Shown: one piece after another, positions 1 to 41,694 of the stretch | How the letters are laid out: each line of letters begins with the position of its first letter | Position numbering within the stretch: the first letter of the stretch is position 1 | DNA from: Methylococcaceae bacterium | Lineage (GTDB): Bacteria; Pseudomonadota; Gammaproteobacteria; Methylococcales; Methylomonadaceae | Direction: 5' to 3' | Assembly (NCBI GenBank): GCA_947505105.1 | Contig: CANNKG010000024.1 | Span: 1-41,694, forward strand | Length of the DNA stretch: 41,694 nucleotides | The notes under the pieces: model-generated | The model's database searches: none | What the model saw: only the letters and a program-made list of their open reading frames with translations | Told to the model about the DNA's origin: nothing | Position numbers and translations under genes: made by a program

Positions 1-255
1 CTTTTCTTACCACGACTAACGACTTCGGTAATTAGCGAACGGTTCGTAGCCCGGATTTCTAGTGTTGTGTTGTTTTTTTGCTCATTAGCTCATGATACAG
101 GATCAGGCAACGAGCGTTTGGTTTTGTCCCGGCTTAAGTGGGTAGCCTAAATATGGAACAAATAATAATTCAATTTTTTATACGATTCAATTAGTTGTTG
201 CACAAATTTATCAACTGATCTAAATTAACCAAATAATATCTTCTGGAGAAAAAAT
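1..255. other. Intergenic leader upstream of rsd
   Basis: No open frame with recognisable protein content was seen on either strand. The last 120 bases are AT-rich and should hold the promoter of the sigma-70 regulator gene. A GGAG ribosome-binding site lies just before its ATG. A short stretch near 45-56 (GTAGCCCGGAT) resembles one end of the 73-bp dispersed repeat described below, but the rest of the element is absent. Confidence 0.4.
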
Positions 256-693
256 ATGCACGCAGCTAAAGATCTCGCGACCAATGAAAGACGACAGCAG
301 ACTTATCAGTTAATTGCTGAATTAAAGTTAGAAAGACTTACAGTTTGGTCGTTGTATTCTGAAATAGCTAATCTCAAACCTTTTACCGTTCATCCTGATA
401 TTAAACAAAAGCTAAACCAATTTTTGCAATTATTGATTGATTATATATCATTAGGTCATTTTGGGGTTTACGAACGTGTGCTATCAGGCACAGAGCGACG
501 TGATCGGATTCTACTTGTGGCTTATGAAATTTTTCCTGACTTATCGATTACCACTCAGGTTGCTGAACTGTTTAACGAAAAGTATGAACATCTCGAAGAT
601 TTTGAAGATCTAGAAAAAGATTTATCGGTTTTAGGGGAGAATCTTGCTTTAAGAAGCGATCTTGAAGATAAATTATGCAAATTACTGATGTAA
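256..693 (+). CDS. rsd: Rsd/AlgQ family regulator of sigma-70
   Basis: This is a small helical protein of 145 residues, close to the usual 150-160 of Rsd/AlgQ. The segment around residues 60-75 (LIDYISLGHFGVYERVL) is the family's most conserved block, matching LVDYLSAGHFSIYERIL of E. coli Rsd as recalled. The C-terminal LxxLGENLALRSDLEDKL block also fits. Family members bind the housekeeping sigma factor and shift RNA polymerase towards alternative sigma factors, or act as AlgQ-type regulators. The start is supported by GGAG about eight bases upstream. The 3' end overlaps the convergent GGDEF-EAL gene by 12 bases, so the two transcripts share a short antisense tail. The family call is firm; the target sigma factor is inferred. 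Confidence 0.88.
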   Translation: MHAAKDLATNERRQQTYQLIAELKLERLTVWSLYSEIANLKPFTVHPDIKQKLNQFLQLLIDYISLGHFGVYERVLSGTERRDRILLVAYEIFPDLSITTQVAELFNEKYEHLEDFEDLEKDLSVLGENLALRSDLEDKLCKLLM

Positions 694-3063
694 TTTCTCA
701 CTCGTAAGATAATAACCTTGCAAAAATAGTTCGAAATCCCGTGCCGCTATAGGTTGACTCGCCAAGTATCCTTGAAAATAATCGCAAGCTTGGCTTTTTA
801 GAAAATCAAGTTGTTGCTTGGTTTCAACACCTTCAGCAACAACTTCCAGTCCCAAATTTTTAGCCATTGCAATAATGGTTGCAGCGATTTCCATATCATC
901 CCGTTGCTCTGGAATGTCATCAATAAAACTCTTATCAATTTTAAGCACATCTACCGGTAATTTTTTAAGATAAGCCAAAGAAGAATAGCCGGTTCCAAAA
1001 TCATCAATAGCAATATGAATATTTTTTTGATGTAATTTCTTCAAAATTTCAATGGCTTCATCTTCACGTTTCATCAATGTTCCTTCCGTGATTTCAAGTT
1101 CGAGAAGATGAGCAGGGAAATTAGTTTGCGCCAAAGTTTCAAGGACAATTTCGTTAATATCGCTATACAAAAACTGATGAGGAGAAACATTGACCGCAAG
1201 TTTTAAGGGAGGGTAACCCGCATCTAACCAGAATTTCCCCTGTCGACACGTCTCTTTTAGCACCCAATTACCAATTGCGGTAATTAATCCGGTTTCCTCA
1301 GCAATTGGGATGAAACGTAGCGGCATGATAAATTCACCGGAATGAGTCCGCCAACGCAATAAGGCTTCAGCGCCGATAATTTGAGCACTATTAATCGAAA
1401 TTTGAGGTTGATAATAGACCAACAATTCCTTATTTTCGATGGCTCTACGTAATCGGCTTTCGATGTCAATTCGTTCGCGCGCGGCGGTGGTCAACTCTTC
1501 CGAAAAATATTTGAAACGATTGCGACCTTCATTTTTTGCTTTATAGAGGGCAGTATCAGCCTGCTGTAATAAATCATCAGCAGAATGGCCATGAAGTGGA
1601 TAGACCGCGATGCCAATACTTACTCCAATACGCACATCGCTACCATTTTGCAACTGCCAAGATTCGCTTAGCGCGCTGATAATATTGGTCGCGACCAAAC
1701 CAGCAGCTTCCGGATGCGGTAAATCTTCGAGCAAAACCGTAAATTCGTCGCCGCCTAGCCGACATATCGTATCAACGCCTCGTAAGCGTAACGATAGGCG
1801 TTCGGCAACTTGTTGTAATAATTGATCTCCAGCCAAATGTCCGAAACTGTCATTAACATTTTTAAATCGGTCCAGATCAAGCATTAATACCGCAACGATT
1901 TTAGTATGCCGAATAGCCGATTCAAGGGCATGTTCTAAACGTGAGCGCAATAGCATCCGATTGGGCAACCCGGTTAGCGGGTCATGATGCGCGCGAAACT
2001 CCAATTCCATTTCAGACGCTTTAAGTTTGGAAATATCCGCAAAGACGCCGACATAATTAATAATTTGTTGGTTATTACCGCGTACCACACTAATGCTTAA
2101 TAATTCAGGGAAAATCGCCCCGCTCTTGCGTCGATTCCAGATTTCCCCTTGCCAGTGATCAGTACTATGAATAGCTTCCCACATATGCATGTAGAAATTT
2201 TTTTCATGGCGCCCGGATTGTAAGAATCGTGGGTTTTGACCAATAATGTCGAGTTCAGAGTAGCCAGTAATCTCGGAAAAAGCTTGATTCACTAGAATTA
2301 TCTGACAGTCAGCGCTCAAAATCATCACGCCTTCCCGAGTACTTTCAAATACCGCTGCGGCTTGTCGCAAGCGTTCCTCATTGAGTTTCAAATCGGAAAT
2401 ATCGGTCACGGTCCCCACATATCCGAGTAATTCGCCGGTATTATCCAATTCAGCTTCTGCCTGTCCAACCACCCAATGAATTCTGCCATCAGGCGTTTGA
2501 AACCGAAACTGCATACTAAAAAAACATTGCTTACGAATTGCCTCAAACCATGCGCTAGAAACCGACTCCCGATCTTCGGAGTAAACCGACTGAAGCCAAC
2601 CATTTCCTTCTGCGTCAAAATTTGATAAACCCGTGATCTGACTCCATTGTTCGTTGACGTATTGATAGTTCCCTTTCGCATCGGTTCTAAAAATTCCGAC
2701 CGGGGCAATCTTCGACAATGTTCGGAACATTACCTCACTTTCTTGCAGAGCGAGTTCGGTTTGTTTTCGATCGGTGATATCTCTAAAACCTATGACATAA
2801 GCTGATTGCCCATCCCATAATAGCGGTGTAGAGCGCATTTCAGCCCAAGCAATTCCGTGTTTTCTGATCAGGTTAATATCCTGGTAGGTGTTTTTATCAC
2901 CACCGACAGGAATTGCCAGCGACTTGCCCAAGAGACTACCTCGTCCTAATAATTGCTCAGCGGCTTGATTGGCATACAACACTAGACCCTGAGTATCGAC
3001 TACCAGGACTCCATCAGTGATGGTATTGAGAATCTGGTTAAGTTTTTCTAAGGTTTCTTTCAT
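682..3063 (-). CDS. PAS-PAS-PAS-GGDEF-EAL cyclic-di-GMP enzyme
   Basis: This is a soluble 793-residue signalling protein with no membrane segment or signal peptide. Three PAS domains (about 1-105, 105-232 and 233-352, the last two with PAC-type linkers) precede a GGDEF domain (about 353-520) and an EAL domain (about 530-785). The diguanylate cyclase motif is intact (GGDEF at 437-441), and an RxxD inhibitory site lies five residues upstream (R428 to D431). The phosphodiesterase motif is EALL at 566-569, and the ELEITEGTL, IDDFGTGYSSL and AEGVET blocks are also kept. Both activities are therefore possible. It is the last gene of a same-strand set behind the KaiB-type response regulator (85-base gap) and the hybrid kinase, so it is the likely output. 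No strong ribosome-binding site precedes the ATG. Confidence 0.93.
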   Translation of the reverse strand: MKETLEKLNQILNTITDGVLVVDTQGLVLYANQAAEQLLGRGSLLGKSLAIPVGGDKNTYQDINLIRKHGIAWAEMRSTPLLWDGQSAYVIGFRDITDRKQTELALQESEVMFRTLSKIAPVGIFRTDAKGNYQYVNEQWSQITGLSNFDAEGNGWLQSVYSEDRESVSSAWFEAIRKQCFFSMQFRFQTPDGRIHWVVGQAEAELDNTGELLGYVGTVTDISDLKLNEERLRQAAAVFESTREGVMILSADCQIILVNQAFSEITGYSELDIIGQNPRFLQSGRHEKNFYMHMWEAIHSTDHWQGEIWNRRKSGAIFPELLSISVVRGNNQQIINYVGVFADISKLKASEMELEFRAHHDPLTGLPNRMLLRSRLEHALESAIRHTKIVAVLMLDLDRFKNVNDSFGHLAGDQLLQQVAERLSLRLRGVDTICRLGGDEFTVLLEDLPHPEAAGLVATNIISALSESWQLQNGSDVRIGVSIGIAVYPLHGHSADDLLQQADTALYKAKNEGRNRFKYFSEELTTAARERIDIESRLRRAIENKELLVYYQPQISINSAQIIGAEALLRWRTHSGEFIMPLRFIPIAEETGLITAIGNWVLKETCRQGKFWLDAGYPPLKLAVNVSPHQFLYSDINEIVLETLAQTNFPAHLLELEITEGTLMKREDEAIEILKKLHQKNIHIAIDDFGTGYSSLAYLKKLPVDVLKIDKSFIDDIPEQRDDMEIAATIIAMAKNLGLEVVAEGVETKQQLDFLKSQACDYFQGYLASQPIAARDFELFLQGYYLTSEKLHQ

Positions 3064-3148
3064 AGCTTAAGTTTATACCAATGGTTAAGAAGTCCCAGGA
3101 AAGGACTGTCAAAGCACCTGATTGAATAAAAAATTCGAAAACACACCG

Positions 3149-3850
3149 TTAAATAATCACGGTTTGAATACCTGAAGCTTGAGTTTCGGTGGAAATGGCT
3201 TTAACTACCGACGATATTCGCGATAAATCACCCAATAATTTGAGTACCGGCTTAGGCAACTCCCGAACCAGCATCGGCGTTGCAAATATTTCTTTTTCAA
3301 GTGCCTTTTCAGGCGTTCCAAGTACCTCAACAACATCAAAAATCCAATAGCCAGGCTCGTAAAGACTAGTCAGCCTTTCAGATAATTGATCGACAAGTTG
3401 TCGAGTCTCCTTATTTAAGGATACCACGTATAAAGTAAGCACTAGCTTATGCTGAAAAGCATTCCGTTCTTCAAGTTGAGTTGGTGAGCGAGTCACCTGA
3501 GCAATATTGCGGATTTGTGACGAAGACAAGGGTTTGCTGGCCAACTCAAACTGAAGCCCTTCATCATGTGCAGCCTTTAGTTGCTCCATAAAGTCACTCG
3601 CAAAAGCGGTCACAATGTAGACACACAATGAATCATCTACCGCTTTTAAACGTCTTAACGTTTCTACACCGTCTATGCCAGGCATCCGCAAATCCAGAAA
3701 TATTAAATCCGGGCGTTCGCTCCGGACCATTTCGATACCTTGCAAACCATTCTCAGCTTCTCGCACAGTATAACCATCATCTTCGAGAATGAGTTTGAAT
3801 GCACCACGAACCGCTTGATCGTCATCAATTACCAACACGTTCTTTGCCAT
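3149..3850 (-). CDS. Response regulator with C-terminal KaiB-like domain
   Basis: A 233-residue protein. The frame opens further upstream, but the ATG at 3850 is chosen because AAAGG lies seven bases before it and the receiver domain starts right there. Residues 1-120 form a CheY-like receiver with acidic D9-D11, phospho-acceptor D53 (FLDLRMPG), T81 and K106-P107. Residues about 134-222 are not a DNA-binding domain. They match the thioredoxin-like KaiB/SasA-N fold, with LxLYVVS at the first strand, FDVVEVLGTPE in the middle and the diagnostic ATPMLVRELPKPVLKLLGDL at 190-209. KaiB is known as a clock protein that binds KaiC, and the same fold is the sensor end of SasA. Here it is the output of a phosphorylatable receiver. 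No kaiA or kaiC is in the window. The upstream neighbour is the hybrid histidine kinase (53-base gap) and the downstream one is GGDEF-EAL. The domain call rests on motif recognition; the function is inferred. Confidence 0.88.
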   Translation of the reverse strand: MAKNVLVIDDDQAVRGAFKLILEDDGYTVREAENGLQGIEMVRSERPDLIFLDLRMPGIDGVETLRRLKAVDDSLCVYIVTAFASDFMEQLKAAHDEGLQFELASKPLSSSQIRNIAQVTRSPTQLEERNAFQHKLVLTLYVVSLNKETRQLVDQLSERLTSLYEPGYWIFDVVEVLGTPEKALEKEIFATPMLVRELPKPVLKLLGDLSRISSVVKAISTETQASGIQTVII

Positions 3851-3903
3851 ATTTGTACCTTTCAAAAAACAACCTATGCTGCGTGTATACAACCATCAAA
3901 ATG

Positions 3904-6900
3904 TTAGTGAAGATTTTCCTTCCATAAACGAAATTTCAAACGCATACAACATCCATTTCCCGGCTGACTTTCCAGCATAATCGAGCCACCCACATCCTGC
4001 ATTAAACGACGGGTAACCGATAAACCCAGACCGGTGCCTTTGCCGGGTGGTTTTGTCGTGAAAAATGGGTCAAAAATCCGCTGTTGTATTTCCTGAGCAA
4101 TCCCTACACCATTATCGCAAACCATTAACTCCAGCCAGTCGTCAATAACCCTAGCATCCACAAGTATAGTCGGTTGTACGCAATCAGTAAGAGCATCACG
4201 GGCATTTATCAATAAATTCACCAGAATCTGTTGGAGAATATCTGAATTACAGGAGATTGCAGGCAAGCTATTTGGCAAGTTATTGCTTACCTGAATTTCG
4301 GTTTTGCGTAGTTCGCCTTCCAGTAGAAACAAGGTTTGCTGCAAAATATCCTGGATATTGCAACTTCCAGTAAGGTTGGATTTATTTCTGACGAAAACCA
4401 GCATATTACTGACAATTTTTTTAATCCGTTGAATTTGTTGCATCGCTTGAGTAAGAATCTCGCGAGATTTCTCATCCGGTGTGCGATCGCACACAAACTC
4501 TACAAAATTCATTACACCCATCAAAGGGTTATTGATCTCATGTGCCACCCCACCAACCAAGGTACCTAAAGCAGATAATTTTTCCATTTGCAGAAGATGT
4601 TCTTGATTTTCCTGAAGTTGCATATAGGCATGGCGCGTTTCTTCAAGTAAACGGGCATTTTCAAGCGAAATAGCCGCCTGAGAGCAGAGTAATTCGGTCA
4701 TATCAATCTTTTCCGAAGTAAAAACACCAACCGACAGCCTATTTTCGAGATACAAAACGCCAACCAATTGAGTTTGCTTGATCACCGGCAAACATAATAG
4801 TGAGCGTACGCCCAAATCTAATAACTCTTGATTTTCCTTAAACTCACCTTCCACGGAGGCATCCCGTAGCACGATTTTTTCTCGAGTTCGCAGCACGTAG
4901 TTCACGACCGCATGGCAGATATTGCTTGCTTCCTGTAATGGATAATTTTGCTTATGCACGATGATCTTTATTCCGGTGTGCCGCTCAGCGACAATCATTA
5001 TCTCCTTATCCTGAAGAATCAACAGGTAGCCATGCTGTGCGGATGAACTTTCCAGTACGACGGTCATAATCTTCTGTATCAATTCACTTAACTCAGTTTC
5101 GGCAGATAATGCCAAAGCTGATTTCATCAGGTAATTAACATCCAGATTAGGTAATGTCGAAAGCCCAAGTGACTCATCGAGTGGCACCAGATTGCCACCT
5201 AAGGCGTCAACTAAGGTAAACTCATGATAATGTTGCAAATTCTTGAGTTTACTGTCAGCCTTGGCAAGCGTATAAAAACGTCTCGCCTCCATGAAATAAA
5301 TTTCGGCCACGCCTAACTGCCCCTGAACAATCACCTCGGCCAGACATTCATATAAATGACCCGTTAACAATAGATAATCATAGGATTGCGCCAATCCAAT
5401 CGCATCCAGATATAAATTGCGCGCCTCGCGAAAATCGCCCTTACAACGAACCATTTCAGCATAAATAAACGCTACATAAGGCTGAAGTAAAGGCCCAAGC
5501 CGCGCCCATGTTTCAATTTTGGTCAGCAAGGGCTTCAGTTCACGCTCTAGTCTCGCGCAGTCCGATGGGTCGGCAAGGCGCAAATTATTAAGAATTCGGA
5601 ACACATACCATAGTCTTTTGAGCACGTTATCGGTCAAGCCGTGCAAAGAATGTTCGACCTGCTGTAACGCTTTAGCGGATTGCGCATAATGCCCCAGATA
5701 ATAGTGCGCAAAGCCCAACAAAACATAATAACTACCGGTCGCTGCCACATAATTATTTTCCTGCCATTGCGTCAGCGTGATCTGCATATCGCGCGGCTGA
5801 TCGCCCTGCATCGGTTCAACCCAACCGGCCAGGACGGCTTCAGCCAACCCTACCGAAAAAAGCAATTGATTTTTAGTCGAAAACTGCAAACATTCTGCAG
5901 CCGTTTCTGCCACCAGAGCCAAATTGTTGCCTTGGACGATTAGATTCCACATCAATGGCCCATAAGACAAACCCGCATTGTATAAATCACCGCAATTTTT
6001 TCCGCATTGAATCGCTCGATGACAATACTCGACAATTTCATGCGGATGACTGCGTGAATGCATATTGCACCAGACAATACCATTCATTCCGCGGGTAGCA
6101 CCAAACGTATTTGGATACATGGCACATAAATCGTGGGCTAAATCCTGATACCGAAACGCCAAATCGAATTCTTCATGCTCGCCCAGATTAAGCCCCATAA
6201 TTGAAAACGAATAAATCACCGATTCATCCATTCCCCCTTGAAGACAATGCAAGGTCGATTGAGCCGCCGATAAATAGAGTTGCGGGACCAAACCCGACAT
6301 GTACAAATCAGGAATCAACTCACTGTAAAACGCCAATTCGATCTTACTTTTTCGCTCATGGGTAAACGGCATATGTAAGATTTTCTGCCACACATCACCT
6401 TGTTCGGCAATTTTGTTCATCAATAACTGCATGCGTCGCTGCGCCTGTTCAGGATCGCTCGGAATTGCCTTGTTAAAATACCCTAAGCCCCGATTGGCCG
6501 TCAGAATGGCTTTATTAAAATTTCCAAATGACGAGAGTGATGTCGTTTGTTCGGCAAGCGCTTCAGCTTTATCTAAATCAGTTAAGGCATGCACAATCAA
6601 GTCATTCAGCAACGCTTCGGACGCCTCATAACGTCCGCACATCAGATCAGTTTTAGCTAGGCGCTGATAAATCCGATAAGTTAATTCATACGCAAATTCC
6701 CAGCAATCATGAGGCAGGATATCATGAGCTTTTCTGAAGAATTCGTTGGCCGCTTCCCCTGCCAGCGCTTCCAATGCTTTATTTCCGGCATGAAAATTAA
6801 TCTTTGCGAGTTGATAACATTGTTCAGGCTCAAGCTGAACCGGTTTACCCAAATTTAAATGCGCTGCAATCGTGAACAAATTGTCAAGCAATTCAAGATT

Positions 6901-9054
6901 ATCGTCGACGGGCTGATCCGCTAACAAACGTTTACCGATACGCCAATGGATGGCCGGACGTGCTTCCTTTTCTACTTGACGGAGCACCGACTCTTGAACA
7001 CGATCATGGACGAATTGTAAATCGGATTTATTTTCGAGCAACAATCCAAGACTCAATACTGATTTCAAAGCCTCAAACAGCTCATCAATACGAAAATCAA
7101 GCACCTGAGCCACTTCTTCGACTGTGAATCGATTCCCCATGCACGCACAATGATCGAGGATATGTAAAGTCGCAACCGGAAGTTTACGTACTTTTGAACT
7201 AAATAACTCGACAACTGATGCCGGAATATTGGTTTCACGAATTCGCTGCATATCCCAAAACCAATGCTGTTCGGCGTCGGTATGCAACAAATTTTCGTTA
7301 TACAACCAAGCTAAACTTTCACTTACGAAGAGTGGATTACCTTCGGTCAGATGCGCGATAAATTCGGCCAGATTTGCGGTGGTGTCTAAAGTCGAATCCA
7401 ATATGTAAGCGACCATTTCATGACAGGCAGCATCACTTAATGCCTCAAGACGAATTTCAACCAAGGGACCTTGGTAGCCCTGTACTTTTCGAATTAACTT
7501 GGTTAAAGGATGACTTGCATCGACTTCGTTATGCCGATAAGCCCCCATAAAAAACAAATACCGATGATCCTGATGATTGTTGAACAAGTTCTGTAAAAAA
7601 TCGAACGTTGCACTATCACACCATTGCAAATCATCAATGAATAACACCAGTGGATTTTCTTCGGTGGCCAGACAGCGTAAAAATCGTCCGAACAGATTGT
7701 TAAATCGGTTGCGTGCCTCAACAGGGGGTAAATTGGCAACTTCAGGTTGCGGGCCGACAATAAATTCCAGCTCGGGAATAACGTCGATCATCACGCGTCC
7801 ATTATGTTCCAGCGCGGCGATAATTTTGGCTCGCCAAAGTTTAACCTGATCATCACTTTCGGTCAGAAAGGTGCGCATCAGATTGCGTAACGCCTGAAGC
7901 AACGAACTATAAGGAATGTTTTTCTGATATTGATCAAATTTGCCTGAGGTAAAATAACCGCGATTTTTTACGAGCGGTTTCTGTAATTCTTGAATCAATC
8001 GAGTCTTGCCGATACCAGACAACCCCGAAATGAATACTGAGCGAAACTTACCTTGTATGACTTCGGCATAATGCAATTGAATCAACTCACTCTCTGCCTG
8101 GCGCCCCACCATTTTAGAAATAAATACAACACGGCGAATTCGGTCTTGCTGTCCAATCACAAAGTGTGAAATCGATCCATTTTGGGTGAATTCCTGCTGA
8201 CACCGCATAAAATCAGCCAATAACCCGGAAGCATTCTGGTAACGTTTTTCAGGTTGTTTACTCATCAACTGCGCAATAATATCGGCCAATACTTCCGGGA
8301 TCCCCGGGTTAAGCTCATCCACTCGAACTGCTTCCTCCGCTAGATGTGAATGAATTAATTCAAGAGGATCAGTCGAAAAAAACGGTAAACGTCCGGAAAG
8401 CAATTCATAACAAACAATGCCGAGAGAATATAAGTCAGTCGAAAAATCAACGCGGTAATTAATACGACCAGTTTGTTCGGGAGAAGTGTACGCTAACGTG
8501 TTACGCACAAATTCAGCATCGTAAATAAAATGACTGACATCCCGAATATCCAGCGGAGTAATAAAATCGGTTAGTTTCAGCAAATAAGTGCCGGGTTGCA
8601 ACAGAATATTATGCGGCTTGACCCCGCCATGGGTAATGCCGGCGTCGTGTACCACCTGAAGAATATCGGCCAGGGTCACCGCCAACATCAAAAAATCTTC
8701 CAAATGCAAAGGCCGCTGCTGTTCACGCCAACGATTCAAAGAATGGCCATCAAACCAAGGTTGAACGATAAATTGTCGATTCCGATCAGATTCCAAAGAC
8801 AGCGGCGTAAGGACACGCGGGTCATGCAAGACTTTCAATCGCTCAATCTTTTGACGTAAATGCCGAGATTGCTCATCTTGGGTCGCGAGCAGCTTGAGAA
8901 TTTTGATCATTAAAGGTTGGCTCGGACTATGTTTGTAGAGCCCCTTATAAACAGTCGCCTGCAAACTTTCTCCCAGCATCTCCAAAAGCAGATAATTTTC
9001 CAAGTGAGGTATCTCAATCGTTGAAGCAGCATAGGTTAAGCTTTGCCCGGGCAT
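3904..9054 (-). CDS. Ser/Thr kinase-like/AAA ATPase/GAF/histidine kinase hybrid
   Basis: A 1716-residue cytoplasmic multidomain sensor of the type common in cyanobacteria and some proteobacteria. Order: Ser/Thr kinase-like domain (about 20-290, with the ATP lysine K51); AAA/ORC-type ATPase (P-loop GLSGIGKT at 344-351, Walker B LFIDDLQW near 471-478); a long helical TPR-like region (about 700-1280); GAF (about 1290-1450); and a HisKA/HATPase core with phospho-acceptor H1505 in AHEINNPL, an N box at LLINARDAL, DNGVGI near 1647 and GKGTGLGLS near 1671. The kinase-like domain is unusual: the HRD catalytic triad reads HGG (142-144) and DFG reads DFI (163-165), so phosphotransfer from this part is doubtful. 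The start has AGAGAGG about eight bases upstream. The next gene is the KaiB-type regulator, its probable phospho-partner. Confidence 0.92.
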   Translation of the reverse strand: MPGQSLTYAASTIEIPHLENYLLLEMLGESLQATVYKGLYKHSPSQPLMIKILKLLATQDEQSRHLRQKIERLKVLHDPRVLTPLSLESDRNRQFIVQPWFDGHSLNRWREQQRPLHLEDFLMLAVTLADILQVVHDAGITHGGVKPHNILLQPGTYLLKLTDFITPLDIRDVSHFIYDAEFVRNTLAYTSPEQTGRINYRVDFSTDLYSLGIVCYELLSGRLPFFSTDPLELIHSHLAEEAVRVDELNPGIPEVLADIIAQLMSKQPEKRYQNASGLLADFMRCQQEFTQNGSISHFVIGQQDRIRRVVFISKMVGRQAESELIQLHYAEVIQGKFRSVFISGLSGIGKTRLIQELQKPLVKNRGYFTSGKFDQYQKNIPYSSLLQALRNLMRTFLTESDDQVKLWRAKIIAALEHNGRVMIDVIPELEFIVGPQPEVANLPPVEARNRFNNLFGRFLRCLATEENPLVLFIDDLQWCDSATFDFLQNLFNNHQDHRYLFFMGAYRHNEVDASHPLTKLIRKVQGYQGPLVEIRLEALSDAACHEMVAYILDSTLDTTANLAEFIAHLTEGNPLFVSESLAWLYNENLLHTDAEQHWFWDMQRIRETNIPASVVELFSSKVRKLPVATLHILDHCACMGNRFTVEEVAQVLDFRIDELFEALKSVLSLGLLLENKSDLQFVHDRVQESVLRQVEKEARPAIHWRIGKRLLADQPVDDNLELLDNLFTIAAHLNLGKPVQLEPEQCYQLAKINFHAGNKALEALAGEAANEFFRKAHDILPHDCWEFAYELTYRIYQRLAKTDLMCGRYEASEALLNDLIVHALTDLDKAEALAEQTTSLSSFGNFNKAILTANRGLGYFNKAIPSDPEQAQRRMQLLMNKIAEQGDVWQKILHMPFTHERKSKIELAFYSELIPDLYMSGLVPQLYLSAAQSTLHCLQGGMDESVIYSFSIMGLNLGEHEEFDLAFRYQDLAHDLCAMYPNTFGATRGMNGIVWCNMHSRSHPHEIVEYCHRAIQCGKNCGDLYNAGLSYGPLMWNLIVQGNNLALVAETAAECLQFSTKNQLLFSVGLAEAVLAGWVEPMQGDQPRDMQITLTQWQENNYVAATGSYYVLLGFAHYYLGHYAQSAKALQQVEHSLHGLTDNVLKRLWYVFRILNNLRLADPSDCARLERELKPLLTKIETWARLGPLLQPYVAFIYAEMVRCKGDFREARNLYLDAIGLAQSYDYLLLTGHLYECLAEVIVQGQLGVAEIYFMEARRFYTLAKADSKLKNLQHYHEFTLVDALGGNLVPLDESLGLSTLPNLDVNYLMKSALALSAETELSELIQKIMTVVLESSSAQHGYLLILQDKEIMIVAERHTGIKIIVHKQNYPLQEASNICHAVVNYVLRTREKIVLRDASVEGEFKENQELLDLGVRSLLCLPVIKQTQLVGVLYLENRLSVGVFTSEKIDMTELLCSQAAISLENARLLEETRHAYMQLQENQEHLLQMEKLSALGTLVGGVAHEINNPLMGVMNFVEFVCDRTPDEKSREILTQAMQQIQRIKKIVSNMLVFVRNKSNLTGSCNIQDILQQTLFLLEGELRKTEIQVSNNLPNSLPAISCNSDILQQILVNLLINARDALTDCVQPTILVDARVIDDWLELMVCDNGVGIAQEIQQRIFDPFFTTKPPGKGTGLGLSVTRRLMQDVGGSIMLESQPGNGCCMRLKFRLWKENLH

Positions 9055-9582
9055 TTGCCGACCTCTCTTCCAAACTTAAACAAAAAAACTGAACTTATGA
9101 TCTGAAATTTTAAGTTCATCAATGAAATCAAACGTCTTAACGTAAGTATAGTCAAAAATGAAACTTGTACACAAAAACGCCAAAGCTATCTGGAAATTAG
9201 ATTGTGTATAAAATCAAAATTTTTTGTTGAGCGTAACAGAAGAGTGTTGCTGAGGGATTTAAAACTGCATTGACAAAGTGGAACGAGACTTGTAGCCCCA
9301 TTTTTTAACGCTTTTAAGTTTAATGACTCATTTAGCCACTTTAAAATTTTACGGAGGGTAAATTATCGACTCATCCTGAACTTCCTGCTTTTCAATTGGA
9401 ATAAAGAGTAGAGCCCATATTTCATATTATCAGAGCACCAGATAGACTCGAAGCCCTTAAAATTGTTAGCAGTCGCGTATTTTTTGCCAATTTTTTTGAG
9501 TAGGTTACTCAGAAAATCTTTCGCAAAAATAGCGACTTTACTTTAATTTCGGATACTGGGTTAAATTACCGACTCTTAGATA
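9055..9582. other. Long intergenic region between kinase and sterol genes
   Basis: No coding frame of recognisable content was seen. The region is AT-rich and holds the promoter proposed for the kinase operon. It has a small dyad at 9497-9511 (TGAGTA, three-base loop, TACTCA) flanked by T and A runs; this dyad has no U-run on the correct side for either strand, so it is not a standard terminator. A 14-base near-exact direct repeat (TAAATTA-T/C-CGACTC) lies at 9359-9372 and 9562-9575, the second copy just past the squalene monooxygenase stop. Confidence 0.4.
9145..9174 (-). promoter_or_regulatory. Possible sigma-70 promoter of the hybrid kinase operon
   Basis: On the minus strand, TTGTGT (9174-9169) and TATACT (9150-9145) are separated by 18 bases, about 90 bases upstream of the kinase start. 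The -10 is good and the -35 is only fair. This is the best-looking promoter in the 528-base gap and is offered by inspection only. Confidence 0.35.
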
Positions 9583-10926
9583 CTAACGGCGATAGTCTTC
9601 CAGAACTGCAGCTATGGTAAGTTCATTTTTAGCCAGGGGTTTTATGATGGTAAGCGCATCTGAAAGGATTCGTGACGCTTTAGGTAAGTTCAGAATATTT
9701 TGACGCATTAAATCGTAGGCGCCAAAAACTGCAACCGCGAAAAATTGTTTGATGAGCGAATAATGATTTCGATTCAAACCGGCCAAAATCGCAATCGATT
9801 CTTGAGCGTTAACTCCACCTCTCTGCAGATATTTAAATACCGCAGTTTTGAGCAAGGCATTTGACATTACGCCATAGAGAGCGTTAGCAAGGATATTCAA
9901 GTTAGCATTTGCGTGTTGTCGATCACGGTAATACGCTTCGATTTTCTCATGGATCAAATCGGTATTTTTGAAATCCGGCATCGCTAATAAATGCGCACTC
10001 AATATTTCGATATCCGAGAATACTGCCGTTAGGCCACCTCCAGTTAACGGATGACGCATATTCAAGGCATCACCGAGCATCACTGCACCCTTACGTATAA
10101 TCGGCTTTGCCGCCATGTAGTGATTGGGCATAACCTTAAACTGCCCTTCCTCGAGCGCCTGCTGGTAACTAGTGCGCATACCTTCTGGAATGAACGGCGT
10201 AACATTTGCTTCAAGATGGGCCTGCAGTAACAATTTTTTCGGTGGGTGCTCCCCCGGAAAATCGATCAAAATTCTGACTTCATTGCTGGAAATCGGATAA
10301 CAAATGAACGGTGTGGGTCCTGACAAGAAAACATGCCCATGTTTTGGAAACGGCATATCGCAGTCTTTTAAAATCAGACCGATAAAATAAGATGTGACGG
10401 TTTTTTCGTTTTTACTAAGACTTTCTCTGAAATTAGAAAAGAACCCATCACTGGTAATGGTTAAAGGCGCATGAATGGATTTTATTTCCAAAGTCGTGCT
10501 ATCCCGGTAGCTCACACCAATAATTTCATTCTGGTCATTTTCGAGTAGCTGTAATGCTTTGCCGTGTATCTGCGTCACCGTATCACTTTGCAGCGCAGAT
10601 GCTCTGATTTTTTGCAAAAAACGGCCATTATGCAAACCCATACCCCGATAGTTCTGCGGATAGGGTATGGTTATTTTTTCGTCGTCTTTTAATAAAGCAT
10701 AACCTTCAACGGGTTGTGCATCAAAGTCATCTAGTAAAGATCTAAGTCCCATTTTTTCAAGGGACAAGACGGCCCCTGGTTGCAACAATTCACCAACAAT
10801 GCGCTTTTTCTCCTTATAGCAATGATCGATTAAGGCAATTTTAATGCCTTTGGGAGCTAGATAAGCAGCGATAGTAGCGCCCGCCATGCCGGCGCCGATA
10901 ATACAAATGTCGAATTCTGATTTCAT
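9583..10926 (-). CDS. Squalene monooxygenase (squalene epoxidase)
   Basis: FAD-dependent enzyme of 447 residues that turns squalene into 2,3-oxidosqualene, the oxygen-requiring entry step of sterol synthesis. The N-terminal dinucleotide-binding motif is GAGMAG (11-16). The squalene epoxidase signatures GELLQPG (45-51), SDGFFSNFR and GDALNMRHPLTGGG (285-298) are all present. The eukaryotic N-terminal membrane anchor is absent, as expected for bacterial forms; some hydrophobicity near the C terminus may give membrane association. It is the last gene of the minus-strand sterol set, 46 bases after the oxidosqualene cyclase stop. The ribosome-binding site is weak, which would fit translation within a polycistronic message. 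Identification is very firm from the motifs and the neighbouring cyclase. Confidence 0.95.
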   Translation of the reverse strand: MKSEFDICIIGAGMAGATIAAYLAPKGIKIALIDHCYKEKKRIVGELLQPGAVLSLEKMGLRSLLDDFDAQPVEGYALLKDDEKITIPYPQNYRGMGLHNGRFLQKIRASALQSDTVTQIHGKALQLLENDQNEIIGVSYRDSTTLEIKSIHAPLTITSDGFFSNFRESLSKNEKTVTSYFIGLILKDCDMPFPKHGHVFLSGPTPFICYPISSNEVRILIDFPGEHPPKKLLLQAHLEANVTPFIPEGMRTSYQQALEEGQFKVMPNHYMAAKPIIRKGAVMLGDALNMRHPLTGGGLTAVFSDIEILSAHLLAMPDFKNTDLIHEKIEAYYRDRQHANANLNILANALYGVMSNALLKTAVFKYLQRGGVNAQESIAILAGLNRNHYSLIKQFFAVAVFGAYDLMRQNILNLPKASRILSDALTIIKPLAKNELTIAAVLEDYRR

Positions 10927-10972
10927 ATTAAGCTAGTTGTCTCAAACTCTTTAAACAGGGTTGATTCATTTA

Positions 10973-13216
10973 TCATTTCTGAGTAGATTGCCTATGGTAT
11001 CGACTTAACGCCCAAATAGGAAAACTATTCCTATAATTAGCGTAGGTTATCATGCAGTTATAATTAAAAACGCCGGAAATACTTTCCTGCGGCCAATCAC
11101 CAAGGGGGGTTTGTCTGCTCAAAAGCAGATCGGTACCGGCCCTAATGACTCTCTTCTCGGAAAAATCAGCGGCCATCAACGCCAACAATGCCCAAGCGGT
11201 ATTTACGACTTGAGAAGTAGAAGCTTCGGTATAAACTAATTTGGAACAAGATTCGAAGGTTTCACCCCAACCGCCATCCTGCTTCTGCTTACTTACCAAA
11301 AATTTACACGCTTTGCTTGTGCTATCCGCGATAACCCCATCTTCAATATACTGCTTGCCTTTGGACTTAGCAATTGCTTCAACAGCAAACCAAGTCGCAT
11401 AAGTGAAACAAACCGCCCAGCCACCATACCACGAACCATCAGGCTTTTGCTGCTTTAAAATAAATTCGAGCCCGGCAATGATTGCTTGGCGTATTTTATC
11501 GTTTTTATAGTCAGGATAGATTTCCTGAATTTCTATTAACGCAATAACACACGCCGCCGTACATTCCGTCCATGAATAGTCGATCATTATATCGGCAAAT
11601 ACTTCCGAGGGATTAAGTTTTTCAAGCCATTTAGGCGCACGCTGCAGTTCATAGGTTGCCCAACCGCCATCGGCGTTCTGGTACGAAAGAATTATGTCAA
11701 CCGCCTGTTCGATTCGTTGAGTGTTAATAACAGGGGTTAACAATCCCGACTGATGAATAGCTAGGGTAGCACTTAACCCTTCGGCGGTGCAATCGGCCAC
11801 TGGCCATCCGTTTTCCGGCGTTGAGAAAGGCCAGCTACCGATCATCGGATGCCGAAAAAATTCAGCGTGAGTTGGATGTTCGGCCTTGATTTGACAATAA
11901 TCGATGAAGCGATAACTGTTAGCGATTGTTTCAGGAAATAATTTACCTAAGTCACTTTCGAGCATCGCGCGGGTCGCGAAGGCCACATCCCAAAGCTGTG
12001 AACCATTGTAACCGCTCATTTTCATGCCATCTTCGGCAACCCACAAATAATCGTACCAGCGTGCGACATGCTTTTTAAATTGCGCGGAATCTTTGCCGTA
12101 AGCATGCCAAATACAAATGGAATTGATCGCTTTATTGACCGGGCCGATATCGACATAGTCGGTTTGAGCGTCTTCAGCATTCAGATAGCGCAGAATGAAT
12201 GCGATCGCTTTTTTGCGCAACCAAGTCCAGGCGAATTTTTCATAATTATTGGTGAAAAAATTCATCCATTTCAACACCCCGGATGGCGTAGTGTAACGAT
12301 CTTTTTCACATAAGGCGTTGCGTTGTTTTGACCAGTCGATCGTTGCGAAATCTTCAGTATAGAGTTCTTCTCGTAACGACAAAATCAAGTCGTTTACCGG
12401 CACACTGATACGTTCAGCATAGCAGTAGGCCATCGGCAGATATACCATGCGAGTATGACACCAATAACGCCAAGGATGCACCGGTAACCATTTCGGAAAT
12501 AACCACATTTCAGGGAACAGGCTGTTAAAACCTTCCCAATGATACAAATTCAAAACCGAAAGATAAAACTTACCCCATGAAGGAATGCCGGTCGCACCGC
12601 CATTGGCTTTGATCCAGGCGCTAGCCTTGACCATTCGCTCATCGTCTTTGCCAACGCCCAGAATGCGTAATGAAACATATTGCATAACCGTACCGAACAT
12701 CGTCGAGTCACCTTCGATATGCATGCCCCAACCAGAATCCGAATTTTGATGATTAAATAAATACAGTTTCATCATTTCCCGATGCGCTTTCGGAAATGGC
12801 GTCTCGGAAATATAAGACGCAATTAAAATGCCTGGCAACAAAAACAACGGCCCACCGTAATCTCCAGGCCAGTGGCCATCTTTACTTTGGAGAGCGGAAA
12901 AGTAGTTAATACCTTTGACTAACCCGTCAACAATTTTTTGGGCTTCAGGAGATTCGGCTTGGGGAATTGGCCCACTAAATTCCTTGAATTGAGCGTTGAT
13001 AGCACGATGTCTGAATACCTGATCCGCAGAATTTGGATTCAAGGTTTTATCAAATTTAAAATCTTCCGCAAATTGGGCAATTTCGTGTTCGGTAATCTGC
13101 TCGACATTTTGCAAATGAGCGTCGATATCATTCGAGGTTGGCTTAAAAGCCCAAATGTGTCTACCTTGTTCGGTAAGCAGTTGCCAGTTTTTCCAGGAAG
13201 ATTTAATATTCAGCAT
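10973..13216 (-). CDS. osc: Oxidosqualene cyclase (lanosterol synthase type)
   Basis: A 747-residue triterpene cyclase, the normal length for the eukaryotic-type family, that folds 2,3-oxidosqualene into a tetracyclic sterol. The catalytic motif is DCTAE with D475, which separates it from squalene-hopene cyclases (DDTA). Several QW repeats are visible (QNADGGW, QKPDGSWYGGW, QKQDGGW). Residues that steer product choice read Y403, N469 and V473, corresponding to Y410, H477 and I481 of plant cycloartenol synthase. Asn and Val at the last two positions are, from memory of mutagenesis work, the lanosterol-forming combination, so lanosterol is the likely product. It sits between the NTF2-like gene (30 bases) and squalene monooxygenase (46 bases), indicating one transcript. 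Confidence 0.95.
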   Translation of the reverse strand: MLNIKSSWKNWQLLTEQGRHIWAFKPTSNDIDAHLQNVEQITEHEIAQFAEDFKFDKTLNPNSADQVFRHRAINAQFKEFSGPIPQAESPEAQKIVDGLVKGINYFSALQSKDGHWPGDYGGPLFLLPGILIASYISETPFPKAHREMMKLYLFNHQNSDSGWGMHIEGDSTMFGTVMQYVSLRILGVGKDDERMVKASAWIKANGGATGIPSWGKFYLSVLNLYHWEGFNSLFPEMWLFPKWLPVHPWRYWCHTRMVYLPMAYCYAERISVPVNDLILSLREELYTEDFATIDWSKQRNALCEKDRYTTPSGVLKWMNFFTNNYEKFAWTWLRKKAIAFILRYLNAEDAQTDYVDIGPVNKAINSICIWHAYGKDSAQFKKHVARWYDYLWVAEDGMKMSGYNGSQLWDVAFATRAMLESDLGKLFPETIANSYRFIDYCQIKAEHPTHAEFFRHPMIGSWPFSTPENGWPVADCTAEGLSATLAIHQSGLLTPVINTQRIEQAVDIILSYQNADGGWATYELQRAPKWLEKLNPSEVFADIMIDYSWTECTAACVIALIEIQEIYPDYKNDKIRQAIIAGLEFILKQQKPDGSWYGGWAVCFTYATWFAVEAIAKSKGKQYIEDGVIADSTSKACKFLVSKQKQDGGWGETFESCSKLVYTEASTSQVVNTAWALLALMAADFSEKRVIRAGTDLLLSRQTPLGDWPQESISGVFNYNCMITYANYRNSFPIWALSRYHRQSTQK

Positions 13217-13246
13217 AGATTTTTATTGAGGGCCCTAATTTGTTAG

Positions 13247-13849
13247 TTATTGATTTAACAACGCAATTCGCACCATCGCGATAAAACCTTTGAGTCTTTT
13301 CCAAACGCTCGGCTGTTCACGTAATCGCTCGTGACCCGGGAGCAGTTGCCCTTTCGCTAATTTACCGATTTTCCGTTTGACCGCAGGATCAAGTTTACCA
13401 TCGGCAGCAAGTTCGAAAAACAAGGCTTTCACGTTGCCTAAGTCAAAAAAATCTCGTTGCCACTCCCATTTAAAATTTCCGCCATAACGAAACCAGGAAC
13501 CGCCGATGCCGGCGACTTGATAATGGCTACCGTCTTCGCGCAAAGCAGGCGAAACCTGATTCCATAAACCAATCACCTCGCCTTGCTTTTCATCGATCAA
13601 AATTCGGTGGTAGGGATAGCGCCATTCTTCAAAACCTTCCATTTGCACACCCAAAGCCCATTCTTCAATCTCTTTGCGGCTGCGGGCAACGAATTCTTCA
13701 TTTGGACCGATGTTCCAACGATATTCAGCATCATCTGTGTACATCGCACCCAGATATTTGGGCCAATTACCTTCTTTTTCTGCGTCACGGTTGGCTTGCA
13801 ACCAACGCTCAACCATTTCTTCAAGTTCTGCTCGGGGGTAGGCGGCCAT
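13247..13849 (-). CDS. NTF2/SnoaL-like protein in the sterol operon
   Basis: A 200-residue soluble protein without signal peptide. The N-terminal 140 residues have the cone-like NTF2/SnoaL pattern: a helical start (ELEEMVERWLQANRDAEKE), MYTDDAEYRWNIGPNEEFVARSRKEI, then strand-rich stretches ending in GIGGSWFRYGGNFKWEWQRDF. Such folds include ketosteroid isomerase, polyketide cyclases and hydrolases with a hydrophobic pocket. The C-terminal 60 residues are basic and partly hydrophobic. The gene lies 20 bases after CYP51-ferredoxin and 30 before the cyclase, so it is very probably co-transcribed with them. A role in sterol processing, such as double-bond isomerisation or substrate handling, is inferred from context and fold only. 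No catalytic residue can be assigned with confidence. Confidence 0.75.
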   Translation of the reverse strand: MAAYPRAELEEMVERWLQANRDAEKEGNWPKYLGAMYTDDAEYRWNIGPNEEFVARSRKEIEEWALGVQMEGFEEWRYPYHRILIDEKQGEVIGLWNQVSPALREDGSHYQVAGIGGSWFRYGGNFKWEWQRDFFDLGNVKALFFELAADGKLDPAVKRKIGKLAKGQLLPGHERLREQPSVWKRLKGFIAMVRIALLNQ

Positions 13850-13869
13850 TCTGTTTCTCTATACGACGG

Positions 13870-15501
13870 TTATTTAAGTTGAATTTTGATTGCTTTACTC
13901 GGGCAATATTTTTCGGCTTGTTGCGCTTGATTAAGTAAATCGAGTGATGGGTTATCCTGTAAGAGCGTGACATTACCGGCATCATCGACCTGAAACAACT
14001 CAGGTGCCTCGGTCATACAGGTCGCATGACCCTGACAAAGCTCGCGATCCAAAATGATCGCAAAGCCGGGAACTGTCGATTTTTTTTCCTGACTAGCAAT
14101 TGTTGTCGCTTCAGCGACGGCGGCTTTTAATTCCTTACGTTTGACATAACGAACCCGGCAAGGTGACAACGGCTGGACAACCATTTGAGTAAAGTCGTCC
14201 TGATAGGCATCTTTGTCGTTAATCAATTCGAAGGTATAGCGCCGCAATAGAATGCTGAAAATCGCTTTTAGCTGCAACATCGCAAAGGCATTGCCACTGC
14301 ATTTGTGCTTTCCGCCACCGAAAGCGATCCAGCTAAACGGCTTGGCGTCTTCCTGACGAGTTTCTGAATAGCGTTCAGGGTCGAATTTATCTGGATTAGG
14401 GAATACTTCGGCAATGCGATGTGAAACGCGTGGCGAAGCGCACACGTATTTTCCTGCCTTAACCGTATAATCTTTGAAATGGAAGTCCTGCATCACTTTG
14501 CGGATTAAAAAGATCAGCGGTGGATGCAACCGCAACACTTCTTTAATGACATTTTCGAGGATCGGAATTTCGCGCAAGGATTGGAAAGTGACTTCACCAT
14601 CCACACCAAAATGCTGATCCAGCTCACTTAACACCAAGTCCATATATTCAGGTCTACGCGCCAATTCGAGTAACGTCCAGGCAGCGGTTCCGGCCGTGGT
14701 ATGGTGGCCCGCGAAGATAGTACCGATTAACATACCGGTAATTTCGTGCGCCGATAAATGACTGCCATCGTCATATTTAGCTTCAATCAACAATTGAAAA
14801 GCGTCTTCACTCTTTTCGGCTTTCTGCGCACGTTTAGCAATAATTCCGGTGACGAGTTCCTGTAAGCGAGCGCGCGCCTTATCCCGACGACGAAATACCG
14901 GCAAGGGCAAATAAGGAAACACAAATGCCAAGGGATTCACCCCTTTTTCAAGGTCATGGTAAATTTTTGCAAATTCCTCATTCAGTTCATAACGAAACTC
15001 ATCGCCTAACAAGCAATGGCTGGAGGTATAAATGGTCAGTTCCTTCATAAACTCCAGCAAATCAATTTCACCGGTCTCGCCCCAATTAGCGATCATTTGC
15101 TCGACTTCCTGCACAATCACCTGAGCATAACCGCGCATCGGCTTATCGCGCAAGACCGGCATCAGCATTTTAAGTTGCTGGTCTTTTTTATGCGGCGGCG
15201 CATCAAAAACCACGCCTTTACCGAAAATAGGCGTCATTATTTTATAAGCTTGGCTTTGATCAAGTTGGGCATCGGGCGCACGAAAAAATGCTTCGTTCGC
15301 TTCGGGACCGGTCATTAGCACCATTTGTTGATGAAACATCCGAAACTCGCCGATTTCGCCGAGGGTATTCCGCAGTTTCACCATGTATTCAAACGGATTT
15401 TTACCGAATTCGAGCATGTGCCCCAACAGCGGCAAAGCGCCGAGCATTATAGGAGGTTCCTTGCCAGAAGCAACGATTTTTTCAAGATTCGTCGTATTCA
15501 T
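13870..15501 (-). CDS. cyp51: CYP51 sterol 14-alpha-demethylase fused to ferredoxin
   Basis: A 543-residue fusion. Residues 1-460 are a cytochrome P450 of the CYP51 family: the I-helix AGHHTT motif at 264-269, ExxR at 321-324 and the heme-binding loop FGGGKHKCSG with C401. After an Ala/Glu/Lys-rich linker (about 458-476), residues 477-543 form a small ferredoxin with C489, C495 and C533-Pro, the spacing of [3Fe-4S] P450 partners. The enzyme removes the 14-alpha-methyl group of lanosterol using oxygen, with the attached ferredoxin feeding electrons; a separate reductase must exist elsewhere. The same fusion is known from Methylococcus capsulatus. No N-terminal anchor is present, unlike eukaryotic CYP51. 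The AT-rich 211 bases upstream separate it from the DHCR24-like gene and could carry a second promoter. Confidence 0.96.
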   Translation of the reverse strand: MNTTNLEKIVASGKEPPIMLGALPLLGHMLEFGKNPFEYMVKLRNTLGEIGEFRMFHQQMVLMTGPEANEAFFRAPDAQLDQSQAYKIMTPIFGKGVVFDAPPHKKDQQLKMLMPVLRDKPMRGYAQVIVQEVEQMIANWGETGEIDLLEFMKELTIYTSSHCLLGDEFRYELNEEFAKIYHDLEKGVNPLAFVFPYLPLPVFRRRDKARARLQELVTGIIAKRAQKAEKSEDAFQLLIEAKYDDGSHLSAHEITGMLIGTIFAGHHTTAGTAAWTLLELARRPEYMDLVLSELDQHFGVDGEVTFQSLREIPILENVIKEVLRLHPPLIFLIRKVMQDFHFKDYTVKAGKYVCASPRVSHRIAEVFPNPDKFDPERYSETRQEDAKPFSWIAFGGGKHKCSGNAFAMLQLKAIFSILLRRYTFELINDKDAYQDDFTQMVVQPLSPCRVRYVKRKELKAAVAEATTIASQEKKSTVPGFAIILDRELCQGHATCMTEAPELFQVDDAGNVTLLQDNPSLDLLNQAQQAEKYCPSKAIKIQLK

Positions 15502-15712
15502 AATTCGATTCGGTTAGGTGAGCAAAATGAAGCACACAAAATTATAAGCTCATTTGTTTCAATGAAATATAAGCATTTGATTTATATAGATAGATACAAA
15601 CTATCTTGTAATTCTACACTGTGCTTGAATAATATACAAAATTTTCTACATTTCAAAGCGCCATACCGAAATTAGACAAGCACTGATTATGGATCGCCTC
15701 AATAGCGATTGA

Positions 15713-17284
15713 TTAAGTCCGCTTTGCTAATTTCTTCATCTCGATCGGCGCGACTCTACCTTTTGAAGAAACTTTGTCGTACACCTCCTCAAAGGCTTGT
15801 CGGCAATAAGGCAATTGCTCACGTAAACGGTCATAGTCGCTATGATCGAACATGGTTCTGAAATCTTCACTACTCATAAAAGTTCTCGCATAGAGCGCCT
15901 GATAACCCTGTTGCTCGATCACGAATTTTTCGAGTAAAGGCAGCGCGACAGCATTATCGAAATTCGCTTTGCCAGGGGTACCATAAGCACCAATATCCAC
16001 GTACATTTCATCAACAGTACCATCTTTCATAATTAACGGATGGACAAACCCGGGTTGTCTACCATGGTCTTTAATCGCCATGGGGGAAAGCCATAACGGA
16101 TATAAGCGGAAATGCTCGTCAAAATAGGCAATCGATTGCTTCAGATGACGAATCGGCACCAACATATCCTGCACGACATGATAGCGCTCCCTAAGCCGCT
16201 GAGTAGTCTGCGTCTCGGTATATTTTAATAGTTCAATACTCGGCGGCAAAGCCCAACCGAGTAAGGTGCGATATAGCGGGTTGTTGCCGAATGGAATAAT
16301 TTCCTCCATCGCCCAGAAATAGCTACGGGTATGGCGATGAAAATAATCTCGGACCGGCACATATTCGACGCCCTGCTTCTTCTGAGTCAAATAGGTCTGA
16401 GCATGTTTATAAAACCACGGTTTATACCAGCGGCCAATGGCGTTGATCACACCATCAGCGCCCACCTCATCACTAAATCGACCGCGCATAATAACCGCCT
16501 GATCACTGCTATACATCAAACCTTCAACAAAATCGTTGTGATCAGTATCACGACTCGCCTGCTCGAAAACCTCGACCATGCTATCGAGGGAAAAGACTGG
16601 CTGATACTCAAGCCGAACATACTTTTTAACCGGAATAATGTTCAATTCGGCAGCGACTAAAAAGCCTAAAGTACCATGACTCCAGGGGATCTGGTAAAAC
16701 AGCTCGGCGTTTTCCGTCGGACTGCATTTAACCAATTTACCCTCGGCGGTAACAATTTCAAAGGCAGCGCAAATATGCTGGAACAATCCGTACTTATGGC
16801 TGCTGGTTTCAACCCCAAAACCCATGATCAAACCGCCGACGGTCAAGGTATCTAATTCCGGCACAACCGGCAAGGTCCAACCACGCGAGATGAGGCTGCG
16901 TGAAATCTGTCCCATCGTTGCCAAAGGCTCCAAACGGACAATACGGCGCTGTTCGTCAATTTCAAGAATATCGTATAACCCGACCTCAATCTTACGAGCA
17001 GATAATTTGTATTTCGGAACTAACTCGCTCATGGTTTTCCAGCCTGATCTGGCCGTACAGAGTTTTTGTTCTGCACCTTGTTGTTGCCAGTCGAGGATTT
17101 GGCCGATCACAGCAGCAACCCTAGCATCATGTTTGGCTGGAGCGCTATTAAAGCGAAAAGCAAGCCAATTACGGATAGTATCAAAGGCACCATAACCAGC
17201 TGAAATGGGCAAGAGAAAAAGGGTGGCAAAAATACCGCGATAATGAGTGAGGATATGTTCAAACACTTGCTCGAGTTTTGTCAT
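15713..17284 (-). CDS. DHCR24-like FAD-dependent sterol delta-24 reductase
   Basis: A 523-residue flavoprotein, nearly the length of human DHCR24 (516). Similarity to the vertebrate enzyme, as recalled, runs over the whole length: an N-terminal hydrophobic anchor (residues about 14-42), RPGW/RSGW-type start of the FAD domain, TVGGLIMGFGVETSSHKYG, GLFQHIC, ENAELFYQIPWSHGTLGFLV, RDYFHRHTRSYFW, IIPFGNNPLYR, HHVVQDML-like block, and the C-terminal FxxMFDHSDYDRLREQL. Known members reduce the C24-C25 double bond of sterol side chains with NADPH. It leads the minus-strand sterol set; AGGA lies about eleven bases before the ATG. Other FAD-linked oxidases of the PCMH type are possible, but the long matching blocks and the operon make sterol reductase by far the best call. 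Confidence 0.92.
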   Translation of the reverse strand: MTKLEQVFEHILTHYRGIFATLFLLPISAGYGAFDTIRNWLAFRFNSAPAKHDARVAAVIGQILDWQQQGAEQKLCTARSGWKTMSELVPKYKLSARKIEVGLYDILEIDEQRRIVRLEPLATMGQISRSLISRGWTLPVVPELDTLTVGGLIMGFGVETSSHKYGLFQHICAAFEIVTAEGKLVKCSPTENAELFYQIPWSHGTLGFLVAAELNIIPVKKYVRLEYQPVFSLDSMVEVFEQASRDTDHNDFVEGLMYSSDQAVIMRGRFSDEVGADGVINAIGRWYKPWFYKHAQTYLTQKKQGVEYVPVRDYFHRHTRSYFWAMEEIIPFGNNPLYRTLLGWALPPSIELLKYTETQTTQRLRERYHVVQDMLVPIRHLKQSIAYFDEHFRLYPLWLSPMAIKDHGRQPGFVHPLIMKDGTVDEMYVDIGAYGTPGKANFDNAVALPLLEKFVIEQQGYQALYARTFMSSEDFRTMFDHSDYDRLREQLPYCRQAFEEVYDKVSSKGRVAPIEMKKLAKRT

Positions 17285-17382
17285 TGGCTTAAATCCTAAA
17301 TTAGTCGATGAAGAGTCAATTCTCTATAATTTATTAGCAGTAGACGCAATTCGGTTTTATACAGGTAACCCTTCAGCACAAA

Positions 17383-17400
17383 TTATTCGCTATCGAATAA
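17383..17400. promoter_or_regulatory. 18-base dyad in the divergent sterol promoter region
   Basis: A perfect 7-base inverted repeat around a 4-base centre (TTATTCG, CTAT, CGAATAA) lies about 100 bases upstream of the DHCR24-like start, in the 257-base gap between it and the divergent exported-protein gene. Size and location fit an operator for a dimeric regulator. No regulator gene is adjacent, so its cognate is unknown. Confidence 0.35.
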
Positions 17401-17541
17401 CGCCTGTCTGGATAAGGCATTCATCAGGCCTATCTATCTTTCTTTGACGACTATGCTATTATCTCATGACATTTTTTATCCATAACCTCAAAAATAACCG
17501 CTGGAGAATGGGGGATTGTCAGAGATGCCCATTATATCAAA

Positions 17542-18639
17542 TTGATTTTTCATGTCCCCGCCCTCTTCAATCACAAGTCGCTTGATGGGAATACTTACCC
17601 AATCCGGCGAAAATTAGCGCGTACCGTCATAATGGTCCCGCTTTTAAGTCTGTGCTTTTTTTACTCGGAATCCAAGGCGCTTGCAGGCTCACCCTCCGTT
17701 GAAGATGTTCTGAGAATACTGGAAATGAATGGTCCGCAAATTTCCGAACTTGCGGATGGGCACCCCGTCCTTTATAACCTGAACGAAGTTAGTGCCGATG
17801 AACTTGCGTCCGGTATCGCTTGGTATCTCCCGGTACCCTTACCCAAAGTCGTCGCCCAATTACGCGTTTTTAAACCTGATCTACTCGACGTAGATGTTAA
17901 AGCCTATGGTTTATTGAACGAAAATAGTAAAGCGGAGTCATTGCCAACCGGCATATTATCCAGCGAAGACACCGAAGCCATGCTCGATGTTGAATCGGGG
18001 AGTGAATTCAATTTGTCCACTCAAGAAATCGACAGTTTCAAAATTCTCAAAAAATCCCTGAACCAAAACCCTTCACTACCCGTTCGAGATGCAGTAGCCC
18101 AACGCTACCGAGAGATTCTATTCGAGCGTTTTGACGCTTATCGACGCGGCGGCACCAATGCGATCGCAGGGTATGCTCGTGACGATAAAACCGAATCCAA
18201 ACCCGCTACAGAATTGCGCCTCGCATCAGATGCAAGCACCATTCTGGCCAATTACTTTCCGCACGTTCACAAAGTATGGCAGGATTACCCAAAAGCGTTA
18301 CCGGCGGGAGTGACCGAAATATTTCCGTGGATTACCAAAAAAGTGGAAAATCGTCAGGCGGTTATTCTGAGGCACCGCATTAATATTGACTGGAACGGCG
18401 GCCTCCTGATATTAACCAGAGAGTTCTATGCGCCCCACTCCTATAATTCCAGTCAATGGATAACCGGCTGCCTGCCGTATCGGGAAGGCACGGTAATATT
18501 TCAGCAAGTACGCAGTTATACCGATCAGGTTGCCGGGGTAGCCAGCAACGTTAAACACATCATCGGCCGGAAAGTTCTCAAGGAAAAAATGCTGAAATCT
18601 TTCGAACGACTTTGCGCGGTCTTGGGTCAATGTCACTGA
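17542..18639 (+). CDS. Exported protein of unknown function
   Basis: A 365-residue protein that I do not recognise. The frame can start at TTG 17542; the first in-frame ATG is at 17632 (residue 31). The TTG start is preferred because basic residues RRKLAR (22-27) then precede the hydrophobic stretch IMVPLLSLCFFY, ending in SKALA before GSPS, which makes a proper secretion signal; starting at the ATG would leave no basic region. Neither start has a strong ribosome-binding site. The mature part is mixed helical, with an acidic segment (about 140-165), RYREILFERFDAYRRGGTNAIAGYAR near 190-215 and a strand-rich C-terminal third (NIDWNGGLLILTREFYAPHSYNSSQW). It is divergent from the sterol genes and followed 89 bases later by the LRR gene. 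A periplasmic or outer-membrane location is likely; function unknown. Confidence 0.7.
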   Translation: MIFHVPALFNHKSLDGNTYPIRRKLARTVIMVPLLSLCFFYSESKALAGSPSVEDVLRILEMNGPQISELADGHPVLYNLNEVSADELASGIAWYLPVPLPKVVAQLRVFKPDLLDVDVKAYGLLNENSKAESLPTGILSSEDTEAMLDVESGSEFNLSTQEIDSFKILKKSLNQNPSLPVRDAVAQRYREILFERFDAYRRGGTNAIAGYARDDKTESKPATELRLASDASTILANYFPHVHKVWQDYPKALPAGVTEIFPWITKKVENRQAVILRHRINIDWNGGLLILTREFYAPHSYNSSQWITGCLPYREGTVIFQQVRSYTDQVAGVASNVKHIIGRKVLKEKMLKSFERLCAVLGQCH

Positions 18640-18728
18640 TTAACTTACTGACAAATCCCAAGAACAGCGACCGCAGTGTATAATAATCAAAAATGAATAT
18701 TATTAAAAATACCAATAATATATAAGCC

Positions 18729-19700
18729 ATGAAAAAAATCATCCAATATTTTACGTTTACTGTTTTAATTTTTTCTATGCACAATAGTTATTCCGCTATT
18801 CCTATAGACGAAAGATCCGCTTTAATTAATTTTTATAACAGTACCAACGGTAAATATTGGAAAGATAATTCTGGTTGGTTAGATTCTATAGGAACGGAAT
18901 GTGGCTGGGTCGGTATTGAATGCAAAAATGATCACATTTCGCGAATTGATCTACATAATAATCAACTGAATGGCACTATTCCGAATACCATAGGTCAATT
19001 GAGTAATATCGAATATCTCGATTTGAGTCAAAATCAGTTAACAGGCGCTATTCCAGACACTGTTGGCAACTTAACAAATCTAACAACATTGTCTCTCTAT
19101 ATTAACCAGTTAAGCGGAAAAATTCCTGAATCAATAGGGAAACTTAATAACTTGAACATACTTGGTTTATTCAGCAATCAATTAAGTGGAGACCTTCCCG
19201 CTAGCCTTGGCAATTTAAGCAATCTAAGTTGGCTTTATATTTCCTATAACCAATTAACCGGCATAGTCCCTTCCGAATTATTGAATCTTAAAAAACTCAA
19301 CGCGGTATTGCTGAGAAATAACTGTTTAACGAGTGATAATTCAAAAATTGTCGAGTTATTGAATATCGATGAACAATGGCAAACAACTCAAGGACAAGGC
19401 AATAATTGTTCGGCTGTCTATGATGAAAAAAATCAAACCCTGGCTATTCAAGATGTCGCAGTAGGTAATCAACATTATCAAGTTATATTAAAATCTTCAA
19501 ATCAAAATTTTAATATCTTCACCTTGACCAGTATAAAAGAATTAGTTACCCAACAATATAGTCAACCCTCACAATATGACCAAGTAAATGCTTCTTTATA
19601 TATTCCGAGAGTTCAATATTCTAATAGATATTATGCAGCGTTATTTTCTAATTTAGGTAATTTTGTGCTTAGATTAGAACAAACGATACCGGTTCCTTAG
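18729..19700 (+). CDS. Secreted plant-type leucine-rich repeat protein
   Basis: A 323-residue protein with a signal peptide (residues 1-23, cleavage after SYSA). Residues about 24-75 resemble the LRR N-terminal cap of plant receptor proteins (DERSALINFYNSTNGKYW, then CGWVGIEC). About five 24-residue repeats of the LxxLxLxxNxLxGxIP type follow (about 76-195), and a sixth incomplete repeat ends at NNCLTS. The C-terminal 110 residues are strand-rich and unassigned. The IP-containing repeat is the plant-specific consensus, though it also occurs in secreted bacterial proteins. The gene is visibly more AT-rich than the sterol and fhc genes, which suggests acquisition. No clear ribosome-binding site. 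A role in surface binding or adhesion is inference. It is convergent with the YihY/BrkB gene 43 bases away. Confidence 0.85.
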   Translation: MKKIIQYFTFTVLIFSMHNSYSAIPIDERSALINFYNSTNGKYWKDNSGWLDSIGTECGWVGIECKNDHISRIDLHNNQLNGTIPNTIGQLSNIEYLDLSQNQLTGAIPDTVGNLTNLTTLSLYINQLSGKIPESIGKLNNLNILGLFSNQLSGDLPASLGNLSNLSWLYISYNQLTGIVPSELLNLKKLNAVLLRNNCLTSDNSKIVELLNIDEQWQTTQGQGNNCSAVYDEKNQTLAIQDVAVGNQHYQVILKSSNQNFNIFTLTSIKELVTQQYSQPSQYDQVNASLYIPRVQYSNRYYAALFSNLGNFVLRLEQTIPVP

Positions 19701-19743
19701 TTTATTAAATAACCGCATTAACAATAAGGTGTGACAACCTGAA

Positions 19744-21051
19744 TTAGAGATCTCGCAACAATACATTTTCAGTAGAAGTTTCGAGTCGCCGTCCAAACTC
19801 GGCAAGAAAGTCTTCAAAAATCGGCTCTGTAATGCTATCGGGCAAAGCATTCTGACCACATTGTTCGAGAGCATTGATCACAAATGCCAAAGTTATTTGA
19901 CTGACATCTACTGCGGGTAAATAAACCTCTTCGTCATCATCAGATATAAAGTGCAACAGAATTCGGCTTTCCACCAATAAATTCAGCAAGGTCTGAATGA
20001 TAGCAGGTGACACTTTTAGGCTATAAGCAATCTCTTCAGCCTTGGACGGCGCGCCCGATTGGACAAAACGCTTAATAACTAAACGAGTCGCTTGCAGACT
20101 TAAGGTTTTTATCAATGCGAAGCTAAAGTCAGAAAAATGATAATTATGCCGATGACTTTCATAATGATGAATAAAAAAGCATATTTCACAACCTAATAAT
20201 AAACTCATCCAGCCCATTTGCACCCAAACCACAAACAACGGCAGAGCCGCAAAACTGCCGTAGACTGCGTTATAGCTGGAAACCCCGATTTGCAGACCAA
20301 AATAGAGCTTTTGCAATAACTCAAACAACACCCCAGTAAATACTCCAGCGAACACCCCTGCTTTAACATTGACTTTATGGTTGGGCATTACAATAAAAAT
20401 GCCAGCAAATAAACCACTTATCAACACAAGGGACGAATACTTCAATACATGCACCAGCCCTTCGCTTAATTTCGGCACTTCCAAAAAGCTGGTTAGCCAT
20501 GTTAATTGGGTCGACATAAACACCGAAATGCTGCTCGACAAAATCAATAATAACGGCCCGAGCAACATCAACGATAGATAATCACTCAATTTGCGACCGA
20601 GGGTCCTTGCCTGCTTGACCTTCCAGATCGCATTGAATGACTCCTCGATACTACTGATCATATTGATTGCCGACCACAACAACACAATAACGCCGATGCC
20701 GGCCACCACCTCACCTTTAGTGCTTTCGAGCAGTTTTTGAGCAAAATTGATTAAATTTAAGACCGTAGTTTCTTGATGCGGGATTTGTTCGAAGATTTGT
20801 TGTTCGAGTATTTTTTCGAGCCCAAAACCCTTGGCGATGCCAAATAACATTGCAATGATCGGCACAATAGCCAGCAAAGTATAGAGCGTAAGTGCCGATG
20901 CGCGGAGCACGCAAAGATCTCGGACAAATCCTTGATGGGCCAGCAGGCTGATTTTTAAGGTCTTGATCAGACTGGCTCGGGGAAATGGTAATTGTTGTTC
21001 AGGCAACAACCAAATTTTGTGTTTCAAAAATTGAATTAATTTGTTGGTCAT
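19744..21051 (-). CDS. YihY/BrkB family inner-membrane protein
   Basis: A 435-residue integral membrane protein of the YihY/BrkB family (once misnamed ribonuclease BN). The N-terminal 280 residues show the family pattern: RASALTLYTLLAIVPIIAML, a second amphipathic stretch, then helices at WSAINMISSIEESFNAIW, SLMLLGPLLLILSSSISVFM, LVLISGLFAGIFIVMPNHKV, GVFAGVFTGVLFELLQ and YGSFAALPLFVVWVQMGW. The C-terminal 150 residues are soluble and look like a winged-helix segment (SKAEEIAYSLKVSPAIIQTLLNLLV), a common extension in longer members. The molecular function is not established for the family. No clear operon partner; it reads towards the LRR gene. Confidence 0.88.
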   Translation of the reverse strand: MTNKLIQFLKHKIWLLPEQQLPFPRASLIKTLKISLLAHQGFVRDLCVLRASALTLYTLLAIVPIIAMLFGIAKGFGLEKILEQQIFEQIPHQETTVLNLINFAQKLLESTKGEVVAGIGVIVLLWSAINMISSIEESFNAIWKVKQARTLGRKLSDYLSLMLLGPLLLILSSSISVFMSTQLTWLTSFLEVPKLSEGLVHVLKYSSLVLISGLFAGIFIVMPNHKVNVKAGVFAGVFTGVLFELLQKLYFGLQIGVSSYNAVYGSFAALPLFVVWVQMGWMSLLLGCEICFFIHHYESHRHNYHFSDFSFALIKTLSLQATRLVIKRFVQSGAPSKAEEIAYSLKVSPAIIQTLLNLLVESRILLHFISDDDEEVYLPAVDVSQITLAFVINALEQCGQNALPDSITEPIFEDFLAEFGRRLETSTENVLLRDL

Positions 21052-21149
21052 TGTCTTGTACCTATGCCATCACCCAAAACAATGGAGAAAATGCTGACTA
21101 ACTCGGATTTTCTCACTCTCTCAGTGTGGCTTGTATTGAAGCCTCAATT

Positions 21150-21177
21150 AGTGTGTTGCCTATCGGCAAATACACCC
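21150..21177. repeat. Short palindromic repeat, copy 1 of 2
   Basis: A hairpin-forming sequence (arms GTGTGTTGCC and GGCAAATACACC around TATC) lies just past the stop of the DUF29 gene. A near-identical copy sits at 26627-26654, just past the fhcC stop, in the same orientation relative to its gene. The shared position suggests an intergenic REP-like element or a transcription end; there is no U-run. Confidence 0.6.
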
Positions 21178-21182
21178 AACTG

Positions 21183-21614
21183 CTATTCCGGCCAGAATTC
21201 AGGATTCATGATTTGCTTGAAGTCCCACGGGCAAGAGTCGGGAAACACATTCAATATTCCGGTTTCATTCTCTGCAAGTCGCGCCGCATCGGCCCATGAC
21301 TCTGCCCAAAATTCAGGATTTTCGAGTTCAGGCCTTAAGCTAGGCGTTTTATTAAGTCTGCGTATAAGCATATTGCGCTGGTCTTTGATGGTTCGCTCCG
21401 AACTCCGACCTCGATGAGTAGGTTGATACTGCCATTTGATTAAGTGCGCAAGCAATACGGCCATTCTGTTTTCAAATTCACGTTGCTCACTTTTGCCCAC
21501 GTCTTCAATCTCATCCGCAATATGTTCAAGGTCAAGCAGGTCAAAACGGCCGGAACGAATAAACGCGGCTTGTTCGTTTGCCCATGCTATGACGTCGGTT
21601 TCGTAATTTTGCAT
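21183..21614 (-). CDS. DUF29 family protein
   Basis: A 143-residue soluble helical protein with the DUF29 hallmarks: an N-terminal YETDVIAWANEQAAFIRSGR, then DLLDLEHIADEIEDVGKSE, MAVLLAHLIKWQYQP, and a C-terminal block ending FPDSCPWDFKQIMNPEFWPE. The length is typical. The family is abundant in cyanobacteria and other bacteria with many paralogues, and its function is unknown. A GAGA motif about eight bases upstream supports the ATG. It stands alone between the YihY gene and a 73-bp repeat. Confidence 0.87.
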   Translation of the reverse strand: MQNYETDVIAWANEQAAFIRSGRFDLLDLEHIADEIEDVGKSEQREFENRMAVLLAHLIKWQYQPTHRGRSSERTIKDQRNMLIRRLNKTPSLRPELENPEFWAESWADAARLAENETGILNVFPDSCPWDFKQIMNPEFWPE

Positions 21615-21638
21615 TGTATATCTCAGTAGGATTTATCT

Positions 21639-21711
21639 CGTAGTCTGGATGTAGCGCAGCGGAATCCGGGATTTGACATCGGCGTGATTCCTAGATTTCA
21701 TCCAGGCTACG
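21639..21711. repeat. 73-bp dispersed palindromic repeat, copy A
   Basis: A 73-base element that starts CGTAGTCTGGATG and ends CATCCAGGCTACG, so its ends are imperfect inverted repeats, with an AGCGCAGCGGAATCCGGG core. The second copy at 24220-24292 has the same length and differs at only a few bases. Related GTAGCCTGGATG...AATCCGGG elements are widespread in proteobacterial intergenic DNA. It lies upstream of the DUF29 gene. Confidence 0.8.
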
Positions 21712-21751
21712 TTGCTGGTGGAGTCACTTTAAGGTTTGTTATCTAAAAGAG

Positions 21752-22138
21752 CTATACAACGAATGACCATAAGTGGCCTAACTCCTTTACCATGACCACT
21801 GCCCAAATCACGATACTTATCCCCGTGGCCGCTGCGGCAATATCCTTTATCACACGAATTTTCTCATTTTGCTGCGTTTCCACGAAATCGCAGAGAGCTT
21901 CAATGGTGGTGTTAAACATTTCGCAAATTAACATCAGACCGGTGGCAGCCAATACAGAGATGAAATCCATCCATTGGCGAAAATAAAAACAGACGGCCAA
22001 AAGCAGAATTGAAAGTATGACTTTATAGGCTACGCTGAAGTCATATAAAACCGCATAGCGTAGACCTGAAAAACAGACCTTCAATTTTCTAAAAGGGTGG
22101 TAGCCACTCTGGCCGGTATTGAGAAACTTGTTACGCAT
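21752..22138 (-). CDS. dgkA: Diacylglycerol/undecaprenol kinase family protein
   Basis: A 128-residue integral membrane kinase with three helices (about 36-52, 57-75 and 100-118). The active-site helix EMFNTTIEALCDFV and the following NEKIRVIKDIAAAATGI match the DgkA signature (E-x-N-T-A-I-E followed by K-D-x-A-A-A). The family phosphorylates diacylglycerol or undecaprenol at the inner membrane. A GAGG motif about seven bases upstream lies inside the end of the PAP2 gene, only three bases away, so the two are translationally linked. A kinase and a PAP2 phosphatase side by side suggest lipid or polyprenol phosphate turnover. The exact substrate cannot be told from sequence. Confidence 0.88.
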   Translation of the reverse strand: MRNKFLNTGQSGYHPFRKLKVCFSGLRYAVLYDFSVAYKVILSILLLAVCFYFRQWMDFISVLAATGLMLICEMFNTTIEALCDFVETQQNEKIRVIKDIAAAATGISIVIWAVVMVKELGHLWSFVV

Positions 22139-22141
22139 ACC

Positions 22142-22777
22142 TTACCTCATGATGATGCCGCTGTTATGCAGCAAATTAAATAAACCCAGAACCCAAAGCA
22201 AACCCAGCAACGCACCCCCTATTACATCCGAAGGGAAATGAACCTGAAGATAGACGCGAGAGAGGGCAACCAGTAACGTCAATAACAGGGCAGTCACGGT
22301 CAAAGAGTAATAGGTAAGCCCCAGTTTCTCCGGTTTCAGTATCCACCAGACTGCCACCACAAAGGCAACGATTTGTGCGGTATGGGCGCTGGGATAGGAG
22401 GCATCCAAAGGGATTTCGCCAATAACCGGGAAAAAATCGGGACGTGGTCGTGCGAACCAGAGTTTGGCCAGACGGCTGAACAAGGCGATACCGGCTAGAC
22501 TTAGAGCCAGCAACCAGCCATCTGCGGCACGTCCATTTCTGGCCAGAAACCCGCATATCAGCGCGGTTACGGGGGCCAGAGTAAAGAGCGAGCCTGCCCA
22601 GGTGATGAGTGCGAAAAAACGATCGAGCCAAAAACCTCTGAGTCCGTGAGCGAGGCTAAGCAGAAAGCGATCCCACTGATACGGAGGTACGCTGATGCGT
22701 TCGATGAGAACTAGCAGAACGATTGCCAATAACCAAATGCCTGATGTTGGCAAGTATTTCAAACCCAGAGTGTTCAT
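22142..22777 (-). CDS. PAP2 family membrane phosphatase
   Basis: A 211-residue polytopic membrane protein. The three phosphatase motifs are present: KLWFARPRP (K-x6-RP), YPSAHT (a PSGH variant with Ala for Gly) and SRVYLQVHFPSD (SR-x5-H-x3-D). Helices run through the N-terminal 90 residues and between and after the motifs. Family members dephosphorylate phosphatidic acid, undecaprenyl diphosphate or lipid A. It is followed three bases later by the DgkA-type kinase, which suggests a lipid phosphate cycle. PAP2 is preceded by a long region that carries a ruined P-type ATPase. Confidence 0.9.
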   Translation of the reverse strand: MNTLGLKYLPTSGIWLLAIVLLVLIERISVPPYQWDRFLLSLAHGLRGFWLDRFFALITWAGSLFTLAPVTALICGFLARNGRAADGWLLALSLAGIALFSRLAKLWFARPRPDFFPVIGEIPLDASYPSAHTAQIVAFVVAVWWILKPEKLGLTYYSLTVTALLLTLLVALSRVYLQVHFPSDVIGGALLGLLWVLGLFNLLHNSGIIMR

Positions 22778-22833
22778 TATTTTACCTTATGCATCAGTTA
22801 GGGAGCGATTCATGTATAACGACTCATGCGCAA

Positions 22834-23143
22834 TCACAATGATGGCAGACGCGGGTCGGATTTAGTGATGTCAGCATATGGATCAATCCCGCCTTGCAGG
22901 CCGAGACCAGCAGGGCGCCCTCGGCGGGACCCCGTCCAGTCTTCGACCTCCTGGACAACGAGTGTGTCGTTGCAAAGCGGACCTGCCTTAGACATTCTAT
23001 CCGCCCTCCTAGTTCTGCGTGACGGCCGGTGAGTTATTCGCGCGGAACTCGCCTCTGGGCTCATAACCAGAACCGGTCACTTGGTAATTTACCCCGGCCG
23101 CATAAATTGCCTGAACGGTCATCTGGTTCTGGGTCACATATTT
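22834..23143 (-). pseudogene. Remnant of a cation-transporting P-type ATPase
   Basis: Translating three minus-strand frames recovers consecutive pieces of a P2-type ATPase. TQNQMTVQAIYAAGVNYQV and TGSGYEPRGEF (the stretch right after the phosphorylated DKTGTLTQN motif) end in a stop near 23010. In a second frame KAGPLCNDT follows, then in a third GPAEGALLVSACKAG (the GDPTEGALL region), and then, back in the second, IDPYADITKSDPRL. The phospho-acceptor Asp itself is missing, because unrelated sequence (FPQIKYV) precedes TQNQ. At least two frameshifts, one stop and large terminal deletions show it is dead. It is more GC-rich than its surroundings. Family assignment is firm; ion specificity cannot be told. 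Confidence 0.85.
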
Positions 23144-23347
23144 AATTTGAGGAAACGTAACAACAATATTTTCACTACAAAGACCTTCAATCAAGTTTCT
23201 AGTTTTTTATAACATCGTTATCATGATTGCGTTGTTAATGACGGTTTATGCAATGAACAAAACGACTGAAAATTCGCCTTGTTTTGCTAAATATTTTTGG
23301 TGTGGTTGAACTCATTTCTTTATTAAGGCTAATCTAACTCCATTTTT

Positions 23348-24007
23348 TTATTTTCCGATTGGTGAATAGGGTAAGGCAGACTTATGTACGATAATCCTAA
23401 GTTTTCCGTCTTTTCCTTTCTTGAAAACCCACGTTTTATCTACCATCACTTCTTTACCAGTTTTGTCGGTAACCCACACGTTACCCATTGTTATTGCGAC
23501 CGAACCATAAATTTGAATACCTGCATTATTACCACCTGCGTTATCGTATCGCGCTTTAACCCATGGCGTAAGGGCAAACCCTTTGTCATTTGGATAATCA
23601 GGATCTCCGCCAACGAAATAAGCTAATGCGCCTTTTTTATTATTTCGAAATGTCTGGTCGCCGAAAGCCAAAGTGGGCTTAAAAAACACTTTTCCATAAT
23701 CATAGTTATATGCTTCTGAAAGAACTTTTTCAGCATAAGCCTTGTAATCGCCCCCTTCTTCTTTCAATTTTCCTATTTTTACCAAAGCATCACACCACGC
23801 TTGTTGTGCCGCATTAACTTCATCGTAAGTAATAATAGAATTTGCCCCTTCTTCGACATAGACTAAGCCTAATTCATCAATCACCTGTTGGACTGATTTG
23901 CTTGTTTTAGAACCGTCTATTTGGTTTTCTTCTTTTTTGTAAGTGGCGCAGGAAGTCAATAAAATTGCCGCTCCTAGTAATAATATAATCTTATTATGTC
24001 TATTCAT
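23348..24007 (-). CDS. Lipoprotein with SnoaL/NTF2-like domain
   Basis: A 219-residue lipoprotein precursor: basic N terminus, hydrophobic IILLLGAAILL, and the lipobox LTSC with acylated C20. The mature part, from about residue 55, has the pattern DEVNAAQQAWCDALVKIGK, then VFFKPTLAFGDQTFR, GALAYFVGGDPDYPNDKGFAL, a GNVWVTDKTGKEV strand pair and a final KLRIIVHKSALPYSP. This belongs to a SnoaL-like family that databases often misname phosphoribosyl-AMP cyclohydrolase. The reaction, if any, is unknown. A strong AGGTGA site precedes the ATG. It stands alone in an AT-rich area. Confidence 0.8.
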   Translation of the reverse strand: MNRHNKIILLLGAAILLTSCATYKKEENQIDGSKTSKSVQQVIDELGLVYVEEGANSIITYDEVNAAQQAWCDALVKIGKLKEEGGDYKAYAEKVLSEAYNYDYGKVFFKPTLAFGDQTFRNNKKGALAYFVGGDPDYPNDKGFALTPWVKARYDNAGGNNAGIQIYGSVAITMGNVWVTDKTGKEVMVDKTWVFKKGKDGKLRIIVHKSALPYSPIGK

Positions 24008-24476
24008 ATGAGTTCACCTTTTAATTAAAGATGTATTAAAGTTTTCCGAATACTTAATGATTTAGTAATCGTTTGTTTTAATTCCAAGCAACATGTTTCT
24101 GACCTTTTATTTTAATAATTTATCCTGAATTTCTATTTTTCGAAAGATTTTTTCGGGCATCCTGCTAGAAAAATCGGTTATTTTACGCGACCACTATATT
24201 ACCTTCGGCGGCCCAGTTTCGTAGCCTGGATGCAGCGCAGCGGAATCCGGGATTTGACATCATCGTGATTCCTGGATTTCATCCAGGCTACGATGCTAAT
24301 TCATTGAGCCCAAAAAAAAATTGGGTGGGTAGACTTTTTTGCCCACCATTCACAGCACCCAACTTTACAAAATAAAATCATGCATTATCAAGCATCAGCG
24401 CATTGTTCCGCATGGGCACAAACAGCGTGTGCTCGCCCGACCGAGCTAGTCTCGGTTAAATTGGTAGCCCACACAA
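24008..24476. other. Repeat-rich intergenic region
   Basis: No gene was seen. It contains the promoter region of the lipoprotein, the second 73-bp repeat (24220-24292) and a palindromic segment at 24321-24362, where TTGGGTG pairs with CACCCAA and an inner GGTGGG pairs with CCCACC across a T-rich loop. The last 110 bases before the HEPN-like gene show no recognised content. Confidence 0.5.
24220..24292. repeat. 73-bp dispersed palindromic repeat, copy B
   Basis: The second copy of the element at 21639-21711, in the same orientation and of equal length. Ends are CGTAGCCTGGATG and CATCCAGGCTACG, here an exact inverted repeat. The core AGCGCAGCGGAATCCGGG is identical in both. Confidence 0.8.
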
Positions 24477-26570
24477 TCAATTAATCATTTGAAAAAAACG
24501 TTTCAATACTTGACCATCGTAAAGCAAGGTTCGCAATTCAACGATTTCTTGAGCACTAAAACTATCAGAATGTGCAGCTTTATTTCTTAATTGCATAATA
24601 TCAAATAAGTTTTTCATTAACTGCTTGTCAGTGTGCAATTTAACTCCACGCTCAATAACCATATTTTTTAAACTATCTGACCATTGATAATGATTTTTTA
24701 ATTGATTTAATAAAAAACCTAAAGTTGGTTTATCTCGTTCTTTAGGTCTTGCAAAATCAACAAATTCTTTAGATTGAATCACGGGTTTTAAACGTTCTGT
24801 CAGCTCCGTTTCAATAACTTTGACATAACTAATCGCTAAAGAAGCAAAATCACCAATGCCTCGACCGAGATGTTCGTGTAAGGCCGTCCATTGTTTTTCA
24901 GCATCCTGTAGTTTTTGCTTACTTAGTAGACTTATTTTCAGCCATAATTCTTGACCAAAATAATCAGCTAAAAAGTTTTGAATACGTTGATACTCTGGAA
25001 TAGCATTAAATAACATAATGTTATTCGAATCATTCTTTGAGATTACATTCGGCTCTGCCCAAGTTTTCAAACATAATTGATCTATGCTAGACGACTGATT
25101 ATTTAAGTTTAAAAAATTGATTGCATATTGAGCCGCAGCTTTCACTCGATTGAAACCTGGTAACGTAGAGCATTGCAATAATAAGTGGCTAAATTTAGGC
25201 CAATCTTGTTTGATACATAGATGATTTTTACAAATCAATGGCTGACTAAACAAGAAGAATGCAAGACAGGCATTCGCCAACTCAAACCAACCCTCGTCTA
25301 GTGCGGCTTCTATTACAATAAGATAATTTTTTTTACGAGCTTCAATAAAAGATTCAAAGTCGATAATTGATTCGCTAGGAATTGCATTAAAATTAAACCA
25401 TCCTAAGCCATAAGAATCATTCTCTGAGTCTTCAGTTGGAGACAAAAGATAAGCTATATCATGCTTTAATTCTAAATCCATTTTAAAACAAAAAGATGAT
25501 AAATCCGCTCTCATATTCAAAGCTAACTCATAACTCATAGGGGATTGGCCATAAGTTGTATTTCGTCTATCAATAATAAATTGATTAATATTTTTTTGAA
25601 CCAGAGACTTAATGTAATCAAAACCCAAATCTTTTATAAGATCAGCGACATCCCAAAGTCCATAAATAAATATTATTTTATCAAAAGAATATGGTGACAA
25701 ATTATTATAATACATTAATTTTTGGAATAACTCTTTATAACCTTGTTTTTCAGAGTTTGGCCAATCATCGTTATTAGCCATTTGTTCGACTATAATGTCA
25801 ATAATTCTATCAAATAAAGGGTTACTCAAAGAGCAAAGGATGCCAGCAAATTTTATAACAGAAAAATTATCAGGAAATGTCAATATATTGGTAATATCCA
25901 TTTCGCCAATTAATATTAAAAATGTTATATACAAACGTTGAAAATTATCATCTGACTGAGATTTTATTTTTATCCAAGGAATAATAATTTTTTTTAGTTT
26001 ATCAACAAGATTATATTTATTTAAAACAACTAATTTATCGTATTTTAATTCAGAATTATCTTTAAAAACTACATTAATATAGGATGCTATAATTTTTGAG
26101 GATTCATCAATCTCTGGATAATCAATAAAAAAATCTTTAAAGGGCCAAGCGGATAAAAACATACCATAAGGATTTTCTTGGCTATAATAAAATATTTTAT
26201 TATGTTTTATTATTGCATCTTCATTCTCTAACACTTCAATAAGCTTTTGTACCAAATCACTTATATTTGCATTTGGGTGATCATTTTCAGGATGATCTAT
26301 CTTAACTGGCTTATTTGTTAAAAAATCAATCCCACTGATCCATTGCAAAAATCGTTGTACTGGCAAATCATCAATTATTTCATCCTGATATTTTACCCAT
26401 ATATCCCAGATAAAATCATAATTGACTGACAACGGAGCAAGTTCGTTAAGAATTAGTAAAAAATCAACAAATCGCTTACTTTTCTCAAAAATCTCAATTT
26501 TTTGCGAAACAGACTCGGGAAGAAGATAAACTACTTTTTTATTTTTATTATACTTGGCGGATTTCTTCAT
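24477..26570 (-). CDS. Large protein with C-terminal HEPN-like motif, unknown function
   Basis: A 697-residue, mostly helical protein that I do not recognise as a whole. The frame runs upstream to a TTG at 26615, but those 15 codons lie in a palindrome, so the ATG at 26570 is preferred. The C-terminal third looks like a HEPN-type helical bundle: LGRGIGDFASLAISYVKVIE near 585-605, then RNKAAH (R662 to H667), which fits the R-x4-6-H catalytic signature of HEPN ribonucleases. The N-terminal 450 residues are rich in Asn, Ile, Lys and Asp, with aromatic clusters such as PYGMFLSAWPFKDFF. No P-loop, membrane segment or signal peptide was seen. The gene is strongly AT-rich compared with fhc and the sterol genes, so recent acquisition is likely. 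A defence or stress RNase role is a guess from the motif. It lies downstream of fhcC on the same strand. Confidence 0.7.
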   Translation of the reverse strand: MKKSAKYNKNKKVVYLLPESVSQKIEIFEKSKRFVDFLLILNELAPLSVNYDFIWDIWVKYQDEIIDDLPVQRFLQWISGIDFLTNKPVKIDHPENDHPNANISDLVQKLIEVLENEDAIIKHNKIFYYSQENPYGMFLSAWPFKDFFIDYPEIDESSKIIASYINVVFKDNSELKYDKLVVLNKYNLVDKLKKIIIPWIKIKSQSDDNFQRLYITFLILIGEMDITNILTFPDNFSVIKFAGILCSLSNPLFDRIIDIIVEQMANNDDWPNSEKQGYKELFQKLMYYNNLSPYSFDKIIFIYGLWDVADLIKDLGFDYIKSLVQKNINQFIIDRRNTTYGQSPMSYELALNMRADLSSFCFKMDLELKHDIAYLLSPTEDSENDSYGLGWFNFNAIPSESIIDFESFIEARKKNYLIVIEAALDEGWFELANACLAFFLFSQPLICKNHLCIKQDWPKFSHLLLQCSTLPGFNRVKAAAQYAINFLNLNNQSSSIDQLCLKTWAEPNVISKNDSNNIMLFNAIPEYQRIQNFLADYFGQELWLKISLLSKQKLQDAEKQWTALHEHLGRGIGDFASLAISYVKVIETELTERLKPVIQSKEFVDFARPKERDKPTLGFLLNQLKNHYQWSDSLKNMVIERGVKLHTDKQLMKNLFDIMQLRNKAAHSDSFSAQEIVELRTLLYDGQVLKRFFQMIN

Positions 26571-26588
26571 TTGTTCGATAGCCTGCAG

Positions 26589-26613
26589 GGTGGTTTCGCG
26601 ACAGCAAACCACC
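26589..26613. repeat. Inverted repeat at the start of the HEPN-like gene
   Basis: Arms GGTGGTTT (26589-26596) and AAACCACC (26606-26613) around a 9-base loop. It sits just before the preferred ATG of the HEPN-like gene and 13 bases from the next palindrome. It could form a hairpin in the mRNA leader. Confidence 0.5.
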
Positions 26614-26626
26614 AATTGACTCGATT

Positions 26627-26654
26627 GGTGTATTGCCTATCGGCAAATACACCC
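26627..26654. repeat. Short palindromic repeat, copy 2 of 2
   Basis: Arms GGTGTATTGCC and GGCAAATACACC around TATC, with one unpaired A. Nearly identical to the copy at 21150-21177. It begins seven bases beyond the fhcC stop codon, on the downstream side, so it may help end or stabilise the fhc transcript. Confidence 0.6.
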
Positions 26655-26661
26655 TACCGTA

Positions 26662-27474
26662 TTAAATCTTTACCAGCACTTCACCCCTCCCCATTTCCGC
26701 CATATCCCCCCCAAACCTCCGCACCCGATTAAACGCCACCGAACTGTCAGCAAATTTGGAGTTCAAAGATTTAAACGACCTGAATAACATCGGCAAGAAA
26801 GCTAAAGTATGCGTACCGCAATCGTTAAAACTGGCCGACAAAGTTGGCTGATTCCAGAGCAATAAGGTACCACGCCGCATCGCATAGCCTAAGAAACGAC
26901 CGGTTTGGCCCATAACCGCGATCGTCCCGGCAGTCATCCGCGAACCGCAGTAGTCACCGGCATTGCCTTCGATCAGGATATTACCGCGGCGCATGTGGTC
27001 GCCAGCGCGTTCGCCAACGTTGCCTTTAACCAGAATCGTGCCGCCTTTCATGCCCATTTTGTTGCCGGGCAGAGCTGCACCGAGTAAATCGCCGGCATTG
27101 CCAGAAATTTCAAGGTAGCCTTTTTTCATTTCACACGCGGCGTAAATGCCTACGTTACCGCTCACGTTGATCGTGCCGCCCTGCAAGCCCATGCCTAAAT
27201 AAGCACCGGCGTCGCCTTCGACGCTAATCGTGCCGTTTTGTAAGTCTTTACCAATGTAATCGAGTTTGTCGTTACTGTTTTTGATCACAATGTTTTGAGC
27301 ATCGTCACCTGAGAGGGTAAACAATTCATCAACGCGCAGCTTGCGTTTACCGCAGTAAAGTTCGAGCGCAGCAATCTCGGCGAGCGACAACTCTTTAAGC
27401 TGATCACAAACCAGAGGCGATAGGTCTACGCGCTGAGCCGGTGAATATTTTAGGGTAAAAGTCAACGCGCTCAT
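26662..27474 (-). CDS. fhcC: Formyltransferase/hydrolase complex subunit C
   Basis: A 270-residue protein homologous to archaeal FwdC/FmdC. The middle (about 85-210) has the right-handed beta-helix repeat typical of this family and of glutamate synthase C-termini, built from units such as GAYLGMGLQGGTINVSG, GNVGERAGDHMRRG and GNAGDYCGSRMTAGTI. It is a structural subunit of the Fhc complex, which moves the formyl group from H4MPT to a methanofuran analogue and hydrolyses it to formate. The ATG overlaps the fhcD stop as ATGA (four bases), so the two are translationally coupled. It is the last gene of the operon. Confidence 0.95.
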   Translation of the reverse strand: MSALTFTLKYSPAQRVDLSPLVCDQLKELSLAEIAALELYCGKRKLRVDELFTLSGDDAQNIVIKNSNDKLDYIGKDLQNGTISVEGDAGAYLGMGLQGGTINVSGNVGIYAACEMKKGYLEISGNAGDLLGAALPGNKMGMKGGTILVKGNVGERAGDHMRRGNILIEGNAGDYCGSRMTAGTIAVMGQTGRFLGYAMRRGTLLLWNQPTLSASFNDCGTHTLAFLPMLFRSFKSLNSKFADSSVAFNRVRRFGGDMAEMGRGEVLVKI

Positions 27475-28367
27475 GCCATGATCTCCTGTAAGTGAAAGTG
27501 AAATGGGCCCAGTTTGCCACCATAATTCCCGGCACTGATGCGTTTGATGCCGTTAGCCGCGCCTAAGTCGCACACCGCCTGAATGCCGACGCGCATCGCC
27601 CGGTCGATATCTTCTTTGGTCAAGCCGTCGATCACGATTTCCATGACCGATTCGATTTCAGGTGAACAATCGGTTTTAGTCATGCCTTTTAAAGTCGGAC
27701 AGAAGGCATCGTTGGTCGAGGCGTTCAAGGTTTTGTATTTGGAGCCGACTTTCGAACCCGAGCGCACCACACCACCTGGAAATGGCATGATCACATTGGG
27801 GATTTTGCGCATCTCTTCAATTGCCGCTTCGCAAGCCGCCAAAGCTTGCGGTTGGGATTCGGCCAGCACCAGGAAATTGCCGCCGCCGACCGCATCGACT
27901 TGACCGGTAGTCGCTTCGGTTAAAAATTCGCCGTCCATGACCGGAATCCGCCAATAGCGTTTACCGTTGATCAGTTTGGCAATTTGAAAACCATCACCGA
28001 AATATCGTAAATTTTTACCCAAGGGAATCCGTTTGCCGCCATCAATCCCAGCAAACAGCGCCGAGGTCGGCGAAGTCAAAACGCACTGACCGGCGCGAGT
28101 TTCAAGTTGTTTCGCCAAGCCCTTTGCGCCCATTGCAAAAATCATGATCGAAACGCCGGGCCTGCCATCTGGAGTTTCTGAAGGGTCCAAGACCCGCTCG
28201 ATCCCCGCTTCGCAGCCACAGGCAATTACCGAGGTCGCAAACCCAGTCATCGCTTGAGCCGAAATCATCGCCCATTTTTCGTTTTGCGCGGTAATGATCG
28301 CGCGCGTGGCCTTCATTGGAAACGCTTCCGCAAAGGTTGCGTCGATGCTTACACCATTAATAATCAT
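27471..28367 (-). CDS. fhcD: Formylmethanofuran:H4MPT formyltransferase, subunit D
   Basis: A 298-residue Ftr family enzyme of normal length. Characteristic blocks: FAEAFPMKATRAIITAQNEKW near the start, CGCEAGIE, DGRPGVSIMIF, GDGFQ, FPGGVVRSGSKVGSKY, and the end GNYGGKLGPFHFHL. It transfers the formyl group between tetrahydromethanopterin and the methanofuran-type carrier in the Fhc complex during formaldehyde oxidation. Downstream it is coupled to fhcC by an ATGA overlap. Upstream, the expected neighbour fhcA is 1.37 kb away, with three unrelated genes in between; fhcD may therefore depend on read-through or on a promoter in the 73 bases before it. Confidence 0.96.
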   Translation of the reverse strand: MIINGVSIDATFAEAFPMKATRAIITAQNEKWAMISAQAMTGFATSVIACGCEAGIERVLDPSETPDGRPGVSIMIFAMGAKGLAKQLETRAGQCVLTSPTSALFAGIDGGKRIPLGKNLRYFGDGFQIAKLINGKRYWRIPVMDGEFLTEATTGQVDAVGGGNFLVLAESQPQALAACEAAIEEMRKIPNVIMPFPGGVVRSGSKVGSKYKTLNASTNDAFCPTLKGMTKTDCSPEIESVMEIVIDGLTKEDIDRAMRVGIQAVCDLGAANGIKRISAGNYGGKLGPFHFHLQEIMA

Positions 28368-28440
28368 AATTTTCGCTCTTGTTAATGTTTTTTCGGTGTT
28401 AGGTTGTTTGGTAAATTTTTATTCGGATTGCTCGAATGAT

Positions 28441-29055
28441 TTAATCTTTCGCCCAAGTTTCAAACACTTCGGTCAAATCGATCTCCAACTCGGGAAACAA
28501 GTGTGATGAAGCCATATCGTCATCGGCATACATATTCTTAAGTTGATAAGTATTGTTTTCATCCAGGACAAACTGATGAATCGCCAGCATGTCCGGGTAC
28601 ACCAACCAATATTCCCGCACACCGCTTTCCTGATACAACTGGTAATTGATTTGCATTTCCCGCTTAGCATTGCCTTTGGAAAGTATTTCAATCACCCAGT
28701 CGGGCGCGCCATTACAACCTTGTTGATCGAGAAAAGCAGGGTTGCAAATTACCGATAAATCCGGCTGCACGACCGTAAAAATTTCCTGGCTGCTCAGGAT
28801 GGATTTTTTTCTATCATACAAGCGCACGTCAAAAGGGGCTGGATAGACGCGACATTTCTTACCTTTAAAATAATTGTGCAGTAAGGTAGTCAGATTAGCG
28901 GAAATATCTTGGTGCCTGACACTTGGTGCCGGAGACATCAGCATAATTTTCCCTTTAATCAATTCCACCGCCTCATTCAGCCGCCAGGAAATATAATCGG
29001 CATAGCTATAATTTTGAGTTAAATCGAGTTGAGATAATTGGGTGATCGTGGACAT
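28441..29055 (-). CDS. Uma2 family (DUF820) putative endonuclease
   Basis: A 204-residue protein of the Uma2/DUF820 family, which has a PD-(D/E)xK nuclease-like fold. Visible: ADYISWRLNEAVELIKGKIMLMSPAPS with the H-x-x-I-S block, the VQPDLSVIC strand (catalytic Asp), GAPDWVIEILSKGN (E-x-L in the second strand) and YQESGVREYWLVYPD. Members are abundant in cyanobacteria and found in many multicopy genomes; a nuclease role is assumed from the fold, with no assigned target. GAGG eight bases upstream supports the start. It sits inside the fhc operon between DUF2442 and fhcD. Confidence 0.9.
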   Translation of the reverse strand: MSTITQLSQLDLTQNYSYADYISWRLNEAVELIKGKIMLMSPAPSVRHQDISANLTTLLHNYFKGKKCRVYPAPFDVRLYDRKKSILSSQEIFTVVQPDLSVICNPAFLDQQGCNGAPDWVIEILSKGNAKREMQINYQLYQESGVREYWLVYPDMLAIHQFVLDENNTYQLKNMYADDDMASSHLFPELEIDLTEVFETWAKD

Positions 29056-29082
29056 GATATTCCTCTACTCAGCTAATTTTTG

Positions 29083-29364
29083 TTACGCGGCAATGTCTTG
29101 TGTCTGTCGATGTTCTATGTCATTACGATACAAATCCAGGATCGGAAAACATAATTCATAATCTCCCCAGACCAATTCTCCATAGACTATCCGAAAACTG
29201 GCAAATTTTTCCGGAATGAGCCACGTACGAATATCAGGATGAATAGCACTAGCAAGAAAAGGTTTGAAATCGATCATTTGTTCAGTACCATCGTCGAATA
29301 TCAGTTGAATGCTAAAATCAGCCACTTGCCTAGCACTCATAATATTGATGATTGCGGGATTCAT
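29083..29364 (-). CDS. DUF2442 family protein
   Basis: A 93-residue protein starting at the ATG at 29364, chosen because GGAG lies seven bases upstream; a longer frame starts at 29427 but would read through the end of the preceding gene. The core DFSIQLIFDDGTEQMIDFKPFL and the tail VYGELVWGDYELCFPILDLYRN fit DUF2442. Its start overlaps the stop of the DUF4160 frame as ATGA. DUF4160 and DUF2442 often occur as a pair, and a toxin-antitoxin-like role has been suggested for such pairs; here that is inference only. Confidence 0.82.
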   Translation of the reverse strand: MNPAIINIMSARQVADFSIQLIFDDGTEQMIDFKPFLASAIHPDIRTWLIPEKFASFRIVYGELVWGDYELCFPILDLYRNDIEHRQTQDIAA

Positions 29365-29668
29365 TTTAATCTCCGTGTAATACGTTCCGGCGTAATTGAC
29401 TTGTGTAAAACAAAAAAATCTATCCATTTAGCAACAATCTCTTCACTGCGCACGGTTACTAATTCTTGAAAATAACGCATTTCATTGACATTTAAAGGTA
29501 ATCGTCCACGCACATTGACCCATCGAATTTCGATAATCTTGCCATCAACTAATATAAGCTCGGCACGCGATTCGCGTCCTTGAGACTTTTTCCATGCACA
29601 TGAACGGGTTCATGTTCGTTAGCGTAAAACATCACAATTAGACCAAAGTACTCATACAGTTTTGGCAT
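29361..29668 (-). pseudogene. DUF4160 gene with one frameshift
   Basis: From the ATG at 29668 the frame reads MPKLYEYFGLIVMFYANE, then HEPVHVHGK, and then goes wrong; in the next frame it continues QGRESRAELILVDGKI, IEIRWVNVRGRLPLN and so on to RITRRLK and a TGA that overlaps the DUF2442 start. The two halves join perfectly if the A run read on the minus strand (T5 at 29587-29591) had six bases rather than five. The protein would have about 100 residues, typical for DUF4160. The intact sequence on both sides suggests a very recent mutation, a sequencing error in the homopolymer, or slippage during expression. Confidence 0.85.
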
Positions 29669-29741
29669 TGAGGAAATTATTTCATTTTGAATGTTTAAGC
29701 ATAATTCATGTGAATTTATTCTAATGTAAATGAAAGGACTA

Positions 29742-31403
29742 TTAGTTAGGTACTAATGGATGCACCGTCAAACTCCCCCGCCCGTTTTCGATAATCTCGT
29801 CATCGCCGATTTTGAAATTGCCTAATTTCATGGTCAGGTAACGATCAAAATAATCCTTCAGGCCTTTTTCAACCGAGGCATCAAAATCCGGCTTCACGAT
29901 ATGGGTAGTGCCCCACTTGGTATGAACGACCTTGCCGTCGATCACCACGACTTCGCCATCCTTAAATACGTAATCGGGTTTCTCGAACATCTTTTGACGG
30001 TCGGCATTATCGGTATAGACCGTAATATCGGCCCAATTGCCGGGTGTTAAACCACCGCGATCTTTCAAACCGATCAATTTCGCAGCCCCGGCGCGAGTCA
30101 TAATCGCAATTTCCTGCAAGGTATATTCACGGTCAATCGAAGCCAAGGTGGTCATTTTTTGCGCTTCGGGATGAAGCGTCGACAGTACCTCGTTACGGAA
30201 GGTTTTATCCATCAATAAACGAATCAAATGCGGATAGCTGGTAAATGGCGCGCCGTTCGGATGATCGGTGGTCAGGAAGATACGCCACGGATCGTCGACC
30301 AGCAAGAAAGTTTCAAGACCAATCGCCCATTGCAGGGCATTGACGAAATTCTGGTCTTTATATTTGAATGGCACGACTCCACAACCGGCATCGCATTCGA
30401 TGTCCATCGTGACCCATTTGTTCGGACTAGCATGTTTACAGTTGGCATGCTGACGCATACTATCGCCTGAGGCAGTCACGGTCTGGCCAAACAAAATCTG
30501 TCCGACATCGATGGTAATATTCTTGTTGCGATTAACCGCTTCAGCAATTTGCGCAGCGCCTGAGGAAAATTTGAAATCGCCTTCGGTGCCGTAGCTATGA
30601 AACTGAATATGCGTCAAATGCATCGGCAAGCCGCCAATGCCTTGAATCGTATCGAGTGTCGTATTGACGTTGCCCGGCACACCTAGATTACAGCCATGCA
30701 CATGCAAAGGATGCGACACGCCGAGTTGCTTGACCGCGGTAGCCAGCACTTGCAATATCTCGCGCGGCGTTACGCCGTAATGACTGTTTTGCTCGTCAAG
30801 ATCGAGCTTGCGTTGATTAAATTTGAAGGCATTGATGCCGCCCGGATTGACGACTTTGACGCCAATCGCCTTGGCTGCCTGCATGGTCCAGGCAACATAA
30901 TCGTTAATCGCTTGTTGATCTTTTTTGGCGGTCAGCATGCGCAACAAATAATCGTCGCTGCCGAGCATCACATAGCCGCCCTTGTCGAGAATCGGAATGT
31001 CGCCCATCTCCATATGCGCCTGCCGTGCGTTGATCGGCAGCACCGCCGGTTCAAAACCTGCCGTGTAGCCCATTTCAGCATAACGATAACCGGTCACGAA
31101 GGTACTCGGCATCGCATGTCCGCAACCTGAACGCGTAAGATCAGTACGATGTACCGGGTCCATCCGATGATCTTCAGGTAACAATATTCGGGCAATATTG
31201 CCCTTGCCGCCGCCAATATGCGTGTGCATATCGATCGCACCGGACATGACGACTTTACCTTTTAAATCATATTCCCGGTCGATTTTAGCGCCCGGTTCAG
31301 GGGCGTCGACGATGCGTCCGTCGCGAATGTACAAATCCTGTTGCTTGCCATCAATACCGCCCGCAGGATCATAGACTTTGCCGCCGCTTAATTTAATTAT
31401 CAT
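29742..31403 (-). CDS. fhcA: Formyltransferase/hydrolase complex subunit A
   Basis: A 553-residue amidohydrolase-fold protein homologous to FwdA/FmdA. Metal-binding and active-site blocks include AIDMHTHIGGGKGN, VVNPGGINAFKFN (lysine region), PLHVHGCNLG, HLTHIQFHSYGTEG and FLTTDHPNGAPF. It hydrolyses the formyl-carrier to formate in methylotrophs, unlike archaeal FwdA, which runs in the opposite direction. The start overlaps the fhcB stop by four bases (ATGA), so translation is coupled. Downstream the usual fhcD neighbour has been displaced by the DUF4160-DUF2442-Uma2 genes, which begin 73 bases after the stop. Confidence 0.96.
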   Translation of the reverse strand: MIIKLSGGKVYDPAGGIDGKQQDLYIRDGRIVDAPEPGAKIDREYDLKGKVVMSGAIDMHTHIGGGKGNIARILLPEDHRMDPVHRTDLTRSGCGHAMPSTFVTGYRYAEMGYTAGFEPAVLPINARQAHMEMGDIPILDKGGYVMLGSDDYLLRMLTAKKDQQAINDYVAWTMQAAKAIGVKVVNPGGINAFKFNQRKLDLDEQNSHYGVTPREILQVLATAVKQLGVSHPLHVHGCNLGVPGNVNTTLDTIQGIGGLPMHLTHIQFHSYGTEGDFKFSSGAAQIAEAVNRNKNITIDVGQILFGQTVTASGDSMRQHANCKHASPNKWVTMDIECDAGCGVVPFKYKDQNFVNALQWAIGLETFLLVDDPWRIFLTTDHPNGAPFTSYPHLIRLLMDKTFRNEVLSTLHPEAQKMTTLASIDREYTLQEIAIMTRAGAAKLIGLKDRGGLTPGNWADITVYTDNADRQKMFEKPDYVFKDGEVVVIDGKVVHTKWGTTHIVKPDFDASVEKGLKDYFDRYLTMKLGNFKIGDDEIIENGRGSLTVHPLVPN

Positions 31404-32674
31404 ACGCTGCCTTCCTTCAAAGCTTGTTCTATCGCACTCAACGCGTCAGCGGTACTCGGTAGACCGGACTCGCGCAGTTTTTTCAAGCGGATCGCCACCA
31501 CATTATCCATGCGATACGCGTGACCTGCATGATCGATGCCCGGCGTACCGACTGGAATAAATACCGCAGGTTCTTGACTAAAGGTCATCCCCGAACGTCC
31601 GACCACAATGGTCGGTAACGAAGTTTCGGGCGGCACACTGTTGACATTAAAGGCATTTACCCACACTAACACGTCCGCCTCGCCATTGTTTAACATCACG
31701 CGGCTATCGTTCAAATACGGATCATACTCAGGATAGCCTTTGCTAAAACGGGTACGTGCCGGATAACCAGTGGTCCAACCGCAAACCTGATTGGCGGTTT
31801 GATCGCCTTCTTTACCGGCCAAAGGCAAACCTGAACAACGAGTATTCATATCGTTAATATCTTTGACCATTTCGGAAAGAGTCTGGACGGTCAATTCGGC
31901 TTGACTGAAATTGAGGGCAGCGGCACCCCAGGTGACTACGCCGTATGTAGCCTGCTTCAGGGCGTCGGCAATACTCTGCAAGTCACTGACCGCAATACCC
32001 GCAACGCTTTGCGCATGAATGGGTCGGCCTTTGACCAAGGCTCTTAATACGGCGATAACCTCAGGTAAATCCTCCGACGCGCACTCGAAAACCTGAGCTT
32101 TCGCTCCGGTTGGCGAGGTCGAAGCATTACCGGAAGGTGCTTTACCTAAATAAATGACGCTGCGCTTGGAGGTATCGTCGAGAAACATCGATTCGGCATT
32201 CCACAGATAGCGTTCGAAAAAGCGCGGCGCAAAGACTTCTAAATCGGTGCCGACCACCAGCAAAAGGTCACAACGGTTTTTGACTTCGGCCAAGGTGGTA
32301 TTCATCCAGCCTGAATCCTGCAAGGCCAGAAAATTATTGCGCGCCGCCGGAAAATTCATATTTTCCACGACCGCCCCGCTCCGATCCGCTAACGCCAATA
32401 ACGCACGCATGCCATTAACATCGGTTGCACAGCCGCCGATAAACGGTTGCAGAGCGCTTTGCAATAGCTCAGCCGCCTTCGCCGCCGCCTCTTGCAAACT
32501 GACAATTTTGCCAGCGACCCGCGGCGCGGTATCGGTAATTGGCTGTTCAAATGCCGGGGTATTAACCGCGCAACCATTGGCGGTTACTTTCAATGATAAG
32601 CCGTCTATTTGCACGGCCAGATCGTCGGTACCGATGCCACAGAATGGGCTAGGCACTTCAATTATTTCTGTCAT
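31400..32674 (-). CDS. fhcB: Formyltransferase/hydrolase complex subunit B
   Basis: A 424-residue relative of archaeal FwdB/FmdB (molybdopterin oxidoreductase fold). The N terminus SPFCGIGTDDLAVQ corresponds to the archaeal CPFCGxxCDDL iron-sulphur motif, but only one cysteine is left, which fits methylotroph FhcB having lost redox cofactors and acting structurally. Other family blocks: FIGGCATDVNGMRALLALADRSGAV, LLVVGTDLEVFAPRFFERY and NDSRVMLNNGEADVLVWVNAF. AAGGA lies eight bases before the start, and the gene follows the pterin dehydratase by 15 bases. It is the first fhc gene of the operon. Confidence 0.94.
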   Translation of the reverse strand: MTEIIEVPSPFCGIGTDDLAVQIDGLSLKVTANGCAVNTPAFEQPITDTAPRVAGKIVSLQEAAAKAAELLQSALQPFIGGCATDVNGMRALLALADRSGAVVENMNFPAARNNFLALQDSGWMNTTLAEVKNRCDLLLVVGTDLEVFAPRFFERYLWNAESMFLDDTSKRSVIYLGKAPSGNASTSPTGAKAQVFECASEDLPEVIAVLRALVKGRPIHAQSVAGIAVSDLQSIADALKQATYGVVTWGAAALNFSQAELTVQTLSEMVKDINDMNTRCSGLPLAGKEGDQTANQVCGWTTGYPARTRFSKGYPEYDPYLNDSRVMLNNGEADVLVWVNAFNVNSVPPETSLPTIVVGRSGMTFSQEPAVFIPVGTPGIDHAGHAYRMDNVVAIRLKKLRESGLPSTADALSAIEQALKEGSV

Positions 32675-32689
32675 TGCGCTTTCCTTGGG

Positions 32690-33073
32690 TTAATCTGGTT
32701 TAATATATTTAAAACGCGGATCGTCAGGGGTACCTTCAAACAAGCCGTCAGATTCGGTTGCGGCATCCCACATCACGACGTCTTCAATTTTTTTTGCCAG
32801 GGCAAAGTCTTTATCAGTAACGCCTTTGGCTGAATGTGTGACTAATTTTACAATCACAAAAGCGTAAGAAACGGTCAAATCTGGATGATGCCAAGCTTTC
32901 TCGGCCAAATGACCAACGGTATTAACCACCATTAAGCTCGCTTTCCAGCCACTGGTTTTAATTTTACGTCGGATCCAGCCGTTTTCGTAATACCAGTGCG
33001 GTAATTCTTCTTTCAGACGTTTTTCAATGTCGACTTCTGTTAAAGCCGGTTGTGTGTGGGTGTGTTCTGACAT
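32690..33073 (-). CDS. 4a-hydroxytetrahydrobiopterin dehydratase (PCD) family
   Basis: A 127-residue pterin-4a-carbinolamine dehydratase. The signature E-x3-H-H-P-x5-Y-x9-H-x8-D can be read in EKAWHHPDLTVSYAFVIVKL and the following VTHSAKGVTDKDF. The protein is longer than PhhB (about 100-118) owing to N- and C-terminal extensions. In aromatic hydroxylase systems it recycles the pterin cofactor. In methylotrophs a homologue is linked to H4MPT genes, which fits here: its stop is 15 bases before fhcB. A strong GGGAGG lies just upstream of the ATG. Whether it dehydrates a pterin or serves H4MPT synthesis is unknown. Confidence 0.92.
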   Translation of the reverse strand: MSEHTHTQPALTEVDIEKRLKEELPHWYYENGWIRRKIKTSGWKASLMVVNTVGHLAEKAWHHPDLTVSYAFVIVKLVTHSAKGVTDKDFALAKKIEDVVMWDAATESDGLFEGTPDDPRFKYIKPD

Positions 33074-33318
33074 AGCGCCTCCCGTTGATTTTTGCGTATT
33101 CTAACCTGAATTGACCTAGCCTGTCTCAATCGACCAGCAATTCTCAATTTGGACAGTCTGGTGTCGAGAAGGAATAAGCGTAGAGTACCGTAAACCCATA
33201 AATAAGGGCTAGCATCAGCATCCATGCTTACAATATCTTCATACAAGTTTGGACGCTGAACTGACTGCGTGGAATACTTGTAAGAACAGCGTTCATCAAA
33301 AGAGGCTACAGAATCGCC

Positions 33319-35961
33319 ATGCGAAAACCAACAACCATCGAACAACAACGTCTGGATGATCCACTCGACTGGCAATTGTGGGGGCCGTATCTAGCTGAAC
33401 GGGCCTGGGGCAGCGTTCGGGAGGATTACAGCGCCGACGGTGAGGCTTGGCGCTATTTTTCGCATGCCCAAGCGCCTTTGCGCGCCTATCGCTGGAACGA
33501 GGATGGCTTGGGCGGCATCTCCGACCGTGAACAGCGGCTTTGTCTAGCATTTGCATTCTGGAATGGCCACGACCCCATTCTGAAAGAGCGCGCTTTCGGT
33601 TTAACAGGCAGTGAAGGCAATCACGGCGAAGACGTCAAGGAAGCTTATTTTTATCGCGATGCCACGCCAAGCCACAGCTATCTGCATTATCACTATAAAT
33701 ATCCACAGCGCGCCTTCCCCTATGCGGAACTCTTGACGCAAAATCAACATCGTTCGCGCTTCGAAGCCCCTTGGCAACTAGAAGACAGCGGCGTATTTGA
33801 CGACAATCGCTATTTCGCAATCGACATCGAATATGCACAACAGGCTCCAGGGACGATAATTTGTCGCCTCATTCTCCACAATCTCGCCCCTGAAACTGCG
33901 ACGCTCCACGTTTTACCAACGCTTTGGTTTCGAAATATCTGGTCGTGGGGACACGGCATGCAGCGCCCGCAATTGATCAGCGGCGACCCAAACGCAACGC
34001 ATCGTTGGTCGGTCGAAGGCTACTGTTCGGGACTTGGCGATTATCGACTGGCCGGATTTTCCAGCGCCAAGCTTTTATTTACCGAAAACGACAGTAATCA
34101 GGAACAACTATGGGGCCAGCCCAATTCGTTGCCTTATGTCAAAGATGCCTTCCATCGGGTCCTGATTCATGGCGACCATCAAGCCGTAAATCCCAAACAA
34201 CAAGGCAGTAAATGCGCGGCTTGGCATAGCTTAAGCCTCCAGGCTAACGGCAAGCACTTCATTTACCTAGTGCTCAGCAAAGGTTCAACTACCTTGACTG
34301 AACTTGATTGCGCAAACTTGCTTGAGCAACGCCGCGCTGAAAGCGATGAATTTTACGCCAGTCAACTTGATGCTACTGCCAGCGCTGAAGACCGGGCTAT
34401 TTTTCGACAAGCCCTGGCCGGACTGATTTGGAATAAACAGTTTTATCACTACGATGTCGCGCAATGGCAAGACGGCGACCTAATCCCGCCCCCGGCAGAA
34501 CGCTTAAAGTCACGCAACCGAAATTGGCGCCACCTCAAAGCCCACGACATCATTTCGATGCCGGATTGTTGGGAATATCCCTGGTTTGCCTGTTGGGATT
34601 TAGCCTATCAAGTTATAGCCTTTAGCCGGGTTGATTTAAGGTTCGCAAAAAGCCAACTATTGTTACTCTTAAATGAACGCTACCTGCATCCAAATGGCCA
34701 TTTGCCAGCCTACGAATGGAATTTTAACGACTGCAATCCTCCGGTTCATGCGAGTGCGGCCTTGTCGATCTTTCGCTTTGAGCGTGAACGCTCCAGAGTC
34801 GCCGACCTTGATTTTCTCCAGCGCATGCTACATAAACTGCTGCTCAACTATGCGTGGTGGTTAAATCGCAAGGATGAACACCAACATGATTTATTTGAAG
34901 GCGGATTTTTAGGCCTCGATAATATTTCGGTATATAACCGCTCGGAAGCGCTCCCGCCTGGGTTTACACTTAAACAAGCCGATGCGACTGGCTGGATGGC
35001 GATGTTTTCGCTGAATATGACCATGATGGCACTGGAATTGACCGCCGCGGACCGCGACTATGAAGACATTGCTATTCAGTGTTATACGCAATTTCTCGCG
35101 ATTGCCCGAGCAATTGCCGGTCACGGCGACCACGGCATCTCGATGTGGGATGCCAATGCGCACTTTTTTAAGGATTTGGTGCTAACGCCCGACGGCAGCT
35201 ATCATCGCCTCGACGTGTTTTCGTGGGTTGGGCTTATTCCGTTGTTTGCCTGCGAAATTGTCGAGCTCAGGTTATTGGAACATGCGCCGCGCTTCCGTGA
35301 AATGCTTTATGCGCATCGCGGCGGCATGTTTGACGGCCATACCATTTGCGCATGCCCCGAACATAGCAATGCGGCGGGCGAACACCTGTTATCACTGGTG
35401 GACCATACCATGCTGCCGGGAATTTTACGCCACCTGCTCAACGAAGCAGAATTTCTGGCCCCCTACGGCATTCGTAGCGTCAGTAAACAGCATGCCGAAC
35501 AGCGCGATCTGGGCTTATTGCCCGGTATTGGCGCGGCCTTAATCGATTATATTCCCGGTGAATCGACTTCCGCCCTGTTTGGCGGAAATTCCAACTGGCG
35601 CGGACCCATTTGGTTTCCGACCAATTTTTCTTTGCTGGAAGCCTTGGATAAATTTCATCGCTACCTGGGCGACGACTTTAAAGTTAAGGTACCCAGTTTC
35701 GCTAAACAAGCAATCACCTTGCACGAGGTCAGTCAACTGTTATCCGAACGGCTGATTAATTTGTTTCGCCGTAATCAACAGGGACTCATTCCTGCCTATC
35801 CATCGACACATCCGCTCCAGCAACATCCGGACTGGCGGGGCAATTATTTATTTCACGAATATTTTCATGCCGAGACCGGCCAGGGTCTTGGCGCAAGCCA
35901 TCAGACCGGTTGGACCTCGCTGGTCGCGGTATTGCTACAGAAACGCTGTCAGACTAAATAA
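33319..35961 (+). CDS. GH63/MGH1-like glycoside hydrolase
   Basis: An 880-residue protein without signal peptide. The N-terminal part (RAWGSVREDYSADGEAWRYF, then YRWNEDGLGGISDREQRLC, FGLTGSEGNHGEDVKE) and the C-terminal (alpha/alpha)6-barrel region (ISMPDCWEYPWFACWDLAYQ, NPPVHASAALSIF, GISMWDANAHFF, GNSNWRGPIWFPTNF) are those of large bacterial proteins annotated as glucosidases or MGH1-like hydrolases related to GH63 and mannosylglycerate hydrolase. A cytoplasmic oligosaccharide or osmolyte glycoside is the likely substrate; the exact sugar is not readable. AGAGG is about fourteen bases before the ATG, a little far. The 3' end overlaps the ATP-grasp gene by eight bases in convergent orientation. 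Confidence 0.87.
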   Translation: MRKPTTIEQQRLDDPLDWQLWGPYLAERAWGSVREDYSADGEAWRYFSHAQAPLRAYRWNEDGLGGISDREQRLCLAFAFWNGHDPILKERAFGLTGSEGNHGEDVKEAYFYRDATPSHSYLHYHYKYPQRAFPYAELLTQNQHRSRFEAPWQLEDSGVFDDNRYFAIDIEYAQQAPGTIICRLILHNLAPETATLHVLPTLWFRNIWSWGHGMQRPQLISGDPNATHRWSVEGYCSGLGDYRLAGFSSAKLLFTENDSNQEQLWGQPNSLPYVKDAFHRVLIHGDHQAVNPKQQGSKCAAWHSLSLQANGKHFIYLVLSKGSTTLTELDCANLLEQRRAESDEFYASQLDATASAEDRAIFRQALAGLIWNKQFYHYDVAQWQDGDLIPPPAERLKSRNRNWRHLKAHDIISMPDCWEYPWFACWDLAYQVIAFSRVDLRFAKSQLLLLLNERYLHPNGHLPAYEWNFNDCNPPVHASAALSIFRFERERSRVADLDFLQRMLHKLLLNYAWWLNRKDEHQHDLFEGGFLGLDNISVYNRSEALPPGFTLKQADATGWMAMFSLNMTMMALELTAADRDYEDIAIQCYTQFLAIARAIAGHGDHGISMWDANAHFFKDLVLTPDGSYHRLDVFSWVGLIPLFACEIVELRLLEHAPRFREMLYAHRGGMFDGHTICACPEHSNAAGEHLLSLVDHTMLPGILRHLLNEAEFLAPYGIRSVSKQHAEQRDLGLLPGIGAALIDYIPGESTSALFGGNSNWRGPIWFPTNFSLLEALDKFHRYLGDDFKVKVPSFAKQAITLHEVSQLLSERLINLFRRNQQGLIPAYPSTHPLQQHPDWRGNYLFHEYFHAETGQGLGASHQTGWTSLVAVLLQKRCQTK

Positions 35962-36937
35962 ACACCTGAACTACCTCGTTGCGCGAGGCTTTGAACTCAC
36001 AAGCGGGATTTGCCAACCCCAACACCCATTCAGCGCAATTGATGCCCAGCGCCTCACGCAGTCCGGCGTATGAACTGGTCAGGCGCGGATTGATTTCGAG
36101 GACAAAAATCTTATCGTTATCCACAATCAAATCAATGCCAACATAGCCTGATAAGCCTGGAATGGCTTTGGCGATGCTGAAAATTAGCTGTTCATAAGCA
36201 GGACTAATCGACAGTGCATTGACTTCGCAAGCCAATAATTTGAATTGCCGTTCGCTCTGATAAATGATTTGTCGATTAACACAAAGCAATAGACCACGCC
36301 CGCGCTCAAAAAACACCGAAAGACTCTGATTATCGCCTTCCAGATAGGGCTGAAGCAAAAAACGCTCCGGCGCATCGAGCAAGGCCAGCGTTTGTTCAAA
36401 TTCAAGTGCATTCGCTATCTTATAAGTATTACTGCAGCCGACGCCATCGATCGGCTTAATCACCCATGTCCCTGGGCAAAAGATCGTGTCGGAACAAAGT
36501 CGCTGAGTAAAAGGCGTAGCAACTGGCGCGGAGTGTAAGACTTCGTAGGTACGCCACTTGTTGGCAGTCAGCGCAACAGCCTCTGCACTCGAATTCAACA
36601 GCCGTTTACCGGCCTGCTCCACCAATCGGCTATAGGTTTCGAGAATGTCATCAAACTCAGGCGCAATAGGCCACACGGCGTCCACGTCGGCTAAACATCC
36701 TGCAAATTGCTCAGTTAAGGCGCGGCTTTCCTGCACCGTATAGATCTCAACCTCGAATTCATCGGCAATATTTCGGCAAAGCGGGTCGAGCATCACGCAG
36801 ACCGAAACACTCGGAAGCTCGGCTAAGTCAGTCAGCAAGGCGCGCAGCATTAACTGCCCCTCGACCAGCAACGCCTCCGGCAGCGGCTCATTAAGAAACC
36901 CGCCCCCGGTCACATATTCGAAAACCAGAATTTTCAA
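35954..36937 (-). CDS. ATP-grasp ligase, MfnD-like (COG1821 type)
   Basis: A 327-residue ATP-grasp enzyme. It begins MKILVFEYVTGGGF, typical of the COG1821 group, and shows WVIKPIDGVGCSN (nucleotide-binding loop near 168), LLQPYLEGDNQSLSVF and the metal-binding VLEINPRLTSSYAGL near the C terminus. Archaeal MfnD joins tyramine and glutamate in methanofuran synthesis; methylotrophs need a related carrier for the Fhc complex, and their homologues are often linked to H4MPT genes. The nearby fhc operon supports this role. Glutaredoxin lies 15 bases upstream on the same strand. An amino acid ligase acting on another substrate cannot be excluded. Confidence 0.75.
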   Translation of the reverse strand: MKILVFEYVTGGGFLNEPLPEALLVEGQLMLRALLTDLAELPSVSVCVMLDPLCRNIADEFEVEIYTVQESRALTEQFAGCLADVDAVWPIAPEFDDILETYSRLVEQAGKRLLNSSAEAVALTANKWRTYEVLHSAPVATPFTQRLCSDTIFCPGTWVIKPIDGVGCSNTYKIANALEFEQTLALLDAPERFLLQPYLEGDNQSLSVFFERGRGLLLCVNRQIIYQSERQFKLLACEVNALSISPAYEQLIFSIAKAIPGLSGYVGIDLIVDNDKIFVLEINPRLTSSYAGLREALGINCAEWVLGLANPACEFKASRNEVVQVFI

Positions 36938-36952
36938 AACATCAACACTAAT

Positions 36953-37216
36953 TTATAGCTTGTAATCAACTAACAGCGGATCAAGTCCCTTTTGCTGATC
37001 CAAAGCATAAAGATCATCAAAACCGCCAATATGCCTATCGCCGATAAAGATTTGCGGCACAGTCCGACGCCGGGTTTTTTCAATTAACTGATCGCGCAGT
37101 CCGGGCTCTGAATCGACGTTAATTTCGGTGTAACGCACAGCTTTCTTATCTAGCAAACGTTTCGCCATCACGCAATAAGAACAAATTTTTGTGGTGTAAA
37201 TGATGATTTCAGACAT
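36953..37216 (-). CDS. grxC: Glutaredoxin 3
   Basis: An 87-residue dithiol glutaredoxin. The redox site is C12-S-Y-C15 (a CPYC variant), followed by the TVPQIFIGDRHIGGFDDLYAL block that holds the cis-proline and glutathione-binding residues. It reduces disulphides with glutathione in the cytoplasm. AGGG precedes the ATG by about seven bases. The ATP-grasp gene follows after 15 bases, so the two are likely co-transcribed. Confidence 0.93.
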   Translation of the reverse strand: MSEIIIYTTKICSYCVMAKRLLDKKAVRYTEINVDSEPGLRDQLIEKTRRRTVPQIFIGDRHIGGFDDLYALDQQKGLDPLLVDYKL

Positions 37217-37661
37217 AAAACCCTATGACAAGCAAAAATTTGAGCATTGTAAAGACTTCTGTGCATTTTGAATAATCTAAATGCTCAACTCTGAATAGAT
37301 TTATCTCGCAAAGTTACAAGGCATGCATTCGCAAGTATGATGAGGCTTACACGATTTTGAATTGGCAAATAAATATTTGCAGCAGGCCATTGATTTATCG
37401 CCAGAATATTATCGAAAAGCCAATGATAACCTCCTTCAACTTCAGCATATGAAAAAAGCTGAAGCCGATTTGATCAACCAAGAATAGCCGTATTCTGCGC
37501 ATATCTATATGAATGGATTTTATTTTATCTATTCTAAAAACGTCTGATACAGAATTCAGTTTCGATCCGATTAGCGTGGCATTCTCTCCAATTATTCGGT
37601 AATGAATTGTATCAAATAGACAAGACAGTTAAACTCTAGCCATTCTTATAACGAGGTCGTT
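37217..37661. other. Intergenic region with a TPR remnant
   Basis: It holds the glutaredoxin promoter, the TPR fragment at 37344-37487 and about 170 AT-rich bases upstream of the ethylene-receptor-like gene, where its promoter should lie. AACGAGG just before 37662 is a good ribosome-binding site for that gene. Confidence 0.5.
37344..37487 (+). pseudogene. C-terminal fragment of a TPR protein
   Basis: An open stretch without start codon, bounded upstream by two TGA codons and ending in TAG. It reads ELANKYLQQAIDLSPEYYRK, then ANDNLLQL, which fits one and a half TPR units (A-x3-Y-x3-A-I-x-L-x-P-x-Y-x-K-A-x-x-N-L), followed by a charged tail ending in INQE. The 5' part of the gene is missing. 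Confidence 0.55.
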
Positions 37662-40490
37662 ATGCAAGCTTGGTTAAGTGATTTCCTGGTGCATTCAAGC
37701 AGTTTTATGCCACATGGTGCTTGTTATCATTGGTTACCCTCGGTTCTGTGGCTGCATGTCATTAGCGACACAGTTATTACCGTGGCTAACTATTCTATTC
37801 CGATTGCCTTATGGTATTTCGTCCCCAAGCGAACTGCCCTGAGGTATCGCTGGGTTTTTGTACTGTTGGGGATTTTTATTCTGCTCTGCGGTACCACCCA
37901 TCTCATGAGCATCTGGACCATCTGGCATCCGGATCATTGGGCGGCTGGCCTACTCAAACTCGCGACCGCATTAGTGTCAATCATTACGGTTTTCTTGATT
38001 TGGCCGCTGATCCCCTCCTTATTGAAATTTCCGAGCCCTGTGGTTTTAGAAAGTCGCGAAAATTACATGCGGGCAATATTCGACTCAACGCCCGATGCCA
38101 TGCTGATCAGCGATAACCAAGGCATTATTACCATGGCCAACAAAGAAGCTGAAAATTTACTGGGGTTTACCGTAAATGAGCTAATTGGACAATCGATAGA
38201 AAAATTGGTACCGGAACGTTTTCGTGAAGCTCACCCCGGTTTGAGACAAGGTTTCGCCGCATCCCCTTACAACAGAGCAATGGGCGCTGGCCGTAAAGTA
38301 TTAGCGTTAAAAAAAGACGGTGAAGAATTTGATGCATCCATCAGTTTGAGCCCGATTCAAACCGAAAAAGGGCTTTTTTTCGCCAGTGCTTTACGCGACG
38401 TCACCCAAGAGAAATTAGCGGAAAACGCGTTAAGGGCAAGCGAGGAACGTTTCCGACGGATGGCCAATGCCTCACCTGCCATGATTTGGATTACCGATAG
38501 CGTTGGTAATTCTATCTTTGTAAATCAAACTTGGCTAAATTTCACCGGCATCGAATATACTCAGGCGCTTCAGCGTGATCAATGGATTGATCTCATTCAT
38601 CCGGATGATAGAAATGCTGTCACTCAAGCCTACTATAGAACTCAAGAAAACCACGGACCGATTGTCACCGAATATCGGATGCGCCACAAATCCGGTGAGT
38701 GGCGCTGGATTTTGGATCAAGGCATTCCCCTAAATGATCTCCATGGCGAATTTTCCGGCTATATCGGTTCAGCAATCGATATCACCGAACGTAAACTCGC
38801 CGAAACGGAATTCCGCATTGCCGCAGCGGCTTTTGAATCCCAAGAAGCGATGGTGATCACCGATACCAATACCTTGATTTTGCGCGTCAATAAAACCTTT
38901 TGCGACTCCACCGGCTATGCTCCCGAAGAAGTGGTCGGTCAAAAAATGAACATTTTGAAGTCAGGAGCGCATGACCAAAAGTTCTTTACCGAGATGTGGC
39001 ACAGTATTAATACGACTGGAACCTGGCAAGGCGAAATTTGGGATAAACGTAAAAATGGCGAAGTCTATCCAAAGTGGCTGACCGTCACGGCAGTGAAAGA
39101 TGCGACCGGGGCCGTCACCCATTATGTCGGCACCCATATCGATATCAGCGACCGCAAAGCGGCCGAAGAAGAAATCAAACACTTGGCATTCTATGACCCG
39201 CTGACCAAACTCCCCAATCGGCGTCTGTTGCGCGACCGTCTACAACAGGCTTTGCTTGGGAACTCGCGGAGCAATATGTATGGTGCCTTACTGTTTATCG
39301 ATCTTGATAATTTCAAGGCCTTAAATGATACCTTAGGGCATGATGTTGGCGATTTATTGTTGCAGGATGTCGCGGCCCGCCTCACTTCCTGTGTAAGAGA
39401 GTGTGATACGGTCGCACGTTTAGGGGGCGATGAATTTATCGTTATGCTCGAAAATCTCAGCGAACACACTGCCGAAGCCGCCCGTCAAGCCGAAGGTGTC
39501 GGGGAAAAAATTCTGTTCGCCTTAAATCAACCTTATTTTCTTACGGGCAAAGAGCATCATAGCTCACCGAGCATCGGCATCAGTCTGTTTGACGATAAAA
39601 AGGACACGGTTGATCTCATCTTGAAACAAGCCGATATTGCGATGTACCAAGCTAAATCCATGGGTCGCAACACCTTGCGCTTTTTTAATGCCAGCATGCA
39701 GGCGGCGGTGAGCGCACGCGTCTCAATGGAAAGTGATCTCCATAAAGCGTCCCTGGAGAAACAATTTATTTTGTATTACCAACCTCAAGTCAATCAACTC
39801 GGCCAGCTTACCGGAGTCGAAGCTTTACTGCGCTGGAATCATCCGCAACACGGTCTGGTCAGTCCTATAGATTTTATCCCGTTAGCCGAAGAGACCGGTT
39901 TAATTCTATCGATTGGCCAATGGGTGATGGAAACCGCCTGTGAACAATTAGCGAGTTGGGCTAAACAGCCTGAGATGGCGAGTCTCAGCATCTCGGTCAA
40001 TGTCAGCGTTCGCCAGTTTCATCATCCAAACTTTGTAAACCAAGTGCTTTCAGCAATAGCACTCCATGAGACGAATCCTAAAAATCTGAAGTTGGAATTA
40101 ACTGAAAGTTTGCTCTCAAAGGATATTGAAGGTATGACCCGGAAAATGACGTTACTCAAAGAAGTAGGCGTTTCGTTCTCTCTGGATGACTTCGGCACTG
40201 GCTATTCCTCGCTGTATTATCTGAAACACTTACCGCTAACGCAGTTGAAAATCGATCAAAGCTTTGTGCGGGATATTCTCGTTGATGCAAACGATGCGAC
40301 CATTGCAATAATGATTATTTCCCTTTCGCAAAGTATGGGTCTGGAAGTAATTGCCGAAGGCGTAGAAAATGAAGAACAGCGCCGTTTTCTTGCTGAACAT
40401 GGCTGTGAAAACTATCAGGGCAATCTCTCTGGAAGGCCTATGCCGAGTGAAGCTATTGAGGCAATGTTCAATATGGCAACTCGCAGCTAA
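37662..40490 (+). CDS. Ethylene-receptor-like sensor with PAS-GGDEF-EAL output
   Basis: A 942-residue membrane sensor. Residues about 25-122 form three helices matching the ethylene-binding domain of plant ETR1 and cyanobacterial Etr1. VISDTVITVANYSIPIALWYFV carries D36 (the ETR1 D25 position), and IFILLCGTTHLMSIW carries C76 and H80, the Cu(I) ligands C65 and H69 of ETR1 with the same spacing. Three PAS domains follow (about 128-255, 262-385 and 390-510). GGDEF is intact (588-592, with RxxD at 579-582), and so is EAL (E720-L722, LDDFGTGYSSL, AEGVEN). It should sense a small ligand through copper at the inner membrane and set cyclic-di-GMP levels. AACGAGG precedes the ATG. Ethylene sensing is inferred from conserved residues; copper itself or another small alkene or gas could be the signal in a methanotroph. 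Confidence 0.92.
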   Translation: MQAWLSDFLVHSSSFMPHGACYHWLPSVLWLHVISDTVITVANYSIPIALWYFVPKRTALRYRWVFVLLGIFILLCGTTHLMSIWTIWHPDHWAAGLLKLATALVSIITVFLIWPLIPSLLKFPSPVVLESRENYMRAIFDSTPDAMLISDNQGIITMANKEAENLLGFTVNELIGQSIEKLVPERFREAHPGLRQGFAASPYNRAMGAGRKVLALKKDGEEFDASISLSPIQTEKGLFFASALRDVTQEKLAENALRASEERFRRMANASPAMIWITDSVGNSIFVNQTWLNFTGIEYTQALQRDQWIDLIHPDDRNAVTQAYYRTQENHGPIVTEYRMRHKSGEWRWILDQGIPLNDLHGEFSGYIGSAIDITERKLAETEFRIAAAAFESQEAMVITDTNTLILRVNKTFCDSTGYAPEEVVGQKMNILKSGAHDQKFFTEMWHSINTTGTWQGEIWDKRKNGEVYPKWLTVTAVKDATGAVTHYVGTHIDISDRKAAEEEIKHLAFYDPLTKLPNRRLLRDRLQQALLGNSRSNMYGALLFIDLDNFKALNDTLGHDVGDLLLQDVAARLTSCVRECDTVARLGGDEFIVMLENLSEHTAEAARQAEGVGEKILFALNQPYFLTGKEHHSSPSIGISLFDDKKDTVDLILKQADIAMYQAKSMGRNTLRFFNASMQAAVSARVSMESDLHKASLEKQFILYYQPQVNQLGQLTGVEALLRWNHPQHGLVSPIDFIPLAEETGLILSIGQWVMETACEQLASWAKQPEMASLSISVNVSVRQFHHPNFVNQVLSAIALHETNPKNLKLELTESLLSKDIEGMTRKMTLLKEVGVSFSLDDFGTGYSSLYYLKHLPLTQLKIDQSFVRDILVDANDATIAIMIISLSQSMGLEVIAEGVENEEQRRFLAEHGCENYQGNLSGRPMPSEAIEAMFNMATRS

Positions 40491-40542
40491 TACAAAAGCG
40501 TTACAGGAAATGCGGCATCATCGCATCCATGCAACTGGGCCG

Positions 40543-40577
40543 TTGGTGGATGCGCCTAAACGCTTATCCACCCTACC
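40543..40577. repeat. Palindromic GGTGGAT...ATCCACC element
   Basis: Arms GGTGGAT (40545-40551) and ATCCACC (40566-40572), with an inner GCG/CGC pair around CCTAAA. It is followed by CTACC, as in the GGTGGATnnGC...CCACCCTAC repeats seen widely in proteobacterial intergenic DNA. It lies between the convergent EAL and BFD-like genes and may serve as a bidirectional transcript end. Confidence 0.65.
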
Positions 40578-40604
40578 TCTGTTCAAGTTATTTTATGTTC
40601 ATGC

Positions 40605-40826
40605 CTAACCAGAATGCTCCAGGTCATTAAGCATTTCCGTTATCCAGGTTTCACATCCACCGCATCCAGCTGCCGCACCTGTTCTTGTAGATATTTCCTG
40701 CAGGGTATCAGTGCCTTTGTTTACCAGTGCTACGATTTGTTGTTTTGTTGTACCACTGCAGTGGCAAATAATTTCTGCTTTATTTTCTAAAGTGAGTTCA
40801 TTCATAACAAGATGATTTAGTTGCAT
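40605..40826 (-). CDS. BFD-like [2Fe-2S] binding protein
   Basis: A 73-residue protein with the bacterioferritin-associated ferredoxin pattern: C21-H-C23 (ICHCSGTT) and C55-G-G-C58 (GCGGCE), enough for one [2Fe-2S] cluster. BFD releases iron from bacterioferritin; similar small domains also occur in nitrite reductase and NifU. No bacterioferritin gene is in the window. An alternative ATG at 40805 is possible; neither start has a strong ribosome-binding site. It is convergent with the ethylene-receptor-like gene and lies just downstream of the decayed TonB locus on the same strand, which suggests an iron-uptake context. Confidence 0.85.
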   Translation of the reverse strand: MQLNHLVMNELTLENKAEIICHCSGTTKQQIVALVNKGTDTLQEISTRTGAAAGCGGCETWITEMLNDLEHSG

Positions 40827-40957
40827 TTAACGTATTTAAGATCAGGATAGCCAAATATTATAACCTGCGTCGGCATAACGCTATGCGTACCTTTATCTGA
40901 GTTATTATCCACACTTGTTTATCCACTCACACCCGCTGACTCAAACCTGTTGCGATA

Positions 40958-41089
40958 TCAGCATCCTGAACCTGGTGCGGCACCTGCCTGAACTGCACCA
41001 TTGGCTACATCGACAACCGGTATCTGAGTCACTGGAGCCTGTGCCACCTAGCTTGCCATATCTACGGCTGGAGTTGCTGTATCAGTCAT
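40958..41089 (-). pseudogene. Decayed short gene start downstream of the TonB remnant
   Basis: An ATG with AGGA upstream begins MTDTATPAVDMAS, then TAG, then VAQAPVTQIPVVDVANGA, and on to GSGC and a stop. The TAG is one C-to-T change from CAG, which would give a continuous Ala/Val/Pro/Gln-rich stretch. It could be the N terminus of a further TonB-system gene such as exbB, which would normally follow tonB; this is a guess from position. The rest of the gene is gone. Confidence 0.45.
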
Positions 41090-41099
41090 ATGTCTTTCC

Positions 41100-41560
41100 T
41101 CAATTTTGTAAAATATATGCAATTGGAACCGTTACATAGCCATTGATCGGTGTATCCCACGTTTGCCGGGTACAAAACTCCACAGTTTGACTGTTCTCAC
41201 CACCTCTTCTTCTTACACCTCATGATCACTTGATTTGACCATGTTCACGCTATCTGGATTTCCATCGGCCAACACATGCACCTTCATCAACACTTTGCCT
41301 TCCCAGTCGCGTTCCGTGGCAAGCTCAGGATATTGTGGCGGCGGATTGTTCAAGTACCCGGTGCCTGCGCTCGACTGAGTCACGTCCTCAACTTTGGACG
41401 ATGGTAGTGGCGCAGTATTTATTGGCTAGACTCGCTCCGGAATATCTTGCGGAGGAGAGTCAACCGCTCGGACCACTGGCTTAGACGGTACTTTGGGCTT
41501 AGGCTTCGGCGGCGGTACGACAGTTTACGGTTTAGGCTGCGTAAACCTAAAAAGCGCCGT
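41100..41560 (-). pseudogene. tonB family pseudogene
   Basis: The minus strand reads a proline/lysine linker (PPPKPKPKVPSKPVV), then a TonB C-terminal domain: GTGYLNNPPPQYPELA, ERDWEGKVLMKVHVLADGNP, VNMVKSSDHEV, a stop, VVRTVKLWSFVPGKRG, then after a one-base shift DTPINGYVTVPIAYILQN and the real stop. In-frame stops lie at 41525-41527 (TAA), 41426-41428 (TAG) and 41213-41215 (TAA); a missing G in a G run causes the shift near 41155. The N-terminal anchor is missing; palindromic DNA occupies the upstream flank. TonB couples the proton gradient to outer-membrane receptors; this copy cannot work. Confidence 0.85.
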
Positions 41561-41562
41561 TC

Positions 41563-41622
41563 AACGCATAGAAAACCGTTCGTGCTGAGCCCTGTCGAAG
41601 CATGGACGGTTTTCTATGCGTT
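41563..41622. repeat. Composite palindrome with 17-base arms
   Basis: Perfect 17-base arms (41563-41579 and 41606-41622, core CGCATAGAAAACCGT) around a 26-base loop that contains TCGTGCTGAGCCCTGTCGAA, a well-known type of repeat core in proteobacteria. The long stem is locus-specific, while the loop is shared in style with the next palindrome. Confidence 0.75.
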
Positions 41623-41636
41623 CACCCAGACGGTGA

Positions 41637-41694
41637 GACCTTAAAATCCCGTTCAACCCTTCGATAAACTCAGGGCGAACGGAATTTTAAGGTC
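41637..41694. repeat. Composite palindrome with 18-base arms at the window edge
   Basis: Arms 41637-41654 and 41677-41694 match at 17 of 18 positions (GACCTTAAAAT then CCGTTC). The loop holds CCCTTCGATAAACTCAGGG, again the TCGA-centred proteobacterial repeat core. The right arm ends exactly at the window end, so the element may extend further. Confidence 0.75.

Follow-up and report, generated by a model that had tools for sequence, protein, structure and literature searches.

In the genome of a methanotrophic Methylococcaceae bacterium we found a response regulator, REC-KaiB, in which a receiver domain is joined to a domain of the KaiB family. Its gene lies in a stretch of 41,694 nucleotides, which was analysed as a whole and is called the window here. 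The receiver and KaiB belong to a recurring set that consists of a kinase core, a receiver, KaiB and one subfamily of PAS domains. The best explanation, to which we give about an even chance, is a KaiC-free two-component switch in which the KaiB domain signals to the PAS protein. The evidence is computational and concerns the identity of the domains, the gene order, the lack of a general need for KaiC or an AAA module, the linkage of KaiB to the PAS subfamily, and the loss of two fold-switch residues. The features of the window that belong to the set are the following.

682-3063, minus strand: PAS-PAS-PAS-GGDEF-EAL protein, 793 aa (Pfam; first part matched in 24 of 26 loci)
2761-3051, minus strand: first PAS domain of this protein, called kPAS here for KaiB-linked PAS (profile scans, alignments)
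3149-3850, minus strand: REC-KaiB response regulator, 233 aa (ORF list, Pfam; fusion in 26 of 151 genomes of the family)
3185-3451, minus strand: KaiB domain, approximately residues 134-222 (Pfam, PDB profile, residue alignment)
3506-3838, minus strand: receiver domain, residues 5-115, with the phospho-acceptor D53 (Pfam, active-site residues, invariant D53 and K106)
3904-9054, minus strand: histidine kinase, 1716 aa (Pfam; kinase match in 25 of 26 loci)

The receiver and its KaiB domain

The sequence-only reading gave no strand for the gene. It is read from the minus strand, from an ATG at 3850 to a stop at 3149, and an AGG-type ribosome-binding site, recognised by eye, precedes the ATG. The mechanical ORF call uses an alternative TTG start at 3892, which makes REC-KaiB 14 aa longer. 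Residues 5-115 match the Response_reg family of Pfam with an E-value of 1.6e-24 (86.6 bits, cut-off 30.2). The active site of the receiver is complete in the window protein (D9, D10, D53, T81 and K106), which confirms the CheY-type receiver with D53, T81 and K106 that had been proposed from the letters. D53 and K106 are invariant in 24 aligned sequences, the window included. HisKA and HATPase domains are absent from the 233-aa protein according to Pfam.

The KaiB-like domain that was expected after the receiver is also present: residues 143-211 match PF07689 with an E-value of 3.4e-9, and the score of 36.7 bits exceeds the curated cut-off of 27. A profile of 24 KaiB regions, which included the window and also a more KaiB-like anammox sequence, matched solved KaiB chains at E-values from 2e-24 to 1e-13, the N-terminal domain of SasA at 1e-4 and thioredoxin at 0.006. 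Thus, the domain is KaiB and not just thioredoxin-like. Of the earlier description as KaiB/SasA-N-like, the KaiB/thioredoxin type stands, and KaiB (2e-24) is nearer than SasA (1e-4). This assignment rests on the Pfam match and on the profile search against solved structures. When the whole protein served as a single query against solved structures, the best 60 of 275 matches were all receivers, and NCBIfam gave no model at its cut-off among the best 25 matches per protein.

Structure models added little. The full-length model of REC-KaiB had a pLDDT of 77.8 and a pTM of 0.56, and only receivers were among its best 50 PDB matches listed. The KaiB domain modelled alone was poor (pLDDT 66); its top five PDB matches were KaiB, KaiB in Kai complexes and SasA, with Z of 6.2-6.7, which is weak (below 8) and tied with thioredoxin (5.9). 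The AF2 model has the thioredoxin-like order of elements, which we do not read as evidence of the fold state, and comparison against a viral library was of no help. Residues 125-233 were checked for a fold unrelated to KaiB and thioredoxin; by Pfam and the PDB profile the fold is not an unrelated one, the support from structure being weak.

The fusion, with KaiB confirmed, was found in 26 of 151 sampled genomes of the family (loci L009-L034). It is retained at 49-77% identity in the 25 genomes other than that of the window, which places it beyond chance. Named carriers include at least Methylomonas (among them Methylomonas sp. LW13, locus L042), Methylobacter and other Methylococcaceae. From 60 down to 57% identity, the matches listed also hold fusions in records labelled as uncultured beta-proteobacterium, as Gallionella and as unassigned proteobacterium; a distant one, at 39%, comes from Candidatus Anammoxibacter. 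In a sample of 398 genomes drawn from the whole phylum, no match reached the strength of a fusion except the window's own (156 bits; the next 80). Named loci L039-L057 partly duplicate the sampled genomes (L010 and L039 lie on contigs of equal length, 246035), and counts are therefore taken from the 26 loci of the latter. We thinned 139 KaiB domains to 99 for a tree, in which one group (100/98) unites 17 proteobacterial REC-KaiB domains with the unfused KaiB of locus L153. The tree has few columns, 40 open forks and an unsettled bootstrap; the Planctomycetota fusions fall elsewhere in it, in poorly settled places, and we rely on the proteobacterial grouping only.

In four loci (L153, L060, L278 and L272) the receiver and KaiB are separate neighbouring genes, and elsewhere they are fused. 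That the same two domains are fused in some loci and close neighbours in others argues that they act together. Locus L153 also contains a hybrid ORF (L153:7597-8106), in which the first half of KaiB is joined to a receiver; an intact KaiB follows it, and the arrangement suggests a tandem duplication combined with a deletion.

Among 48 distinct receivers that score at least 100 bits with a profile of the REC-KaiB receiver, 43 either share a protein with KaiB or have it no more than 1 kb away, and 29 of 151 distinct receivers below 100 bits are also within 1 kb of a KaiB gene. A KaiB-linked receiver subfamily is thus partly borne out, as low-scoring ordinary receivers adjoin KaiB too: the module typically has this special type of receiver, which is not a hallmark of KaiB loci generally. 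The remaining five high-scoring receivers (L059, L061, L062, L154 and L155; 138-156 bits) stand alone, with no KaiB gene in their examined loci. Stand-alone receivers of this class speak for a rather unlikely alternative, in which the receiver alone works as a phosphate sink or shuttle and the KaiB domain merely stabilises or dimerises the protein. The conservation of the KaiB part argues against it. In 33 aligned fusions, the mean column identity is 0.79 for KaiB and 0.81 for the receiver, about the same degree of conservation, and a hand-chosen segment in the middle of KaiB reaches 0.85, slightly above the receiver.

The neighbouring genes and a recurrent PAS domain

Upstream of REC-KaiB, on the same strand and after a gap of 53 bp, lies the kinase gene. 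Its product has the domain order Pkinase, AAA_16, GAF, HisKA and HATPase_c, with the H-box HEINNP at residue 1505. Downstream, after a gap of 85 bp, lies the gene of the PAS-GGDEF-EAL protein, in which both the GGDEF and the EAL motif are present. A histidine kinase match adjoins REC-KaiB in 25 of the 26 loci, so the same fusion does stand beside similar kinases in other Methylococcales, as had been suspected; the one exception is L027, and the match is also absent at the named locus L052. At least the first part of the PAS protein is matched beside REC-KaiB in 24 of 26 loci. The two exceptions are L030 and L032, where longer stretches were examined and have no PAS gene; listed by genome, REC-KaiB has no kPAS gene beside it in G070 and G087, and outside the 26 loci none adjoins it at L045 and L058. 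A scan for promoters and terminators found sites no more frequently than in shuffled sequence, and the operon is thus deduced from the gene order and its conservation.

Other genes of the window were noted in passing. Upstream of the module, a sterol-type gene cluster occupies 9583-17284 of the minus strand, with a squalene epoxidase, a squalene-hopene-type cyclase, a P450 with a 4Fe-4S ferredoxin domain and a FAD-binding protein. An Rsd/AlgQ-type sigma-70 regulator (256-693, plus strand) is convergent with the PAS-GGDEF-EAL gene, with an end overlap of 12 bp. A 323-aa leucine-rich-repeat protein (18729-19700, plus strand) has a start that resembles a signal peptide by eye, and a 712-aa protein (24477-26615, minus strand) has no Pfam match at an E-value of 1e-4.

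The sequence-only reading overlooked the downstream PAS protein, the first PAS of which is tied closely to the KaiB genes of the family. PAS domains that end in RDITERK are common. The kPAS domain is strongly conserved (mean column identity of 71% over 14 sequences), and the outputs that follow it vary: GGDEF-EAL (window, L048 and L156), HK-REC (L047 and L049) or HD (L054). We trained a profile on these 14 domains and ran it on 7510 ORFs of the loci, a set biased towards KaiB loci. The top rank was taken by 33 REC-KaiB-linked domains with 142-162 bits, of which 14 are the training set or copies of it. They were followed by the PAS beside the unfused receiver and KaiB in L153 (97 bits), the REC-KaiB-linked domain of G114 (95 bits), four PAS-GGDEF proteins directly after kaiBC (53-54 bits) and one PAS beside an unfused alphaproteobacterial pair (33 bits). 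The best other PAS scored 22 bits.

A scan of the whole genomes is less biased than the scan of loci. In the 151 genomes of the family it gave 34 kPAS matches at an E-value of 1e-6, with at most 33 candidates scored per genome, so that weak unlinked matches may be missed. It turned out that kPAS adjoins a KaiB gene or its remnant in 31 of the 34 matches: 24 lie beside REC-KaiB, one beside a separate KaiB, four just after kaiBC, and two (G011 and G078) beside a 28-residue remnant of the REC-KaiB C-terminus. The other three are weak (47, 32 and 31 bits in G133, G085 and G026), with no KaiB within the 13-18 kb around them. By genome, kPAS occurs in 24 of 26 carriers of the fusion and in 8 of 125 others (Fisher p 6.5e-19, uncorrected for relatedness). 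This linkage within the family may reflect inheritance and not selection.

The set recurs in a second phylum. KaiB was found in 15 of 246 Planctomycetota genomes, and one anammox genome (G155, Candidatus Anammoxibacter; L272-L277 and L251) has eight KaiB domains, four of them fused to a receiver. Two Planctomycetota genomes have a similar set with the receiver and KaiB as separate genes. The order in both, G155 (L272) and G795 (L278), is kinase, receiver, KaiB and then a kPAS-like protein, and G155 also has a fused copy. The kPAS-like domains of L272 and L278 score 62 and 53 bits, and the other PAS domains of these proteins 8 bits or none. The genome-wide count covers the family of the window, and the matches of 33-62 bits in other groups are therefore weaker evidence.

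KaiC and the kinase as possible partners

The absence of kaiC nearby, noted earlier, holds within the window; the same genome carries a free kaiB-kaiC operon on another contig (G000:C113). This operon (L119:6564-10054) is followed by a PAS-GGDEF gene, the first PAS of which is kPAS-like. The earlier suggestion of a KaiC-like partner elsewhere in the genome fails as a general rule. KaiC is absent from 16 of the 26 carrier genomes, 15 of which are at least 90% complete. A KaiC match was found in 10 carriers, the window's genome and nine others, compared to 28 of 125 non-carriers (p 0.13). In the 16 negative carriers the best PF06745 stretch scores 51 bits, or 72 together with its neighbours in frame. 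The two halves of KaiC of the window's genome score 244 and 152 bits, and the first half of KaiC in seven Planctomycetota genomes 185-259 bits. Strong PF06745 matches in the negative carriers lie mostly in frames of 456-487 aa, which from this length we regard as RadA and DnaB; the frames that hold weaker matches measure about 350 or 515-535 aa. On this co-occurrence, KaiC as an obligatory partner is rejected.

Of the 15 Planctomycetota genomes with KaiB, 9 were examined for KaiC. G795, which has the unfused set, has no KaiC, and all seven of the other KaiB-bearing genomes tested there have it. G155 gave no match to KaiC of the window's genome; one 1122-aa protein of this anammox genome has a KaiC-family ATPase domain (81.8 bits), and a 435-aa anammox match considered as KaiC is DnaB. 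No KaiC match was found in the genome of L060. A Thiohalocapsa genome (G158) has a KaiC-like match, and its examined locus holds a stand-alone receiver only.

KaiC binding is possible in the window's own genome, since that genome has KaiC. REC-KaiB could then be a SasA-like reader of the clock: the KaiB domain would dock on KaiC, and the receiver would link the kinase signal to a KaiBC timer or compete with free KaiB. The domain is of the KaiB type and ten carriers have KaiC. As would suit such a reader, the positions that carry the lateral KaiB-KaiB charges in T. elongatus KaiB are changed here, and SasA does not conserve them either. Nevertheless, we consider it quite unlikely. Most carriers do without KaiC, their best PF06745 score (51 bits, 72 in frame) is far from 244 bits, and KaiC is not significantly commoner in carriers than in other genomes. 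In addition, position 58 of T. elongatus KaiB, by our placement part of the KaiC-binding helix or close to it, holds D, E or N in all 34 proteobacterial fusions, where other KaiB mostly have Q, K, R or G.

The AAA module of the adjacent kinase had been named as the other candidate partner. As a rule it is rejected, because it is missing from several sister loci: Pfam finds no AAA or Pkinase in the kinases of L054, L057, L153, L156/G114, L278 and L272. These kinases have other sensors, namely PAS only (L054 and L057), ETR1_N plus PAS (L153), DUF4118 plus PAS (L156/G114), Cache-HAMP-PAS (L278) and HAMP-PAS (L272). The part common to the kinases that adjoin the receiver and KaiB is HisKA with HATPase_c only. 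A feedback in which the KaiB domain acts back on the AAA or Ser/Thr-kinase part of the neighbouring kinase would agree with the adjacency of the kinase in 25 of 26 loci. It is very unlikely, given the loci where these parts are missing and a similar large kinase in G085 without REC-KaiB. This 1741-aa protein (L281:6251-14023) is a homologue of the window's kinase with 53% identity. The next protein in G085 combines a receiver with a stretch that resembles the window's PAS-GGDEF-EAL protein, and it has no KaiB. Thus, the kinase family can work without REC-KaiB, and the receiver of G085 seems to be linked straight to the output, for which KaiB would serve as the bridge in the window.

It is hardly credible that the fusion is an artefact or a decayed gene with no function: the remnants in G011 and G078 and the hybrid KaiB-N/REC frame in L153 point that way, but 26 genomes keep an open frame, uninterrupted by stops, at 49-77% identity, and active-site and KaiB residues in it do not vary.

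Fold-switch residues and a proposed switch

We counted residues in distinct domains of at least 70 residues, with the numbering of T. elongatus KaiB. Gly89 is found in none of the 34 proteobacterial REC-KaiB domains (26 Ala, 5 Ser, 2 Thr and 1 Ile) and in 61 of 74 other proteobacterial KaiB. Asp91 is likewise found in none of the 34 (33 Thr and 1 Ser) and in 51 of the 74 others. In the window the equivalents are A218 and S220. Position 84 is Pro, Ser or His in REC-KaiB and Glu or Asp in 60 of 74 other KaiB. Gly89 is not a strict feature of clock KaiB, as 13 of the 74 others also lack it, including that of L140 beside a KaiC gene. Among four Planctomycetota fusions, one keeps Gly89 and Asp91, and of the three KaiB prolines only P63 is kept.

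The G89A/D91R substitution is reported to make KaiB mainly fold-switched, with the equilibrium constant rising from 0.08 to 6.7 in favour of that form (PMC8059507). Glu84 and Asp91 are described as lateral KaiB-KaiB contacts on KaiC (PMC6769508). From the replacement of Gly89, Asp91 and position 84, together with these data, the REC-KaiB domain is predicted to be mainly fold-switched (thioredoxin-like) and to form no KaiB ring; position 91 in the fusions is Thr (33 of 34) and not Arg as in the published mutant. All three prolines (63, 70 and 72; P192, P199 and P201 in the window) are kept in 34 of 34 proteobacterial fusions, and some fold switching may therefore remain. Two of these three prolines are proposed to have arisen together with fold switching (PMC11551320).

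The KaiC-free switch that we favour would work as follows. The neighbouring kinase (3904-9054) would phosphorylate D53 of the receiver. The phosphorylation state of D53 may alter the docking of the receiver on the attached KaiB and so expose or hide it; such gating, which the sequence-only reading had suggested, is plausible. The KaiB domain would be mainly in the thioredoxin-like, partner-binding form and would not be a slow fold-switcher like clock KaiB. Once exposed, it would most likely bind kPAS at the start of the downstream protein and tune its output, which would be cyclic-di-GMP turnover in the window and, in relatives, that of a hybrid kinase or of an HD-type hydrolase. We infer the direction of the KaiB effect on the output and, from the linkage, the contact of KaiB with kPAS. 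A precedent for the pairing of the two domains is the pseudo-receiver of CikA, which is reported to bind KaiB (PMC12632262).

Clock KaiB (T. elongatus 2QKE; fold-switched 5JYT and 5JWQ) shares with REC-KaiB the PF07689 family, the three fold-switch prolines and the core ATP-x-L...G(D/N)L. REC-KaiB differs from it in the fused receiver, in the absence of KaiC from 16 of 26 carriers and in the loss of Gly89 and Asp91. In comparison with the T. elongatus protein, contact positions 26, 84 and 91 are replaced and position 58 is D, E or N. SasA (1T4Y and 6X61) likewise has a KaiB/thioredoxin-like domain within a two-component protein; however, it is a histidine kinase that reads KaiC, and here the KaiB domain is on a response regulator. 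In KaiA3 of Synechocystis a receiver is also joined to a Kai fold, but as described its output is helical, of the KaiA type, and acts on KaiC3 with KaiB3, whereas that of REC-KaiB is of the KaiB type, with KaiC often absent (PMC11372060). Legionella KaiB (4KUN), crystallised in the fold-switched form, is said to be non-circadian and implicated in stress responses; unlike REC-KaiB, it is described as a free protein without a receiver (PMC10808063). In published kaiBC operons that are followed by an HK or GGDEF/EAL gene, KaiB stands beside similar signalling genes, but these operons, as reported, contain KaiC (PMC3164672); four kaiBC operons of the family carry kPAS.

The fusion had been put forward as an undescribed signalling module, and in the open-access literature that was searched we found no description of a receiver-KaiB fusion. 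One publication notes that KaiB sequences of excessive length were discarded or cut down to the KaiB domain (PMC10808063); such fusions may thus have been seen but left undescribed. Outside Cyanobacteria, SasA homologues are reported to lack the KaiB-like domain (PMC5520375), and the module bears on how Kai signals leave the core there. Tentatively, the partnership of receiver and KaiB could be a separate, widespread use of KaiB, perhaps as old as the KaiC clock. The receiver, KaiB and kPAS would then form a KaiC-free phospho-signalling cassette in Proteobacteria and Planctomycetota, with the kaiBC-kPAS operons as a related branch. Research on KaiB has been concerned almost entirely with its circadian role, in which it switches folds and binds KaiC. 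With KaiC often absent and two fold-switch residues naturally replaced, REC-KaiB offers a test of a clock-free role of KaiB and of its other partners. Besides its part in the clock, KaiB seems to have another use in everyday signalling of bacteria.
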